Part shown: positions 1 through 64,000 of the stretch, one piece after another
Layout: every line of letters begins with the position of its first letter
Numbering within the stretch: the first letter of the stretch is position 1
Origin: Saccharophagus sp. K07
GTDB lineage: Bacteria > Pseudomonadota > Gammaproteobacteria > Pseudomonadales > Cellvibrionaceae
Assembly: GCF_014336955.1 (NCBI RefSeq)
Contig: NZ_QRAI01000005.1
Coordinates: forward strand, 124,001 to 188,000
Direction: 5' to 3'
DNA length: 64,000 nucleotides
The notes under the pieces: model-generated
What the model saw: only the letters and a program-made list of their open reading frames with translations
Database searches by the model: none
Told to the model about the DNA's origin: nothing
Made by a program: the position numbers and the translations under genes

Positions 1-1204
1 CCACCATCTCACAGAACGACGAATTCAGCACTGTGATCCTGCCGTCGAGGGATTTCATATAAACCGGCGTGGGAATGTTTTCCAGCAGTGAGCGGAAGCG
101 GCTTTCACGAATTTCCAGTGCTCGTCGGTGAATAACCGAACTGGCGCAGAGCAGTACCAACAAAAGGCTGGCGCTCAAGGTAAGGGCGATAATCACATCA
201 CGCGCCGCCAGATAGGAGGCAAAGGCCTCTTCGTAGTCCTGTTCGGCGATCAGGCCGATGTTCATGCTCTCCAGCCAGTGTCCTGCACCAACCACGCGCA
301 CGCCGCGGTAGTCACTGTAGGGGGAGTCAGTTTGGAAATGCTTGTCTTGCAGCAGGCGCTGCGCCGCGAGCGTCAGGTGTTGGGGATTGGTACCAGGAAC
401 CGTTGCACTTAAATATGTTCTCGGCTCGGGGAGAAACCGGCTGGGTGTAATGATGTTGCCCTCTTTATCGATGGCGTATACCTCGCCTGTCTCACCACTG
501 GCGACGCTAGCAAAAATGGGAAAAAAGCCGGTATAAGGATTAAAGCGAAAACAAAAATAACCAGCGAGGGAAACTCCTTCCGAACCGGGCACGGTTACAC
601 ACATCAGCTGCAGCAAGGTCCCAACTGGCATAGTGCCCGTGGGGCCATCCAGTGTTCTGCGTGCGCCAAGCGGGGCTGTAATCGCGGGCAATCCGGCCTC
701 GGCACGTACCAGGGCCTCCATCGTCTGAGCTCGTCGCGCCTGGGTGCCGACATAAGCTCTACTACTTGACGCTACCAGTGTGTAGTCGGACGTAAAAACG
801 CTGTAACCCTCATATCCTAGGGGTTGCATCAGGGGATAAAGCTGTTCATCCAATAAATCGCTGGCCGACAGAGGCCCCTTGTCCCGCAGGGCGTTTAACA
901 GCAGGGGGCGGACTTTGGATGAATTGGTGATGACTTGGATCGAGCCCGCATGTTGCCTTTGCCAAGTGCTCAGCAACTGATCCAGAGAGCGCAGTGTGGT
1001 TTGCAGATGGTTTTGGACAAAGGTTTCCTGGCGTTGATAGATCTTGCGCAAGGCAATCTGGCTGATCACACCGAGGACGATAATGGCGATCAGGGCGTAG
1101 AGAACGACCGGGTTGTAACCAAGGATGCAGGCGCGATCACGACCGACCTTGGAAGACTTCTTTGGTGTGCCGCTCGCCCGGTCGTCTGGTGTCAGGGTCG
1201 GCAT
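1..1204 (-). CDS. membrane sensor protein with Cache-like sensor region and PAS domain, C-terminus outside window
   Basis: The frame is open on the minus strand from an ATG at 1204 to the window edge, about 401 codons. A hydrophobic segment at about residues 25-45 and a second at about 330-350 enclose a roughly 280-residue extracytoplasmic region that looks like a Cache-type ligand sensor. A PAS-like start (LLENIPTPVYMKSLDG) follows the second membrane segment. The C-terminal output domain is not visible; a histidine kinase is most likely from the neighbours. The start overlaps the stop of the upstream REC-EAL gene by 13 bases, which suggests translational coupling. With the REC-EAL and FixJ-type genes it has the order of the RocS/RocR/RocA (SadARS) system of Pseudomonas. 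A diguanylate cyclase output is the main alternative. Confidence 0.7.
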   Translation of the reverse strand, partial: MPTLTPDDRASGTPKKSSKVGRDRACILGYNPVVLYALIAIIVLGVISQIALRKIYQRQETFVQNHLQTTLRSLDQLLSTWQRQHAGSIQVITNSSKVRPLLLNALRDKGPLSASDLLDEQLYPLMQPLGYEGYSVFTSDYTLVASSSRAYVGTQARRAQTMEALVRAEAGLPAITAPLGARRTLDGPTGTMPVGTLLQLMCVTVPGSEGVSLAGYFCFRFNPYTGFFPIFASVASGETGEVYAIDKEGNIITPSRFLPEPRTYLSATVPGTNPQHLTLAAQRLLQDKHFQTDSPYSDYRGVRVVGAGHWLESMNIGLIAEQDYEEAFASYLAARDVIIALTLSASLLLVLLCASSVIHRRALEIRESRFRSLLENIPTPVYMKSLDGRITVLNSSFCEMV

Positions 1205-2484
1205 AAGCTCAATGCACTAGTCAACGACTGCTGAAGCCAGTCTTGCAGGGCGTTGGCAGGCATGGGCTCCGCTATAGCGTCTCCCTGCACTTGGCGACAG
1301 CCCATTTGGCGCAATACACGCAGCTGTTCGACGGTAGCAACGCCGTCGGCTATGGTAGTGATGCCAAGTCGTCGCCCCGTGTTCACGGCGGCCTCTAACA
1401 GAGGCGTAAGAGATGGGTCGCTCAATGCCCCGCGAATGAGGTTGCGACTGACTTTCAATTCGGTAAAGGGAAAGCGCGCGAGCTGTTGCATGGACGAGAA
1501 TTCGGTTCCGTAGTCGTCAATGGAAAATCCAAAACCCTTTAAGCGTAGACGACTTATGGAGGCTAGGGCATGAGGTAAATCCACCATCAGCGCACTGTCG
1601 GAAATTTCGAGGGTGATCAGGCGTGGGTCCTCATTGTAACGCTCCACCAACCCCATGATGTGATTGGTTAGGAGCCGGTCGCCGAGCGCCTTGGCAGACA
1701 ATTGCAGTGCCACCGGCATAGGGTGGCCGGCGATGCGCCACTTCGCCATATAGATCAGTGTTTGTTTCAGCTGCAATAAGGTCAGCCGCTCTCGCAACCC
1801 GTCATGCTCGGCGGATAGCACTTCGCCCTTGTCGGTGTGCCAACGGGCGATCACTTCCACTCCGGCAAAAGAGCCCGCTTGAATATCCAGTCTCGGCTGG
1901 AATGTCAGTTGGATCGATCCGCGATCCAGGTCTTCACGCAGGGGATCGATGAGTTTTTTCGGTTGGCTTTCCGCAGGTTGTTCAGAGATGTCACATGAGG
2001 GGGCGCGGAACTTGTCCAGCGCTATATAGATATCCACGGGCGTCAGCGGTTTTTGCAGTGCCCCCAATAAATTGAAATTCATGGCCTCCACCATAGTAGC
2101 CACTGCACTCAGCAATACATCATCGGCGCTGCTCAAAATAATCACAGCGGGGGCAATTTCCTGCTCGTACAGGCGTTGCAGCAGCTCAATGCCATCCATT
2201 CCCTGCATTTCCAGGTCGAGAATCAATAGGCAGCCCGGCTCGTTCAGTTCGTTGGTGAAACTAAGCGCGTGCTGACCATCGCGGCAGATCAGAATATCGG
2301 TGAGACCAAAGGTGCGCAGCCAATTGGATAGATTGGCTTTTTGCATAGGGTTGTCGTCCACTGCGAGAACGGCTCGGCACCCCTGTATGGAATCCAGTGC
2401 TATGGCTTGTTTTGCGCCCCCGGAATTATGTGTACCCCCAGAATTATTGGAGCTGCGGGCATCCTGTAAGATCGGCGGCAACAT
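1192..2484 (-). CDS. response regulator with degenerate EAL domain (RocR-like)
   Basis: 430 residues. A receiver domain spans about residues 36-155, with acidic pocket D43/D44, phospho-acceptor D90 in LILDLEM and the conserved lysine in LQKP. An EAL domain spans about 180-425. Metal and catalytic positions are mixed: E210 of the EAL motif (here EVIAR), E293, the DD pair at 323-324, K344 and Q400 are present. The usual Asn is Gln261, the AEGVE motif reads ADGVA (residues 379-383), and loop 6 reads DDYGTEF instead of DDFGTGY. Weak or absent c-di-GMP hydrolysis is inferred, so the domain may act by binding. RocR of Pseudomonas aeruginosa has the same REC-EAL layout. The gene overlaps the downstream sensor gene. 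Confidence 0.85.
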   Translation of the reverse strand: MLPPILQDARSSNNSGGTHNSGGAKQAIALDSIQGCRAVLAVDDNPMQKANLSNWLRTFGLTDILICRDGQHALSFTNELNEPGCLLILDLEMQGMDGIELLQRLYEQEIAPAVIILSSADDVLLSAVATMVEAMNFNLLGALQKPLTPVDIYIALDKFRAPSCDISEQPAESQPKKLIDPLREDLDRGSIQLTFQPRLDIQAGSFAGVEVIARWHTDKGEVLSAEHDGLRERLTLLQLKQTLIYMAKWRIAGHPMPVALQLSAKALGDRLLTNHIMGLVERYNEDPRLITLEISDSALMVDLPHALASISRLRLKGFGFSIDDYGTEFSSMQQLARFPFTELKVSRNLIRGALSDPSLTPLLEAAVNTGRRLGITTIADGVATVEQLRVLRQMGCRQVQGDAIAEPMPANALQDWLQQSLTSALSLCRP

Positions 2485-2903
2485 AGGCGATTCCCGTGGC
2501 TCTAGTTAAAGTCGTCGAGGTGAAATTCTGCGTGCGTATCCAACCGGTCTAGCGAGCAGACTCGGCGGGTAGAAAAAACATTGGTGCCGGTGCAGCTTGT
2601 AGTCATCCGCTGAGATCCAAAGCTAAGGCAACGGAAGTTTGGGCAGTGAGGTGTGAAACAGCGTGACGAACATGAGCGGATTGAGGAGCCGAAGCGCCGC
2701 TCAGGCAGACGTGAATTAAATGGTCCTGTGGTTTGATTTCGACTTTCATGTACGCAATGCCTCCAGCCCGGAGTGTGTCGAGGATCCTTCGACTTGCGCA
2801 AGCAAGCCGGTCCTATTGCTCATATTTTGGACGGAAGGCGAAGCGAGTGGTATGAGTATAAGTACTCAGTCAGACTGGGTGATGTTGCCTAAAGAAATCG
2901 GTG
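2485..2903. other. intergenic region without recognised gene
   Basis: About 420 bases between two minus-strand regulators. Short open frames here have no recognisable composition or motif and no ribosome binding site. It probably carries the promoter of the REC-EAL gene, but no clear promoter could be picked. Confidence 0.5.
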
Positions 2904-3524
2904 TTACAGAATATTGTTGAACTCGCGAATTAATTCCACCGCGGATTTGACGCGCAATTTGGACATTATGTGAGCACGGTGGTTTTCCACAGTGCGCACG
3001 CTCAAGGTTTGTTGCTCAGCAATTTCCCGGCTGGATAAACCGCGTAATACCGCATCGAGAATTTCTTTTTCTTTGGTTGTCAGCAATGCAAGACGCGCTT
3101 CCCGCGTCGCTCGGCGCATGCGTTTGTCGTGCAGTTCGCGGCTCAGGTTGAGTGCGGCTTGAACCTTTTCAACAAACTGGTGGCCATTAACGGGTTTTTC
3201 CACAAAATCAAAAACGCCTTGTTTCATCGCCTCTACCGCGGCGGCAACTTCGGCAAATCCGGTGACCAGAATCAGTGGGGGAGGAAAGGGGTACAGATTC
3301 TGCAGCTGTTTGTGTAGCTGTAAACCGCTCACGCCGGGCATGCGCATATCGGAGACGATGCATTCACAGGGACCTTGACGGTATTCCTGCAGAAAGCTTT
3401 CCGCATTGTTGAAACTAATCGTGCGGGCGCCGATGGTTTCGATCAAGGTGCCGAGAATTTCCAGCATCATGCTGTCGTCGTCAACAATATAGACAATGGG
3501 GCTGGTATCTGGAACTTGGCGCAT
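2904..3524 (-). CDS. FixJ/NarL-type response regulator (RocA-like)
   Basis: 206 residues. A receiver domain (about 9-125) has the acidic cluster DDD at 15-17, phospho-acceptor D59 in VSDMRMPG and K110 in VEKPV. A LuxR-type helix-turn-helix follows at about 148-200 (LTTKEKEILDAVLRGLSSRE, then SVRTVENHRAHIMSKL). Such proteins are DNA-binding transcription factors activated by phosphorylation. It is followed, about 420 bases downstream, by the REC-EAL and sensor genes on the same strand, so the kinase for it is probably the sensor at the window edge. In the RocSAR system the equivalent protein controls fimbrial genes; whether it controls the pilus genes of this window is inference only. Confidence 0.85.
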   Translation of the reverse strand: MRQVPDTSPIVYIVDDDSMMLEILGTLIETIGARTISFNNAESFLQEYRQGPCECIVSDMRMPGVSGLQLHKQLQNLYPFPPPLILVTGFAEVAAAVEAMKQGVFDFVEKPVNGHQFVEKVQAALNLSRELHDKRMRRATREARLALLTTKEKEILDAVLRGLSSREIAEQQTLSVRTVENHRAHIMSKLRVKSAVELIREFNNIL

Positions 3525-3591
3525 ATCAGTAAACAGTGAGCATAAAAATATAAAGAGCCTAAAGCTTAGCAGAGCTTGGCGAGCTTGCTCA

Positions 3592-4917
3592 TTAAGGTTT
3601 TGCCAATCCCAGCCATTGTCGCGCGCTATGCACGCGCCGCAAGATCAGCCACTCGAGCAACAAAATGAATAATAACGAAGCGGCAAGAAGCGGAAGCAAA
3701 AGTGCAAGCAGCACAATAATTCCGCTGACCACCGTTCCGGTTCTGGGGTCAGGAAGAGCCGGTGGGGCACCGAGAGCGTCGAGCGGTTTGCGCCGGCGCC
3801 AAAGGACAAAAGCGCTGATGCACATAAGGCTAAGCCCAACGGTAGTGAAAACCCCCAATAATTGATTCAACCAGCCGAATAATTGTCCCTCATGCGCGGC
3901 AATGCCGACTCCTATAACGCGGTCCAACGGCTTGCGTTGCGCAAAGGTTTTGATTTCCAGTACTTCACCCGTAGTTGCGTCCAACCAGGCATCGGCGCGC
4001 AAAGGACGATTTTGCGCCTGGGATTTCACCGCCCAGGTTCCGGGGCGGTCCTGGGCTGGCGAAAGTTCCACCGGAGGAGCAAATTGTAATGCCCGGGCGT
4101 TTTCCACCAGCGCTTGGGGCAAATACGGCAATAGGTGATGTGGCGTGGAGTGGTGATGCTCATTGCTGCGCAGCGACCAATCCTGTGTTGACATCTGATG
4201 CGGTGCATGCGAATGCGTCTGATGTTGTGCATGCGAATCCATTTGGCGCAGCTCTTTCAAGACACTGCCCCACACCAAGGACCACGGCAGACCGCTGATT
4301 AATAAAAACAGCGTAAAACCCGCGACCCAAAAACCGGTGACCGCATGCACATCGCGCCAAAAAATGCGCGCGCCCTGGCGCAAGCGCGGATAGAGAATGC
4401 CGGCCATGCCGTGTGCATTTCTCGGCCACCACAAATACAAGCCAGTTAAAACCAGCACAATCGCCCAACAACCTGCCAATTCCACCAATACGGAACCCAC
4501 ATCGCCCGCCAATAATTCGCCGTGAAAACGTTTTATCAGCTGCATAAATTCGCTGTTTACAGGTGCACTATGGAGAATTTCCAGAGTGGAGGGATGAACA
4601 TAAACACGTATTGGCTCGTCGCCTTTTTGCAGAGTGACAATCACAGCTTCGTTGGCCGTTTGTGGCAGGCGGTAATTCACAAACTGATGATCGGGAAAAT
4701 AAGCCAGAGCTATGGCAATCTGCTCTTCGGCGGTAGTGGTGCCTAAAGTTGCCAAATCGCGATAAGGTGCATCCCGCCAGGCTTCCCATTGCGGTTTAAA
4801 TAAATAAACCGTACCGGAAATCGCCAATAGCAAAACAAACGGCAAACAAAAAATCCCCGCATAAAAATGCCAGCGCCATAAAGTGCGGTAGAGCGAGGCG
4901 GTGGGGTTTTTAGTCAT
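3592..4917 (-). CDS. PepSY-associated membrane protein (PiuB type)
   Basis: 441 residues. The N-terminal helix (HFYAGIFCLPFVLLLAISGT), further membrane helices at about 140-165, 190-215, 345-370 and 390-430, and the intervening periplasmic PepSY segments match the PepSY_TM family of iron-regulated membrane proteins, some of which reduce or release metal from siderophores. A periplasmic stretch at about 225-265 is very rich in His with some Met (SHAQHQTHSHAPHQM, later NEHHHSTPHH), which suggests metal contact. It lies 75 bases downstream of the TonB receptor on the same strand, so an uptake operon is likely. Which metal is transported cannot be read from the sequence. Confidence 0.85.
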   Translation of the reverse strand: MTKNPTASLYRTLWRWHFYAGIFCLPFVLLLAISGTVYLFKPQWEAWRDAPYRDLATLGTTTAEEQIAIALAYFPDHQFVNYRLPQTANEAVIVTLQKGDEPIRVYVHPSTLEILHSAPVNSEFMQLIKRFHGELLAGDVGSVLVELAGCWAIVLVLTGLYLWWPRNAHGMAGILYPRLRQGARIFWRDVHAVTGFWVAGFTLFLLISGLPWSLVWGSVLKELRQMDSHAQHQTHSHAPHQMSTQDWSLRSNEHHHSTPHHLLPYLPQALVENARALQFAPPVELSPAQDRPGTWAVKSQAQNRPLRADAWLDATTGEVLEIKTFAQRKPLDRVIGVGIAAHEGQLFGWLNQLLGVFTTVGLSLMCISAFVLWRRRKPLDALGAPPALPDPRTGTVVSGIIVLLALLLPLLAASLLFILLLEWLILRRVHSARQWLGLAKP

Positions 4918-4992
4918 TTTAATTTCGTCTCCGATTTTTCTATGGCACGAGTTTATTTGGGGAGGGCGGAACGTGCTATTGATAAATGTCTG

Positions 4993-7302
4993 TCACAACT
5001 CCCACTCCGCCGACAAATAAAATGTCCGCGCTGGCCAAGGATGTGCCACGTAGGAAAGTTCGTCTGTGAGATTGTCCACGCCCAAGCTGGTTTTCCAGTT
5101 TTTATTCACCCGGAGGTTTGTTTTAAGCCCGATTCGGGTATAGGCATCCTGCGCTCCGTACACCTCGTCGCGAATGTCGAGATTATCTGCGCGACCGAAA
5201 CTGTCGCTGGCGTATTGCAAGCTCGTACCTACATCCCAGTTATCCGTGATGTGATAAGTCGCCAATAAATTACCGCGCCATTTCGGCATGCGCGGCGGGG
5301 TTTTCCCTACCAATGCTGGGTTGGCGCTGTTTTTGACAATTTCCGCTTCCGTGTAAGCGACGTTAAAGCGAATATTCAGCTTGTCTATCAATAAATCCTG
5401 CGCATTGACAATCCACTCGGCACCAAAGGTTTCCACTTCGTCGATAGGAAAAAACGAAGTGACCGATGTGGCTGTATTGGTTTGATTTTCGATCACATCT
5501 TTAATGGTTTCGTGAAAAATATTCAGTCGTATATAACCTTTGTCGAGCGTGCGTTCGATCAGCACATTTTGATGTAGGCCTTTTTCTGGCTGCAGAGATG
5601 AATCGGAATCTGTACCCGCACCGCGAATATCGCGATAGCGCAGGAATAATTCTTCGACTATAGGAAAACGATAAGCCCGGGCGAGCGAATAGCGCAGAAT
5701 CCAATTTTCATTGGGTTTATAGCCGATGGCGAATTTGGGTGAGAATTTATCCTGCTTTTGCCCTGGTACAAGATTTTTTTCGTTATCCCAATAATAACCA
5801 TTACGGCTCTGCCACCATTCCAGGCGCCCGCCGAGTGACAAATCCCACGCGTCGTTGATATCCCAGTTCGCTTGCGTGAAAAATGCATTGATTTCGGTTT
5901 GTCCGCCGCTATGACTGGTTTTATCGCTTTTACTTCCTTGCAGATAATTTTCCGAATCGAAGCCGAGAATATTGAGCTCGTAGACTTCATACCGCAGGCC
6001 ACTCACAATATTCAGGCCGGATATTCCCAAGTCACTTAAAGACAGTTTGATATCCGCAGTCTGCCAGCCAGTATCGTCAAACTCCGTGATAGAACCTTTT
6101 AGATCATATGCCGGGTCGGCGGGATTGCGCGCGGAAGTACGCGTTTGGTCTTCCAGAATCGCGAAGCGGTTGATATTGGCTTCCAATTTGACGTGATGGC
6201 CGAGATCACCTTTGAGACGCAATCCGGTGGAAAGACTGCGGCGGTCTTGTTCGCTGATACCAAAGCGGCTAGTGGGAATCGAAAACGTTTGACCCTCTTG
6301 CGTTACATTACCACGCCAAAGAGTATTTCCCGCTGCGTCGCGTAAATAGGAATTTGGCGAATCCGTTAGCGCATTGCGATCTTCGTAGGCGATATTCAGC
6401 AGGCTTTGCCAATTGCCAAATTCGTAGCCCAATTTGATTTTGAAATTATCCGTAACATTGTCGATAACGCCCGTATCGCCATACACCACGACCGGATCAT
6501 TCAGTTCGTTAAAACTGATAATTCCCCCATTTGTGGATACCGGATTGTCCAACGGAGTAGAGGAGTTACTGCCGTAATAAAAGGTTTGCGGCTGGGCGGT
6601 GTTTTCCAAACGATTAAATGACGCATATACGCTTAAATCGCCGAATTTATCACCGTAAGAAGCAAATGCTTTGTAGCCGTCGAGCGTATCGCTAAATCCA
6701 TAAGCGGAAAAATCCTGGAAAAAATATCCTGCGTCCAGATGAATTTCCCGCTCCTGCGGAATGCCGGTTTCGATCAGCACTACACCGCCCATGGCATTGC
6801 CGCTGTATTCGGCGGAAAACGGTCCGTAAATTACTTCGACTTGGGCTATTTCACTGGCGGACACCATGGTCCAGCGCGGCGCGCCGCTCCAGCGGCTTTG
6901 CAGGAAATAGTGCAGAGGAACACCGTCGGCAAACACCATGGAGCGCGAGGTTTGAAACATATTGGAACCGCGCATGCCCAAGGTGCCATTGGCATCGCCG
7001 ATAAAACGGCGGCGAATCACCAGGCTCGGTTCATATTTCACAATGTCTTCGGTAGTGGCGACATTGATGGTCGCCATATCTTCTTTTAACAGCAGACTGG
7101 TTGGATTGGTATAGCCCGCCTGACCACTGGTTTTCTGCTCTCCCCAAACTAGAACTTCTTCGATGTTGGAACTCGGGGTGTGAGTAGCGTAGCTGGGTAC
7201 TGTGAGCGCGCTTGCGATCAGGGCGGCGAAAGTAACTGTGGTGTGCTTGTGTGTTTTTTGAGCGAAATGATTAAATTTTGATGGAGACAAACTTCTTATC
7301 AT
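4993..7302 (-). CDS. TonB-dependent outer membrane receptor
   Basis: 769 residues. An N-terminal signal region (about 1-40) precedes a plug domain (about 50-180; GTLGMRGSNM, then VEVIYGPFSAEYSGNAMGG) and a 22-strand-type barrel ending in YLSAEWEL, with the terminal aromatic/hydrophobic pattern of outer membrane proteins. The family imports siderophores, other metal chelates or carbohydrates using TonB energy. The partner gene downstream, a PepSY membrane protein, points to a metal chelate. The N-terminus is long and basic before the hydrophobic core, and no good ribosome binding site precedes the ATG. No clear Fur box was seen, but the upstream region has three inverted repeats. Confidence 0.9.
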   Translation of the reverse strand: MIRSLSPSKFNHFAQKTHKHTTVTFAALIASALTVPSYATHTPSSNIEEVLVWGEQKTSGQAGYTNPTSLLLKEDMATINVATTEDIVKYEPSLVIRRRFIGDANGTLGMRGSNMFQTSRSMVFADGVPLHYFLQSRWSGAPRWTMVSASEIAQVEVIYGPFSAEYSGNAMGGVVLIETGIPQEREIHLDAGYFFQDFSAYGFSDTLDGYKAFASYGDKFGDLSVYASFNRLENTAQPQTFYYGSNSSTPLDNPVSTNGGIISFNELNDPVVVYGDTGVIDNVTDNFKIKLGYEFGNWQSLLNIAYEDRNALTDSPNSYLRDAAGNTLWRGNVTQEGQTFSIPTSRFGISEQDRRSLSTGLRLKGDLGHHVKLEANINRFAILEDQTRTSARNPADPAYDLKGSITEFDDTGWQTADIKLSLSDLGISGLNIVSGLRYEVYELNILGFDSENYLQGSKSDKTSHSGGQTEINAFFTQANWDINDAWDLSLGGRLEWWQSRNGYYWDNEKNLVPGQKQDKFSPKFAIGYKPNENWILRYSLARAYRFPIVEELFLRYRDIRGAGTDSDSSLQPEKGLHQNVLIERTLDKGYIRLNIFHETIKDVIENQTNTATSVTSFFPIDEVETFGAEWIVNAQDLLIDKLNIRFNVAYTEAEIVKNSANPALVGKTPPRMPKWRGNLLATYHITDNWDVGTSLQYASDSFGRADNLDIRDEVYGAQDAYTRIGLKTNLRVNKNWKTSLGVDNLTDELSYVAHPWPARTFYLSAEWEL

Positions 7303-7320
7303 TGCACCCGCAGGTCCGTC

Positions 7321-7443
7321 GTGAATGGTTTATGGAACCTATTCACTTTATGCCACATACATAAAGGGTCAATGTGGCAAATTGTCGCACTGCTATAGGC
7401 AGTAGATTTAACAGCTATAGGCAGTAGATTTAACAGCGCGACA
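7321..7443. promoter_or_regulatory. cluster of three inverted repeats with a 22-bp tandem duplication
   Basis: The region lies between the divergent receptor gene and the gene at 7502. A hairpin-like element occupies 7321-7346 (arms GTGAATGGTT and AACCTATTCAC, one bulged base). A perfect 8-bp inverted repeat, TGCCACAT/ATGTGGCA, lies at 7351-7358 and 7372-7379. A near-perfect 10-bp pair at 7383-7392 and 7434-7443 (one mismatch) encloses two exact copies of a 22-bp unit at 7393-7414 and 7415-7436. These look like operators or mRNA structures for the receptor gene; the regulator is unknown. Confidence 0.5.
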
Positions 7444-7501
7444 TAGGGTTCACGGCAAATCTATACTCTGCCGAATAGCATCATGACCGCAGGGAGAATC
7501 C

Positions 7502-8092
7502 ATGTCCGACAATATCTATCAGCCGCCTCAGTCCGAGGTGGATATATCGCAAGAATCCCATCAGCCGTTTTATGTAGTGTCCAAGCAAAAATTCTGGATC
7601 CTGTTTGCGGCGACCTTCGGTATCTACAGCCTGTATTGGTTTTACCAACACTGGCGTCAGTACAAGCGTTTTACAGGGACGTCCATCTGGCCTGTTCCGC
7701 GTGCGATTTTTTCGGTTTTTTTCGCCCATTCTTTGTTTCGGTCCATCCGCAATATGGCGGATGAGCAGGGATATTCCCCGCCGATTAGCCCGGGGCTGCT
7801 GGCAACGATTTATGTCGTTTTTTCTCTGCTGAGTAACGGCGCTGATCGGGCGGCCGCCCGAGATATTGGCAGTCCGTTTTCCGATGTTGTTTCATTCTTC
7901 ACGATTTGGGTCGTTGGCAGCGTGTTATATCAGGTGCAAAAAGCGGCCAACGCAGCATCCAAAGATCCTGGCGGAGAGACCAATAGTGTTTTGACGGCAG
8001 TCAATATTATTTGGATTGTGTTGGGAGTGATTTTCTGGATTCTGATGTTGATAGGTATTTACACCATCATTACCTACACAGGATTCGAGTAA
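7502..8092 (+). CDS. small integral membrane protein, DUF4234-like
   Basis: 196 residues. A polar N-terminus of about 25 residues is followed by hydrophobic segments at about 30-48, 95-115, 130-145 and 165-192. The motif FGIYSLYWFYQHW after the first helix resembles the DUF4234 family of bacterial membrane proteins, whose function is unknown. The start ATG has a good ribosome binding site (AGGGAG, 6 bases upstream). A TATACT hexamer at 7462-7467 may be its -10 element, without a convincing -35. It stands alone between divergent and convergent neighbours. Confidence 0.65.
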   Translation: MSDNIYQPPQSEVDISQESHQPFYVVSKQKFWILFAATFGIYSLYWFYQHWRQYKRFTGTSIWPVPRAIFSVFFAHSLFRSIRNMADEQGYSPPISPGLLATIYVVFSLLSNGADRAAARDIGSPFSDVVSFFTIWVVGSVLYQVQKAANAASKDPGGETNSVLTAVNIIWIVLGVIFWILMLIGIYTIITYTGFE

Positions 8093-8132
8093 TAATCCGG
8101 TAAATCATCATACTTGGTACCTAAGTAGGCTA

Positions 8133-8549
8133 CTAATTAGCCAAGTAAATCACCACCAGATAACGCAGTATTTTGCCGGTGCCCACCAGAAGCACAAACG
8201 GCACAAAGCGCACTTGAAAAATACCGGCTGCCAGCGTGAGCAGATCGCCCACCACCGGCAGCCAGGCTAGCAGCAGGGAATACTGGCCGTACTTTTGGAA
8301 ATAGTGCTGTGCGCGTTCAATTTGTTGTTGGTTGAAATAAAACCAGCGACGGTCTTTTAGCTTTTGCAGATATTTCCCCAATAGCCAATTCACCGCTGAA
8401 CCTGCCGTATTACCCATTGTGGCGACCGCAAGCAGCAGGAGTGGATCGAAACCCCGTTGCAATAGGACGTAGAGCGCAACTTCCGACCCCATGGGTAGGA
8501 GCGTTGCGGCAATGAAAGAAGAAGTAAATAGGGAGATAAGTTCCAGCAT
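8133..8549 (-). CDS. yqaA: YqaA/DedA-like membrane protein (VTT domain)
   Basis: 138 residues, the usual length of YqaA. The pattern LPMGSEVALYVLL near the start, the central GNTAGSAVNWLLG motif and the terminal hydrophobic segment match the short VTT/SNARE-associated (DedA-related) proteins of the inner membrane. Larger members of the superfamily move polyprenyl-phosphate or other lipids between leaflets; the role of YqaA itself is not established. It is transcribed divergently from dacA and convergently with the gene ending at 8092. Confidence 0.8.
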   Translation of the reverse strand: MLELISLFTSSFIAATLLPMGSEVALYVLLQRGFDPLLLLAVATMGNTAGSAVNWLLGKYLQKLKDRRWFYFNQQQIERAQHYFQKYGQYSLLLAWLPVVGDLLTLAAGIFQVRFVPFVLLVGTGKILRYLVVIYLAN

Positions 8550-8587
8550 GGAGGAAGAATAACTGAACTCCGCGCCAAGACGGGGCT

Positions 8588-8602
8588 CTTAAGGCACTTA
8601 AG
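8588..8602. repeat. short palindromic element upstream of dacA
   Basis: Two copies of the self-complementary hexamer CTTAAG are separated by GCA, in the divergent yqaA/dacA intergenic region. It may be an operator; no regulator is implied by the context. Confidence 0.3.
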
Positions 8603-8651
8603 CGACGGGGCGGGGCGCGTCTTTTATCGTTTTTCGCCCTTCGTCATAGCT

Positions 8652-8659
8652 GCTACAAT
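8652..8659 (+). promoter_or_regulatory. extended -10 promoter of dacA
   Basis: TACAAT is at 8654-8659. Upstream bases make a TGNTACAAT-type extended -10, which can work with the weak -35 (TTTTCG at 8631-8636, 17-bp spacing). It sits 52 bases before the dacA start. Confidence 0.5.
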
Positions 8660-8710
8660 GCGCGGCTTCGCGCTGCACCCACTCAAACAAATCTTGGGCT
8701 TATATCTATC

Positions 8711-9883
8711 ATGAAGTGGAATTTTCCCCATCGATTTCTATTGCTTTGCCTGATTTTCACCACATCTTTCGTTAATGCGGCCCCTCTGATCATTCCCTCT
8801 CCGCCGCAGGTGAGCGCTACAGCTTATTTGCTGATGGACGCTGCCACTGGTGAAGTTTTGATCGAGCAAAACGCAGACGAACAATTGCCACCGGCCAGTC
8901 TGACCAAGATGCTGACGGCTTATATAGTCTCGGACGAAATTGAACGCGGCAAAATCAAAGAAACCGATACTGTCTTGATCAGCGAAGACGCTTGGCGTCG
9001 CGGCGGCACCACCAGCGGTGGTTCTACCATGTTTCTCAAGGTTGGTTCCCGTGTGCCAGTTATAGATCTGCTGCGCGGCGTTATTATTCAATCGGGCAAC
9101 GACGCCTCCATCGCTCTGGCTGAACATTTGGCCGGCAGCGAAGCGGCTTTTGCGGAGGTGATGAACCAATACGCGCAATTGCTTGGTATGCGTTCTTCCC
9201 ATTTTGTTAACGCCACTGGCTGGCCGGCACCGGGTCACCTGACCACCGCCCGCGATCTAGCGACGCTTGCCCGTGCCGTTATCAACGATCACCCCGCGCA
9301 CTATCCGATCTACGCGGAAAAGTATTTCACCTACAACGGCATCAATCAGCCCAACCGCAACTTGTTGCTCCACCGCGATCCGTCAGTGGACGGCCTCAAA
9401 ACTGGCCACACCAACGAAGCGGGATATTGTTTGGTGGCGTCCGCCCAGCGTCAGGGGATGCGGTTGATTTCAGTGGTGCTCGGCACCAAATCCGAGTCAG
9501 TGCGCGCTGAAGAGTCCTCCAAATTATTGGCCTACGGCTTCCGCTATTTCCAAACCCACAGTCTCTACGGCAAAAACCAGGAGTTGAGCCGGGTTCGCGT
9601 CTGGAAAGGACAGGCAAAAGACCTGGCTCTCGGTGTCGATAAAGATGTGATGATCACCATTCCACGCGGCTCCGCTGAGTCGCTGAAAGCGGAAATCGTC
9701 GTCGACAGCCGCATCACTGCGCCTGTGGCAGAAGGGCAGAAACTTGGCGAACTGCGCGTGACTTTGGAAGATAAGGAGATCTACAAGGCTCCGCTGGTAG
9801 CGCTGAATGCAGTGGAAAAGGCCGGGTTTTTTGCCCGTTTGTGGGATAGTCTGGTTCTGTTTTTCTCAGGATTTTTTGGCTAA
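8711..9883 (+). CDS. dacA: D-alanyl-D-alanine carboxypeptidase (PBP5/6 family)
   Basis: 390 residues. The signal peptide (about 1-23) is followed by the three penicillin-binding motifs in order: SLTK with nucleophile S63 and K66, SGN at 128-130, and KTG at 230-232. A C-terminal beta domain (about 280-365) and a final amphipathic helix (FFARLWDSLVLFFSGFFG) that anchors such enzymes to the inner membrane complete the protein. It trims the terminal D-Ala from peptidoglycan stem peptides in the periplasm. It is the first gene of a tight row dacA-ybeD-lipB-lipA, an order common in Pseudomonas relatives. Its stop overlaps the ybeD start in TAATG. The paralog name dacC is equally possible. Confidence 0.95.
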   Translation: MKWNFPHRFLLLCLIFTTSFVNAAPLIIPSPPQVSATAYLLMDAATGEVLIEQNADEQLPPASLTKMLTAYIVSDEIERGKIKETDTVLISEDAWRRGGTTSGGSTMFLKVGSRVPVIDLLRGVIIQSGNDASIALAEHLAGSEAAFAEVMNQYAQLLGMRSSHFVNATGWPAPGHLTTARDLATLARAVINDHPAHYPIYAEKYFTYNGINQPNRNLLLHRDPSVDGLKTGHTNEAGYCLVASAQRQGMRLISVVLGTKSESVRAEESSKLLAYGFRYFQTHSLYGKNQELSRVRVWKGQAKDLALGVDKDVMITIPRGSAESLKAEIVVDSRITAPVAEGQKLGELRVTLEDKEIYKAPLVALNAVEKAGFFARLWDSLVLFFSGFFG

Positions 9884-10155
9884 TGAGCGATCCAACACCG
9901 CCTAAAATCGAATTCCCCTGTCCCGGTTACATCATTCGTGTGATGGGGGAATCCTCGGAACACTTCCGCGCCCATGTGGTGGAAGTGTTTACCCGTCACG
10001 CCCCGGATTTCGACCGCGACGCTATGAAAATCCGGCCGAGCCGTAATGGCCGGTTTGAATCCGTCAATGTGGTGATCACTGCGACTGGTGTGACGCAACT
10101 GGAAGCGATTTTTGTCGATCTGAAAAAACATCCTGCGGTGCAGATGGTCCTGTAA
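9883..10155 (+). CDS. ybeD: YbeD family (DUF493) protein
   Basis: 90 residues, the usual length. The opening FPCPGYIIRVMGES and the ending YLKKHP-like segment (VDLKKHPAVQMVL) are typical of the DUF493/YbeD family, a small ACT-like fold found next to dacA and lipB in many gammaproteobacteria. A regulatory role linked to lipoate or the envelope has been proposed but is not established. Translation is probably coupled to dacA, since the start shares a base with the dacA stop. Confidence 0.93.
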   Translation: MSDPTPPKIEFPCPGYIIRVMGESSEHFRAHVVEVFTRHAPDFDRDAMKIRPSRNGRFESVNVVITATGVTQLEAIFVDLKKHPAVQMVL

Positions 10156-10191
10156 GATCGTGGCCGCTTTGTAGTAGGTGCTGTAACTGTC

Positions 10192-10848
10192 GTGTCCTCC
10201 ATATCCGAATCCCTCACCCTAACCACCCGTCTGCTCGGTGTACAGCCGTACCCCGATATCTGGCAGCGTATGCGGGATTTCACTGATAAGCGCAATGCGG
10301 ATACCCAAGACGAACTCTGGCTGGTGCAGCATCCGCCAGTGTTTACCCAGGGGCAGGCGGGCAAGGCCGAGCATGTGCTGAATCCTGGTGATATCCCGGT
10401 GGTGCAGACGGACCGGGGAGGGCAGGTGACCTATCACGGTCCAGGGCAGATAGTGGCCTATCCGCTGCTGGATTTGCGCCGCACCGATATAGGAGTGAGA
10501 GATTTGGTCACCCGGTTGGAAAACACCGTGATCGAATTTCTCGCCGCGCGAAATCTGCAGGCTGCGGCCCGTCCGGATGCCCCCGGCGTCTATATTGAAG
10601 GCCGGAAGATTGCGTCTCTGGGCCTGCGGGTGCGCCGAGGTTGTTGCTATCACGGGGTGAGCTTCAATGTCGCGATGGATATGACGCCGTTTCTGCGGAT
10701 CAACCCGTGCGGCTATAATGGCCTGCAAATGACTCAGCTCACCGACTGGGTGGACCCGGCAAGTCTGGACTTTCCCGAATTGGAACGTGAGTTCGCCCAC
10801 CGCCTGGCGGTCAACATGGGTTTTGCTGGCTGCCAGATCCAATCCTGA
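10192..10848 (+). CDS. lipB: octanoyltransferase LipB
   Basis: 218 residues. The enzyme transfers octanoate from acyl carrier protein to the lipoyl domains of 2-oxoacid dehydrogenases and the glycine cleavage H protein. The [14 protein letters not shown] motif (73-86), catalytic K139 in [10 protein letters not shown] and catalytic C173 in [13 protein letters not shown] are all visible. The best start is a GTG at 10192; no ATG lies nearby, and a TAGGTG about 13 bases upstream is a weak ribosome binding site. It precedes lipA by 33 bases, so both steps of lipoate synthesis are probably made from one mRNA. Confidence 0.95.
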
Positions 10849-10881
10849 CTTATCTAACCGTCTTCTTCGAGACAGACTTCT

Positions 10882-11856
10882 ATGACTGACAATCTTCCCG
10901 TAAAACGCACTCGCCGCTTGGCCCAAGGGGAAAAACTGCGCGACGCCGATAAGGTCGAACGCATTCCCGTCAAAATCATCGCCAGCGACGCCATGCTGCG
11001 CAAACCGGATTGGATTCGCGTGCGCATCCCCGCGTCACCAGAAGTCGAGCGCATCAAACAGCTGCTGCGCAAAAACAAGCTCTCCACCGTCTGTGAAGAA
11101 GCCAACTGTCCGAACCTGTCCGAATGTTTCAGCGGCGGCACCGCGACCTTCATGATCATGGGGGATATTTGTACTCGTCGCTGCCCGTTCTGCGATGTTG
11201 GCCATGGCAAACCCAATCCGCTCGATCCGGAAGAACCGAAGAATCTGGCGCAGGCCATCGCTGAGATGAAATTGAAGTACGTGGTCATCACCTCCGTGGA
11301 CCGCGACGACCTGCGCGACGGCGGTGCTCAACACTTTGCCGACTGTATCCGCGAAGCGCGTGCCTTGTCGCCGGAGTTGGAAATCGAGATTCTCACCCCG
11401 GACTTCCGCGGTCGTATGGATGTTGCCCTGGATATCCTCGAGCGCGAGCCGCCGGATGTGTTCAACCACAACCTGGAAACTGTGCCGCGCCTGTATCTGC
11501 AAGCGCGCCCCGGTGCCAACTTCAAGTGGTCGCTGGAACTGCTGAAGCAATACAAAGCGCGCCGTCCTGACGTGTTGACCAAATCTGGTCTGATGGTGGG
11601 GCTGGGTGAGACCAAAGAAGAGATCATCGACGTGATGCAGCAGATGCGCGAGCACGATATCGATATGCTCACCATCGGCCAGTATCTGCAGCCTTCCAAA
11701 GACCACCTGCCGGTTCTGCGTTACGTGGAGCCTGCCGAGTTCGACGAATACACCGCCATCGCCAAAGAGCTGGGCTTCAAACACGCCGCGTGCGGCCCAT
11801 TGGTTCGTTCTTCCTACCACGCCGACAAGCAGGCGCACGGCGAAGTGGTGAAGTAA
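10882..11856 (+). CDS. lipA: lipoyl synthase LipA
   Basis: 324 residues. This radical-SAM enzyme inserts two sulfur atoms into protein-bound octanoyl groups, acting after LipB. The auxiliary cluster motif [12 protein letters not shown] (about 72-83), the radical-SAM CxxxCxxC motif in [13 protein letters not shown] (about 98-105) and the C-terminal SSYHAD motif, whose Ser ligates the auxiliary cluster, are intact. The length is typical. It ends the dacA-ybeD-lipB-lipA row and is followed by a hairpin with a T tract. Confidence 0.97.
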
Positions 11857-11864
11857 GTTCATCC

Positions 11865-11900
11865 AGGTCGGGCTCGCCCGGCCTGTGTCTATTTTTTATT
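11865..11900 (+). terminator. Rho-independent terminator after lipA
   Basis: A 9-bp stem AGGTCGGGC/GCCCGGCCT (one G-T pair) with a very short loop is followed, after six bases, by ATTTTTTATT. It lies 9 bases after the lipA stop. Confidence 0.6.
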
Positions 11901-11916
11901 CAAATGCGCAGATTTT

Positions 11917-11938
11917 TACCTGAGGGTTCAGGTAGAAT
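11917..11938 (+). promoter_or_regulatory. rimO promoter region with perfect palindrome
   Basis: TACCTGA at 11917-11923 and TCAGGTA at 11928-11934 form a perfect 7-bp inverted repeat with a 4-base centre. It overlaps a TAGAAT -10-like hexamer at 11933-11938. The -35 is not clear. The placement suggests an operator for rimO, but no regulator is known. Confidence 0.4.
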
Positions 11939-11983
11939 GCGCGCTTTTTTCTGTTTGCAGGTTTCTTTTCCGCAGGTTCCAAC

Positions 11984-13324
11984 ATGTCCAATTCATCTCC
12001 CAAAGTCGGCTTTGTGTCCCTCGGTTGCCCCAAGGCGCTGGTGGATTCCGAGCGCATCCTGACGCAGCTGCGCACCGAAGGTTATCAAGTGGTGCCGAGT
12101 TACGAGGACGCAGATGTAGTGGTGGTGAATACCTGCGGATTTATCGACAGCGCCAAGCAGGAATCCCTCGACGCCATTGGCGAGGCCATCAGTGAAAATG
12201 GCCGCGTGATCGTCACCGGCTGTATGGGTGTTGAAGAAGACATTATTCGCAAGATCCACCCGAGCGTGCTCGCAGTCACTGGCCCGCAGCAGTACGAGCA
12301 GGTGGTCAACGCGGTGCACGAAGTGGTGCCGCCGAAAAAAGATCACGATCCTTTTATCGATCTGGTTCCACCGCAAGGCATCAAACTGACTCCGCGTCAC
12401 TATGCCTATCTGAAAATTTCCGAAGGCTGTAACCACCGCTGTTCGTTTTGCATTATTCCGTCCATGCGCGGCGATCTGGTCAGCCGTCCAATCGGCAGTG
12501 TGCTGGATGAAGCCGAGCGTTTGGTAAAAGCCGGTACGCGCGAGCTGTTGGTGATTTCGCAAGACACCAGCGCATACGGCGTCGACTTGAAATACCGCAC
12601 CGGTTTTTGGCAGGGCCGTCCGGTCAAAACCAAAATGTACGATCTGTGCGAGGCGTTGAGTGATTTAGGCGGCGCGTGGGTGCGCCTGCATTATGTGTAT
12701 CCCTATCCGCACGTGGACGACATTATTCCGTTGATGGCGGAAGGAAAAATCCTGCCGTACCTGGATATTCCGTTCCAACACGCAAGCCCGGCGATCCTAA
12801 AAAACATGCGCCGTCCGGCTCACCAGGAAAAAACTCTGGAGCGCATTAATCGCTGGCGGGAAATCTGCCCGGAGATTACTTTGCGTTCGACTTTTATTGT
12901 CGGCTTCCCGGGAGAAACGGAAGAAGATTTCAATTATTTGTTGGATTGGCTGGACGAAGCGCAATTGGATCGCGTTGGCTGCTTTGAATATTCACCCGTT
13001 GCCGGTGCCGCCGCCAACGAATTGCCCAATCAGGTTCCAGATGAAGTGAAAAAGGAACGTTGGGAAAGGTTTATGGAAAAACAACAAGCCATTTCTGCCG
13101 CTAAATTGCAAAACAAAATCGGTTGGGAAATGGATGTGCTGGTTGACTACGTAGAAGATGGCGTTGCCACCGCACGCAGCTACGCCGATGCACCGGAAAT
13201 TGACGGTGTGGTGATGATCGAAGGTGACTACGGCTTAAAACCGGGTGATATGTTGCCGGTCGTGATCGAAGGCGCGGACGACTACGACCTGTGGGCGCGT
13301 CCGTTGATGGAAGACGACGAATAA
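11984..13324 (+). CDS. rimO: ribosomal protein S12 methylthiotransferase RimO
   Basis: 446 residues. RimO adds a methylthio group to an aspartate of ribosomal protein S12. The N-terminal UPF0004 domain ([12 protein letters not shown], then VVNTCGFI and TGCMG with its three cysteines), the radical-SAM motif [11 protein letters not shown] at about 148-158, and the C-terminal TRAM domain (about 375-440, MDVLVD to YDLWA) are in the usual order. The RimO signature SLGCPKxxVDS separates it from MiaB. It is a single gene between a terminator and a structured intergenic region. Confidence 0.97.
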
Positions 13325-13341
13325 AAATCGATTATGTAGCT

Positions 13342-13364
13342 CGGAAGGCGCTAGCCGCCTTCCG
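13342..13364. repeat. perfect 9-bp hairpin after rimO
   Basis: CGGAAGGCG and CGCCTTCCG pair perfectly around a 5-base loop, 17 bases after the rimO stop. No T tract follows on the plus strand, so it is a weak intrinsic terminator at best, or an mRNA 3' end stabiliser. A diverged copy of the same arm sequence recurs at 13442-13464. Confidence 0.5.
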
Positions 13365-13369
13365 GCATG

Positions 13370-13409
13370 CAGCGCAAAAAAACTACTCCCAGCGCAAAAA
13401 ACCTACTCC
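13370..13409. repeat. tandem 20-bp direct repeat
   Basis: Two adjacent 20-bp units at 13370-13389 and 13390-13409 differ at one position. Each is CAGCGC, an A tract and CTACTCC. They lie between the two hairpins that separate rimO from the YRGHT gene. Confidence 0.7.
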
Positions 13410-13435
13410 AACAAATTTCACCTATTGCAGGAATA

Positions 13436-13464
13436 AAAAAGTCGGAAGGCTGCAGCGGCGTTCC
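13436..13464 (-). terminator. probable terminator of the YRGHT-protein gene
   Basis: Read on the minus strand, an imperfect hairpin (arms CGGAACGCCGC and GCAGCCTTCCG, two mismatches) is followed by GACTTTTTTATT. It lies 23 bases beyond the stop of the gene at 13487-13969. Confidence 0.55.
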
Positions 13465-13486
13465 GGCTAAGAGAGTGCGCGCGGAT

Positions 13487-13969
13487 TCAATGCGATAAAG
13501 CAACGGTGTGACCGCGATAGATCACGGTTTTTTCTCTAACAGCAGCGGGGGTCTGTGTGACAGAAGGAATTGATGGAGTGGCAGCCGCGATCGTGTGTCC
13601 GCGGTAAACCTGCTGATGCGGCTGGTGTTCTTCTTTTTTGGACGATTCTTGCATTTCATAGTTGGTCTGCAAGCGCGTAATCCACGCTGGTCCAGCCATA
13701 GACATCAGCTGGCGAATCAGGTCTCGCAACAGCAGATCCTCCACTTCTCTATAAAGATCCACCAGAAGATCCAGCAGTGCTGGGTTGGTCAATTTGACAT
13801 GCGCGCGTGCGGGCGCGGGTACGATTTTGCGGATCAGAAAAACCTGATCGATCATGGATTTTGTGTACTGCATGGCGTTCAGTCCCGGATATGCAATTGA
13901 CGGGGCGGTCGGTCCTGGCACCAATAGTGGTGCTGCATCGTCGGTCCTTGGCGGTCCCACAGAAGCCAT
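13487..13969 (-). CDS. unrecognised protein with two YRGHT repeats
   Basis: 160 residues, no family recognised. The first 35 residues are Pro/Ala-rich without a signal peptide. A helical, Leu-rich middle (about 62-110, LLDLLVDLYREVEDLLLRDL) follows. The C-terminal 40 residues contain two copies of a short motif, QVYRGHTIAA and VIYRGHTVAL, separated by a Pro/Thr-rich spacer. The YRG core recalls DUF4278-type short proteins, but the similarity is too short to rely on. No ribosome binding site is evident before the first ATG; an internal ATG at residue 33 is an alternative start. A terminator-like hairpin behind the gene supports expression. Confidence 0.55.
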   Translation of the reverse strand: MASVGPPRTDDAAPLLVPGPTAPSIAYPGLNAMQYTKSMIDQVFLIRKIVPAPARAHVKLTNPALLDLLVDLYREVEDLLLRDLIRQLMSMAGPAWITRLQTNYEMQESSKKEEHQPHQQVYRGHTIAAATPSIPSVTQTPAAVREKTVIYRGHTVALSH

Positions 13970-14310
13970 TTCAAAAAATCCCTGTGCTTGGCACTCGGCC
14001 GCCAGTGCTCGCGTCGGTCCCTCCTCGCTGGCGCGCTCGGCGCCCAGATATTTTTTTGAAACGGCTTCGCGTGACGAACGGTAGGCAAATATTGCACCAA
14101 TGCTACGCTTAATCTTGGCTTTTCCTTCAAGCTCGCGAATTTCCTGAGGTTCGTCAAATTAGCGCACCCAAGCGGGTGGAAATTGGGGTGTATTTCGCGT
14201 GATTGACGCCCTAGAATGGCCGTCTTTGCCCCGTTTGCGGGCGCAGTTAGTTCAGTGATTACGAAGTAAGCAGGTGGTAGCAATCGGCTGCTGCAAATGG
14301 TGGAAATTTC
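13970..14310. other. intergenic region upstream of dnaE with hairpin plus T tract
   Basis: About 340 bases. A plus-strand hairpin at 14028-14047 (arms CTGGCGC and GCGCCCAG with one bulge) is followed by a run of seven T at 14051-14057, although no plus-strand gene precedes it. A short palindrome, CACCC/GGGTG, lies at 14165-14178, and a TAGAAT hexamer at 14212-14217 may be the dnaE -10. No protein-coding signal was seen. Confidence 0.4.
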
Positions 14311-17300
14311 ATGAGTTCAAATTTTGTACATTTGCGGGTGCGCACCGAATTCTCCCTGGTGGACAGCATTATTCGTGTCAAAGGCCTGGTCAAACGCCTG
14401 CAGAAATTGGAAATGCCTGCTTGCGGCATTACCGACTTCACCAACTATTTCGGACTGATCAAGTTTTATAAGGCGGCGCAGGGTGCGGGCATCAAGCCCA
14501 TCAGCGGCTGTGACTTGCTCGTGCGCGGTGAAGAGGAAGACGCGCCAGCCCATCTGATTACCCTCTTTGCCCAGAACAATGTGGGCTACAAAAATATCAT
14601 CCAGTTGATCTCCCTTGCGTACCAAAAAGGCCAGCACCTCGGCCAGCCCTATGTGCGGCGCGAGTGGGTGTCGCAATACAGCGAAGGTTGCATCGCAATT
14701 TCCGGCGCGCGGGCAGGGGACATAGGTAAAGCCTTGATCGCTGACCGCATTGAGCAGGCGGAAACTCTGGCGCGTGGCTGGGCAAAAGATTTTCCTAATC
14801 GTTTTTATATCGAATTACAGCGCACTGGCCGGGAAAACGAAGGCATTTATATAGAACGCGCCGTGCAGTTGGCTGACCGTTTGGAATTGCCGGTAGTGGC
14901 CACCAATGATGTGCGTTTTCTCGACGCTGACCAGTTTGAAGTGCACGAAGCGCGGGTGTGTATCGGCGAAGGCCGCACTCTGGATGATCCACGCCGCGAG
15001 CGCCGCTACAGCGAGCAGCAGTATCTGCGATCCGCCGAAGAAATGGCCGAGCTGTTCAGTGATATTCCGGAAGCGCTCGCCAATACGGTGGAGATTGCCA
15101 AGCGCTGTACCCTGGATATTCAGCTCGGCAAATACTTCCTGCCGGAATACCCGATTCCCGAAGGTCTGACCGAAAACGACTTCTTCCGCAAAATCTCGTT
15201 TGAGGGCTTGGAGAAGCGTCTCGAGCGTATTTTGCCGCCGGACACGCCCAACTACGCCGAGCGGCGCAAGGTCTACGAAGACCGGCTGCAGTTCGAGCTG
15301 GATATCATCATCCAGATGGGATTCCCCGGTTACTTCCTGATCGTGATGGACTTCATTCAGTGGGCCAAGGACCACGATATTCCGGTAGGGCCGGGGCGGG
15401 GTTCCGGTGCTGGCTCGCTGGTGGCTTACGCGCTGAAAATCACCGATCTCGATCCGCTGCAATACGACCTGCTGTTCGAGCGTTTCCTTAACCCTGAACG
15501 GGTGTCCATGCCCGACTTCGATATCGACTTCTGCATGGATAACCGCGACCGCGTGATTTCCTATGTGGCTGATACCTACGGTCGCGACGCGGTGAGCCAG
15601 ATCATCACCTTCGGTACCATGGCCGCCAAGGCGGTGGTACGCGACGTGGCGCGGGTACAGGGCAAGTCCTACGGCCTCGCCGACAAACTCTCCAAACTGA
15701 TTCCCGCCACACCCGGTATGACGCTGGAAGTGGCGCTGGAGCAGGAGCCGCAATTAAAAGAATTTCTGCAGAACGACAGTGACGCCCAGGAAATCTGGGA
15801 TATGGCGCTGCAGCTCGAAGGCATTACCCGTAACGTCGGTAAGCACGCCGGTGGTGTGGTAATCGCGCCGACCAAGCTGACCGACTTCGCGCCTCTGTAT
15901 TGCGACGAAACCGGCGGCGGTCTGGTAACCCAGTTCGACAAAAACGACGTAGAAGAAGCGGGCTTAGTGAAGTTCGACTTCCTCGGCTTGCGCACCCTCA
16001 CCATCATCGACTGGGCGCGCCGCATGATCGACCGGCGCCGCGAGAAAAACCAGGAGCCGCCGCTCGATATCAGCGCCATCCCGCTCGACGACCCGGCCAC
16101 CTTCAAACTGCTGAAAAAAGCGGAAACCACTGCGGTATTCCAGCTTGAATCCCGCGGTATGAAGGACCTGATCAAGCGTTTGCAGCCGGACAACATTGAA
16201 GACCTTATCGCTTTAGTGGCGCTGTTCCGCCCAGGTCCGTTGGAATCGGGCATGGTGGACGACTTCATCAACCGTAAACATGGGCGCGCCCAGGTGGCCT
16301 ATCCGGACGCCAAGTTCCAGCACATCAGCCTGAAGCCGGTACTCGAACCCACTTACGGGGTTATCGTGTATCAGGAACAAGTAATGCAGATTGCCCAGGT
16401 GCTAGCCGGTTATACCCTCGGCGGTGCGGACATGTTGCGTCGAGCCATGGGTAAGAAAAAGCCGGAAGAGATGGCTAAACAGCGCGCCGTATTCGAAGAA
16501 GGTGCGAAGAAGCAGGGCATAGACCCGGAACTGGCGATTCGTATTTTCGACCTGGTGGAAAAATTCGCTGGTTACGGTTTCAACAAATCGCACTCGGCTG
16601 CCTACGCCATCGTTTCCTACCAGACCGCCTGGCTGAAGGCGCATTACCCGGCGCAGTTTATGGCCGCCACCATGTCGTCCGATATGGACAAAACCGACAA
16701 GGTGGTGACCTTTATCGAAGAGGTCCGCAACATGGGCCTCAATCTGTTGCCGCCGGATGTGAATCTGGGTGAATTCCAATTCACCGTGGATGACCAGAAC
16801 AACATCATCTACGGCCTCGGCGCGATTAAAGGTTTGGGTGAAGGCCCAATCGAAAACATCATCAACGCGCGCAAAAAAGGTCCGTTTAAAGACCTGTTCG
16901 ATTTCTGCTCCCGCGTTGACTCGCGCAAAGTCAACAAGCGCGCTTTGGAAGCGCTGGTGCGCAGTGGTGCTCTCGATAACCTCGGTCCCGGCGTCGACAA
17001 GGACTACGACCGCGCGGTGATGTTCGCCGCTCTGGGCGAAGCAGTAAAAACCGCCGAGCAGAGCGCCGCCAATGCCAATGCGGGTATGGTGGATCTGTTT
17101 GGCTCCATCATCGAAGCAAATGCAGACAGCCGGGACGTCTATGAGGATTTCCGCAAGATCAAACGCTGGAGCATCAAAGAGCGCCTCAACGGTGAAAAAG
17201 AGACGCTGGGCTTGTACCTCACCGGACACCCCATTGAGGAATATCAGGACGAGCTCAAACACTTGGTGTCCTGCCGCATTGTCGATCTCAAGCCGGATAA

Positions 17301-17823
17301 AAACAAACAAACCGTCGCTGGCTTGGTAGTGGCTTTCAGGGTGATGAAAACCAAACGCGGCGACAGTATGGCGTTTGTCACCCTGGATGACCGCAGTGGC
17401 CGGATAGAAGTCGCAGTCTTTGCCGATACCTACAACACTTACCGAGATAAATTGAACAAAGATGCCATGTTGGTGATCGACGGAGTGATCAGCTTCGACG
17501 ATTACAGTGGCGGCTTAAAAATGCGGGCGGATGCGGTTATGGATTTGGCTGAGGCCCGCCTCGCCAAGGTTCAGGCCATCAATATCGTGTGGAAGCGCGA
17601 CGAGCTGGACCCCAACAGCGTTCAGCAACTGAAAGAGACGCTGACGCCGCACAGTCAGGGCGCATGTGCCGTAGCCCTGGAGTATCAACGCGGCGATTGC
17701 GCCGCTCAGTTGATGCTTGGGCCGCAGTGGAAGGTGAAACCGACCGACGAACTGCTGGTGCAATTGCGCTCATTGTACGGGCCGGAGAAGGTCAAAGTGG
17801 TTTACCGGCAGCATGTGGCGTGA
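14311..17823 (+). CDS. dnaE: DNA polymerase III alpha subunit
   Basis: 1170 residues, the normal size. It is the catalytic polymerase subunit of the replicative holoenzyme. An N-terminal PHP domain begins at [15 protein letters not shown]. The polymerase active-site region contains [16 protein letters not shown] and the catalytic aspartates in [12 protein letters not shown] tandem helix-hairpin-helix region, an OB domain (about 990-1070) and a C-terminal tail follow. The start has a GGTGG ribosome binding site 10 bases upstream. accA follows 91 bases later on the same strand, the order found in many gammaproteobacteria. Confidence 0.98.
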
Positions 17824-17868
17824 AGATCCTATCCATATAGTGCTAAACTCTCGCCCAATTTTTTTCCG

Positions 17869-17889
17869 CGGAGCCTGTGTCAGGCTCCG
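17869..17889 (+). promoter_or_regulatory. hairpin in the accA leader
   Basis: A perfect 8-bp stem CGGAGCCT/AGGCTCCG with a 5-base loop lies 25 bases before the accA start and just after a T tract, not before one. It therefore does not look like a normal terminator. It may affect accA translation or the dnaE 3' end. Confidence 0.4.
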
Positions 17890-17914
17890 TTCCCAGTCAT
17901 AACCAGAACCGAAT

Positions 17915-18865
17915 ATGAACCTGAATTACTTGCCATTTGAACAACCCATCGCTGAACTCGAAGGAAAAATCGCGGAACTGCAGCTGGTTGGCAGCGACAA
18001 CCGTCTGAACATCACGGAAGAAATCGAGCGTCTGCGCGAAAAATCCTCCAAACTGACCGAAAGCATCTATTCCAATCTGACTCCCTGGCAGATCGTTCAG
18101 GTCGCGCGCCATCCGCAACGTCCTTACACCTCTGATTACATCACCAGATTGTTTACCGACTGGGAAGAGCTCCACGGCGACCGCCACTTCGGCGACGACA
18201 AAGCCATTATCGGCGGCATAGGGCGTTTGGACGGCAGACCCGTGATGGTGATCGGCGAAGAAAAAGGCCGCAGCGTTCACGAAAAAGTTGCCCGCAACTT
18301 CGGTATGCCCAAACCGGAAGGCTATCGCAAAGCGTTGCGCCTGATGGAAATGGCTGAGCGCTTCAAACTGCCCGTCCTCACCCTGATTGATACTCCCGGA
18401 GCCTACCCAGGTATCGACTCCGAAGAGCGCGGCATCAGTGAAGCTATCGCGCAAAACCTTGCAGTCATGTCCCGCCTGCGCACCCCGATCATCTGCACCG
18501 TAATCGGTGAAGGTTCATCCGGTGGCGCCCTGGCTATCGGCGTGGGCGACCACCTGAACATGCTGCAATACGCCACCTATTTCGTAATCTCTCCGGAAGG
18601 TTGCGCCAACATCATCTGGAAAACCGTGGAAAAAGCACCTCTGGCTGCCGAAGCCATGGGTGTGACTTCCAGTGTTCTGGAAGAACTGGGTATCGTCGAC
18701 GAAACCATCCCCGAACCCCTCGGCGGCGCCCACCGCAATATCGAAGCCATGGCCGAAACCCTCAAAGAACGCCTGATCGCCCAGGTCGATCGCTACTCTG
18801 CAATACCAATCGATCAGTTGTTGGAAAAGCGTTATGAGCGGTTAATGAGTTACGGAAACGATTAA
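17915..18865 (+). CDS. accA: acetyl-CoA carboxylase carboxyltransferase subunit alpha
   Basis: 316 residues, the usual size. With AccD it forms the carboxyltransferase that makes malonyl-CoA, the first step of fatty acid synthesis. The N-terminal helix ([16 protein letters not shown]), [11 protein letters not shown], the oxyanion-forming [13 protein letters not shown] motif and the C-terminal helix ending [10 protein letters not shown] are all typical. It follows dnaE on the same strand and ends at a strong terminator. Confidence 0.98.
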
Positions 18866-18878
18866 TTTCTACCTCCTG

Positions 18879-18916
18879 TGCATCGAGCGAATCAGTCGCT
18901 CGATGCATTCCTTTCT
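18879..18916 (+). terminator. strong terminator after accA
   Basis: A perfect 12-bp stem TGCATCGAGCGA/TCGCTCGATGCA with a 5-base loop is followed by TTCCTTTCT. It lies 13 bases after the accA stop. Confidence 0.75.
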
Positions 18917-19039
18917 AGCTTATCCCTTTGCTTTTCTATAAATTTCTCCGGTCGCTTCAACCAGAATTAATGTGGCTGGCAGCATTTGCTAATTGCACAA
19001 TACTTTGCTTGCGCAACTTAACTCTTCGTGAGAAAACTT

Positions 19040-19314
19040 ATGGAAACCATCCCATTCGACGACTTTTTAAAAATCGAACTTCGCGTCGGACGCATTATCA
19101 GTGCATCTGTATTCAATGAAGCTCGCAAGCCAGCTTATGTTCTGTAGGTCGATTTTGGAGAAGAAATCGGCATCAAAAAATCCAGCGCCCAGATAACAGC
19201 TCTGTATCAGCCAGAGGAATTAGCAGGAAAACTCGTCGTAGCCGTAATCAATTTTCCCCAAAGCAGATTGGCAACTCAAAAGCTGCAAAATTTTCGTCGC
19301 CGTTTGATGCTTAA
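19040..19314 (+). pseudogene. decayed CsaA-like tRNA-binding protein gene
   Basis: Translation from the ATG at 19040 gives a clear CsaA/YgjH-type tRNA-binding domain start (FDDFLKIELRVGRI, then EARKPAYVL). A TAG at 19145-19147 interrupts it at codon 36. In the same frame the domain resumes with VDFGEEIGIKKSSAQITALY, through to VVAVINFP. A one-base deletion in the run of C near 19257-19260 then shifts the frame: the shifted reading gives PPKQIGNSKAA, matching the family's NFPPKQIG. The last third (substrate-loop region) is missing; the shifted frame ends at 19314, where the neighbouring minus-strand gene also ends. Two lesions and truncation make a functional product very unlikely. Confidence 0.85.
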
Positions 19315-19757
19315 TTTGAAGTGAAAAACTGAACGCAGGGGCGCCGATAAGGGTCGTAGAAGCCGAGATATTTGACGGGAATATCCGTCCTGGCTCCATT
19401 TTGAAAAAAATCTGTCGATAGCAAAAAAGTAGAAACTATATTGTTTTCCATTCGTCTCCACGGATGTCCCTTTGGTAATAATTGATAGGGTGTAATTACG
19501 GAAAATAGTTCCGCAAATGTCCCCAGAAAGCGTAGTCGATCGGCGTATTCTTTTCTTGTCTCGATATACTCGACGCTGAATTGTTTAAAAATTTCCACCT
19601 CAATTTTAAGTGGGCGCAAGCGGTTGCGCAGTATTGCCACTATTATATCTGTCTCAGTTGCGGTGGCCCAAGATCTGAAAAGTGCAGCGCCGGAGGCGGC
19701 TAAAAAGCCTAGCCCAGAAAAGAGCAAAAGATTTCTTCGCGTTAGTTTGCCAGCCAT
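19311..19757 (-). CDS. small Tat-signal subunit partner of the GMC oxidoreductase
   Basis: 148 residues. The N-terminus LTRRNLLLFSGLGFLAASG carries a twin-arginine motif and a hydrophobic stretch, so it should be exported folded. The rest (about 35-148) has no recognised domain but resembles the small subunit (subunit 3/gamma) that accompanies FAD-dependent sugar dehydrogenases, in which the small subunit carries the Tat signal for the whole complex. The start lies 15 bases downstream of the stop of the GMC gene on the same strand. It is inferred to ferry the GMC enzyme, which has no signal peptide, into the periplasm. Confidence 0.65.
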   Translation of the reverse strand: MAGKLTRRNLLLFSGLGFLAASGAALFRSWATATETDIIVAILRNRLRPLKIEVEIFKQFSVEYIETRKEYADRLRFLGTFAELFSVITPYQLLPKGHPWRRMENNIVSTFLLSTDFFQNGARTDIPVKYLGFYDPYRRPCVQFFTSN

Positions 19758-19772
19758 GGTTAGTCCCTTAAT

Positions 19773-21203
19773 TTAAGTCAGAAGTTTATAAGCGCTGCGT
19801 AGAGAAAGAGCGGAAAGGATAAGAGTCGGATTGGCAGCCGGGCAGGTTGGAAATGCACCGGAACCCAGCGCCAAGAGGTTGCGCACACGGTGATGCACGA
19901 GTTGGGGGTCTACAACGCTTGTGTTGGGATCGAGGCCCATGCGGGTAGTGCCATGAATATGAGCGGAGCCGCGGAGACTTTTATCTTCCTCTGAGTTGAT
20001 AACATAATCCTCAACGGGTAGGCCATCCAACAGCATTTCCACTCTGCGTTTTACATCTGCAATACCTCGCTTCATATAATCCGAATATTCAGCATATTCA
20101 ACTTGCATGCGACCGTCAGGCGCGACGGTCACTCTGTTGTGTGGCTCTGGGATATCTTCAAAAACGAATTTTAAAAGTCCTACGTGACGCCACTTTCCAA
20201 ATTCTGCGCGCAACCATGGGATGTTGTAATTTTCCACTACACAGCCGGGAATCCGGTTTCGATTGGGTTCATTCAAAAACATGATGCCCAACCCTGTCAC
20301 ACGCTGGCCGCCGTCGTAATTTTCTACGCCGTCGAGGTTTACGCGCACGTCTACGTCAATCTGCTCATTCAAATAACGCCCCAGTGCGTAATCATTAAGA
20401 CCTGAATTAAGCAATATATAAGGAGTAGCAATTGCGTGGGCTCCGACGGCGACAAGATCGGCGAAAGCCTCTTGTTCTTTGCCATCGCGTCTATAAGTGA
20501 CTCCTTTTGCCATTTCATTTTCGATAATGACTGCTTTTACGTCGGCCCCTGTAATTAAAGTCACGCGAGGGTCCTGATAAATATCTCGCATGTAGAGGTC
20601 GACCTGAAACTTTGCGCCGATTGGACAGACCGAACAGACGCCATTGTTACAACAAGGCGCGCGCCCAACCGAATAATGTGATGCGCGCGCGCTGGGCATG
20701 GCAGTGTATTGATCCCCGTATTTAGCTTGAAACAGCCTGTCTAGGGCATTAAGGCGATGAGCTGGGGCCGGGTAGGGGCGCGAACGGGGGTATTCAGCGC
20801 ATTCAGCGCCCGCGATTCCCATAATGTCTTCTGCTTCTGCCAAATAAGGCTCGAGTTCATGGTAGTCGAAAGGCCAGTCCTCTCCTACGCCGTGCAGGGT
20901 GCGAGTTTTAAAGTCGCTGGGATGTAAACGAGGAGTATTTCCAGTCCAGCAGGCGCCGCCACCAAACGCGATATTCTGGATCCACGATTTTTGGGGGGTG
21001 AGGTTGTGTAGATCTTTTTCGAAATCGTATGGTGTATTGGTGATGTTTTGGAGTTTCCAGCTGTAGGGAATATCTTCACCTTTTTCCAGCACCAAAACTC
21101 GCACATCTTGGCCGGAGAGGGAAAGATATTTTTTTAGAAAAAATGAAGAGGCAAACCCGGTGCCTACGATAATGGTAGTGTAATAGTCACGCTTTAGATT
21201 CAT
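19773..21203 (-). CDS. GMC family FAD-dependent oxidoreductase
   Basis: 476 residues. The N-terminal FAD-binding motif (TIIVGTGFASSFFLKKYL) and the GGGACWTGNTPR segment are those of glucose-methanol-choline oxidoreductases. The C-terminal SAHIHGTTRMG and NPTLILSALSLRSA carry the expected active-site His and FAD contacts. A cysteine-rich stretch, CCNNGVCSVCPIGAKF at about 184-199, resembles the iron-sulfur-type insert of gluconate/fructose dehydrogenase large subunits. It lacks a signal peptide; the next gene supplies a Tat signal. No cytochrome c subunit gene is adjacent. The substrate is unknown; a sugar or sugar alcohol is likely given the mannanase gene opposite. Confidence 0.85.
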   Translation of the reverse strand: MNLKRDYYTTIIVGTGFASSFFLKKYLSLSGQDVRVLVLEKGEDIPYSWKLQNITNTPYDFEKDLHNLTPQKSWIQNIAFGGGACWTGNTPRLHPSDFKTRTLHGVGEDWPFDYHELEPYLAEAEDIMGIAGAECAEYPRSRPYPAPAHRLNALDRLFQAKYGDQYTAMPSARASHYSVGRAPCCNNGVCSVCPIGAKFQVDLYMRDIYQDPRVTLITGADVKAVIIENEMAKGVTYRRDGKEQEAFADLVAVGAHAIATPYILLNSGLNDYALGRYLNEQIDVDVRVNLDGVENYDGGQRVTGLGIMFLNEPNRNRIPGCVVENYNIPWLRAEFGKWRHVGLLKFVFEDIPEPHNRVTVAPDGRMQVEYAEYSDYMKRGIADVKRRVEMLLDGLPVEDYVINSEEDKSLRGSAHIHGTTRMGLDPNTSVVDPQLVHHRVRNLLALGSGAFPTCPAANPTLILSALSLRSAYKLLT

Positions 21204-21379
21204 ATGATCTTTGCACTAGATAGGCCGAAGTTTGCTTGACGAGACGAAACGATTCTAACGGTAAACGCGCTTATGATTCCAGCTAAAACCCTTACGGCTT
21301 CGCAGATACAAGAAGCACCGACCAAAACCCCAAATTAGTTGTTGTTACTTTCTCGCCACATTCGTGACCAAGTCTACGA

Positions 21380-21430
21380 AACACGTGTTCTCCTCGGATG
21401 CACCCGCTCCTATAATGTAACCCGTTACAT
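21380..21430. promoter_or_regulatory. two palindromes and a consensus -10 between GMC and mannanase genes
   Basis: AACACGTGTT at 21380-21389 is a perfect palindrome. ATGTAAC-CC-GTTACAT at 21415-21430 is a perfect 7-bp inverted repeat that overlaps a perfect TATAAT at 21411-21416. The arrangement suggests a repressor operator on the mannanase promoter. The sequence resembles LacI/GntR-type sugar operators in general form. Confidence 0.5.
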
Positions 21431-21528
21431 CGCTTTTCTGACTAAAAAATGATCATTTTCGGGCTGGGGCAGGGGTAGAGAGGGTCTTTCGCTCGGAAGG
21501 GACTGGTGACAATCGCGGAGTGAAAATA

Positions 21529-22756
21529 ATGAATAAGCAAGCCATAAAGGCTCTTTTGAGAGGATGTGTGTTGGGTGCTGGGGCCTGGGTCCCGTCCGTT
21601 TGGGCGGGATTTTCTGTGTCGGGTACGCAGTTGTTGGATGGCAATGGCCAGCCGTTTGTGATGCGCGGGATTAATCATGCGCACACTTGGTATTCCAATA
21701 AAACCAATAGCGCAATTGCGGATATCGCAAAAACGGGCGCAAATACAGTACGGGTGGTTTTGTCGAATGGGACGCATCGCGAAGGGTGGATAAAAACGCC
21801 GGTAAGCGAAGTCAGAGAAATTATTAACCTGTGCAAAAGCAACAAGCTGATTTGTATGTTGGAAGTGCATGACACCACAGGTTACGGTGAAAAAGCGGAG
21901 GCAACGGCTGTCGCGCAGGCAGGCTTATTGGGCGGAAATCGCTGATACGCTGAAAGGTCAGGAAGATTATGTGCTGATTAATATCGGCAATGAGCCTTTT
22001 GGTAATGGTCGTCCGGCGAGTGATTGGATCAATGCGCACCGTTCAGCAATTCAAACAATTCGCAGTGCCGGTTTGACGCATACGCTGGTGGTGGATGCAC
22101 CGAGCTGGGGTCAGGATTGGGAGAAGCAAATGTTGAATAATGCTTTTCAAGTGGCGGATGCGGATTATCTGAATAACACCATTTTTAGTGTTCATATGTA
22201 TCAGGTGTATCAAAATTACGACACTATCCGCAATTACGTCAGCTCGTTTATGAATCAGCACAATTTGCCAATTATTATCGGTGAATTTGGTGCGGACCAT
22301 CAGGGTGACTTCGTCGATGCGGAATCGATTATGCGCGTCGGGCAGGAGTTTGATATCGGTTATATCGGCTGGTCCTGGTCCGGAAATGGTTCTTGCTGTA
22401 CCACGTTGGATATAGTGCTGAATTTCAATCCCTCCAATCTTTCCAGTTGGGGCAATTTGTTGCTCAACAGCCTCAACGGTATTAAGGCAACGTCAAAATT
22501 GGCAACGGTTTATTCGGGTAATATCGGCTCTTCCAGTTCAAGTAATTCTTCCAGTTCAAGTAATTCTTCCAGTTCAAGTAATTCTTCCAGTTCCTCCAGC
22601 TCAAGCAGTTCGAGTTCTTCGTCAAGCAGCTCTTCATCCGGCGGTGATAACACTTCGAGTGGTGGTGGCAGTAGTGGTGGCAGTTTGGATTTGCTGGGTA
22701 TGTTGATAATGGTGCTCGCGGGTTGGGGGCGCGTAGGGTTGATGCGCGAACCTTAA
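21529..22756 (+). pseudogene. frameshifted GH5 (subfamily 8-like) beta-mannanase with Ser linker and GlyGly-CTERM-like tail
   Basis: The first frame (ATG 21529, CGGAG ribosome binding site) encodes a signal peptide and the start of a GH5_8-type mannanase (MRGINHAHTWY, ANTVRVVLSNGTHREGW, LEVHDTTGYGE) and stops at 21943-21945. The second frame continues without loss as YWAEIADTLKGQEDY and carries both catalytic glutamates (INIGNEPFG and IIIGEFGADH). The frames join near 21915-21925, at a GCAGGCAGGC repeat, so a 1- or 4-base insertion explains the break. The C-terminus has a poly-Ser/Asn linker, a GGGSSGGS motif, a hydrophobic helix and basic end, like GlyGly-CTERM substrates of rhombosortase. 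Repaired length is about 408 residues. A sequencing error is possible. Confidence 0.85.
22529..22582 (+). repeat. three exact 18-bp repeats in the Ser linker
   Basis: Three perfect tandem copies of an 18-bp unit encode SSSSSN three times within the poly-serine linker. Such linkers join catalytic domains to other modules or anchors in Cellvibrio-type glycosidases. Copy number may vary by slippage. Confidence 0.85.
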
Positions 22757-22776
22757 GGAGATTAAACGTTCTTCGC

Positions 22777-22815
22777 GAGCTCTGGGTTATATCAGCCCAG
22801 GGGCTCTCTTTTTTT
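22777..22815 (+). terminator. terminator after the mannanase gene
   Basis: A hairpin with arms GAGCTCTGGG and CCCAGGGGCTC (small bulges, 9-base loop) is followed by TCTTTTTTT. It lies 20 bases after the stop. Confidence 0.7.
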
Positions 22816-22874
22816 AAGGAGAATTCAGGGATACTGGCAGGTCTTATATTGCAGTTCTGGACTAGAGGCGGGCC

Positions 22875-23297
22875 ATGTTGACGATCACATCCAATGTGTC
22901 GATTCCGGATGAGGAAATCGAATTAACAGCGATTCGCGCGCAGGGTTCGGGTGGGCAGAACGTTAATAAGGTTTCGTCGGCAATTCATCTGCGCTTCGAT
23001 ATCCCCAATTCGAGCCTGCCGGACTTTTATAAAAGTCGCTTGTTGGATTTAAAAGACAGTCGCATCAGCAAAGAGGGTGTGCTGATTATCAAGGCGCAGC
23101 AGTTTCGCACGCAGGAGAAAAATCGGGATGATGCGCTGAATCGGCTGCGCGAGTTGATACTCGGCGCAATTAAAGTCCAGAAAACCCGCCACGCGACCAA
23201 GCCCACCAAAAGTTCCAAGAAGAAGCGCATGGATGAAAAGTCGCGCCGCGGTGAGATCAAGTCACTCCGGCGGACTCGTGTCTCGACTGACGACTGA
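22875..23297 (+). CDS. arfB: alternative ribosome-rescue factor B
   Basis: 140 residues, the normal length. ArfB (YaeJ) hydrolyses peptidyl-tRNA on ribosomes stalled without a stop codon. The catalytic GGQ is in AIRAQGSGGQNVNKVSSAIH, and the C-terminal tail is Lys/Arg-rich (KKKRMDEKSRRGEIKSLRR), as needed to occupy the empty mRNA channel. Its last 36 bases overlap the end of the convergent AI-2E transporter gene. Confidence 0.95.
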   Translation: MLTITSNVSIPDEEIELTAIRAQGSGGQNVNKVSSAIHLRFDIPNSSLPDFYKSRLLDLKDSRISKEGVLIIKAQQFRTQEKNRDDALNRLRELILGAIKVQKTRHATKPTKSSKKKRMDEKSRRGEIKSLRRTRVSTDD

Positions 23298-24356
23298 TGC
23301 GCCTTCCACATGAGTGTCGTGCAGCCATTCCCGCCACATAGCTACCAGCAGCGCCATTAACACCGGGCCGACGAAAAGGCCGACCAGTCCCATGGTTTTG
23401 ACGCCGCCGATCAAACCGAAAAAGGTGGGCAAAAACGGCAGTTTAATGGGGCCGCCTACCAATCTGGGGCGCAGGGTTTTATCGACGATAAACAACTCGA
23501 TGCTGCCCCATAAAAACAAACCGACACCGCCGGATACATTGCCGGTGCCAATCAGGTAAATGGATAGCAAGGTGAAGCTTAAAGGCGCGCCACCGGGGAT
23601 CAGCGCCATAAAGCCGGTGAGGACGCCGAAGGTAACGGGCGAGGGAACGCCTGCGATCCAATAGGCAACACCCAGTACAACGCCTTCGCCTATAGCAATA
23701 AGCCCCATGCCGATCACCGTGGAGCTGACGGTAGCGGGTACTACGCGGGAAAAACGGCGCCAGCGTACGGAGAGAACGCGTTCGCCAATCCGGTCTACCT
23801 GCGCCGCGATGGAGTGTCCGTCTTTGTAAAGGAAGAAAAGGGTAATCAGCATAAACAGCAGGGTGAGCAACAAGCTGGCGACGCTGGAGCTGAGCGACCA
23901 AACCCATTTGGAAATGCCGCCGATGTTTTTACCGCTGACAACACTCAGAACATAAGAAGGGCCGTGTGGTTCGTTGAGGTAATCGTTCCACTGGGTCGTC
24001 AGCCACTCGCCCACCCCCGGTAGAGAAGCCAGCCAGGGCGGTGCAGGAATACCGGTTTGGTTGGCGGTGTGAAACCACTCGATCCAGCCGCTGGCTTCGC
24101 GGAAGGCATAGGCCATGGCGATAGAGATAGGGATGACAAGACAGAGGAGAATCAGGCCTATGGCAATGCTGGAGGCGAGGATTCGCCGGTTATTGCACAG
24201 CTCGGTGAGCCGTTTGAAAAGTGGCCAGCTGGCGAAGCAGATAATTAGTGCCGCCACCACCGGAATGGCAAAGCCGATGAAGAAGAACACACCGGCCACC
24301 AAAACCAAGACAAGTAAAACTCGAGCTACGGTACTGTCGCTGAATAATGGGTTCAC
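23262..24356 (-). CDS. AI-2E family (PerM/YdiK-type) membrane transporter
   Basis: With a GTG start at 24356 (AGAG about 8 bases upstream) the protein has 364 residues, the usual family length; a longer reading from an ATG at 24545 would add about 63 atypical residues. Helices cluster at about 10-70, with a large soluble region at about 85-145. A C-terminal set of helices contains the family pattern FGVLTGFMALIPGGAP and later GLVGLFVGPVLMALL. Members include a proposed AI-2 exporter and Na+/H+ antiporters, so the substrate is uncertain. It converges on arfB. Confidence 0.85.
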   Translation of the reverse strand: MNPLFSDSTVARVLLVLVLVAGVFFFIGFAIPVVAALIICFASWPLFKRLTELCNNRRILASSIAIGLILLCLVIPISIAMAYAFREASGWIEWFHTANQTGIPAPPWLASLPGVGEWLTTQWNDYLNEPHGPSYVLSVVSGKNIGGISKWVWSLSSSVASLLLTLLFMLITLFFLYKDGHSIAAQVDRIGERVLSVRWRRFSRVVPATVSSTVIGMGLIAIGEGVVLGVAYWIAGVPSPVTFGVLTGFMALIPGGAPLSFTLLSIYLIGTGNVSGGVGLFLWGSIELFIVDKTLRPRLVGGPIKLPFLPTFFGLIGGVKTMGLVGLFVGPVLMALLVAMWREWLHDTHVEGASVVSRDTSPPE

Positions 24357-24601
24357 GAATTGTCTCTGTAAGGCCAATAGGGGCAACCATCTGCCACAAG
24401 CGGCAAGATGGCCATTTCTTCTAATTTTCACCGCGAACGCCGGATGCATCAGTGCGTTCGCAATCATCGATTGAACCAAGTATAGGCACGAGCGCCGTAA
24501 TACTACGAGAAGACCAGCGCTGGCACCAACTGTTCCGCCGCTCACATCAGAAGATTCCCCGCACGCTCAGCGGCATAGTTAGGCTCGGCGGCTTATCGGC
24601 T
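24357..24601. other. non-coding gap between the AI-2E and Blh-like genes
   Basis: About 245 bases remain if the GTG start of the AI-2E gene is accepted. No gene or clear terminator was seen; it should hold the AI-2E promoter. Confidence 0.35.
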
Positions 24602-25477
24602 TTATTCATCGGCGCGGCTGCGAATTGGAATCTTTAGATAGCGCACCCCGTTACTCTCTGCCGGAGGGAGTTGCCCCGCCTTGATATTCACTTGAATGGA
24701 CGGCAGCAAGAGTTGCGGGGCGGGCAGCTTGGCGTCGCGCGCGTTGCGCGTGGTGACAAAATGCTCCTTGGTAATGCCTTCGTGCACGTGAATATTGTGG
24801 GCGCGTTGTTCCGCGACTGTGGTGGTCCAGCAATGTTCCTGCCGGCCAGGCGCTTTGTAGTCGTGACAAAGATGGATGATGGTTTCATCCGGAAAGGCTA
24901 GCAGGCGTTGGATGGAGGTGTACAAGGTCTCGGCGCTGCCACCGGGAAAATCGGCGCGTGCGGTGCCGTAATCCGGCATAAACAAGGTGTCACCGACAAA
25001 CAAATTTCCGTCCACGTAGTAGGACACGCAGGCAGGGGTATGCCCGGGCGTGTGCAGTACCTCAATAAACGTTTCGCCTAGCGGAATGCGCTCGCCATCC
25101 TTTAGCAAACGATCAAATTCACTGCCATCCAGGGACACATCGTCCAAATTAAAAACAGGGCGAAATAGTCTTTGCACCTCGCGGATATGCTCGCCGATGG
25201 CAAGCGGAGCGCCGGTTTTAAGCTTTAAGTAATGGGCGGAGCTCAGGTGATCCGCATGAGCGTGAGTTTCCAAAATCCATTGCAGGGAAAGCTGATGCTC
25301 GTCGAGAAAAGCCAATAATAAATCCGCCGACGTGGTCGAGAATTTGCCGCTGGGATGATCATAATCCAGCACCGGATCAATAATGACCGCGTGATGTTTT
25401 TTGTTTTCCCACAGCACATAACTGACGGTGCTGGTCGCCTCATCGAAGAATGATCGGATTTTAATACGTGATGGCAT
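24602..25477 (-). CDS. blh: Blh-like metallo-beta-lactamase-fold persulfide dioxygenase
   Basis: 291 residues. The metal-binding HAHADH motif is at 72-77, with further ligands in LHTPGHTPAC and FVGDTLFMPD and in HLCHDYKAPGR. This is the pattern of the ETHE1/Blh group, which oxidises glutathione persulfide to sulfite. It is transcribed divergently from a BigR-type regulator, a rhodanese and a sulfite exporter, the standard bigR operon content. Sulfite made by this enzyme would leave through the TauE protein. The promoter is overlapping and symmetric with that of bigR. Confidence 0.88.
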   Translation of the reverse strand: MPSRIKIRSFFDEATSTVSYVLWENKKHHAVIIDPVLDYDHPSGKFSTTSADLLLAFLDEHQLSLQWILETHAHADHLSSAHYLKLKTGAPLAIGEHIREVQRLFRPVFNLDDVSLDGSEFDRLLKDGERIPLGETFIEVLHTPGHTPACVSYYVDGNLFVGDTLFMPDYGTARADFPGGSAETLYTSIQRLLAFPDETIIHLCHDYKAPGRQEHCWTTTVAEQRAHNIHVHEGITKEHFVTTRNARDAKLPAPQLLLPSIQVNIKAGQLPPAESNGVRYLKIPIRSRADE

Positions 25478-25490
25478 GGCAGCTCCTCGA

Positions 25491-25545
25491 TTGACAAACT
25501 ATTTAAGATGTCTATTATATAAGCATTGTCTTAACGATGTGTCAA
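25491..25545. promoter_or_regulatory. symmetric divergent promoter/operator of the persulfide regulon
   Basis: TTGACA at 25491-25496 (plus) and its mirror TGTCAA at 25540-25545 (TTGACA on the minus strand) flank a shared AT-rich centre CTATTATATAAG. Plus-strand TATTAT at 25513-25518 (16-bp spacing) and minus-strand TTATAT at 25522-25517 (17-bp spacing) serve as -10 elements. Nested inside is the inverted repeat TTAAGA (25503-25508)/TCTTAA (25529-25534), the best candidate for BigR binding. One bound regulator would silence both promoters. Confidence 0.7.
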
Positions 25546-25596
25546 ACAGAGCGGACCTATGTTTTGCCAAGCGTATGGCGGAGGTGTTGCTGGAAA

Positions 25597-25911
25597 ATGA
25601 AGGTGAAAAAATTGAGTGTCGAAACTTTTATGCGCGACGGTGCGCAACAGGCGGCGGCTTTTTTGCGACTGTTGAGCAATGAAAATCGCCTGCTGATTCT
25701 CTGTTTGCTGTTGCAGCATAAAGAGTTGAGTGCGGGTGCACTCAACGAATCCCTCGACTTGACGCAGCCAGCGCTGTCGCAACACCTGAGTAAACTGCGC
25801 GAGGAAGGCCTGATTACCTACCGTCGCGAGGCGCAAACTCTGTATTACCGCATTGCCAATCCGGATGTCGCCAAGCTGATCGATACATTAAAAACCATTT
25901 TTTGTCCGTAA
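25597..25911 (+). CDS. bigR: BigR/YgaV-type ArsR-family persulfide-responsive repressor
   Basis: 104 residues from the ATG at 25597, which has GGAGGT 11 bases upstream; an upstream ATG at 25537 would add 20 atypical residues. The winged helix has the recognition region LDLTQPALSQHLSKLREEGL. Two cysteines, C36 in LILCLLL and C103 next to the C-terminus, match the pair that forms a tetrasulfide link in BigR/SqrR sensors of sulfane sulfur. It lies first in an operon with rhodanese and tauE and faces blh across a shared operator, so it probably represses both directions until persulfide accumulates. Confidence 0.88.
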   Translation: MKVKKLSVETFMRDGAQQAAAFLRLLSNENRLLILCLLLQHKELSAGALNESLDLTQPALSQHLSKLREEGLITYRREAQTLYYRIANPDVAKLIDTLKTIFCP

Positions 25912-25942
25912 CCTGTTGCCCAATTGGGTAAGGAGTAGCGTT

Positions 25943-26458
25943 ATGAGTTTGCCCAATATTAACCCTGGCGAAGCGTCGCGGCTGATTCAGGAAGGTGCGG
26001 TTGTTATTGATATTCGCGGTGCCGACGAATATGCGCGCGAACATATTCAGGTGGCGAAAAATATTCCACTGGACGAGTTATCGCCGGACAAGCTTGCGTT
26101 TGTGAATCATCAAAAAGTGATTTTTCATTGCCGTTCCGGCATGCGCACGTCTGCCAATGCACAGCGCTTGGCGGAGGTGGTGAAAACCGAAGCGTTTATT
26201 TTGGCTGGCGGACTTGATGCTTGGAAAAAGGCGCAACAGCCAGTGGTAAAAGATTCCTCGCAACCGCTGGAAATGCAGCGACAAGTGCAAATTGGCGCGG
26301 GTTTTTTGGCTTTAACCGGTTGTGTTCTCGGCTTGACGATATCGCCTAAATTTCACTATCTGTCGGGATTTATCGGCGCAGGGCTTTTATTGGCGGGCAT
26401 CACCGGTTTTTGCGGTATGGCAAAAATACTTGCGCATATGCCGTGGAATAAACGCTGA
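25943..26458 (+). CDS. ygaP: membrane rhodanese with DUF2892 tail (YgaP type)
   Basis: 171 residues from the ATG at 25943, preceded by AAGGAG. The rhodanese domain (about 1-105) has active-site loop FHCRSGMRTSAN with C63. Two membrane helices of the DUF2892 type (about 117-165, ending GMAKILAHMPW) anchor it in the inner membrane, as in E. coli YgaP, which also sits next to an ArsR-family regulator, YgaV. It transfers sulfane sulfur during sulfide detoxification. Its stop overlaps the tauE start. Confidence 0.9.
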   Translation: MSLPNINPGEASRLIQEGAVVIDIRGADEYAREHIQVAKNIPLDELSPDKLAFVNHQKVIFHCRSGMRTSANAQRLAEVVKTEAFILAGGLDAWKKAQQPVVKDSSQPLEMQRQVQIGAGFLALTGCVLGLTISPKFHYLSGFIGAGLLLAGITGFCGMAKILAHMPWNKR

Positions 26459-27246
26459 TGCTCATCGGCATTGCGCTGGGACTTTTCGTCGGTTTGATTA
26501 TGGGGCTGACGGGTGCGGGTGGTGGCATTCTTGCCATTCCCGCGTTGATGTATGGAATGGGTGTTGCCCTAACCGATGCGCGTCCTATTGCATTAATTGC
26601 CGTCGGCCTTGCCGCTATGGTGGGAAGTTTTCATGGTCTACGTTTAAAACTGCTGCGCTATCGCGCCGCACTTGTTCTCGCGTTGGCTGGTGGTTTGGTT
26701 GTGCCCTTCGGTATGGCGTTGGGGCATCAGTTAAGTCCGGTTGTACTTCATTGCTTATTTTCAGTAGTGATGGTTATCGTCGGTGTGCGCATGCTGTTTT
26801 CCGGTAAAGAGCTGACCTTGGAAAAAAACAATCTCGTCGGAATTGTATGTGCCATTGCGCCGGATTCGGGTCGCTTTATTTGGACGCCTAAAACCTTTTT
26901 CGTGATGGTTGCAATCGGTTTGGTTGCCGGATTTTTTACCGGGCTGTTAGGTGTAGGCGGAGGTTTTATTGTGGTCCCCGCGCTTTTGGCGGTGAGTCCG
27001 CTTTCTTTTAACAGTGCGGTGGCGACGTCGCTGATGGTAGTCGCACTGAATTCGTTGGTGGCTGTGGGGTTGGCTTTGCCGAATGGCGTAGCACTGACGA
27101 TTCCTGTAGAGCTATTTATTCTCTGCACAGTAAGTGGTCTGTTTGCCGGACGTATATTGGGTAAATGTATTCCCGGCCAATGGGTGCGTTATGGCTTTAG
27201 CGCCCTGTGCTTCAGCAACGCGATAGTGATGGCTGTGTATTTTTAA
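26458..27246 (+). CDS. TauE/SafE family sulfite exporter
   Basis: 262 residues. About eight membrane helices are arranged in two halves, each beginning with a glycine-rich motif (GLTGAGGGILAIPAL near 18 and GLLGVGGGFIVVPAL near 160), the hallmark of the TauE/SafE family. Exporting sulfite fits its place after the persulfide enzymes. Its start shares a base with the rhodanese stop, so the genes are translationally coupled. It ends 20 bases before a convergent gene. Confidence 0.9.
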   Translation: MLIGIALGLFVGLIMGLTGAGGGILAIPALMYGMGVALTDARPIALIAVGLAAMVGSFHGLRLKLLRYRAALVLALAGGLVVPFGMALGHQLSPVVLHCLFSVVMVIVGVRMLFSGKELTLEKNNLVGIVCAIAPDSGRFIWTPKTFFVMVAIGLVAGFFTGLLGVGGGFIVVPALLAVSPLSFNSAVATSLMVVALNSLVAVGLALPNGVALTIPVELFILCTVSGLFAGRILGKCIPGQWVRYGFSALCFSNAIVMAVYF

Positions 27247-27265
27247 CTGAGAGTGTCGGTGCTTG

Positions 27266-28252
27266 TTAGGCGTTAGGTTGCACGGCCGACAAGAGGCGAT
27301 CTTGCCACGCATCCTGATCAATTTCCCTTTCGTGAATAATTTCGATGCGACTGTCGAGAGCGTCGTCCAGTTCGATTTCAGTCAGCACCGCGCCGGATTT
27401 ATTAAAACCAAAAACCCCTTGCTCCGTAATCAATGCCGCTTTTAAGCGTTCTTCCTCGCAGCCATTCAAGAGCGCAAAAATTTTGGCGTAGTCGAAAATA
27501 ATATCCGGGCTGAAAATCCAACCGCTGCTGAAATAGCCATCGGCTGCGCGGCTTTTATGGATATAACCGCAGGCGGGCAGGGTTTCCGGCAGGTCGACGG
27601 TGAAAGGGCTCACCGCATTGAATTCGCGCTTTTGGCTTGGTGTGCGATTTTCCTGATCCAAAAGCGCCGGATTTAATTCGCCCCAACTGCTGTAAATCAG
27701 GGTTTTCCCCGGCAGGTATTCTTGCCAGTACTGTTCCAGACGCTCGCGGTCCGCGCCGGTATAAGTGTCCTCTTTATTGCCCACCACTACATCGGCAACT
27801 TGCAGCTGTTGCTGAAAGGTCGCGTTATCGCGGTAGCGCGCATCGGCCAATTTGCGTGCATCCACCAAGGTGATAGTTGCGCGCAGGTCCAGAACATTTT
27901 GATAAAGCTCAGAACGCAGCAGGGCGATAATTTCCGCCGGATGGCCGAGCCCGGTGGGTTCAATCAACAATCGCTGCGGCTTCGCTTTGCGCAGCAGACG
28001 GTTAAGGGCAATCTGCACCGGCAAGCTATTGGCGCAACACATGCAGCCGCTCGGTACTTCGCGCACAAAAATATCGTCTCCCGCACCGCTCAAAAGCGCG
28101 CCGTCGATTCCCACTTCACCAAATTCATTTACCAGCACCGCCCAACGTTCACCTGCTGGTTTTGTTTTTAACAGGTTCAGTATTGAGGTGGTTTTTCCTG
28201 TGCCGAGAAAGCCGGTGATGATATTGGTTGGAATCGGACGCGCGTCTGTCAT
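27266..28252 (-). CDS. COG0523 GTPase, zinc metallochaperone type (CobW/ZNG1 family)
   Basis: 328 residues. Walker A is GFLGTGKTT (14-22), the CxCC metal motif GCMCC is at 69-73, and the guanine motif is GNKED (about 168-172). A C-terminal CobW_C region follows. COG0523 GTPases insert metal into client proteins; those in zinc-starvation regulons help keep key zinc enzymes loaded. It lies 6 bases downstream of a gamma-carbonic-anhydrase-like gene and behind a ZnuD-like receptor gene, which points to zinc. No His-rich tail is present. Confidence 0.88.
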   Translation of the reverse strand: MTDARPIPTNIITGFLGTGKTTSILNLLKTKPAGERWAVLVNEFGEVGIDGALLSGAGDDIFVREVPSGCMCCANSLPVQIALNRLLRKAKPQRLLIEPTGLGHPAEIIALLRSELYQNVLDLRATITLVDARKLADARYRDNATFQQQLQVADVVVGNKEDTYTGADRERLEQYWQEYLPGKTLIYSSWGELNPALLDQENRTPSQKREFNAVSPFTVDLPETLPACGYIHKSRAADGYFSSGWIFSPDIIFDYAKIFALLNGCEEERLKAALITEQGVFGFNKSGAVLTEIELDDALDSRIEIIHEREIDQDAWQDRLLSAVQPNA

Positions 28253-28258
28253 AAATCC

Positions 28259-28819
28259 TTAGAATTCGTTGGAGAGTTCCTTGTAGCCTTTAATCAAATA
28301 ATGGTTGGCGCTGACAATGGATTCGGAGAACGCCTGATATTCCGGATCCACTTTGGGAATAGTGTTTAAATCGAAATCGTGACCGATGCGTGTCATGGAC
28401 GGTACGTGGAAACGTTCTGGCAGATCGCAGCCGTCCACTACCGAGTTATGGCGCACCACGCAGCCGTCGCCGACGCGGCAGTTGAACAGAACGCTATTGA
28501 ATCCGATAAACACATTGCTGCCGACTACGCAGGGACCGTGAATGATGGAGCGGTGGGCGATGGAGGTGCTTTCGCCGATTTCGACTTTAGCGCCTGCCTT
28601 GGAGTGGATCACCACGCCGTCCTGCACATTGGAATTACGACGAATAATAATGGCTTCCATCTCGCCGTTTTCGTCCACTTCATCCGCACGAATAACGGCG
28701 TAGGGACCGATAAATACATTGGCTTCGATAATGACTTTGCCGCAAATAATTGCGGTGTTGTCTACATAAGCTTCGCTGCTGACTTCGGGGTAGTGGCCGG
28801 TAGGGTTCTTGCGGAGCAT
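28259..28819 (-). CDS. gamma-class carbonic anhydrase-like hexapeptide protein
   Basis: 186 residues. Repeated hexapeptide turns of a left-handed beta helix run from about 20 to 150. The three zinc-ligand histidines of the gamma class fit VVIHSKAG and SIAHRSIIHGP. The family includes the Cam/CamH carbonic anhydrases and CcmM; activity of such stand-alone proteins is often unproven. Zinc-regulated paralogs of zinc enzymes are frequent beside COG0523 GTPases, and this gene lies immediately upstream of one. The start ATG has only a weak ribosome binding site. Confidence 0.85.
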   Translation of the reverse strand: MLRKNPTGHYPEVSSEAYVDNTAIICGKVIIEANVFIGPYAVIRADEVDENGEMEAIIIRRNSNVQDGVVIHSKAGAKVEIGESTSIAHRSIIHGPCVVGSNVFIGFNSVLFNCRVGDGCVVRHNSVVDGCDLPERFHVPSMTRIGHDFDLNTIPKVDPEYQAFSESIVSANHYLIKGYKELSNEF

Positions 28820-28884
28820 AAAAGGCGCCTCATATTTTGGATGAATTTGCCGCGATTACATCTTTGCAGGGACTTTAGCAAACT

Positions 28885-28979
28885 CGAAGCGTTTCAGGTA
28901 TTAAAGATCTTCTATCAGAGGCATTGGCATATCAGAGATGCCAATTATTGCAATCCTCTCTTATATGCCTAACGCTTCG
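28885..28979. repeat. nested inverted repeats between the receptor and carbonic anhydrase genes
   Basis: An outer 9-bp pair, CGAAGCGTT at 28885-28893 and AACGCTTCG at 28971-28979, encloses an inner perfect 8-bp pair, ATTGGCAT at 28923-28930 and ATGCCAAT at 28938-28945. It lies just downstream of the receptor stop and upstream of the carbonic anhydrase gene, with no T tract. It may be an attenuator, a processing site or a small non-autonomous element. Confidence 0.55.
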
Positions 28980-28991
28980 TATGGCGACCTC

Positions 28992-31328
28992 TTATAAGGA
29001 TCCCCGTATCCCAAACCTAAACCCCCGCCCATGCAGCGGCGCCAGATCTTTCAGGAATGACGAGTGCACTTGGGCGTATTCATCGGTCAGATTGTCGCCC
29101 TGCAGGTACCAGGTGATCTCGGTGCCATCGAAGTTATGGGAATAGGAAATTTCCGCATTGATCAATGTGTAACCATTGGTCGCTGACTCGCCTGGGGCGG
29201 TGTTGTCCTGATCAAACAGGTGGCTTACCCAGAATTTGGTGTTCCATTTTTTATGGTTGAAGTCCCACATAACGCCCAGTCGTTTCGGTGGTGTGCGGGG
29301 TAGGTATTCGCCCGATTTCAATTCCGCTTGGACGTTGTCACCCCATAAGGTCCACTGCAAAAACTCTGCAGGTCGCCAAGTGAATTGCAATTCCGCGCCA
29401 TAAAGAACAGCATCGCTTTGGCGGAAGATATAAACCGGCAAATCGCCTTCGTGTTCTTCTTCGCCTTCATGACCAAATAATTGATGTGTCGTCAGTCCTG
29501 TATCAGCTTGATAAAAATAATCGGAAATTTCGTTATAAAAAATATTGAAGATAAAACCGAAAGCGCCTTTGTGTTTGCGCAGGCTGATATCGATATTGTT
29601 GGATTTTTCCGTTGTTGGTTCGTCAGCGATTTCCAAATGGAAATGATCCGGCGCTACTTCGTGCACATCAAACATTGCACCTATCTCAAATGTCTGTGTG
29701 CCGATATGTGGTCCCAGGGCAAATAATTCCGCTGCGGAGGGTGCGCGTTGTGCGTGGGCGTAGGAAATGCCGAATTTATAACTATCGGCAAAATCCCACA
29801 CGACGCCAGCGGAGAGGCTGTAAGGTGTGAAATCGTAATCGCGAGAAATTAAAGACGCTGATTCGCCATGGTTGTGCAAATCCGGCAGATAAAACGAATC
29901 GGTTTTCAAGGATATTTTTTCTATACGAGCGCCAAGCTGCCAGAGCAGAGCGCCGCTGTGTTTTTCCTCAATCAAAGCGACGGTAAATGTGTCGGTATCC
30001 GATTGAGGAGTAAAGGCTTCTGCACCTTCGGAGGAAAATTCCGTGGTTTTGTATTCGCTGGATAATGCGCCGCGCCAGCCGAGAATTTCCCGGTGGAGAA
30101 AATCGACGCGGGTTTGCAGAGTTTTGTTTTTAAACAGACTGCCATCATCCGCATGTTCGTCGTGAATTTCGCGGTGTTGATAATCCGAATAGCCGATTTT
30201 GGTGTTGATATCGCTGAGAATGCCTTTGTTCAGCGCGAATTCACCAATCAGCAGCCAGCGGTTTTGCTGCAGTTTTGCTCTTACATCTTCTTGCTGGTGA
30301 ATATCTTCGTGCTCATCATGATCGTGGTCATCGTCATGATCATGAGCGTTATGTTGATGACCGGGAATGCCGTAATCGCGTGTCAATTTACCAAAGGAGA
30401 TTCCAAGTAAACCGTTGTCGAGGAAATAGCTGCCGCCAGCGTTAAAACTGGCGGATGAGGAAGCACTATTGGCTAATCTTTTACGATTTTCATCGTCGGC
30501 GGGAATTTTGTAGTTATTGCCGTCGCGCCAAAACCCATCGAGATGATAGGCAACTTGATCTGCCCCGGAAGTCACACCGAAACCGGTGTAATTTTCGTCG
30601 GCAACGGAATTATGGCCGGTGTTGAAGTGGGCGCGGGTTTGGTTATCGCGCGGAACCCGGTCGTCGACGATATTCACTACGCCGCCTATAGCGCCAGTGC
30701 CGTAAAACAGCGTTGCGGGGCCGCGTAATACTTCGATTTGTTCGGCAGAACCGGTTTCTGTTGCGACGGAATGATCGGGGCCTATGCGCGAAGCATCGGC
30801 CACATCCAGACCGTTTTGCGCAATTTGTACACGCGGTCCGTCCATGCCGCGAATAATCGGGCTGCTGGATACGGGGCCGTAGTAGGTCGAGTGAATTCCC
30901 GCTTCATTTTTTAAGGTTTCACCCAAAGTGCTTGCACTTTTACGGCGCAATTCATCGCCGCGAATCACGGAAATCGGCTGGACGGATTCCATATTGGAAG
31001 CGTGGATCGGCAAACCGTAGACGTCGATTTGCTCCAGCACTGTGGGCTGTAAAACCAGCTGCAGATTTTTGTTCTGCTGTTCTACATGAACCGCCAAATG
31101 GCTGTACCCCTGCGCCGTCACATGCAACTCAATGGCGCCGTCTTCGGGGAGATCTTGCAGGCTAAACTGCCCGTCTGGATTGGTAAGTGTGCTTTGTCGA
31201 CTGCCGACAACCGAGACTTTAGCGGCTTCCAATGGCCGTCCCTGATCGTCTGTCACAACGCCTGTAACGGTCTCTGCAAAAACCTGCGTACTCAGCAGGA
31301 TGCCGGAAAGAAACACAACTCGCTTCAT
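28992..31328 (-). CDS. znuD: ZnuD-like TonB-dependent zinc receptor
   Basis: 778 residues if started at the ATG 31328, where MKRVVFLSGILLSTQVFAET is a good signal peptide; an upstream ATG at 31421 would place extra residues before it. A carboxypeptidase-regulatory-like domain (about 24-100), a plug (GDELRRKSASTLGE, IRGMDGPRVQI) and a barrel follow. Extracellular loops are rich in His and Asp: a run at about 330-360 (HNAHDHDDDHDHDEHE) and GHEGEEEHEG further on, typical of ZnuD receptors that capture zinc. Downstream on the same strand lie the carbonic anhydrase-like and COG0523 genes. A Zur-like palindrome lies 33 bases upstream of the start. Confidence 0.88.
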   Translation of the reverse strand: MKRVVFLSGILLSTQVFAETVTGVVTDDQGRPLEAAKVSVVGSRQSTLTNPDGQFSLQDLPEDGAIELHVTAQGYSHLAVHVEQQNKNLQLVLQPTVLEQIDVYGLPIHASNMESVQPISVIRGDELRRKSASTLGETLKNEAGIHSTYYGPVSSSPIIRGMDGPRVQIAQNGLDVADASRIGPDHSVATETGSAEQIEVLRGPATLFYGTGAIGGVVNIVDDRVPRDNQTRAHFNTGHNSVADENYTGFGVTSGADQVAYHLDGFWRDGNNYKIPADDENRKRLANSASSSASFNAGGSYFLDNGLLGISFGKLTRDYGIPGHQHNAHDHDDDHDHDEHEDIHQQEDVRAKLQQNRWLLIGEFALNKGILSDINTKIGYSDYQHREIHDEHADDGSLFKNKTLQTRVDFLHREILGWRGALSSEYKTTEFSSEGAEAFTPQSDTDTFTVALIEEKHSGALLWQLGARIEKISLKTDSFYLPDLHNHGESASLISRDYDFTPYSLSAGVVWDFADSYKFGISYAHAQRAPSAAELFALGPHIGTQTFEIGAMFDVHEVAPDHFHLEIADEPTTEKSNNIDISLRKHKGAFGFIFNIFYNEISDYFYQADTGLTTHQLFGHEGEEEHEGDLPVYIFRQSDAVLYGAELQFTWRPAEFLQWTLWGDNVQAELKSGEYLPRTPPKRLGVMWDFNHKKWNTKFWVSHLFDQDNTAPGESATNGYTLINAEISYSHNFDGTEITWYLQGDNLTDEYAQVHSSFLKDLAPLHGRGFRFGIRGSL

Positions 31329-31360
31329 GGATGTATCCAGGTGGGTAAAAATGCGTGGTA

Positions 31361-31376
31361 CGATACAACGTATCAT
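31361..31376 (-). promoter_or_regulatory. candidate Zur operator upstream of znuD
   Basis: GATAC-AAC-GTATC (31362-31374) is a perfect 5-bp inverted repeat; on the minus strand the wider site reads ATGATACGTTGTATCGT. It fits the shape of gammaproteobacterial Zur boxes (AATGTTATANTATAACATT) at the outer ATG, TA and C positions, with differences inside. Its position and the zinc context are the main support. Confidence 0.5.
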
Positions 31377-31459
31377 TTTGCGTGGCAACAAAGGATTTGG
31401 CCGGGAATAATTTATTGGCACGTGTTACCTAGGAGAGGGTAAGGATGCGCGTGGTTGTA

Positions 31460-31924
31460 CTAAATCCCACCCACAAACCCCAACTGCCGCCACGCCTCAT
31501 AACTCACAATCGCAACCGCATTGGAAAGATTCAGGCTGCGACTGTTGGGCTGCATAGGGATACGCAAACGGTGTTCGAGGGGAAAAGAGCCCAGTACGTC
31601 GGCGGGCAGACCAGCTGTTTCCGAGCCGAACAACAACACGTCACCGGCCTGGTATTGCAGCTGGTCGTGCGGACGGCTGCCTTTGGTGGTGCAGGCCAGA
31701 ATGCGCCGACCGGTCATGGCCTGGCTGAAGTCTTGGTAGTTTTTGTGGATGGTGACTTTGGTGAGATCGCTGTAATCCAGCCCGGCGCGGCGCAGTTTTT
31801 TCTCTTCCAGATCAAAACCGAGCGGCTCGATCAAATGCAGCCAGCAGCCATTATTGGCGATCAGGCGAAGGATATTGCCGGTATTGGGCGCAATTTGCGG
31901 TTCAAAAAGGGCGATATGAAACAT
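31460..31924 (-). CDS. trmL: tRNA (cytidine(34)-2'-O)-methyltransferase
   Basis: 154 residues, the normal size. TrmL methylates the wobble ribose of certain leucine tRNAs. The SPOUT motifs are intact: [19 protein letters not shown] near the start, FGSETAGLP and the knot motif [17 protein letters not shown] at the C-terminus. It sits alone inside the zinc-related island and is not expected to belong to it functionally. The znuD start lies 132 bases downstream. Confidence 0.95.
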
Positions 31925-32051
31925 GGCGGTCGCGCGGATAAAAAAATGTGCCGCATTTTAACGGCAGCGGTCAGATATGTCTTGATGGCGGCACCTTTTC
32001 CGCTCTACGGATAACCGCTGTATGATTCGCGCAGACTTTTTGGAGGTGATC

Positions 32052-32573
32052 ATGCGTCTCTCAGCTTTGAGCTTTTTATGGTTATTCGCACTGGCAATGC
32101 CGTTATTTGCACATGACCACGCCCATCATCACGAATCCCACGAGGCCCACGTGCACGGCAAAGCTCAGCTGCAAGTGGCAGGCGAGGGCACCGATTTATT
32201 GGTGTCGCTGCGCTCGCCTGCGGCAAATTTTCTCGGTTTTGAACATACTCCCCAAACGGAGAAAGAGCGCAAAACAGCAAATCAGGCGCGAGATTTTTTG
32301 CAGAAGGTTGCGCAGTGGTTGGGGCTTGAGGGCGGTAATTGCAGGATTGCCAGCGTGGATATCGGCAATGCGGAAGCGCATGAGCATCACACAGATATCG
32401 AAGTCGAAGCCATGTTTCATTGTGCAAAGCTGGCGGAATTGCAGGGATTATCGCTCGAGCTTTTTAGCGAATTTCCTGCCGTAGAAACGATTGAATTGGA
32501 ATGGGTGATTGAGCAAAGGCAGGGCAGTGCGGTGTTGAGCAGGGAAAAACCGCGGGCTGCCCTGGGGCGTTAA
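32052..32573 (+). CDS. zrgA: ZrgA-like periplasmic zinc-binding protein (DUF2796)
   Basis: 173 residues from the ATG at 32052, which follows a ribosome binding site, GGAGGTGATC, perfectly complementary to the 16S 3' end; an upstream ATG at 32022 is less likely. A signal peptide (about 1-19) is followed by a His-rich stretch HDHAHHHESHEAHVHGKAQL. Family features are SPAANFLGFEH and the C-terminal region ending in VETIELEW. ZrgA of Vibrio cholerae binds zinc and works with an ABC system that includes a DUF3299 protein, as found next to this gene. The next gene is convergent, directly abutting. Confidence 0.85.
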   Translation: MRLSALSFLWLFALAMPLFAHDHAHHHESHEAHVHGKAQLQVAGEGTDLLVSLRSPAANFLGFEHTPQTEKERKTANQARDFLQKVAQWLGLEGGNCRIASVDIGNAEAHEHHTDIEVEAMFHCAKLAELQGLSLELFSEFPAVETIELEWVIEQRQGSAVLSREKPRAALGR

Positions 32574-33191
32574 TTATTCTTCGTAGGGCAGTATGCGATC
32601 CACCTTCATGGAGTAAGCAGAAGTGGCCAGATCGTGCTCCTGCAATTCGGTAAAAATGGTGCCTTCGATAAAAAAGGCATCGCTCAAATCATCCAACGTA
32701 AGGCCGGGTTCGTAAGTGGCGAAAATGATTTGATTGGGCGGCGGCGGTGGTACGTGGATACAGGCGCCGAAGAACGGCACCAGCAAAAATGTGGTGATCA
32801 CCTGGTTGTCGTCAAAATCCAGGGGCACGATAAATCCGGGTAAACGAACCTTGCGTTGGTGAAATTCCGCGATGACCTTGGTGGACACCAGCGCTTTCTG
32901 ATAGGGATCGTCCGGATTTTCCTGCTGAATTTTGAGTTGATCTTCCAGCGTATCTTCCTCGGAGCCGTCGGCGATTTCATTCAAATATTCCGGCGGATTC
33001 ATCAGCGCATCCAGATCTTCCTTCGGTATCAAATCCGTCCATTCGATTTCCTGATATTCGATTTTGGGGCCGGCGGAGTTTGCTGGAGGATTTTGCGCGG
33101 GCGCTTGTTGGATAGCCGACTTTTTAGAGCAGCCTGTTACCAGCACCAGTGAGGAGAAAAGCAGAAGGAAGAACGCGCGAAGAAAGGTCAT
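32574..33191 (-). CDS. DUF3299 lipoprotein of the Zrg zinc system
   Basis: 205 residues. The N-terminus is a lipoprotein signal with lipobox LVTGC (Cys at about 21), followed by a Pro/Ala-rich spacer. The C-terminal domain carries the DUF3299 signature FFGACIHVPPPPPNQ. DUF3299 proteins occur next to DUF2796 (ZrgA) and MacB-like ABC genes in zinc-responsive loci of Vibrio and relatives; their molecular role is unknown. It is divergent from the ABC transporter genes and convergent with zrgA. Confidence 0.85.
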   Translation of the reverse strand: MTFLRAFFLLLFSSLVLVTGCSKKSAIQQAPAQNPPANSAGPKIEYQEIEWTDLIPKEDLDALMNPPEYLNEIADGSEEDTLEDQLKIQQENPDDPYQKALVSTKVIAEFHQRKVRLPGFIVPLDFDDNQVITTFLLVPFFGACIHVPPPPPNQIIFATYEPGLTLDDLSDAFFIEGTIFTELQEHDLATSAYSMKVDRILPYEE

Positions 33192-33280
33192 AAGTCGGCA
33201 GGTCGCTGAGTTTCAAAAAACGCGGCTATGTTATAGGCTTTCGCCCCCTCCGACAATTTAGGCAGGTTTTCCCGCTGATT

Positions 33281-33961
33281 ATGGAACCCGTTGCAGACGC
33301 CATTTCCGTGCACGGCTTGCGCTTTGCTTATGCCAGCGAGACGGTGCTGTATATTCCGGAGTGGCGGATTGCCTCGGGTGCGCGGGTGTTTTTGCGCGGC
33401 GCGTCGGGCAGCGGCAAATCGACCTTATTGAATCTGCTCTGCGGCATGCTGCGTCCTTCCTCCGGCGAACTCAAAGTGCTCGGGCAGGATTTGACCGGGA
33501 TGGGCAATCACGCCCGCGATAAATTCCGTGCGCGCCATCTGGGTGTGGTGTTTCAGCAATTCAATTTGATTCCCTGGCTCACAGTGCGGGAGAACATCAA
33601 ACTCGCCGCGCATTTCGGCTCTTCCCGGCGGGAATGGCAAGATTATTTAGTGGAGCTGATGCAGCGTGTGAATCTGCCTGCTGCTCTGCTCGAGCAAAAA
33701 GCCGGTGCCCTGAGTATCGGTCAGCAGCAGCGGGTGGCAGTGGTGCGTGCTTTGATCAATCAGCCGGAAATTCTGCTGGTGGACGAGCCAACGTCGGCGC
33801 TCGACCAGGACAATCGCGATGCTTTTATTGAATTGTTACTGCGCACGCTGGATGCCTGCGGCGCAACCTTGATCTTTGTCAGTCACGACCGCTCCCTGGC
33901 CGGCCATTTTTCCACTCAGGTGGATATGGCGGAGCTTAATCACGCGGAGAGGGTGGCCTGA
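33281..33961 (+). CDS. ABC transporter ATP-binding protein (MacB/LolD type)
   Basis: 226 residues. Walker A GASGSGKST, Q-loop FQQFNLIPWLTVREN, signature LSIGQQQRV, Walker B ILLVDEPTSALD and the switch His in VSHDRS are all present. It is of the LolD/MacB class, which works with FtsX-like permeases. It overlaps the permease gene by 1 base (TGATG). Its place beside zrgA and the DUF3299 gene supports a role in the Zrg-type zinc system. Confidence 0.92.
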   Translation: MEPVADAISVHGLRFAYASETVLYIPEWRIASGARVFLRGASGSGKSTLLNLLCGMLRPSSGELKVLGQDLTGMGNHARDKFRARHLGVVFQQFNLIPWLTVRENIKLAAHFGSSRREWQDYLVELMQRVNLPAALLEQKAGALSIGQQQRVAVVRALINQPEILLVDEPTSALDQDNRDAFIELLLRTLDACGATLIFVSHDRSLAGHFSTQVDMAELNHAERVA

Positions 33962-35160
33962 TGTTCTGGCGGGTGGCTTGGCGCAGTCTGTCGCAACGCA
34001 AGTCGTCGGTGGCCCTGACGATTGCGGCTTTGGCGTTGAGCATCTTGGTACTGGTGGGTATTGAGCATGTGCGACAAAACGCCAAGTCGGCGTTTGCCAG
34101 GACCATCTCGGGTACGGACTTGATCGTCGGTGCGCGCACCGGCGATATCAATTTGCTGCTCTATTCGGTCTTTCGCCTGGGCAATGCGAGCAATAACGTG
34201 TCCTGGCGCAGTTATCAGGAAATCGCTGCGCTGCCGGATGTGGCCTGGACTATTCCGCTGTCGTTGGGTGATTCCCATAAAGGCTATAAGGTTCTCGGTA
34301 CCAATGAGTCGTACTTTAACCATTACCGCTATGGCCAGAGCCTGCCTTTAACCTTTGCCGCAGGGCGGGAATTTCACGCGGCTTTCGAAGTGGTTTTGGG
34401 TGCGGAAGTGGCGCGACGCTTGGGGTACAAGCTCGGCGATGAGCTGGTGCTGGCCCATGGCACAGCGGCGACCAGTTTTACCTTGCACGATGAGCATCCT
34501 TTTACCGTAGTGGGCATCTTAAAACCCACCGGCACTCCGGTAGATCAGACTCTGCATATCAGCCTTGCCGGCCTGGAGGCAATTCACCGCAAGGGGGCAG
34601 CCCACGATCTTGAACCGGAATCCATCACCGCATTTTTGGTTGGCTTGAAATCCCGCGTGAAGGTATTTCAGGTACAGCGCGCGGTCAGTCAGTATCGCGG
34701 TGAACCGCTGCAAGCTATTTTGCCCGGTGTGGTGCTGACGCAGTTCTGGTCAAGCCTCGGGGTGATGGAAGGAACCCTGCGCTTTGTTTCGGCCCTAGTA
34801 TTGGTGGCGGCCTTGTTTGGCATGTCGGCAATGCTGCTCGCCTCCATGCGCGAAAGAAAACGGGAAATCCTCTTGCTGCGCACGGTAGGCGCCAGCCCCT
34901 GGTTTATTGCACTGCTGTTACAGCTGGAAGTGCTGTTGATGACCACCTTAGCCACAGTCGCGGCTTATGCTGTGAGTACCGTACTTTTGACCTTGGGTCG
35001 TTCTTATATAGTGGATTCTTTCGGCCTGCATATCTCCGCGAACCTGTTCTACCCGGCTACCGGCTATATGCTGGGCGCTGTCTACACCGGCGCTGTGATC
35101 GTCGGTTTTGTTCCGGCCTTTGCCGCCTACCGTTTTTCCCGCCACCCGTCTCACTTCTGA
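33961..35160 (+). CDS. ABC transporter permease, FtsX/MacB type
   Basis: 399 residues. One N-terminal helix (about 16-33) is followed by a large periplasmic MacB-PCD domain (about 34-265) and three C-terminal helices (about 280-300, 323-350, 365-390), the FtsX-like layout. SMRERKREILLLRTVGASPW between helices is the typical coupling segment. It works with the ATPase encoded immediately upstream. Such pairs usually drive periplasmic or envelope events rather than classical import, so how the Zrg system takes up zinc is unclear. Confidence 0.92.
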   Translation: MFWRVAWRSLSQRKSSVALTIAALALSILVLVGIEHVRQNAKSAFARTISGTDLIVGARTGDINLLLYSVFRLGNASNNVSWRSYQEIAALPDVAWTIPLSLGDSHKGYKVLGTNESYFNHYRYGQSLPLTFAAGREFHAAFEVVLGAEVARRLGYKLGDELVLAHGTAATSFTLHDEHPFTVVGILKPTGTPVDQTLHISLAGLEAIHRKGAAHDLEPESITAFLVGLKSRVKVFQVQRAVSQYRGEPLQAILPGVVLTQFWSSLGVMEGTLRFVSALVLVAALFGMSAMLLASMRERKREILLLRTVGASPWFIALLLQLEVLLMTTLATVAAYAVSTVLLTLGRSYIVDSFGLHISANLFYPATGYMLGAVYTGAVIVGFVPAFAAYRFSRHPSHF

Positions 35161-35161
35161 A

Positions 35162-35265
35162 CCCTTTGGCGCTTCGCCAATTCCCCTTGGACGCTTCGGC
35201 TATTTGCACCGGCAATTGATCCTATAACGCTTTGGTTATTCACCCTGTAACGCTTAGCTGATTCG
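35162..35265. repeat. four degenerate direct repeats upstream of the pilus genes
   Basis: A unit like CCTNNAACGCTTNGNNNATT occurs four times with CGCTT at 35170, 35192, 35228 and 35251. The spacings are 22, 36 and 23 bases. It lies between the ABC permease and mshI, before a TATACT at 35289-35294 that may be a -10. A clustered transcription-factor site array is possible. Confidence 0.5.
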
Positions 35266-35387
35266 GCAGCACATTGACTGCCAGTGTCTATACTCAGTTA
35301 TGCCTGAAGGTTTTAAAACCCGCAGGATACATATCTGGTGCGGCTCGTCCCGCCGTGAATCTTGGTTCGATGTCCATGAGGGTTTAG

Positions 35388-36344
35388 ATGGGAGACGCGT
35401 TCTCAGCGCGGCTGCGCGGTTTGTTCAAGCAGAGGCGCAAAGGCGTGACGGTCGGGTTGGAGCTGCAGTCCGACGGCATGGCAGTGGTGGCGCGTCAGAC
35501 AGGCGAGGGCGGAACCGTCAGCCATATGGATTTTTTGCGCTACCAAAAAACTGTTTCACCCGCTCAGTTATTAAAGGACTGGGTGGCGGAAAAACGCCTG
35601 AACAACGCCGATTGCAACGCGGTGTTGGGGCCTGACACCTATCAAATTCTCCTGGTTGAACCACCGGACGTTCCGGCGGAAGAACTGCGCGGCGCTATTC
35701 GTTGGCGCCTTAAGGATCTGGTGAATATTCCGGTCGACCAGGCTGCGGTGGATGTTTTTGCACTGCCGGCAGACGGTGTGCGTTCCAACAAGAAAATGGT
35801 TTATGTGGTGGTTTGCGAAAAAAAGAAAATCCAGGCTGTTGTCGATCTGGTCGGCGAGGCGGGCTTGGCACTGCAATCCATCGATATTGGTGAGCTGGCG
35901 TTGCGCAATGTGGTGCTGAATTTGTTGCCTCCGGATCAAGCAGAGAGAGGTGTGGCCTTGACGCGGATTCGCGACGGCATGGCCAGCGTCTTTATTTACC
36001 GGCTGGGCAATCTCTATCTCGGCCGTTCTTTTTCCCTCGACTACAACGGCGGTTTGCTCGACAGCTTGCCGGAGGAAGCGCTGGCGCTGGAGCTGCAGCG
36101 CTCGCTGGATTATTACGAACGGCAGATGGGACAGGCGCCGCCAGTGGCGATTTATGTCTGCGGTGAACATGTCTCTGAAGACAAAATCGGCAATGTTTTA
36201 AAAGCCAGTCTCGCGCCGCGCATTCAGTGGCTTAACCCGTCTGCCGTGGTGCCTATGGCCGTTAATGACGAGTGGGACGACCAGCTCGCGCAGCGGTGTG
36301 TCGCCGCCATAGGCGGTTCCCTGCGACAGGTGGAGGCGGGCTGA
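35388..36344 (+). CDS. mshI: MSHA biogenesis protein MshI (PilM-like)
   Basis: 318 residues. The protein resembles the cytoplasmic PilM/GspL-N actin-like scaffold of type IV pilus systems (VGLELQSDGMAVVARQ near the start; LSSLD-type nucleotide fold segments such as SLDYYERQMG later). It probably links the assembly ATPase to the inner-membrane MshI2/MshJ proteins. It is the first gene of a tight run of plus-strand MSHA genes and overlaps none; the next gene starts 1 base after its stop. Confidence 0.85.
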   Translation: MGDAFSARLRGLFKQRRKGVTVGLELQSDGMAVVARQTGEGGTVSHMDFLRYQKTVSPAQLLKDWVAEKRLNNADCNAVLGPDTYQILLVEPPDVPAEELRGAIRWRLKDLVNIPVDQAAVDVFALPADGVRSNKKMVYVVVCEKKKIQAVVDLVGEAGLALQSIDIGELALRNVVLNLLPPDQAERGVALTRIRDGMASVFIYRLGNLYLGRSFSLDYNGGLLDSLPEEALALELQRSLDYYERQMGQAPPVAIYVCGEHVSEDKIGNVLKASLAPRIQWLNPSAVVPMAVNDEWDDQLAQRCVAAIGGSLRQVEAG

Positions 36345-36345
36345 T

Positions 36346-36978
36346 ATGCAGCAAATCAATCTTTATTTGCCGGAATTTCGTCCGCAAACGGATTGGTTGT
36401 CAGTCGAAAAAATGGCGCTCGCGCTCGGCGCGTTTCTGGCGATTTTATTGAGCATTCAATTGGTTCAGGCTAGGCAGCTGTCTGGTTTGCAGAAGGCGGT
36501 TCTGGCTTTGGAAACCGAGCAGAAAGCCAAAAAGCTGGAAGCCGATGCGCTGAAAAATGCACCTCGGCCAGCGAAAGATCCTGCGTTGGAAATCGAAATC
36601 GAGCGCTTGCGTCAGGCGATTCAAAATCGCGAGCGCGCGTCGACCATATTGGCGCAGCGGTCAATGGGTAACGACAGTGGATTTTCCCAGCATCTGGTGG
36701 CGCTGGGCCGTCAAAAAGTGGAAGGTGTTTCACTGCAGAATTTCGCGCTGCAAAGTGGTGGCGCTTTTGTGCGTCTGGAGGGTGTGAGTACAAAGCCGGA
36801 ATTGGTGCCGTTGTATATCACGCAATTGCAGCAGGACCAGCGTTTTGCCTCTGCCAAATTTGGTTATCTCTCCATGCAAAAATATGGCGATGGTGTGCGG
36901 TTTCTTTTGAGTGGCGATGGTCCCATGGATCCGCAGACTTTGCCCTATGTGATGGAGCATTCCGGAGGATTCCGGTGA
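36346..36978 (+). CDS. PilN-like MSHA biogenesis protein (MshI2)
   Basis: 210 residues. The N-terminal MQQINLYLPEFRP is a PilN-type motif that docks on the PilM-like protein. One membrane helix (about 22-42) and a periplasmic coiled-coil region (about 45-110) follow. It is inner-membrane and forms the alignment complex with MshJ. Its end overlaps the mshJ start by 4 bases. Confidence 0.85.
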   Translation: MQQINLYLPEFRPQTDWLSVEKMALALGAFLAILLSIQLVQARQLSGLQKAVLALETEQKAKKLEADALKNAPRPAKDPALEIEIERLRQAIQNRERASTILAQRSMGNDSGFSQHLVALGRQKVEGVSLQNFALQSGGAFVRLEGVSTKPELVPLYITQLQQDQRFASAKFGYLSMQKYGDGVRFLLSGDGPMDPQTLPYVMEHSGGFR

Positions 36979-37664
36979 AACAAAAATGGATGTTATTAAA
37001 AAATCGTTTTGAAACGCTGGCGGCGCGCGAGCGTTTATTGGTTGTAGGGGCAATTGTTGCTGCGGTTTATTTGCTGTGGGATTTGCTGTTGTTGCAACCG
37101 ATCGCCAAACAAAAAGAACTTTTTGTGGCACGCGAACGCGTTGCCCAAGCGGCATTGACCGCATCGCAAGCTGAAGTGCAGGTCCTCACCGGATTGGTGA
37201 GAGTCGATCCCAACATGGAATTGCGCCGCGAAATTCAGGATCTGCAAAATAAACTGGCTCAACTCGATCGCGAATTGGATAAGGCCGAGATAGGCCTGGT
37301 TCCGGCGGAAGCGCTTCCAAAAGTCATGCACGGCGTATTGAGCAAAATCGGCAAGCTTAAAATCGTCAATATGGTGACCTTGCCACCCGAACAACTTTCG
37401 CTTTCTTCCAATCTGCAAAATGCCGTTGCTGAACAAGGGCCAGCGGAGGAAGAAGCCGGTGTAAAAATTTTTAAACATTCCGTGGTACTGAATTTGGCAG
37501 GTGATTTTCCCTCAGTGGTCGAATATCTGAAAACGCTGGAGCAAAGCGACTGGCGCTTTTATTGGGATTCCCTGCGTTATGAAGTCAAGAATTATCCGAA
37601 TGCCGATGTTCGCCTACGGGTATTTACGCTTTCCACGCAGCGAGGTGTTTTGGATGGGGTTTAA
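36975..37664 (+). CDS. mshJ: MSHA biogenesis protein MshJ (PilO-like)
   Basis: 229 residues. A short cytoplasmic N-terminus, a membrane helix (about 20-38, LLVVGAIVAAVYLLWDLLLL) and a periplasmic coiled coil (about 55-100) with a ferredoxin-like C-terminus match PilO-type proteins. It is part of the inner-membrane platform of the MSHA pilus machine. It overlaps both neighbours by a few bases, consistent with one operon. Confidence 0.88.
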   Translation: MKQKWMLLKNRFETLAARERLLVVGAIVAAVYLLWDLLLLQPIAKQKELFVARERVAQAALTASQAEVQVLTGLVRVDPNMELRREIQDLQNKLAQLDRELDKAEIGLVPAEALPKVMHGVLSKIGKLKIVNMVTLPPEQLSLSSNLQNAVAEQGPAEEEAGVKIFKHSVVLNLAGDFPSVVEYLKTLEQSDWRFYWDSLRYEVKNYPNADVRLRVFTLSTQRGVLDGV

Positions 37665-38019
37665 ATATGCAGCGCCGTTATTTTTGCTGTGTTTGGCCGG
37701 CGTAAATGTCGCAAGCGTGAATGCAAATACCGCAAACGACAATATGGAAAGCGCATTGGTCGATCCTACGCGGCCTCTGCATGCGGTCGTTGCCAAAGCG
37801 AATGCTGCTGAGGAAAACAGACCCCTGCAGTTGCAAGCCGTTTATACCGACAGTACACGCGCTCGCGCGGTAATTAATGGCAAAACGGTAGTGGTAGGTG
37901 ATGTGGTGGAACAGGCCAAGATACTGGCAATTCAACCGGACAAGGTGATTTATTTGAAAAATGGTGTGAAGGGGGAGCTTGTGCTTTTGCCGGCCGTTTT
38001 ACGTGCGGTGGAGGACTGA
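37654..38019 (+). CDS. mshK: MSHA biogenesis protein MshK
   Basis: 121 residues from the ATG at 37654, which has GAGGTG 8 bases upstream and overlaps the mshJ stop; a farther upstream ATG (37579) lies inside mshJ without a ribosome binding site. A signal peptide (about 1-24) precedes a small periplasmic domain with VDPTRPL and LQAVYTDSTRARAVINGK, like GspC/PilP-type proteins that connect the secretin to the inner-membrane complex. Confidence 0.85.
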   Translation: MGFKYAAPLFLLCLAGVNVASVNANTANDNMESALVDPTRPLHAVVAKANAAEENRPLQLQAVYTDSTRARAVINGKTVVVGDVVEQAKILAIQPDKVIYLKNGVKGELVLLPAVLRAVED

Positions 38020-38022
38020 CCT

Positions 38023-39687
38023 ATGTCCTTGCGCTCTGCGCTAATGTTTTTGACTGCGATGATTGCCGTCGGCGGCTGCGCCCCGCAAACGCAAAAACAA
38101 TCGCTGGCGGACGATCTGTATGACAAGGCTCTGGAGCGCAGTCAGCCATCCCGCGAGGTGCCGGATTTTGTAAATCAGGCACTGCTGTCCAATTCTGTTT
38201 CGGCCATGGCGAAAGCAGGCGTAAGCGAAAAACGTTTTAATGTTACGGTCAATAAAATCCCGGCGAAGGAATTTTTCCTCAGTCTGGTATCCGAAGCCGG
38301 CGTCAATGTCGTTACCCACCCGGATGTGGCGGGCGAAATTTCCCTTGACTTGCGTAATGTTACTGTGCCCGAAGTCTTAACCGTGGTGCGCGATATTTAC
38401 GGTTACGAATACAAATTCAAAGACGGTATTTATACGATTTTCCCGCGCAGCTTGCGCACGGAAATTTTTTCCATCAATTACATCGATATACAACGTGTCG
38501 GTGTGACCGATACCAATGTCTCCATTGGTGAAGTGAAATCCAGCAACAGTGGTTCCTCCAGCGGTTCGAACACCAGTGGCACCAGCACAGAGGCGATGAA
38601 TTTGCTCGGCTTGGCCGGCGGGTCTGAATCCAATTCATCCGGCGGCCAGGGCTTGAGCCCTGGCTCGCGGGTACAGACATTAAATAAAACCGATTTCTGG
38701 CGCATGCTGGATACGACCGTGAGCAGCATGATTGGCGCTCCTGCGGATGGCCGCAATGTTATGGTCAACCCGATTGCAGGACTCTTGGCTGTGACCGCTA
38801 TGCCAGGCGAAATCAATGCCGTGCGGGAATTTTTGGAGCGCTCGGAAATCAGCGTCAAACGCCAGGTGGTGTTGGAAGCGCAGATTTTGGAAGTGCGCCT
38901 AAATGAAGGTTTTGAGGCAGGCATCAATTGGAATGCGATTGAAGGGCAGTTGATGTATTCCAATAACGTAACCCAGTATAACTCGCCGGTCGATATCAGA
39001 GATGCCACTCCGAATGGAGCGGAGATTTTTGCCTCGATTTTTAAAATTGTCGATGTGCGCGATTTGCTTTCTCTATTGGAAACCCAAGGTTCGGTGCAGG
39101 TTCTCTCCAGTCCGCGTGTTTCCACTGTAAATAATCAAAAAGCGGTCATTCGCGTGGGTACGGATGAATTTTTTGTAACCGGGGTAAAAAGCAATACCAC
39201 ATCCAGCGCTTCGACCACGGTTTCGTCGCCAGAATTGGAGTTGACCGCTTTCTTTAGCGGTATTTCTCTGGATGTTACCCCGCAGATTTCTCCCGACGGT
39301 GATGTGATTCTGCACATTCACCCGATTATCAGTGAGGTACGCGATCAAACTAAAAATGTCACCGTGGGTGATTCGTCGTTTTCCCTGCCGTTGGCGCTGC
39401 GCGAAATTCGTGAGAGCGACAGCGTGGTACGCGCGCGCAGCGGGCAAGTGATTGTATTGGGTGGTTTGATGCAACATGCCAAGCGTGCAGCGGATGGAAA
39501 GCGTCCAGTGTTGGGCGATATCCCGGTGCTCAATGCATTTTTCAAAACCAAAAGCCGGCAGACCTCCAAAACCGAATTGGTTATTTTATTGCGTCCCGTG
39601 GTAGTCAATGAGGAATCCTGGCGCGATCAGTTGAGCGATTTCCGTGATTTCTCCGGTCCTCTTAAATCTGAGCGGGGTGGCCGCTGA
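38023..39687 (+). CDS. mshL: MSHA outer membrane secretin MshL
   Basis: 554 residues. A lipoprotein signal (VGGCA) is followed by an N-domain (about 65-140), a Ser/Gly-rich loop (about 165-210) and the secretin core (about 265-545) with VLGGLMQ and the C-terminal motif TELVILLRPVVV. It forms the outer membrane channel for the MSHA pilus. It lies 3 bases after mshK in the operon. Confidence 0.92.
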   Translation: MSLRSALMFLTAMIAVGGCAPQTQKQSLADDLYDKALERSQPSREVPDFVNQALLSNSVSAMAKAGVSEKRFNVTVNKIPAKEFFLSLVSEAGVNVVTHPDVAGEISLDLRNVTVPEVLTVVRDIYGYEYKFKDGIYTIFPRSLRTEIFSINYIDIQRVGVTDTNVSIGEVKSSNSGSSSGSNTSGTSTEAMNLLGLAGGSESNSSGGQGLSPGSRVQTLNKTDFWRMLDTTVSSMIGAPADGRNVMVNPIAGLLAVTAMPGEINAVREFLERSEISVKRQVVLEAQILEVRLNEGFEAGINWNAIEGQLMYSNNVTQYNSPVDIRDATPNGAEIFASIFKIVDVRDLLSLLETQGSVQVLSSPRVSTVNNQKAVIRVGTDEFFVTGVKSNTTSSASTTVSSPELELTAFFSGISLDVTPQISPDGDVILHIHPIISEVRDQTKNVTVGDSSFSLPLALREIRESDSVVRARSGQVIVLGGLMQHAKRAADGKRPVLGDIPVLNAFFKTKSRQTSKTELVILLRPVVVNEESWRDQLSDFRDFSGPLKSERGGR

Positions 39688-39701
39688 GCCATAGGTGGGC
39701 C

Positions 39702-40595
39702 ATGTATCTGCAACATTTTCAGATGACGGAAAAGCCGTTTTCTCTGACGCCGGACACACAGTTTTTTGTGAATTATCGCAGCCACAGGGAAGCGTTAAAT
39801 ACTCTGTTTTTTGCTCTGAGAGATGGCGAAGGTTTTATCAAAATTGTCGGCGAAGTCGGCACAGGTAAAACCTTGCTGTGTCGTATTTTGCTGAGCAAAT
39901 TGGATAAATCCCGCTTCGTAACCGCCTATATTCCCAATCCGTGTCTGGCTCCGGAAGAGCTTAAGGCATTTATCGCAACGGAAATTGGTGCGGAGTATCA
40001 GCGCTCCATGCCATCCCATGAACTGACTTCCGCCATATATCGCCGTCTGATACAAATTGCGCGACAGAAAAAGCGAGTTGTGCTGGTGGTAGATGAAGCG
40101 CAAACCATGCCGCGGGAAACCATTGAAGCATTGCGTTTGTTGACGAATCTGGAAACCGAAAAACACAAATTATTGCAAGTGGTAATTCTGGGGCAGCCAG
40201 AATTGGATGTGCTGTTGCATCGGGAAGATTTACGTCAGCTGAAACAGCGAATTGTCTTTGCAGAAAAATTGCAACCGCTCGATTATGCGGGCGTCGTTGC
40301 TTATGTTCAACATCGTCTTAAAGCCAGCGGTTGTGCGCAAAACAATTTATTCAGTCCGCTGGCCGTCTGGTTGCTGGCCAAGGCTTCTGGCGGAATTCCG
40401 CGGTTGATAAATATTCTCGCGCATAAAGCTTTGTTATGTGCCTATGGACGGGGCGATATCAGTATTGCCGGATGGCATATTGCCATGGCTGTGCGCGACA
40501 CACCGGAGGCGCGTCTGGGTGGACGTTTTTGGTGTCGCCTCTGGCAATTGAATGGTCGGGCATTTGTGCCGCGTGCGGCAGGAGTTGCTCGATGA
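39702..40595 (+). CDS. mshM: MSHA biogenesis ATPase MshM (ExeA-like)
   Basis: 297 residues. It begins with YLQHFQMTEKPFSLTPDTQF, the ExeA/MshM start. Walker A GEVGTGKT is at about 49-56, and Walker B VVLVVDEAQTMPRE follows. ExeA-type ATPases help secretins assemble, probably by remodelling peptidoglycan attachment. No C-terminal peptidoglycan-binding domain is present. The stop overlaps the mshN start by 4 bases. Confidence 0.9.
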   Translation: MYLQHFQMTEKPFSLTPDTQFFVNYRSHREALNTLFFALRDGEGFIKIVGEVGTGKTLLCRILLSKLDKSRFVTAYIPNPCLAPEELKAFIATEIGAEYQRSMPSHELTSAIYRRLIQIARQKKRVVLVVDEAQTMPRETIEALRLLTNLETEKHKLLQVVILGQPELDVLLHREDLRQLKQRIVFAEKLQPLDYAGVVAYVQHRLKASGCAQNNLFSPLAVWLLAKASGGIPRLINILAHKALLCAYGRGDISIAGWHIAMAVRDTPEARLGGRFWCRLWQLNGRAFVPRAAGVAR

Positions 40596-41920
40596 GTTTG
40601 ATCAATGACATGCTCCGGGATATCGATCGCGTCGAGCAACCCACAGAAGCGCGAGTATTACCTGCGGGGCTTGCGCCTGTGGAACCGAAAAAATCGGACA
40701 TAAAGCGTTATTGGTTGCCTGGTTTGGCGGCTACCGCAGTTTTGTATGCAGTCGTAGTGGAGTGGAATGCGTTAGGTTTATTTCCATCAAAAAAATCGCC
40801 TATGCCAATTCCTGAACCGGTTGCCTTTAACAGCAAATGGTTAAGTGTGACGGCTGAGCTGGCGCCACAAGATGCAACTGATGCTGAAGAAGTGATTAGC
40901 GTATCCAAGGAAAATAGCTCAATCGAATCTGCTTCCTCAGCACTCGTTGAAATACCTGCTGTATCTGCAAATCCTGATACCCAAATTGCATCTAATACAA
41001 ATGCTCAAACCGCGTCTAATACAGATGCGATCGCGCGTTTACTCAATGCGGCGGAACTTGCCGTTCAAGAAAATCGCCTTACCAGCCCAGTAGGCGACAA
41101 TGCCTATCAATACTACAAAACGGTTTTATTGCTCGATAAAACCAATGAAGCAGCATTGCAAGGAATTGCCTCTCTGCAACAGCGCTATATCGCGCTGTTG
41201 GAAAGCGCTGTAAAAGATGAGCGTTTTGAGGCTGCACAAAGATACATCAAGGGCGCACAAGTGGTTGGTGTAGCGGACTCCGCGCTGTCTGTTTATCAGG
41301 AGCGTTTGCGTGCAGGCGAAAAAAAGCCTGTTGTGCAAACCCAAAAGCCGGTTATCACGCTAGCCGTAACAGGTGATGAGCAGATGTCGGCAGAGCTGCG
41401 TGCAAAAGGTTGGCGAGCGGAGAGTTCGGTTTTGAATTGGCTAGCAAGTGCGTCGGAGATTGGACAAACCGCTGTTGCCCTGGCCGACTTTTACGCAGCG
41501 CAAAATCGTGTCAATGAATTGTTGAAATTGGAAGAGTTGTTACAAAAACGCGGCCATGCCACTGCGTATTACGCCGCTGCGCAAACTGCGGTGCTGAGAG
41601 GTGATTACGCTCGCGGTATCCAGCAATTAACTTCCGTTGAATTTTCCTCTCTGGCTGAAGAGCAGCGGTTGCGTTTACTGGGTGGTATGCAGCAAAAAAT
41701 TGGCGATTACGCAGCGGCTATGGCGGTATATGCGCGCTTGACCGAGCGGGCGCCCAATAATGTGAACGATTGGCTCGGCCTAGCCGTCAGTGCTGATGGC
41801 AACAAACAAATACAGATCGCACTGCGCGCATATGAAAATGTGCTGAGGCTGCGCCACCCGGATACGCGGGTGATGCAATTCGCCCAGCTGCGCTGGCAGG
41901 AATTATCGCCAAGTCGATGA
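40592..41920 (+). CDS. mshN: MSHA biogenesis protein MshN (TPR protein)
   Basis: 442 residues from the ATG at 40592 inside the ATGA overlap with mshM. The MSLINDMLRDID start is typical of MshN. A single membrane helix (about 38-55), a low-complexity region and a C-terminal helical repeat region with TPR-like pairs (from about 145) follow. The protein is thought to organise the pilus platform on the periplasmic side. Ser/Ala/Asn repeats at about 130-145 look recently duplicated. Confidence 0.85.
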   Translation: MSLINDMLRDIDRVEQPTEARVLPAGLAPVEPKKSDIKRYWLPGLAATAVLYAVVVEWNALGLFPSKKSPMPIPEPVAFNSKWLSVTAELAPQDATDAEEVISVSKENSSIESASSALVEIPAVSANPDTQIASNTNAQTASNTDAIARLLNAAELAVQENRLTSPVGDNAYQYYKTVLLLDKTNEAALQGIASLQQRYIALLESAVKDERFEAAQRYIKGAQVVGVADSALSVYQERLRAGEKKPVVQTQKPVITLAVTGDEQMSAELRAKGWRAESSVLNWLASASEIGQTAVALADFYAAQNRVNELLKLEELLQKRGHATAYYAAAQTAVLRGDYARGIQQLTSVEFSSLAEEQRLRLLGGMQQKIGDYAAAMAVYARLTERAPNNVNDWLGLAVSADGNKQIQIALRAYENVLRLRHPDTRVMQFAQLRWQELSPSR

Positions 41921-41948
41921 TGTTTTTACGGGTAAATAAGTGGAAGGT

Positions 41949-43706
41949 ATGACCAACAATTCTGCGAGCAGTACGGCTGTTTCCAAGCGAATTCGCATAG
42001 GTGATATTCTGGTCGCCCAGCAGATTATCAGTCAGGAACAACTGGAAACCGCGCTCGCCGAGCAAAAGAAAACCGGATATAAACTCGGTCGCCAATTGGT
42101 AGCGCTGGGATTTGTTGACGAAAATACCCTGCTGACACTTTTGTCAAAACAGCTGAATTACCCGTTTATCGATCTCGCTCACTATCGCTTTGATCGCGAA
42201 GTAGTGCGGATTCTGCCGGAAACCGTATCGCGACGTTATCGTGTTATTGCGCTGAAGGAAGATAAAGACGGCATTCTGCTCGGCATGTCCGATCCCACCG
42301 ATATTTTCGGTTTGGACGATATCCGCAAAATTCTCAACAAACCGGTCAAGCCAGCAGTGGTTCGGGAATCCGAATTGCTGGATATTCTCGATGTCGCCTA
42401 TACCCGTGCCAGCGAAATTGCCTCTCTGGCGGAGCAGTTGGACGAAGAGCTGGAAAGCGACGCGGTCGATATTGCGGATATAGTCACTGCAGCGGAAGAC
42501 ATGGATGCGCCCGTCGTTAAATTGCTGCAAAAAATATTTGAAGAAGCGGTAAAAAGCCGCGCCTCGGATATTCATATAGAGCCGGATGAAACCGTGCTGC
42601 GTATCCGCCAGCGGATTGATGGCGTTCTTGTTGAGCAAGTCATGAACGAAAAGCGGATTGTCGGTGCACTGGTGGTTCGCCTGAAATTGATGTCGCGTTT
42701 GGATATTTCGGAAAAACGCTTGCCGCAAGATGGGCGCTTCAATTTAAAAATCGGTTCTCACAGTATTGACGTTCGTTTGTCCACTATGCCGGTTCAATAC
42801 GGTGAATCGGTGGTAATGCGTTTGCTCGATCATTCCGCCGGTATTCGTCCGCTGAGCAAGGTGGGCATGCCGGACAACTACGTTAAATTGTTTCGCAATG
42901 TGATCCATCGTCCTCACGGACTGGTATTGGTGACAGGTCCGACCGGTAGCGGTAAAACCACCACGCTGTACGGCGCTTTAAGCGAACTCAATACGCCCGA
43001 GAAAAAAATCATCACCGTAGAAGACCCGGTGGAATATCGTCTGCCCCGTGTCAATCAGGTGCAGCTGCACGAAAAAATCGGTCTGACCTTCAATACAGTA
43101 TTGCGCGCAACTTTGCGCCAAGACCCGGATATTTTGCTGATCGGTGAGATTCGCGATTCCGAATCGGCAGAAATTGCTTTGCGCGCTGCTATGACAGGCC
43201 ACTTAGTGTTGTCGACATTGCACACCAATGATGCCGTGACATCCGCCTTGCGATTAATTGATATGGGCGTGGATTCCTTTCTGGTGGCATCCAGCCTGAA
43301 AGCGGTGATTGCACAACGCCTGGTGCGGCGCGTATGCATCCACTGTGCTGAGCCTTATACGCCTAATCCTCAAGAATTCGATTTAATTCGTCGTATGACG
43401 AAACATTCTGCACCGGATGTATCGCAAATGCGCAAAGGATCCGGTTGCCCGCATTGCTATAACAGCGGCTATCTGGATCGTATTGGTGTGTTTGAATTTC
43501 TGGAAGTCAATAACGCAATGGCAGATGCTTTACGCGATCGCAATGTGCGCCAATTTAATGAAGCAGCGAATGCGCACGAAAATTATCGACCATTGAGCAG
43601 AAGTGCACTGGACTACGCTCTTCAGGGTATTACCACTATTGATGAAGTATTGCGTGTATCCGCAGAAGTGGAAGATGAAAGTTTGGCGAAGGATGTTGCA
43701 AAGTGA
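41949..43706 (+). CDS. mshE: MSHA pilus extension ATPase MshE with MshEN c-di-GMP-binding domain
   Basis: 585 residues from the ATG at 41949; a GTG three codons upstream is possible. The N-terminal region (RIGDILVAQQIISQEQLETALAEQ and KLGRQLVALGFVDENTLL) holds two MshEN motif copies, known in Vibrio MshE to bind c-di-GMP. The C-terminal GspE-type motor has Walker A GPTGSGKTT, the Asp box with IGEIRDSE, His-box TGHLVLSTLHTND and a tetracysteine zinc motif (CIHC and CPHC). It powers pilus polymerisation in the cytoplasm. Confidence 0.93.
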   Translation: MTNNSASSTAVSKRIRIGDILVAQQIISQEQLETALAEQKKTGYKLGRQLVALGFVDENTLLTLLSKQLNYPFIDLAHYRFDREVVRILPETVSRRYRVIALKEDKDGILLGMSDPTDIFGLDDIRKILNKPVKPAVVRESELLDILDVAYTRASEIASLAEQLDEELESDAVDIADIVTAAEDMDAPVVKLLQKIFEEAVKSRASDIHIEPDETVLRIRQRIDGVLVEQVMNEKRIVGALVVRLKLMSRLDISEKRLPQDGRFNLKIGSHSIDVRLSTMPVQYGESVVMRLLDHSAGIRPLSKVGMPDNYVKLFRNVIHRPHGLVLVTGPTGSGKTTTLYGALSELNTPEKKIITVEDPVEYRLPRVNQVQLHEKIGLTFNTVLRATLRQDPDILLIGEIRDSESAEIALRAAMTGHLVLSTLHTNDAVTSALRLIDMGVDSFLVASSLKAVIAQRLVRRVCIHCAEPYTPNPQEFDLIRRMTKHSAPDVSQMRKGSGCPHCYNSGYLDRIGVFEFLEVNNAMADALRDRNVRQFNEAANAHENYRPLSRSALDYALQGITTIDEVLRVSAEVEDESLAKDVAK

Positions 43707-43744
43707 AAAATGTGATCGCGCAGAGAGTAGGGTAATAATCGTTT

Positions 43745-44968
43745 ATGCCCATATTTGAATATCAAGGGCGCTCTTCCCAAGGGCAATTGGCCAAAGGCCA
43801 GCTCGACGCTGCCAATGAGGAAGCGGCAGCTTCTGCATTGCTTGCCCAAGGAATTACGCCTGTCAGTATTCAGCCTGCGACAGCGTCTAATAATGACATA
43901 GACCTGGATGCATTACTGGGTAACAACAAAGTCAAACCCGTCGACCTGATCATGTTCTGCCGCCAGATGTACACGATTACCAAATCCGGTATTCCGCTCG
44001 TGCGGGGTATTCGAGGTTTGGCGGCGGGTCTCAAACATCGCGAATTTCAGCGTGTACTCAACGATGTTGCATCACGCTTGGAAGGCGGGTCGGCGCTATC
44101 GCCGGCCATGGCCAAACATCCGAAAGTTTTCAGCAATTTATTTGTCAGCATGATCAGCGTCGGTGAGAGCACCGGCAGCCTGGATCAGGTATTTGCGCAG
44201 CTGGCTTTTTATATGGAGCGCGACGAAGAAACCCGTAAAAGTATCAAGTCCGCTATTCGCTATCCTACATTTGTCATGATCGCCTTGGCGCTGGCGATTA
44301 CTGTCGTAAACATTTGGGTCATTCCCAGATTCGCGGAGATGTTCAAGCATTTCAAAGCAGAATTGCCTTTTGTGACGAAAATTCTGCTCGGAACATCGCA
44401 TGTTTTCGTTAATTACTGGTGGGCGTTGATACTAGGTATAGGTGGGTTGATTGGCGGAATCTGGTTTTACATTAATACTCCTAAAGGCGCTATTTTCTGG
44501 GGTGAAAAAAAACTCAAGCTCCCCATTATCGGCAGCATTATTGATCGTGCCTCCATGGCGCGCTATGCGCGCAGTTTTAGCTTGATGCTCCGTGCAGGGG
44601 TTCCATTGAATCAGGCCCTTACTCTGTGTTCGAGAGCGATTGATAATCCCTATCTTGGAATGAAGATAGATCGTATTCGCCGAGGTATAGAGCGAGGTGA
44701 AAGTTTGCTGCGTACACATACTCAGGCAGATATGTTAAGTCCCTTGGTATTGCAGATGATTGCTGTTGGGGAAGAGAGTGGCAAAGTAGAAGAATTGCTC
44801 GCTGAAGTCGCGGACTTTTATGAAAGGGAAGTGAGCTACGACCTTAAAAAACTGAGCGACAGCATAGAGCCCATTCTGATTATTGTTATGGCTGCATTTG
44901 TCACTCTCCTGGCATTGGGAATCTTTCTCCCCATGTGGGATATGTATAACGTCCAAAAAGGTGCATAA
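43745..44968 (+). CDS. mshG: MSHA platform protein MshG (GspF/PilC-like)
   Basis: 407 residues. Two repeated helical GspF domains, with helices at about 170-190, 220-240 and 375-400, form the inner-membrane platform on which MshE acts. FEYQGRSSQGQLAKGQLDA at the start and the MISVGESTGSL and MIAVGEESGKVEEL repeats are typical. It ends the first part of the MSHA cluster; the next 300 bases are non-coding. Confidence 0.92.
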   Translation: MPIFEYQGRSSQGQLAKGQLDAANEEAAASALLAQGITPVSIQPATASNNDIDLDALLGNNKVKPVDLIMFCRQMYTITKSGIPLVRGIRGLAAGLKHREFQRVLNDVASRLEGGSALSPAMAKHPKVFSNLFVSMISVGESTGSLDQVFAQLAFYMERDEETRKSIKSAIRYPTFVMIALALAITVVNIWVIPRFAEMFKHFKAELPFVTKILLGTSHVFVNYWWALILGIGGLIGGIWFYINTPKGAIFWGEKKLKLPIIGSIIDRASMARYARSFSLMLRAGVPLNQALTLCSRAIDNPYLGMKIDRIRRGIERGESLLRTHTQADMLSPLVLQMIAVGEESGKVEELLAEVADFYEREVSYDLKKLSDSIEPILIIVMAAFVTLLALGIFLPMWDMYNVQKGA

Positions 44969-45287
44969 ACACAGCTGTTTTTCCTTGCATTTGCCCGACA
45001 AAGATTTTGTTAGTGAATACTCCGGGTTGGTGTAAATTCGTAACATCTCCGCCGCATATTAACGCTTTGTGACTGAATTTTGACGCTCAAATGTCCAGAT
45101 TCTGCACCAATCCCGCGCACTTCTAAACCATCGTCAAGCGCATTAAAAAATTTATATTCCGCCGAATTGCGAGTTGCCAAGTTCCATCTATTCTTTCAAC
45201 TGGGTCCAGGTAAACCTCGCGTTTATTCCACCAGAATCTCGCTAGCTGTTCAGCGTTTTGTCCATTACAAGTGGATAAAAAATGATC
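44969..45287. other. AT-rich non-coding gap where mshF/mshB would be expected
   Basis: No recognisable gene or pilin-like motif was seen here. In Vibrio-type loci mshF and mshB follow mshG. Short frames exist but lack prepilin motifs and ribosome binding sites. Confidence 0.5.
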
Positions 45288-45754
45288 ATGCATTTACGTC
45301 GAATATTCTTGCTGAGTGCCGTGGCGGTCGCGATCATTATGCAAGGTTGTGGCTGTAACGGCAGCAAAAAGCATTATCCCTCGAACTCACAGGAGCCGAC
45401 TGTCACGGTTGAGGGTAAAGCCAGCAAGGGAATACTCCAAGGTTTTAGCGTTACCGCTTATCCGCTTGGGCTTGGCCCAGATGGGATATCAATCGCGCAG
45501 AGCATCACTGACAACGACGGCGAATATAGACTTCAAATTCCTCGGTCTCAATCCCATGGTGATCCAAAAGGTTATTTGACCATTACCAACCAGGATGGAG
45601 TGAGCATGAGTGTTCGCGAGGTACAACTGGTGGATCTGTAGAAGGCGATGTTTCCTACAAAGGAACTGTATATGGTGTGATCGAGAAACGTAATGGCCAG
45701 GTCGTTGTGCGCTACACCAGCGGCAATACCAACGAGATCGAAACACTCTATTAA
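45288..45754 (+). pseudogene. small lipoprotein gene, probably frameshifted
   Basis: From the ATG at 45288 the frame encodes a signal peptide ending in QGC (a weak lipobox), then a domain like carboxypeptidase-regulatory repeats (VEGKASKGILQGFSVTAY, then DNDGEYRLQIP) and stops at 45639-45641. Immediately after, in another frame, an open reading gives GDVSYKGTVYGVIEKRNGQ and ends at a TAA at 45752-45754. The smooth continuation of coding-like sequence suggests a single frameshift between about 45595 and 45640. No family name is certain. Confidence 0.5.
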
Positions 45755-45816
45755 TCGATGCAAAAATTCAACTCTCCTTTGGGGATTTGACTAAAATAAT
45801 ATTAACGATGCTTACA

Positions 45817-45845
45817 GGGTGAACATTTGTTCACCCTTTCTTTTT
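45817..45845 (+). terminator. terminator between the lipoprotein and outer membrane protein genes
   Basis: A perfect 8-bp stem GGGTGAAC/GTTCACCC with a 4-base loop is followed by TTTCTTTTT. It lies 63 bases after the TAA at 45754, which supports a gene ending there. Confidence 0.85.
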
Positions 45846-45864
45846 AACCAGCTGTTGGTTTTTC

Positions 45865-46944
45865 ATGTATCTTCTCATTGCGCTCGCATTTGCCCTGATT
45901 TCATTCCCTTGTTTCGCCAATGACAAAAACGCCGCAATTTTTATTCGTCATGGCAGCGTCGTTTTCAGCGAAGTCGTTCCCATCAAAGATTTTGAAGATG
46001 ACCTGAAAGGCGGTAGTGAGCCAGTGCCCGGTAATCATGCGCTGACCTACAACCGACTGGAAATGGGATTTGGTTGGAAGAATTTTGAACTTGCGCATTT
46101 TATGCGCGAGGATTATGTATTCGAATTTACTCCGGATACGATGAATATCATTTATTGGGACAAAAACAAAAAGAAAATTCCGGAAGGAACCTACGATGCC
46201 TATTTGAAGGCACAACATGTCAAAGCGGAAGGATGGCGAGTTGGTTACCGATTTGCCCTGTCGCAGGATTCCCTGGTGCGCGTATCGGTGAATTATCTGG
46301 AAGCTGAAGAATTGCTTTACGGCGCCATAGGCGGCTCGGTCAATGTAATGGATGACGAAATTAAAGGTGGGAATCTCGGTGTACTGTATTACTACGAAGA
46401 GGACTACCTGTTGGATAGGCCCCCGGTGATTCCGGCAGAAGGGAAGGGGTACTCTTTCGATGTGGAGGCAAGATTTCACCTGCAAGGCGGTTGGCAATTC
46501 GATCTGAATTTTTACGACTTGTTTGGCGAAATTGATTGGCGTGATGCCCCCTATACCAAAGGCACTGTTGCTTCAACCAGCACTTATGTTGACAGCAATG
46601 GCTACGCGCAACGCGCGCCTATGATGACCGCTGTCGAGAGCTACCAAAACTTTACCCAGAAGTTGCCTACTTTCTATCAATTGTCGGCTACCAAAAAGCT
46701 CTATGGGCCTTTGGGAATTTCCTATATGCGAGAGAAATACGACAGTGTTGAATTTGATCGTTTGTTCCTGCTGTGCGATCTGGCTGGCGATTTTTATTTT
46801 AAGGCCGGCTATGACTTTACCATGAGCGCCACATGGGTTGGATTGGAGAGTGATGCTGTATCACTCAATATTGCAACGGATGATTGGTCTCTAGTGGGGG
46901 CGAAGTCTTTGGTTTTGCGGTTCAACGGACGCTGGATCTTCTAA
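45865..46944 (+). CDS. unrecognised outer membrane beta-barrel-like protein
   Basis: 359 residues, no family recognised. A signal peptide (about 1-18, ending FPCFA) is followed by alternating aromatic/hydrophobic strands (FGWKNFELAHFM, WRVGYRFAL, VRVSVNYLEAEELLYG) and a final RFNGRWIF, the terminal-Phe pattern of outer membrane barrels. It lies inside the MSHA cluster between mshG and mshA, with a terminator on each side, so it is probably an insertion rather than a pilus component. The ribosome binding site is weak. Confidence 0.6.
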   Translation: MYLLIALAFALISFPCFANDKNAAIFIRHGSVVFSEVVPIKDFEDDLKGGSEPVPGNHALTYNRLEMGFGWKNFELAHFMREDYVFEFTPDTMNIIYWDKNKKKIPEGTYDAYLKAQHVKAEGWRVGYRFALSQDSLVRVSVNYLEAEELLYGAIGGSVNVMDDEIKGGNLGVLYYYEEDYLLDRPPVIPAEGKGYSFDVEARFHLQGGWQFDLNFYDLFGEIDWRDAPYTKGTVASTSTYVDSNGYAQRAPMMTAVESYQNFTQKLPTFYQLSATKKLYGPLGISYMREKYDSVEFDRLFLLCDLAGDFYFKAGYDFTMSATWVGLESDAVSLNIATDDWSLVGAKSLVLRFNGRWIF

Positions 46945-46970
46945 AAGCAACCTCAAAAATGCCTAGAATA

Positions 46971-47000
46971 AAGGCTCGCTTTGGCGGGCCTTTCTTTTTT
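46971..47000 (+). terminator. terminator after the outer membrane protein gene
   Basis: A 9-bp stem AAGGCTCGC/GCGGGCCTT (one T-G pair) with a 4-base loop is followed by TCTTTTTT. It lies 27 bases after the stop. Confidence 0.8.
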
Positions 47001-47482
47001 AGGTCTTCGCATCCTTCTTATGGCTCGAATCGACTCATTCCTTTTATCCGCCAATTCTTCCAGTTATCCATTCATCTTTTTCCCAACGTTTGGATTGAAT
47101 ATGCATTGCTTATATCCAACCTGATGGAAAGTCACTAATTCGCAAATAATTTTTAATTAAAAAACTGCATTCTTCGCAATTTTTCGCTTCGGCTGAAATT
47201 TTCAATCTGGCATATCCAAAAAAATTATAAATGGCTGAAAGTCATAACTATCTGTTTGAAATAGTCCTATGGCCTAAGTCTTTTTATAACCAGGAAATCC
47301 AAAAATTGTTGACTAAGCTTAGGAGCAAGTGAGGCGTAAATGCTGGCTCAACAAAATGCTGGCATCAGAAGACGGAAATCCGACTTCAAAAAGGCCGCAT
47401 GTGCCTGGATCAAGTGAAGCGCCAAAATTCCGGTGATCACAATTCCTTATCTTTTCGAGTTGTAAATAGTTGGAGATTTTCC
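47001..47482. other. mshA upstream region
   Basis: About 480 AT-rich bases with no recognised gene. It should hold the promoter of the pilin-gene part of the locus. No convincing -35/-10 pair was picked. Confidence 0.4.
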
Positions 47483-47902
47483 ATGGGTAGAAATCAGCAA
47501 TCGGGTTTTACGTTGATCGAACTCATTGCGGTGCTGGTCATTCTTGGGATATTGGCCGCAACGGCAATACCGCGTTTTGTTAATTTGCAAGACGAAGCCG
47601 CCGAGGCTGCGGTTCGCGGTGTCGCCGGTAGTATTGAAAGCGGTGCAGCGTTAAACCACGCCGTGGATCTTGCGGTAGAAGCAAAACTGACAACGACTTC
47701 TACAGATCCTTTTTACAATATCTCCAATTGCACAGATGGCGGAGTGCTTCTGCAAGGTGGTTTGCCTGCGGGCTATAGCATTGCTAGCAAGCCTGTCGGC
47801 GATAAAATTGCCGTCACTTGTACTTTGACTGGCGACACTGGTAAATCTGCCGAGTTTGTTATTATCGGCGCAGCAGGTGGTATAGATCCTCCGAGTGAAT
47901 AA
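47483..47902 (+). CDS. mshA: MSHA major pilin-like protein MshA
   Basis: 139 residues from the ATG at 47483, with TGGAG 7 bases upstream. The short leader MGRNQQSG is followed by the type IV pilin cleavage site and helix (G/FTLIELIAVLVILGILA), with Glu at +5. Two cysteines (about 77 and 112) could make the C-terminal disulfide loop. The small size and first position in the pilin row fit the major subunit MshA. Confidence 0.88.
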   Translation: MGRNQQSGFTLIELIAVLVILGILAATAIPRFVNLQDEAAEAAVRGVAGSIESGAALNHAVDLAVEAKLTTTSTDPFYNISNCTDGGVLLQGGLPAGYSIASKPVGDKIAVTCTLTGDTGKSAEFVIIGAAGGIDPPSE

Positions 47903-47913
47903 TTGGGGAGCGC

Positions 47914-48375
47914 GTGCAGCAACATAACCATCGCTATCACACAGCGGAAAAAGGATTCAGCCTTATTGAGCTGATCGCGGTGATGGTAATTGTCGGGATT
48001 ATCGCGACAATTGGTGTGTCCCGTCTGACCCCCTCTACAATGCTCCAACTGCAAGCGGGCCGTGATCTTCTGACCACGGCCCTTTTTTCTGCCCAACAAA
48101 AAGCCATGGCGCAACTTGCACCCGTTCGGGTCATCGTGTCTGGTTCCACGGTGGATGTGCGTGTCGATAGCAACCGGGATGGAAATTTCACAGCGGACGA
48201 AAGTATTTCCGTTGCTGGAATTCGCTATCCTCTCGACGTATCAGGCGGTATAACCTTCAGCTCTCATGTATTGAACTACGACCATTTAGGGCATACGAGT
48301 CCTACTGTAATTGCGGTCAGTAACAACGGTCAGAGTGTTGATGTCACAGTGACGGCGACCGGTTATGCTTACTAA
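47914..48375 (+). CDS. mshC: MSHA minor pilin MshC
   Basis: 153 residues, GTG start at 47914 with GGGGAG close upstream. The leader ends KG/FSLIELIAVMVIVG, a prepilin site with Glu at +5. A GspH-like globular part follows. It is placed between mshA and mshD, the usual order. Its last 11 bases overlap mshD. Confidence 0.82.
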   Translation: MQQHNHRYHTAEKGFSLIELIAVMVIVGIIATIGVSRLTPSTMLQLQAGRDLLTTALFSAQQKAMAQLAPVRVIVSGSTVDVRVDSNRDGNFTADESISVAGIRYPLDVSGGITFSSHVLNYDHLGHTSPTVIAVSNNGQSVDVTVTATGYAY

Positions 48376-48865
48376 ATCCTGTTTCCTTGCTAAACACCGC
48401 GCCCGTAAAAAATCCCAAGCGGGATTAACTCTGATCGAAGTCATAGTGTTTATTGTGGTGGTGTCCATCGCAATGGGCGCATTGCTCGCGGTTTTTAATA
48501 ACGCCGTCATTAATACAGTTGATCCTGCCGTGCGCATCAAAGCCTTGGAAAAAGGCCAAGCATTGATGGATGAAATTCTTGCGCGCAAGTTTGCTGACAA
48601 TACTCCGACTGGAGGAATTCCAGCTTGTGGTTCAAATGGAGTGGATGCCTGTACGCCAATTTCCCCCGAAAATCGTTTTGATGATGTGGGTGATTACCAC
48701 GGATATTCCGATACAACGGACACTGGATTCCCCGTTTCAGTGGCAGTAGTGGAGGCGGGAAGTGATCTTGGGCTGGCTGCAGATGCTGCGCGCCGCATCA
48801 CCGTGAGTGTGGGTATGCCGGACGGCAATATCCTGCAATTAACCGCCTATAAGGTGAATTTCTGA
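48365..48865 (+). CDS. mshD: MSHA minor pilin MshD
   Basis: 166 residues. The leader ends QAG/LTLIEVIVFIVVVSIAMGA, a prepilin site with a long hydrophobic helix, and the globular part has two cysteines (in PACGSNGVDACT). It resembles GspI-type minor pilins. It overlaps mshC by 11 bases and mshO by 1 base, suggesting coupled translation. Confidence 0.82.
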   Translation: MLTKSCFLAKHRARKKSQAGLTLIEVIVFIVVVSIAMGALLAVFNNAVINTVDPAVRIKALEKGQALMDEILARKFADNTPTGGIPACGSNGVDACTPISPENRFDDVGDYHGYSDTTDTGFPVSVAVVEAGSDLGLAADAARRITVSVGMPDGNILQLTAYKVNF

Positions 48866-49641
48866 TGCAACGGGAACAGGGATTCACTTTGGTGGAAATG
48901 ATTATGGTCGTGGTGATCCTGGCCATAGTCGCATCCATAGGTTCCAATTTTGTGCTCAGTGCATTGGAGTCCTATCGCATTGCGCAAACGCGCAATCAAC
49001 TGGTGCAACGCGGGCGTTTGAGTTTGGAGCAAATGGCCAGAGAATTGCGTATGGCAGTGCCGAATTCCGTGCGCGTTAGTCCCGGCGGTCAATGTGTGGA
49101 ATTTTTGCCGGTTGTTGCTGCAACTCATTATCAGAATGCTGTGGCAGATCAAAACAATAACAAGGCCGAACAAACACAAATTGCCATTGGAAATCTCGCT
49201 GGGCAGGGCGGAAGTGCTCAGCATGTGGTTATTGCACCATTTTCCCCTGCGGAGATTTTTACCGCAGCAAAACCGGCTGCGCGTGTCAGTATTACGTCTT
49301 TAGGACCTGCCTCCATTACGCTTGCGGCACCCCACAGATTTTTCCGCAATTCCGTTAATAAACGTTTGTTTCTGACTTCTGATCCCGTTCGATTTTGTGT
49401 TAGCGGCGGCAATCTGGTGCGTTATTCAGATTATGGATTTTCGACGACGGCCTTGGGCGGGGGGAACCCGGGCGGCAAGAGTGCATTAATGGCGCATGAC
49501 GTGGCAGCCAATAATATTGCCTTTGAATTATCGCCTGCATCGCAGGAGCGCAGTATGGTGGTGCGTATGCATCTGCGGTTTAGCGCTGGCACTGCCAGTT
49601 TGGATTTAAATCATCAGGTATTGATCCGCAATGTGCCCTGA
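48865..49641 (+). CDS. mshO: MSHA minor pilin MshO
   Basis: 258 residues. The leader MQREQG/FTLVEMIMVVVILAIVASI is a prepilin site with Glu at +5. The long globular part is of the GspJ type expected for MshO. Two cysteines, in GGQCVEF and RFCVSGG, probably pair in the periplasm. It overlaps mshD and mshP. Confidence 0.83.
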   Translation: MQREQGFTLVEMIMVVVILAIVASIGSNFVLSALESYRIAQTRNQLVQRGRLSLEQMARELRMAVPNSVRVSPGGQCVEFLPVVAATHYQNAVADQNNNKAEQTQIAIGNLAGQGGSAQHVVIAPFSPAEIFTAAKPAARVSITSLGPASITLAAPHRFFRNSVNKRLFLTSDPVRFCVSGGNLVRYSDYGFSTTALGGGNPGGKSALMAHDVAANNIAFELSPASQERSMVVRMHLRFSAGTASLDLNHQVLIRNVP

Positions 49642-50080
49642 ATGTTATTTAAAAAAATTGCCATCCAAAAAAGAGCAAGGTTTTTTAATGCCGCTCGCAC
49701 TGTTTATTTTGGTGGGTTTAGGTGCATTGGCGATAGCTATTAGTCGTTTAAGTGCAGGCCAGTTTTCCGCCGCTGTGCAGGAGAGTCTATCCGTCCAGGC
49801 GTTTTATGCCGCTGAAAGTGCGGCGCAAGTGGCCATGCATCAAATTCTGTTCAATACCGCGGATAAAGCGGGTGCCGATGGAAAATGTGCGGCGGCTAAT
49901 GGCGATATCTTGACGTTCTCCGCTGCAGGATTAAATGCCTGTTCCGCGCAAATTGCCTGTTCAATTGCCTCAAGTGCCGGTGATACCGCCGGTATTTATC
50001 GGGTGGAGGCAACGGCGTCTTGCGGGCAAGGGCAATTGGCAGCGGAACGCAGAGTCATTACAGGGGTGCGCTATGAATAG
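49631..50080 (+). CDS. mshP: MSHA protein MshP
   Basis: 149 residues. A prepilin-like N-terminus (KKEQG/FLMPLALFILVGLGALA) lacks the +5 Glu, as GspK/PilX-type proteins often do. AFYAAESAAQVAMHQI follows as in PilX/MshP. Several cysteines lie in the C-terminal half. The start overlaps mshO by 11 bases, and the stop overlaps the mshQ start. Confidence 0.82.
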   Translation: MCPECYLKKLPSKKEQGFLMPLALFILVGLGALAIAISRLSAGQFSAAVQESLSVQAFYAAESAAQVAMHQILFNTADKAGADGKCAAANGDILTFSAAGLNACSAQIACSIASSAGDTAGIYRVEATASCGQGQLAAERRVITGVRYE

Positions 50081-53030
50081 GGTTTTCTGCGCACTGTTGA
50101 TCGCTTGGCAATTGTTGGTCTGGAATGCCTATGCCGCTACCTGCGATTCCATTTTCTCTGCGGGGGTTCAGGCGCATTCCGCCAGTGGTTATCTGGAAAT
50201 GAATATGCAGTCGCGGGTAATTGGCGGAAGCACGCTGCTAAATGTGCCCAGTATTATCGATAACGCCGGATACGGTTGGAAATCGTGTGGAGCTGTAAGT
50301 TGTTCCGCAACAGGCGGATTTAATGCACCCGTCAATTTGACGATCCCTGCTGGTACTGGCTCTGATGGCTCTATCAATATAGCGGCGGAAGCTACCGCAA
50401 CCTACGGGGCGGGTCATTACGGAGATGTCAGTGTCGAGCAGCAAGGGACTTTGAATTTTTCCACGAGCGGTGGAAAGTACTACATGGGAAAATTAACGAC
50501 TAATTGGCGATCAATAGTCAACTTTGCTCCAGGCGATTATTACATCAATGGTGATTTGAGTATTCACCGAGAAAACATCATAGGTATAACCGGTAATGGG
50601 CCGGTCAGAATTTTTGTTAATGGAAGTGTTACGGTTCAATTCGCAACCAATATCACGCATGGCCACCCGGAAAACTTATTGATTTTTGCCAAAAATACAA
50701 TCTCGTTTGATGAGTCCGTAAGATTTTCCGGATTTCTCTATTCGCAAACGGGAGATGTTTTACTCGGTTTTATGGTCCAGGTAACCGGCGGAGTATCTGC
50801 TGCCGGCCGGATACATTTGAATAACCTCACTAGGATCAACTACACCGATTCAATTAATACCGCGGATTTCGGCTCTCTATGCAGTTTGACGCCCTCAATT
50901 AACGGTTGGAATATCAATACGGGTAATGGCGCGGCGAGTACCTGTAGCGATTTCCCGGTAACCATTAGCGCGCGCGATAGTAATAACAGCGTTCTGACGG
51001 GTTATACCGGAACCATAAACCTTTCAACGTCTTCCGGTCACGGCAAGTGGAAAAAATCCAACGGTGATGCATTTGGCGATTTAACAGCGTCAAGCAACGA
51101 TAATGGTCAGGCGTCCTATACATTTACCGCAGCGGATCAAGGTGAAATTACTCTGTTGCTGGATAACCAGCACGCGGAAAATTTGCAGATCACCGTATCA
51201 GATGGAGGTGTCAACGCGATCTCCAATCCAGTTACATTTTCCGCTAATGCATTTGTAATCGAAACAGCGGATGCTGATGTCATCGCCGGACGCCCCCATT
51301 CTTTTACCGCAAAGCTGATGACCCAGGATATATCCTCGCCATCCAAGTCCTGTAGAGTGGCGGAGCTTTACAATAATGCCAATGTGAAAATGTGGCTGGT
51401 GCGGGATTCCGCAGATCCTGGCGGCGCGGCCCCTGCGATCACAGCTGGTGGGCAAACGTTTTATCCGCCCAATTCCACCCCGGCCAACGATAATATTCAG
51501 CTAGGTTTCAATTCCGGTATTGCAAATTTCACCTTGCTGGCATCAGATGTTGGCAAATATCGTCTCGCAATCAGTGACACGAGCGAGAATTTTTCGGATT
51601 CCCATATTCTCGGTCAATCCAATGTTTTGATAGCGCGGCCATTCGGGATAAATGTCGCTGTGACTGGAAATACGGGAGCAGTTGATAGCGGCGGTGCAAA
51701 ATTTCGCGTAGCTGGGCATTCTTTTACGCTCACCGTAACCGCCGTTGGCTGGCAATCTGCCGACGATCAGAATAATGACGGTATTCCGGATGGCCACAAT
51801 GACAATTCGCTGGGCAATAATGCCGACCTTGCAGATAATCCGCCTTTGGTGAGTTTTGGCAAGGAAAATCCCGCACAAGGTATTAGCGCCAATTCGGTTC
51901 TTATATCGCCAGCGGATGGAGAGAATCCAGGATTATCCGGGGGTAGTTTTACAGCTTTTACTGTTGGTACGGCGAGTTCGGCAGTTTCGTTTGGCGAAGT
52001 GGGTATTATTGAAATCGCTGCAAGCGTAGCTGGAGGGAATTATCTGGGTAGCACTGGAAGCAGCAAAATCATCGGCAAATCGGGCTATGTCGGGCGTTTT
52101 TATCCCGATCATTTCCGTTTGAGCGATTTATCTTTAACGCCCGCGTGCAGTTCCGTTTTGCCGTTTTCCTATTTGGATGAAACCTTTTCGTTCTCGGCGA
52201 AAATAACGCCTTACGGAGCACATGATTTGCCGTTGAAAAATTACAAAGACGGATTTAATAAATTTTCGACCGCCGACTTGCAATCGATGTTATCGGCCAT
52301 TGATGAAGCCGGTTCTACGTTGCTGAGTGGTCGTATCACCAATGTATGGGCTGAACCCAGTTTGCAGGATGGTGTTCTGGCATTGGCGCCGCAGCTCAGT
52401 ATTGCTCGCGCTGCAAATTTAGACGGCCCGTTTTCGTCGGTACGCATTGGCTTTAAACCGCTGGATTCGGATGGTGTCACTGTGCGTCTGGGCGATTTGG
52501 ATTTGGATCTTAACAATGACGGAATAATGGATACGGTACGCGTCAATTCTGTACCGACCAGATTGCGTTATGGCCGTTTACGTCTTGACGATTCTTATGG
52601 GCCGGAAACGGCAGATCTTCCGGTGGTATTTCAGACCGAATACTGGAACGGTAGCCAATGGATAAAAAATCTCGACGATAGCTGCAGCACCATCCCTTTA
52701 AATAAAATTATCTATCCGGATGGCGCTATCCATATTTCCAGCAATCGAACTGCAAGTGTGGGCGGCGGTTCAACCACCGGGCGGTATGCATATCTCAATG
52801 CAACAACTGTTGGGTTTAATGCGGGCGATGCCGGGCACTATTTCACGGCGCCCGGAGCCGGTAATACCGGCAGTATTACGGTAAAGGTTGATTTAACAGA
52901 CCTTCCCTGGTTGATGTTCGACTGGGATAACGATGGTGTCCCCGATGCACAACTGCCAGATGCGCAATTTTCCTTCGGCAATTATCGCGGTCACGACCGG
53001 GTTCTGTATTGGCTGGAAATGCTGCGTTAG
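50073..53030 (+). CDS. mshQ: MSHA large surface protein MshQ (DUF6701)
   Basis: 985 residues from the ATG at 50073, overlapping the mshP stop. A signal peptide (about 1-21) is followed by a beta-rich polypeptide with an N-terminal domain (about 30-280), an Ig-like domain (about 300-390) and a long C-terminal DUF6701 region ending FGNYRGHDRVLYWLEMLR. MshQ is the large last gene of MSHA loci, perhaps a tip or adhesin-like protein. It ends with a 4-base overlap with convergent nadE. Confidence 0.85.
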   Translation: MNRVFCALLIAWQLLVWNAYAATCDSIFSAGVQAHSASGYLEMNMQSRVIGGSTLLNVPSIIDNAGYGWKSCGAVSCSATGGFNAPVNLTIPAGTGSDGSINIAAEATATYGAGHYGDVSVEQQGTLNFSTSGGKYYMGKLTTNWRSIVNFAPGDYYINGDLSIHRENIIGITGNGPVRIFVNGSVTVQFATNITHGHPENLLIFAKNTISFDESVRFSGFLYSQTGDVLLGFMVQVTGGVSAAGRIHLNNLTRINYTDSINTADFGSLCSLTPSINGWNINTGNGAASTCSDFPVTISARDSNNSVLTGYTGTINLSTSSGHGKWKKSNGDAFGDLTASSNDNGQASYTFTAADQGEITLLLDNQHAENLQITVSDGGVNAISNPVTFSANAFVIETADADVIAGRPHSFTAKLMTQDISSPSKSCRVAELYNNANVKMWLVRDSADPGGAAPAITAGGQTFYPPNSTPANDNIQLGFNSGIANFTLLASDVGKYRLAISDTSENFSDSHILGQSNVLIARPFGINVAVTGNTGAVDSGGAKFRVAGHSFTLTVTAVGWQSADDQNNDGIPDGHNDNSLGNNADLADNPPLVSFGKENPAQGISANSVLISPADGENPGLSGGSFTAFTVGTASSAVSFGEVGIIEIAASVAGGNYLGSTGSSKIIGKSGYVGRFYPDHFRLSDLSLTPACSSVLPFSYLDETFSFSAKITPYGAHDLPLKNYKDGFNKFSTADLQSMLSAIDEAGSTLLSGRITNVWAEPSLQDGVLALAPQLSIARAANLDGPFSSVRIGFKPLDSDGVTVRLGDLDLDLNNDGIMDTVRVNSVPTRLRYGRLRLDDSYGPETADLPVVFQTEYWNGSQWIKNLDDSCSTIPLNKIIYPDGAIHISSNRTASVGGGSTTGRYAYLNATTVGFNAGDAGHYFTAPGAGNTGSITVKVDLTDLPWLMFDWDNDGVPDAQLPDAQFSFGNYRGHDRVLYWLEMLR

Positions 53031-54910
53031 TGCGATCCGCCTCCGAGAACTTGGCGTTTTAATTCCTGATAGCGCGTCGTCCAGCGCGGGCCCATCTGAG
53101 CTTCCCGGTGATCAAAGCCAAATGCACGCCGTTTAATGGCCAGCACCGGCGGAGCCTGAATGCGTTTCGCAATGGCCATGCCTTGATAGAGTTTCCACCA
53201 GCGCTCCAAATCCTCGATAAAACTTTGTGCGTCCGGGAAGAGAGTTTGAATATCACCCTGATAACCAATCTGCTGCGCCAGTTCGCCGTTGACATACCAT
53301 TGCAAATTATCTTCCGGTGTTGCGCGTTGCCAGCGTTCCACCCAGCTGCGGAATAGGGCGTCGTGATAGGGGTAGAAGAGGGGATCGCCCTGATCTTTAT
53401 CCACATTTTGCTGTGCGCTTAATTCAGCGGACGGTTTGATTTTGATGGTGCCCGCTGGAATCACTTCGCGCTGATAAATTTCTTCGTTTAAAAATTTCGC
53501 CAGAGCGTAGACTTCGCCTTTCCAGAGATCGGCGAGATTAGCGAGAAATCCGCCGAGATCACCGTAAAGTGTCGAATAGCCGACCGTCATTTCGGATTTG
53601 TTGGCATTGCAGGTAAAGGCGCCGCCGAAAGCAGCGGCAACGCCGGCAAGAATGCGCGACGAGCGGTCGCGCGCCTGAATATTTTCTTTTACAAAGTCGG
53701 ATACCTGGAGTTTCAATTTGCCCGCGCTGTAATTGAATTCCGCATTTTTCAGTTGTGCGATGGTGGTATCCACGGCGGGCTGGATGGGAATTTCCGTATA
53801 AGGACAGTCGAGATTTTCCGCTAGAGCCCGACCTAGATTGCGCGTGGTAGTAGAGGTAAAGGGACCAGGCATATTCACCAACAATAAATTCTCTGCTGGC
53901 AGAATCGTGCGATACAGCGCTGCTGCGACGGCGGAATCAATGCCACCGGATACCCCAATCACCACTTTGCGCACACCGATGCGCTCCATAAATTTGCGCG
54001 TGCCGTATTGAATCGCCGTAAATTGCTGCGCGGTGGAATCTTCTATCCAATTATTGGGAACTGCCTTTGACGTATTGGTGGTTTTGATATCCAGTTCGAG
54101 AGTAACGGCCTCTTCCTGAAAAGATTTGGCTTGCGTGAGGATGTGGCCATCCCTGTTGTATACACAGCTCGCCCCGTCGAGGGTAAACAGGGTTTTACCG
54201 TTATCCTGCAGACCGCATGCGTTTACATAAGCCAGCGGCAACTGATATTTGCGCGCCTTTGCGGAAAAAACTCGGTTGCGTTTGTGATTTTTGTTGAAGG
54301 TGTAAGGCGAGTTGCTGATATTAACCAGCAATTCCGCACCTTTTTGCGCGAGAATCGCAAGTGGCGAAATATTGTAATCCTCGTCCCAGCCGTCTTCGCA
54401 CAGAATGCAACCCAATTTGCCCAAGCGGCTCGGCACGGGCTGGATCAAATCTTCTAACTGCAACTGACGTTCGTAAGCCAGTTTGCGCGGATCGTAAAAA
54501 TAGCGGTTATCGTCGAATTCGCGATAATTCGGCATCAAGGTTTTGATAAAAAACGGTTGCTGGGTAACTGGGTGGGAAATAAACCGACCCTGTTCGGCAA
54601 CGAACAGCGCGTTGTATTTGCGCGCTCGACCATCTTCATTTTTGCTATCCCATTCCACCGCGATATTGCCGAATACGACGGTAATGTTTTGGCTCGCCTG
54701 AGCAATTTTTTCTCCCCAATATTCACACTCGCGCAAAAAAGCGTAGCGCTCCCATTCATCGCCGAGCAGATAACCGGGTACTGCCATTTCCGGCAGTATC
54801 AATAAATCAACCCCGTCGTGCTGAGCGGCTTTAATCTGAGAGAGTATGGCTTGGCCATTTTGATCGGGTTGGCCAGGTATGACATCGAGCTGAATAAGGC
54901 GAATTTTCAT
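53027..54910 (-). CDS. nadE: glutamine-dependent NAD+ synthetase
   Basis: 627 residues from the ATG at 54910, which follows TAAGGAC. A farther ATG at 54931 lies in a terminator and is rejected. The nitrilase-type glutaminase domain (about 1-265; LPEMAVPGY, catalytic Cys in CILCEDGW) is followed by a synthetase domain with the PP-motif GVSGGIDSAVAAALY. It amidates nicotinic acid adenine dinucleotide to NAD+. Confidence 0.95.
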   Translation of the reverse strand: MKIRLIQLDVIPGQPDQNGQAILSQIKAAQHDGVDLLILPEMAVPGYLLGDEWERYAFLRECEYWGEKIAQASQNITVVFGNIAVEWDSKNEDGRARKYNALFVAEQGRFISHPVTQQPFFIKTLMPNYREFDDNRYFYDPRKLAYERQLQLEDLIQPVPSRLGKLGCILCEDGWDEDYNISPLAILAQKGAELLVNISNSPYTFNKNHKRNRVFSAKARKYQLPLAYVNACGLQDNGKTLFTLDGASCVYNRDGHILTQAKSFQEEAVTLELDIKTTNTSKAVPNNWIEDSTAQQFTAIQYGTRKFMERIGVRKVVIGVSGGIDSAVAAALYRTILPAENLLLVNMPGPFTSTTTRNLGRALAENLDCPYTEIPIQPAVDTTIAQLKNAEFNYSAGKLKLQVSDFVKENIQARDRSSRILAGVAAAFGGAFTCNANKSEMTVGYSTLYGDLGGFLANLADLWKGEVYALAKFLNEEIYQREVIPAGTIKIKPSAELSAQQNVDKDQGDPLFYPYHDALFRSWVERWQRATPEDNLQWYVNGELAQQIGYQGDIQTLFPDAQSFIEDLERWWKLYQGMAIAKRIQAPPVLAIKRRAFGFDHREAQMGPRWTTRYQELKRQVLGGGSH

Positions 54911-54930
54911 TGTCGTGTCCTTAAGATGCA

Positions 54931-54956
54931 AAAAGGGCGCATTGAGCGCCCTTTTA
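54931..54956. terminator. bidirectional terminator between autotransporter gene and nadE
   Basis: A perfect 10-bp stem AAAAGGGCGC/GCGCCCTTTT with a 5-base loop. On the minus strand it ends in a T run, just after the autotransporter gene stop (54986). Confidence 0.85.
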
Positions 54957-54985
54957 TGGTTGATCGCTGTGGCTATTCTGCCGTC

Positions 54986-56554
54986 TTAAAACTCCATGCG
55001 GAAGCCTGCATAGAATTGGGTAGAGGAAAAGTCATCGTAGCCAAACGTTTTGCGGAAGCCTGCGTAAGCGCTGGTGCCGCGCGGCAATACGGTGCTGAAG
55101 CCGAGTCCCAATTGGTAATACAGCGAGTCCGGATCCTCCGCTTCCAGGGCAAACAACACAGTGTCACCCGGCGCAAATGCGAAGCTACCGGTCATTAATT
55201 CCTGGTCGGTGTTCACATCAGCAACCAGGTTGAAGTCCAGGTTAGGGATTATTACGCCCCAACTGGTGGTAATGGCATAGGTGCTTTGTACACCGGCTTC
55301 AAACACCCAGCGGTCGATGGATTGGTCACCGAGAATGACTTCCCAACCGCCAGCGCCGTTATCTGCGTAACCTTTGATTTCCGCGCTGGAGAAATTCAAG
55401 CGCGCGCGCGGAGAAAACGACCAGGCGTTAACAGACCAAAGGTACTGCGCCTGGGTGCTGGCAAAGAATTCTTTGCCACTGGTTTCACCTTTCGTTTTCG
55501 CAGAAAAAGCATCTTCACCGGAACCATATTGGATGTAGCGGGAGATATCGATCTCGCTGCTGGAATAACCGAGCTGCACATCAAAGGAGAAATTGCCGCT
55601 GTTGAAGGTGGTGTAGCCGATAAAGGTGAAAATATCGGCTGATACATCACCGCCGTTGTTTTTATAGTCCAGATCGTTGCCGGTCCAACCGCCAGCGGCG
55701 CCGATAAACCAATCTTTGGACAGTGCATAGTCTGCGCCGAGCGTGATGGCATTGGATTTGTAGTCAAAGCCGGCTTCTGCATCGGTACGGTCTTTCTCCG
55801 CGTCTTCCAGCTGCACGCTGCCAAACAAACCAAAGCGGCTGAATAGGCCGTCACCGGCGGCGCCGCCATAAGGCGTGGTGCCCCAGGTCAAGCGATTGCG
55901 TGAAGCGGTGGCAATACCTTGGCTCAATTGCGAGAGACGCGCGCCAACAACATCGGCTTGAAGTTTTGAGGCATTGGTGCCTAGGCGCTTGAGAGCAAGG
56001 GTTTCTTCCGGAGTGATTTGTTGAATGGCTTCTGCGGCCTCGCTGTCGGAAAGTTTGGACAGTCCTTCACAACGCAGTTGCAGATTGCGGGTGCCAGGGC
56101 TGGCACCTTCAAGGTTGCGGTCCGCCAGTTCAGCGCAGATCAGATCCAGCGCTTGTGCGACGCTATAAGTGTTTTTATTTTGGGCTATGCCGCTATAGAT
56201 GTTGGGACTCACCAGAATTTCTACCAAGCCTTCTGCCGTTTCTTCCTGTGAATCGATCACCGTGTAATAAAAGATGATCTTCTCAGGCTCGACGCTACCG
56301 ACGCCTGGATTTGGAACCACCTGGATGCCGCCGTCGCTATTGACCGTAACTGTGGCGTTATCAGTCTCCATGCGAACTTCGGGAAGGACTGTCAGACTGC
56401 CACCATCAGGATCCGTATCGTTGGCCAGCACGTTCATCGTATAGGTCGTTCCGGCACGAATTGTTCGGATATCGGTGTTTGCGATGGGCGCTGCAGCGTG
56501 TACCAGTGGAGAAGCGAAGAGTAAAGCGGCTGGAAGTAAGTAGCGAATGTCCAT
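54986..56554 (-). CDS. short autotransporter-type outer membrane protein with cadherin-like N-terminus
   Basis: 522 residues. A signal peptide (about 1-21) is followed by a bacterial Ig/cadherin-like domain (about 22-115; VLANDTDPDGG), a helical linker (about 125-215) and a C-terminal barrel of about 290 residues ending FYAGFRMEF, the terminal-Phe autotransporter pattern. The passenger is only about 200 residues, with no protease or adhesin motif recognised and two cysteines (in LICAEL and LRCEGL). Function unknown. A terminator separates it from nadE, and hrpA is divergent. Confidence 0.78.
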   Translation of the reverse strand: MDIRYLLPAALLFASPLVHAAAPIANTDIRTIRAGTTYTMNVLANDTDPDGGSLTVLPEVRMETDNATVTVNSDGGIQVVPNPGVGSVEPEKIIFYYTVIDSQEETAEGLVEILVSPNIYSGIAQNKNTYSVAQALDLICAELADRNLEGASPGTRNLQLRCEGLSKLSDSEAAEAIQQITPEETLALKRLGTNASKLQADVVGARLSQLSQGIATASRNRLTWGTTPYGGAAGDGLFSRFGLFGSVQLEDAEKDRTDAEAGFDYKSNAITLGADYALSKDWFIGAAGGWTGNDLDYKNNGGDVSADIFTFIGYTTFNSGNFSFDVQLGYSSSEIDISRYIQYGSGEDAFSAKTKGETSGKEFFASTQAQYLWSVNAWSFSPRARLNFSSAEIKGYADNGAGGWEVILGDQSIDRWVFEAGVQSTYAITTSWGVIIPNLDFNLVADVNTDQELMTGSFAFAPGDTVLFALEAEDPDSLYYQLGLGFSTVLPRGTSAYAGFRKTFGYDDFSSTQFYAGFRMEF

Positions 56555-56777
56555 AAACGTTCCTTGCTGTAGTTGAATGCCATGCCCGCGTTGATCAAGC
56601 GAGTCCTGGCTCCGGGTAAAAATAGGGCGGGATTATAGAATGATTTGCGTAGCGTAACTAGAAGCTAGCGCAAAAACGCCTGCGTTTGGCATTTTGGCTA
56701 CTAGGCGCTTGGTCTGCGCCCCTATTATCCGGGCGACCCTTCCGGGCGGTCCGATCTTAATCCTAGGGGCGTTTAGT

Positions 56778-56807
56778 TTGGCGGTTTGGCGCCCCTGCGG
56801 GCATAAT
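56778..56807 (+). promoter_or_regulatory. putative hrpA promoter
   Basis: TTGGCG at 56778-56783 and CATAAT at 56802-56807 are spaced 18 bp, 34 bases before the hrpA start at 56841. Confidence 0.4.
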
Positions 56808-56840
56808 GCGCACCTTTCGTTTGCCAGCAATACATTGACC

Positions 56841-59800
56841 ATGCAGGAAAACCACATTTTCCCCGCCACTTCCGCCGAACTGGAGCAAGCTCTTGCGGAA
56901 ACCCTGTTGATGCACCGGCCCCGGCTGCGCAAGCTCTGGCGCATAGGTCAAGAGGCAAACACGGAAGAAAACCTCGCCCAGGTCAAGCAAAAATTCTTCG
57001 CTTTGCTCAGCGAATCCCAAGCCATTGTGCAGACCAAAAAACAAAATCTGCCGACGGTGGAATTTCCGCAGGAATTGCCCGTCAGTGCGCGCCGCGATGA
57101 AATTGCCGATGCCTTGCGCGAGCATCAAGTGGTCATTCTGGCGGGGGAAACCGGGTCCGGTAAAACCACCCAATTGCCGAAAATTTGCCTGGATATAGGC
57201 CGGGGAATTCTGGGCCAGATCGGCCATACCCAGCCCCGTCGTATTGCGGCCAGTACCGTGGCCAATCGGATCTCCGAAGAATTAAAAGTGGCGCTCGGCA
57301 CAGCGGTGGGATTTCAGGTGCGCTTTACCGACCAGTCGCTGCCAACCTCGCATATCAAATTGATGACCGACGGTATTTTGCTGGCGGAAATTCAAAACGA
57401 TCCTCTGCTTTTGCGCTACGACACTCTGATTATTGATGAGGCGCACGAGCGCAGCCTGAATATCGATTTTTTGCTGGGATACATCAAACAGATTTTGCCC
57501 AAGCGTCCCGATCTGAAAGTGATCATCACGTCGGCGACCATCGATTTGCAGCGTTTTTCCCGCCATTTTAACGATGCGCCAATTCTGGAAATTTCCGGGC
57601 GTACTTACCCGGTGGAAATTTTGTATCGCCCCTGGGCAGGTGAGTTGGAAGATCAGAGTGAAGCCATTATTCAGGCGATCGAAGAAATTCTCACTCTGCC
57701 CAACAGCAGCAATGGCGATATTCTGGTGTTTCTGCCGGGCGAGCGAGAAATTCGCGAAACCGCCTTGGCGATTCGCAAACGCGAATTTGCCCATCTGGAA
57801 GTATTGCCTTTGTATGCGCGCTTGAGTCTCGCTGAGCAGAGCCGCGTATTTCAGAGCCATAGAGGACGCCGCGTGGTTTTGGCAACCAACGTGGCGGAAA
57901 CTTCGATTACCGTGCCGGGGATTGGCTACGTCATTGATCCGGGCTATGCGCGTATCAGTCGTTACAGCGTGCGCACCAAAGTCCAGCGTTTGCCGATCGA
58001 ACCTATTTCGCAGGCGAGCGCCAATCAACGCGCGGGTCGTTGCGGACGGGTGAGCAACGGCGTTTGTATTCGCCTGTATTCTGAAGAAGATTTTATTCAA
58101 CGTCCGGAATTTACCGATGCGGAAATTTTGCGTACCAACCTGGCATCGGTGGTATTGCAAATGCTGCATTTGGGTATCGGCGATATTCGCAAATTTCCCT
58201 TTGTCGAAGCGCCGGATTCCAAATTTATCAGCGACGGTTATCGCCTGCTGGAAGAATTGCAGGCGGTTACACCCAAAGGTCAATTGACGCCGCTGGGCCG
58301 CCAGATCGCCAGTTTGCCCCTCGACCCGCGCATCGCCCGCATGATTCTGGAAGCCCACAAGCTCGGCTCTTTACGGGAAGTATTGATTATCGCCGCTGCG
58401 TTGACGGTGCAGGATCCGCGCGAACGTCCTGCCGATAAACAACAGGCTGCAGATGAAAAACATCGGCGCTTTTGGGATGAAAATTCGGATTTTCTTGCCT
58501 ATTTGAATTTGTGGAATTACGCGGAGCAGCAGCGCCAGGATTTATCGCAAAATCAGTGGCGCAAACAAAGTGCGAAGGAATTTTTATCGCATCTGCGTCT
58601 GCGCGAATGGCGTGAACTCCACCATCAAATCCGCGTGTCGTGTAAGCCTCTCGGCTTGAAAGAAAATCAGGAACCTGCGTCCTACGCCGCCGTGCATAAA
58701 GCCTTGTTGTCGGGTTTGCTCGGCAATATAGGTGTAAAAAATGAAGAACCGGGTGAGCTGCAATATCAAGGCGCGCGCAATCGAAAATTTTCTATTTTCC
58801 CAGGTTCATCGCAGTTCAAGAAAAAACCGCGTTGGATAATGGCGGCTGAATTATTGGAAACCTCCAAATTATTTGCCCACTGCGTCGCCAAAATCGAACC
58901 CGAATGGATTTTGGAATTGGCGCAGCATTTATTGCGTCATCACTATTACGAGCCGCACTACAACAGCAAAAGCGGGCAGGTTTTGGCTTACGACCGCATT
59001 ACTTTGTTTGGCCTGACATTGGCGGACAAAAAAACAGTCAATTACAGTCAGATCAATGCAGCGGAGGCGCGGGAAGTATTTATTCGCTCGGCGTTGGTTG
59101 AGGGCGGTTACGGTCAACATCCGAGCCGTGCGTCGCGCGGACGTCAGGCAAATCGAACACCACAGCGCGAGCAAGAAAAAGACGATTTTTTTCTCTACAA
59201 CCAGAAACAAGTCGCTGCGGTACACGATCTGGAAGCCAAATCCCGCCGCAAAGATATTATGGTGGACGACGAGGTTATTTATCGTTTTTACGACGAGCGT
59301 ATTCCAGCTCATGTGGTGAATTTCGCGGGATTTGAACACTGGCGCAAACAGGCGGAAAAAAAGCAGCCGGATTTATTGTGGATTCCGCGCGATTTGCTGA
59401 TGCAGCACGGCGCCGCTGGAATTACGGAAGCGCAATTTCCGGATTCCATGTCGTTGGAAGGCATGATCCTGCCGCTGACCTATCATTTTGAACCGGGTCA
59501 TCCGGATGACGGCGTGAGCATTGGTATTCCCGCCAGCGTATTGCACACAGTGCCCGAACATCGCCTGGAATGGTTGGTGCCGGGATTTTTGCGCGATAAA
59601 TGCATTGCGCTGGTGAAAAGCCTGCCCAAACAGTGGCGCAAACAATTCGTCCCTGTGCCGCATTATGTGGATCAAATCATCGGCAGACTCAAGCCCGGTA
59701 ATCAGCCTCTGTTGCAGTCTTTGCAACATGAGTTGGAGCGGCTGCTGGGCAAACCTATGCCGAAGGATATATGGCAGGAAGTCGAGCTTGATCCGTTTTA

Positions 59801-60800
59801 TCGCATGAATATCCACGTATTGGACGAGCGCAATAAAATTCTGGATCGCGGTCGGGATCTGGCGGAATTGCGCGAGCGCTATCGCGGCCATGTGCAAAAT
59901 ACCTTGCAAAAAGTAGGGGAGAGCATAGAACGCGATGCGATTACTGAATGGAATTTTGGCGCGCTGGAAACCTCATGCACCTTGAAACGCGGCGCCATGC
60001 AGGTGCGAGCCTTTCCTGCTCTGGTGGTGGAAGGGCAATCAGTGGCTTTGCGTCTATTGGATAACCCGTTGGAGGCTGAGCAGACCAGTGTCAAAGGGGT
60101 GGTTGCTTTGCTTATGATGCAACTCGGAACCACCATCAAATATCTGCAAAAAGAATTGTTGCGCAACAAAGATATGGCGCTGAGCGTGATGAACCTCGGC
60201 AAGCGGGAAGAGGTGGTGCAGGACATGCTGCAGGGTGTGGTTTATCGTGCATGTCTCGAAGGTCATCCATTGCCGCGCGATGCAGATGCTTTTGCCAAAG
60301 CTTTATCACGCGGAAAAAACAATGTGGTGCCGCTCGCCAATGAATTGGAAAAATGGCTACTGCAGGTACTGGATGGAACCGTACAAATCAAAAAGAAAAT
60401 GAAGAGCAATCCCAATGGTTTGATGCTGGCGGCGACATTTTCCGATATTCAGCATCAGCTCGACCAATTGATTTATCGCGGTTTTATTTCCGATGCCCCG
60501 TGGGAATGGCTGGAGCAATATCCGCGCTATTTGAAAGCCATTGGCGTGCGCCTGGAAAAAGCACCTATGGATATCAGCCGCGATAAGAGCAACACCCGCT
60601 TGTTGCAGGCTTATTGGGAAAAACATCAGGCGCGCCTGCAGAAAGATGGCATAGCGGTTTATCGCCAGAACGGGCTTTGGCAGCAGTATCGTTGGATGCT
60701 GGAAGAGTTGCGGGTATCGCTGTTCGCTCAAACCCTCAAAACCCGCCTGCCGGTTTCCGAGAAACGTTTAGACAAGCTATGGCAGGAGAGCCTAGCCTAG
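56841..60800 (+). CDS. hrpA: ATP-dependent RNA helicase HrpA
   Basis: 1319 residues from the ATG at 56841, the usual size; an extended reading upstream to 56694 has an atypical N-terminus. DEAH-box motifs: Walker A GETGSGKTTQLPK, IIDEAHERSLN, SATID, and the helicase C motif QRAGRCGRVSNG. The C-terminal HrpA-specific and OB-fold regions follow. The helicase acts on mRNA or stalled ribosomes. Confidence 0.96.
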   Translation: MQENHIFPATSAELEQALAETLLMHRPRLRKLWRIGQEANTEENLAQVKQKFFALLSESQAIVQTKKQNLPTVEFPQELPVSARRDEIADALREHQVVILAGETGSGKTTQLPKICLDIGRGILGQIGHTQPRRIAASTVANRISEELKVALGTAVGFQVRFTDQSLPTSHIKLMTDGILLAEIQNDPLLLRYDTLIIDEAHERSLNIDFLLGYIKQILPKRPDLKVIITSATIDLQRFSRHFNDAPILEISGRTYPVEILYRPWAGELEDQSEAIIQAIEEILTLPNSSNGDILVFLPGEREIRETALAIRKREFAHLEVLPLYARLSLAEQSRVFQSHRGRRVVLATNVAETSITVPGIGYVIDPGYARISRYSVRTKVQRLPIEPISQASANQRAGRCGRVSNGVCIRLYSEEDFIQRPEFTDAEILRTNLASVVLQMLHLGIGDIRKFPFVEAPDSKFISDGYRLLEELQAVTPKGQLTPLGRQIASLPLDPRIARMILEAHKLGSLREVLIIAAALTVQDPRERPADKQQAADEKHRRFWDENSDFLAYLNLWNYAEQQRQDLSQNQWRKQSAKEFLSHLRLREWRELHHQIRVSCKPLGLKENQEPASYAAVHKALLSGLLGNIGVKNEEPGELQYQGARNRKFSIFPGSSQFKKKPRWIMAAELLETSKLFAHCVAKIEPEWILELAQHLLRHHYYEPHYNSKSGQVLAYDRITLFGLTLADKKTVNYSQINAAEAREVFIRSALVEGGYGQHPSRASRGRQANRTPQREQEKDDFFLYNQKQVAAVHDLEAKSRRKDIMVDDEVIYRFYDERIPAHVVNFAGFEHWRKQAEKKQPDLLWIPRDLLMQHGAAGITEAQFPDSMSLEGMILPLTYHFEPGHPDDGVSIGIPASVLHTVPEHRLEWLVPGFLRDKCIALVKSLPKQWRKQFVPVPHYVDQIIGRLKPGNQPLLQSLQHELERLLGKPMPKDIWQEVELDPFYRMNIHVLDERNKILDRGRDLAELRERYRGHVQNTLQKVGESIERDAITEWNFGALETSCTLKRGAMQVRAFPALVVEGQSVALRLLDNPLEAEQTSVKGVVALLMMQLGTTIKYLQKELLRNKDMALSVMNLGKREEVVQDMLQGVVYRACLEGHPLPRDADAFAKALSRGKNNVVPLANELEKWLLQVLDGTVQIKKKMKSNPNGLMLAATFSDIQHQLDQLIYRGFISDAPWEWLEQYPRYLKAIGVRLEKAPMDISRDKSNTRLLQAYWEKHQARLQKDGIAVYRQNGLWQQYRWMLEELRVSLFAQTLKTRLPVSEKRLDKLWQESLA

Positions 60801-60904
60801 TTTGGCGCGGATATTTGCGTGGCACATTATGCATCCGCTCCTAATGGCAATTGGCAATCGTGAGGATTATGATTGCCGGGCCTTTCTACAATAAGGACAC
60901 ATCC

Positions 60905-63067
60905 ATGAGCAAATCTTATCCTTGGCTATTTACCCGAATTGGTGGCTTTGATCAGGTGCTTCTGCGCACTGGTGAAGATCTGCGTCATCTCGACGAGTTG
61001 GATCCAAAGCTGTGGGCTGCCCTGGCTTGTCCAGTAAAAGGATTATTCTTCGACGAAAAAACCTTGCAGTTGATCGATGTCGATAACGATGGTCGAGTAC
61101 GGGTTCCCGAAGTGATCAAAGCCGTTAAATGGGCGGTCGATTGCCTGAAAAATCCGGATTTGTTGCTGCAACCCGCCGCGGAAATTTCGCTGGCGGATAT
61201 AAATGACGCTACTCCAGACGGCGCAACCATTCTGAACAGCGCCCGAACTATGCTGCATATTCTCGGCAAGTCTGACGCTGGCGTTATCACTCTCGCGGAT
61301 GCCGAGGCTCAACAAACGGCATTGGTGGCGGCCCCCCTCAATGGCGACGGTATCATCCTCGCCGATTCCGCTTCCAACGACGAACTAAAAACCCTTATCA
61401 ATGAAATCCTCGCGGCATTCCCTGGCGTGGTAGACGCTTCCGGCAAGCCCGGAATTGACCTGGCGACCGTGGAACAATTTTTTGCCGCGTGCCAAGCCCG
61501 CGCGGCTTGGCTGGATCAAGCCCAAAGCGATTGGTTGGAGGCGGTAGATTACACTGCAGGTTATGAAGCCCTGGCTGCAGTACGCGCTAAAATTGATGAC
61601 TTTTTCAGCCGTTGCCGCGCCACACAGTTTGATGCCCGCGCCATTGAATTGCTCAATCAGCCTGCCGAGGCCTGGACCAATCTGACCGGCGAAAAAATCT
61701 CCGCTGACTGCCACGAATTTGCGAATTTCCCTCTGGCCAAAATCTCCCAAGACGCTTTATTGCCATTGGAAAAAGGCATCAACCCCGCTTGGGATGCGGC
61801 GATCCGCAACTTTAAAACCAAAGTCGTTTCCCTTTTGATTGGCGAAAAAACAACGCTGAGTTTTGACGACTGGAACGAAATCAAACAGCGCTTCGATGCG
61901 TATCAAGCATGGTTGAACAGTGAGGCAGGTAAAGAAGTTGCAGCGCTCAGCCCCGCGCGTATTCGCCAAATTCTGCAAAACGGCAAGAAAGCCGAATTGG
62001 AAGATTTGGTTAAGCAGGATCTCGCTGTGCAGCCGCAAGTTCAGGCATTTGCTTCAGTAGAAAAATTGCTGAGACTGCGTTTGCATCTGAAAACCCTGCT
62101 GCAAAACTTCGTCAATTTCACCGATTTTTATTCCAACGACAATCGTGCAGTGTTTGAAGCTGGAACCCTGTTCCTCGACGGGCGTGCGTGCGATCTCTGT
62201 ATCGAAGTACATGATGCCGCCAAACACGCAGCGCTGGCCGGTTTGAGCAAATGCTTCCTGGCTTATTGCGACTGCACCAGACCCGACGGTCAGACAAAAT
62301 CCATTGTGGCGGCCTTTACCAGTGGTGACTCGGATTATTTGTTGGTAGGGCGCAATGGTGTTTTCTACGATCGCGCTGGTCGAGACTGGGATGCCACTAT
62401 CACCAAACTGATCGAAAACCCCATCAGCATTCCGCAGGCGTTTTTCTCTCCGTATAAGCGACTGATTCGTTTTATCGAGGAGCGCGCAGCAAAAAGCGCG
62501 AGTGCGGCGGAAGCCTCCAGCCAGACCCTGCTGGAAAGCGCCACAGAAAAAACGCTCACGACTGATCCTAAAACCGCTCCGGCCGCCAAGCCGAAATTCG
62601 ATTTGAGCATGATTGCCGCAATGGGCGTCGCCGTAGGTGGTATCACCACAGCACTAGGTCTGTTACTGCAGTCGTTTTTCGGACTGGGTTGGTTGATGCC
62701 GTTGGGACTTATTGGTTTGTTGCTGTTGATCAGCGGTCCGTCCGTATTTATAGCCTGGCTCAAATTGCGTCAACGTAACCTCGGCCCAATTCTCGACGCA
62801 TCCGGTTGGGCGGTGAATGGTCAAGTTCGAATCAACGTGCCTTTCGGCGGCAAACTAACCGAAGTTGCCAAACTGCCCCCCGGTTCAAAACGCAACCTTA
62901 TCGACCCCTATGCGGAAAAGAAAACCCCTTGGGGATGGTGGCTCGTGCTGGCATTGGTGGTGGTTGGCCTTGCGGTTGGCGGTTGGTGCCTGTGGACCGG
63001 TAAATGTCCTTGGTTTAAATCACCAGTAGTTATCACCGCGCCTGTGGAACCGCCGGCAGAAGGCTAG
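60905..63067 (+). CDS. large membrane protein with canonical EF-hand loop, function unknown
   Basis: 720 residues from the ATG at 60905, which has AAGGAC 8 bases upstream; an upstream ATG at 60851 is unlikely. The N-terminal half is cytoplasmic-looking (no signal peptide) and has a canonical 12-residue EF-hand loop at 58-69 (DVDNDGRVRVPE) plus weaker EF-like turns (NGDGII near 155 and DASGKPGIDL near 181). Two hydrophobic segments at about 575-625 and a third at about 678-700 place the C-terminus in the membrane. No known family was recognised. It ends at a strong terminator. Confidence 0.7.
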   Translation: MSKSYPWLFTRIGGFDQVLLRTGEDLRHLDELDPKLWAALACPVKGLFFDEKTLQLIDVDNDGRVRVPEVIKAVKWAVDCLKNPDLLLQPAAEISLADINDATPDGATILNSARTMLHILGKSDAGVITLADAEAQQTALVAAPLNGDGIILADSASNDELKTLINEILAAFPGVVDASGKPGIDLATVEQFFAACQARAAWLDQAQSDWLEAVDYTAGYEALAAVRAKIDDFFSRCRATQFDARAIELLNQPAEAWTNLTGEKISADCHEFANFPLAKISQDALLPLEKGINPAWDAAIRNFKTKVVSLLIGEKTTLSFDDWNEIKQRFDAYQAWLNSEAGKEVAALSPARIRQILQNGKKAELEDLVKQDLAVQPQVQAFASVEKLLRLRLHLKTLLQNFVNFTDFYSNDNRAVFEAGTLFLDGRACDLCIEVHDAAKHAALAGLSKCFLAYCDCTRPDGQTKSIVAAFTSGDSDYLLVGRNGVFYDRAGRDWDATITKLIENPISIPQAFFSPYKRLIRFIEERAAKSASAAEASSQTLLESATEKTLTTDPKTAPAAKPKFDLSMIAAMGVAVGGITTALGLLLQSFFGLGWLMPLGLIGLLLLISGPSVFIAWLKLRQRNLGPILDASGWAVNGQVRINVPFGGKLTEVAKLPPGSKRNLIDPYAEKKTPWGWWLVLALVVVGLAVGGWCLWTGKCPWFKSPVVITAPVEPPAEG

Positions 63068-63082
63068 TGATGAAGGAATAAA

Positions 63083-63114
63083 AATGGCCGCATATGCGGC
63101 CAATTTTATTTTTG
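63083..63114 (+). terminator. terminator after the EF-hand gene
   Basis: A fully palindromic 18-bp stretch TGGCCGCATATGCGGCCA (63085-63102) is followed by ATTTTATTTTT. It lies 18 bases after the stop. Confidence 0.85.
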
Positions 63115-63248
63115 GCGTTTGCGCAATTATCTTTCGAGTTTATAACAATCTTCCGCTTTTATCGGCGATGACTCGATCAAATGAGTAATCAGATTGGGCC
63201 TTGAGTGTTCCCTGTGACTACGTCATCCTAAATCCGCATCGCTAAAGC

Positions 63249-63282
63249 TTGTCACATCTCTGACATATTTCCTTTTTATAGT
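63249..63282 (+). promoter_or_regulatory. Pho-box-like promoter of the porin gene
   Basis: TTGTCAC (63249-63255) and CTGACAT (63260-63266) are separated by ATCT, an 11-bp period as in PhoB boxes (CTGTCAY-N4-CTGTCAY), each with one mismatch. TATAGT at 63277-63282 sits 10 bases beyond, where the -10 of a Pho promoter lies. Confidence 0.5.
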
Positions 63283-63291
63283 GCGCCTCGT

Positions 63292-63317
63292 TGTCATTTT
63301 AAATTCAGAAAATGACA
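63292..63317 (+). promoter_or_regulatory. inverted repeat in the porin leader
   Basis: TGTCATTTT and AAAATGACA pair perfectly over 9 bp around an 8-base loop, 26 bases before the start. It may control translation or be an operator. Confidence 0.45.
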
Positions 63318-63343
63318 CTTTATTTGGCTATTGGGGAGCTTCT

Positions 63344-64000
63344 ATGAAAAAGAAAATCGGCTTTTATACGGCGTTTGCCGCCATTTTTCCTTTAAACGCG
63401 CTGGCAGATATTACGCTTTATGGCAAAGCCAATGTATCGCTGGAATCTGTGGATGAGGGAGAAAAGTCTATTATTGCGCTAGAAAGTAATGCGTCCCGCC
63501 TTGGGTTTAAGGGGGCTGAAACTATCAGCGATGGACTGGATGTTATTTACCAAATGGAATATGAAACCAATTTTGACGACAATGCTGGTAATCCTTTTCG
63601 ACAGAGAAATATCTTTGTTGGCTTGAAAGGAGGATTTGGTCAAATTATTGGAGGTCACTTTGATACGCCACTAAAGAATGCGCAGAATAAAGTCGATTTG
63701 TTTAATGATTTGCGCGGGGATATTAAGAATTTTATAACGCCTAACGACAATCGAGAAAATAATTCGGTGATGTACTCATCCCCCTCGTGGAACGGATTTG
63801 CTGCGAACCTGGCTTATATCGCGAGCGAGGCAGAGGAAGTAGATGATGGCAAATCACTGTCGCTGACCTATACAACAAATGGGTTGTACGTCGCTCTGGC
63901 ATTTGATCAGGATGTCGAAGCGGAAAATGCTGAGGCGCTGCGAGCTGTAGTTCAATACACAATCTCGTTGCTGCAACTGGGATTCCTCTATGAACAATAT
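63344..64000 (+). CDS. porin, Gram-negative general porin family, C-terminus outside window
   Basis: The frame is open from the ATG at 63344 (GGGGAG 7 bases upstream) to the window edge, 219 codons. A signal peptide ends ALA at about 22, and the mature start ITLYGKANVSLESV and pattern ESNASRLGFKG are classic for trimeric porins. DGLDVIYQMEYETNF and QRNIFVGLKGGFGQIIGG follow. It would form a diffusion channel in the outer membrane. The upstream Pho-box-like element suggests induction by phosphate limitation. Confidence 0.9.
   Translation, partial: MKKKIGFYTAFAAIFPLNALADITLYGKANVSLESVDEGEKSIIALESNASRLGFKGAETISDGLDVIYQMEYETNFDDNAGNPFRQRNIFVGLKGGFGQIIGGHFDTPLKNAQNKVDLFNDLRGDIKNFITPNDNRENNSVMYSSPSWNGFAANLAYIASEAEEVDDGKSLSLTYTTNGLYVALAFDQDVEAENAEALRAVVQYTISLLQLGFLYEQY

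Follow-up and report, generated by a model that had tools for sequence, protein, structure and literature searches.

The gene at positions 60905..63067 (+ strand, stop codon included) of the window, the whole 64,000-nucleotide stretch of DNA that was analysed, encodes a 720-aa EF-hand-like membrane protein of an unnamed family; neither the family nor its middle domains were found named in the libraries and literature searched. At roughly even probability, the product is read as a membrane-anchored cytosolic calcium-binding protein, in which Ca2+ occupancy would alter the soluble part and then, via a long helix, a membrane hairpin. Binding of Ca2+ by the first loop (EF1) is likely from its sequence, and both the conformational transmission and the effect on the membrane are speculative.

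The open reading frame is intact, running from an ATG at 60905 to a stop codon that ends at 63067, and the coordinates, strand and length of 720 residues in the initial annotation were correct. The ATG matches the point where the conserved family N-terminus begins, the protein aligns with 77 relatives, and the sequence AAGGA (60893..60897, + strand), 7 nt before the ATG, is a likely ribosome-binding site. A terminator-like hairpin with a T-rich tail (63085..63102, + strand) begins 17 nt past the stop codon and owes its support to its position, since the number of terminator-like sites (3) was not above that expected from shuffles (3.8); one promoter-like site was found against 2.1 expected. 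The same-strand gene upstream (56694-60800), which we take to encode a HrpA-type helicase, lies at a distance of 104 nt and could be co-transcribed with the 720-aa protein gene. Downstream, a porin gene starts at 63281, and its counterpart in the related locus L008 is a Pfam porin. The two 2-kb bins holding the gene have GC contents of 0.515 and 0.480 (window range 0.456-0.569), and the host genome (G000, 4.27 Mb) carries one copy. Scanning the window for Rfam families and tRNAs gave no match. A PF13202 search of the host genome for further EF-hands gave no match at E<=0.1, a result of little weight because the model missed the 720-aa protein too. Elsewhere in the window, a run of pilus-type genes at 35388-53030 (secretin-like, ATPase-like, inner-membrane, pilin-like and a PilY1-like protein of 1031 aa) presumably resembles an MSHA pilus cluster. 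An open reading frame at 21869-22756 with a polyserine linker, assumed to be cellulase-like of GH5 type, seemingly lacks its N-terminal part and is possibly truncated or frameshifted.

The EF1 loop and the N-terminal module

The EF1 loop, of Dx[DN]xDG type, occupies residues 58-69 (DVDNDGRVRVPE; 61076..61111, + strand) and is the sole match of the loop pattern in the protein. The same pattern was matched in 42 of 20,000 shuffles of the protein, so an origin by chance is unlikely, and conservation is the stronger evidence. Residues 58-69 present the oxygen ligands at positions 1, 3 and 5 and the acidic residue at position 12 by which EF-hand loops are recognised, and in the predicted model they are flanked by helix 51-57, strand 64-66 and helix 67-80, giving a helix-loop-helix. 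The 'canonical calcium loop' of the initial annotation is real and conserved; the word 'canonical' slightly overstates the case, position 9 being Arg.

The annotation had made non-conservation in homologs its point of refutation, and the loop proved conserved. In the closer set (109 distinct members, of which three are without the loop region and 106 were counted), D1, [DNS]3, [DNS]5 and [DE]12 are kept in 105 of 106, the exception being L098, and the residues at 1, 3, 5 and 12 are D, D, D and E in 101. Among 79 high-scoring new loci, which partly repeat closer-set proteins, L196 is without the region, L218 has Glu at position 3 and the rest keep the ligands. The distant set of 57, which includes L098 (also counted in the closer set), keeps the ligands in 46, with Asn at position 5 in 39. 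A mixed set was assembled from the window protein, up to 17 chosen closer members, L098 and the new loci (154 full-length sequences, 138 after an 85% identity filter); EF1 was intact in 125 of the 137 members with the region, and the ligands were absent in 12. The tree of this set requires at least eight changes of the EF1 state in a protein that itself stayed intact, so calcium is not needed in every member. Ranked by conservation among the 720 columns (138 members), D58 stood at 14, E69 at 53, R66 at 57, D60 at 61 and D62 at 113. By these counts, the EF1 loop is selected for and a minority of members live without it.

Arg at loop position 9 was present in 106 of 106 closer members. The distant set has Asp at position 1 in 54 of 57 and Arg at position 9 in 47 of 57. 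In a small control of 10 other such loops, taken from non-family open reading frames of the same loci, Arg at position 9 occurred once, in a loop from L100, a locus that itself carries a piece of the family. The PROSITE pattern PS00018, in the form that we assume, disallows Arg at this position and had no match in the 720-aa protein. The gene at 620-2857 of L098, a distant member from the window's class, encodes a degenerate EF1 (DAKGAGRIRVAE) and no NGDG, with Arg at position 9 kept. That this Arg is constant, and survives even the loss of the ligands in L098, suggests that the loop has some function beyond calcium.

EF1 lies within an EF-hand-like module of residues 1-206 (60905..61522, + strand) with about three helix-loop-helix pairs, mostly degenerate, in the AF2 models. 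The 'weaker EF-like turns' announced to follow the first loop are present as conserved motifs, NGDG(I/V)(I/V) at 146-151 (NGDGII in the window protein) and D.SG..G at 177-183 (D.SGKPG). They belong to an EF2-like loop at residues 144-155 (PLNGDGIILADS; 61334..61369, + strand) and an EF3-like loop at residues 177-190 (DASGKPGIDLATVE; 61433..61474, + strand) that is longer than 12 residues. In EF2, N146, G147 and G149 are invariant in 78/78 members and D148 is present in 73/78; no acid is among the common residues at position 12, and Asp or Glu stands at position 11 in 59/78. NGDG is kept in 48 of the 57 counted in the distant set. EF2 G147 and G149 rank 23 and 28 among the 720 columns, and EF3 G183 ranks 7. 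Open frames of 622-645 aa from the order of Comamonas (L123, L124 and L125) are natural deletion variants without the EF2/EF3 stretch and with EF1, so the EF2/EF3 pair is dispensable there.

A profile of residues 1-206 searched against the PDB returned EF-hand proteins (best whole-sequence E 4e-4, best single stretch 0.067), the EF2/EF3 stretch aligning with the EF-hand pair of Entamoeba CaBP1 and EF3 with its second hand. At E<=1, 69 of the 78 members had a match to Pfam EF-hand_6. The window protein itself, over residues 1-206, remained below the Pfam cut-offs (14.6 of 30 bits for PF13499, 13.0 of 25 for PF13405), and because neither these nor PS00018 as we assume it were reached, the module is called EF-hand-like and not a standard member. 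Folded alone, residues 1-206 gave an AF2 model with pLDDT 90.5 and pTM 0.67. With Foldseek, nearly all of the 50 listed matches were EF-hand proteins by description, including EF-hand chains within complexes that were assigned on our own assumption; none of the 155 matches reached E 0.001 (best 0.32). With VIA, 336 of 700 chains matched at Z>=2 and none at 5, the best being the calmodulin N-lobe (Z 4.3, rmsd 4.3, 56 residues), and stretches within 21-82, 83-139 and 143-206 aligned with EF-hand lobes at Z 3.0-4.3 only. The fold matches of these predicted models point consistently to EF-hands, weak as they are, and residues 1-206 look like a degenerate multi-EF-hand module. Their best profile and structure neighbours, Entamoeba CaBP1, polcalcins and calmodulin lobes, are weakly similar; these are small soluble sensors with regular 12-residue loops.

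Middle domains, membrane segments and topology

The full-length AF2 model (pLDDT 88.6, pTM 0.73) places behind the module a mostly helical domain without relatives found (residues 206-418; 61520..62158, + strand), a small beta domain (420-503; 62162..62413, + strand) and a long helix of 43 residues that is predicted to run toward the membrane (509-551; 62429..62557, + strand). The beta domain holds many of the most conserved motifs, among them GxLxxDxR and GRNGxFYDRxGRDWDATI, and residues 420-516 account for 14 of the top 40 columns by conservation, against only 9 for residues 1-206. A zinc site formed by Cys 429/432/455/457 was rejected as a family feature, since all four, each of them frequent, occur together in only 38 of 78 members. 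Fold searches with the whole model, by which residues 206-700 were covered and which leave room for unlisted folds, gave no significant match (Foldseek best E 0.32 in the PDB and 0.019 in BFVD; VIA best Z 5.1, on a 45-residue helix). A profile of residues 206-672 (A3) had no credible match in Pfam or the PDB. Two matches to residues 309-419 were judged to be chance: PDB 1zsw (E 0.0047), which is absent among the profile's 15 matches, and the designed protein 8uzp (E about 0.02). In 274 genomes A3 gave 11 strong matches, all of them full-length members, and seven more at E 0.016-0.07; by these matches, the C-terminal part and the EF module occur together in the genomes sampled.

Three hydrophobic segments correspond to the 'C-terminal membrane helices' of the initial annotation. 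With a Kyte-Doolittle threshold of >1.6 in a 19-residue window, applied to 78 members, membrane helices 1 (residues 567-592; 62603..62680, + strand) and 2 (595-622; 62687..62770, + strand) were called in 78/78, both being helices in the model as well, and membrane helix 3 (676-698; 62930..62998, + strand) in 72/78. Between helices 2 and 3 lies a conserved Lys/Arg-rich segment (residues 623-672, RNLGPILDASGWAVN...NVPFG...; 62771..62920, + strand) that is predicted to be cytosolic. Among seven distant members inspected, all have the GWAxN segment and six have the three hydrophobic segments; in L181 one merged segment is found, and the protein ends before the third.

Hydropathy bears out the description 'signal-less': over the first 60 residues of 78 members, no 19-residue mean exceeds 1.27. 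Over the 78 members, the stretch after membrane helix 2 has a mean of 8.8 Lys/Arg against 3.9 Asp/Glu, and the loop between helices 1 and 2 a mean of only 0.4 Lys/Arg. By the positive-inside rule, this charge pattern puts the N-terminus and the GWAVN segment inside and the C-terminal tail outside; the tail itself adds nothing to the call, being nearly neutral (3.4 Lys/Arg, 3.2 Asp/Glu). The charge distribution thus supports a predicted topology in which the EF module and the large N-terminal part face the cytosol.

Distribution, evolution and gene neighbourhood

The 720-aa protein had no match at E<=1 in Pfam, NCBIfam or PADLOC and matched one unnamed family in PHROGs (E 0.019), in keeping with the 'unknown family' of the initial annotation. 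In relatives, sub-threshold EF-hand models fell on the N-terminus, scattered weak models elsewhere were each shared by at most 5 of 78 members, and two weak NCBIfam names appeared. Literature searches brought up no published work that was recognised as dealing with the 720-residue family. A contig scan returned 394 stretches with 360 relatives, of which the best 80 were kept. By this protein, two MAGs, one of Marinagarivorans and one of Cellvibrionaceae, are the nearest named relatives, each with 75% identity.

Using the single protein as query, the gene was found in 3/3 genomes of its own genus, 0/58 others of its own family and 4/36 others of the order. Whole genomes were sampled with the family profile A1, the counts of which include some pieces. 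Positive genomes numbered 14 of 274 in the window's class (with a full-length gene in 11, an N-terminal piece that reaches the end of its locus in one and short pieces in two), 14/150 of the order of Comamonas kerstersii, 72/145 Verrucomicrobiota, 91/146 Myxococcota, 24/149 Planctomycetota and 6/198 Bacteroidota. Occurrence is patchy across Gammaproteobacteria, and the gene is common among Myxococcota and Verrucomicrobiota. Two subfamilies are apparent, the Verrucomicrobiota positives splitting into 24 at >=719 bits and 48 at <=496 (a few of the latter being pieces).

The family search and phylogenetic spread that had been proposed as a check yielded an unnamed family with record titles in seven NCBI phyla; such titles can be wrong, and that of L064 ('Klebsiella') probably is. 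The tree rows comprise Verrucomicrobiota (34), Myxococcota (13), Planctomycetota (11), Pseudomonadota (11), Lentisphaerota (2), Bacteroidota (1) and Gemmatimonadota (1). In a quick tree of 104 rows, 31 of them unlabelled and several on long branches, members group by phylum more than under shuffled labels, with 18 phylum-label changes against a minimum of 6. The clade of the window protein with Pseudidiomarina (starred branch) lies inside a starred cluster with Myxococcota and Comamonadaceae. The sequences are compatible with transfer of the gene as well as with its repeated loss. Probable remnants were seen in several places. An 86-codon open reading frame in L101 (1471-1731), flanked by what are presumably ABC-F-like and MscL-like genes, has the conserved family N-terminus of about 40 residues followed by unrelated sequence and is probably left from a deletion, and genome G352 has a weak, stop-containing match (E 9e-4). 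Aeromonas salmonicida plasmid pBY3 (L102; NZ_CP060033.1, about 61373-61804) has a fragment of about residues 333-476 that is 65% identical to the window protein; it coincides with no listed gene, lies near tetR(Y)/tet(Y), and is a gene remnant on a conjugative plasmid. A mobile-element or defence role was rejected, given no PADLOC family, no phage match, a single plasmid fragment, whose record a second query returned again, and the one unnamed PHROG. Very long open frames occur among relatives (L047, L069, L080 and L050), and the N-terminal extension of L047 reads as a low-complexity translation of high-GC DNA.

Neighbouring genes were clustered by blastp for 87 loci, and no neighbour family was found in more than 11: a single-linkage cluster, whose example presumably resembles a PAS/sensor protein, occurred in 11, a ligase-like cluster in 7, a helicase in 6 and two further clusters in 5. 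A cluster spanning 20 loci was discarded as the antisense strand of the family gene itself. Among 79 loci, the upstream gene is on the same strand in 36 (13 within 100 bp) and the downstream gene in 34 (19 within 100 bp), so that co-transcription with local genes is possible for some members. When 116 of the 135 nearest neighbours were scanned with Pfam, leaving out genes of <110 or >900 aa and four near-duplicate loci, no family occurred in more than five. At 40 loci of the distant subfamily, neighbour clusters were confined to one phylum each (largest, 12 loci), and several were antisense artefacts. In the myxococcal loci L258 and L246, the family gene is surrounded by what we take to be ExbB/ExbD-like and xerC-hslV-hslU-like genes; two further myxococcal loci, L257 and L260, have other gene contexts. 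A weak partner could be missed, since the simple gene calling used here is prone to antisense errors where the GC content of a locus is high.

Proposed function and comparison with known systems

Use of cytosolic Ca2+ as a signal by bacteria is a long-standing question, and to our knowledge few intracellular bacterial calcium sensors have a known output. The protein would be a single-copy inner-membrane protein with its large N-terminal part facing the cytosol. Ca2+ entering the cytosol would bind EF1, and perhaps EF2/EF3, and would alter or fix the way in which the EF module packs against the helical and beta domains. Helix 509-551 would relay this change to the hairpin of two membrane helices and to the conserved cytosolic GWAVN segment, with a pore, regulation of a partner or membrane remodelling as candidates for the final output. 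The combination of EF part and membrane anchor may let bacteria respond to calcium at the inner membrane. The 'calcium-dependent control of a membrane event' that had been proposed for the protein fits topology and conservation and is possible; with no widely shared partner gene, a signalling role is without support from the neighbourhood.

A regulatory EF1 site was weighted somewhat above a structural one, in which permanently bound Ca2+ (or Mg2+/Mn2+) would stabilise the N-terminal module, with no sensing and with a membrane role unrelated to calcium. This structural reading, somewhat unlikely overall, draws on the presence of one well-kept loop beside weaker EF2/EF3, on an Arg9 that never varies within the closer set and on the location of the top 40 conserved columns, mostly outside residues 1-206; bound Ca2+ in bacterial proteins can moreover be a stabiliser or an effector, as described in PMC10574481. 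It accommodates less easily, if not strongly so, the eight or more EF1 changes in a protein that is kept, which are easier to understand if the site tunes the protein, and the helix-loop-helix layout that the predicted module shares with switching proteins. The Arg, kept in L098 where the ligands are gone, would also suit an EF1 loop that is metal-free in vivo, a conserved turn of a former EF-hand held by contacts of Arg64/Arg66, as would the lack of a PS00018 match under our assumed pattern and scores of the window protein below the Pfam EF-hand cut-offs. Conservation of the ligands at 1, 3, 5 and 12 in nearly all closer and most distant members is hard to explain without metal, however, and the distant set keeps Asp1 better than Arg9, so that we regard a metal-free loop as improbable.

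A reversed topology, with the EF module facing the calcium-rich periplasm, was considered in light of the higher external calcium, which in general eases evolution of such loops (PMC3123361). It is very improbable here, given a charge pattern that places the N-terminus in the cytosol and, across 78 members, initial 60-residue stretches that contain no hydrophobic segment of signal strength. Beyond the favoured reading of a membrane-anchored cytosolic calcium-binding protein, the relatives may form an ancient unnamed family of cytosolic calcium transducers, with records under seven phyla, in which an EF-hand module is mechanically coupled by a long helix to a membrane hairpin. We hold this extension to be rather unlikely; if true, bacteria would have in this family a general means of translating cytosolic Ca2+ into inner-membrane changes, such as pore opening or partner recruitment. 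Being single-copy, common in Myxococcota and Verrucomicrobiota and subject to natural losses of EF1 or EF2/EF3, the family lends itself to direct testing. Since neither Pfam nor NCBIfam has a model for this family of about 720 residues, which many genomes carry, it also points to a gap in both.

EF-hands of bacteria, including some joined to membrane domains, have been described, for example as 7TM fusions in cyanobacteria, and a role in membrane-associated calcium signalling has been suggested for such fusions (PMC7016017). The judgement 'unusual in bacteria' in the initial annotation therefore holds in part: EF-hand/membrane fusions are already known as a kind, and the 720-residue family and its middle domains had no name in the libraries and literature searched, the architecture of the window protein not being named in the bacterial EF-hand section of that article. 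Like the 7TM fusions, the window protein joins an EF-hand module and membrane helices in one bacterial protein; unlike them, it has three C-terminal hydrophobic segments instead of seven, a block of about 300 residues for which no relatives were found and a single main loop bearing Arg9. EfhP of Pseudomonas aeruginosa, an EF-hand protein reported to act in calcium homeostasis and regulation (PMC9132961, PMC4053335, PMC10574481), is described with two canonical EF-hands, and in the descriptions on which this comparison is based the large domains of the window protein are not mentioned for it. LadS, a calcium-responsive histidine kinase, is likewise membrane-anchored, but its 7 membrane helices, its DISMED2 domain, described as the calcium site (PMC10574481), and its kinase were not seen in the window protein. 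The model of the type III secreted calcium-binding effector XopAW (NF041410), which had no match in the window protein, gave short sub-threshold matches to the EF1 region of two relatives, L123 (14 bits) and L270 (12.8 bits), against a cut-off of 120.
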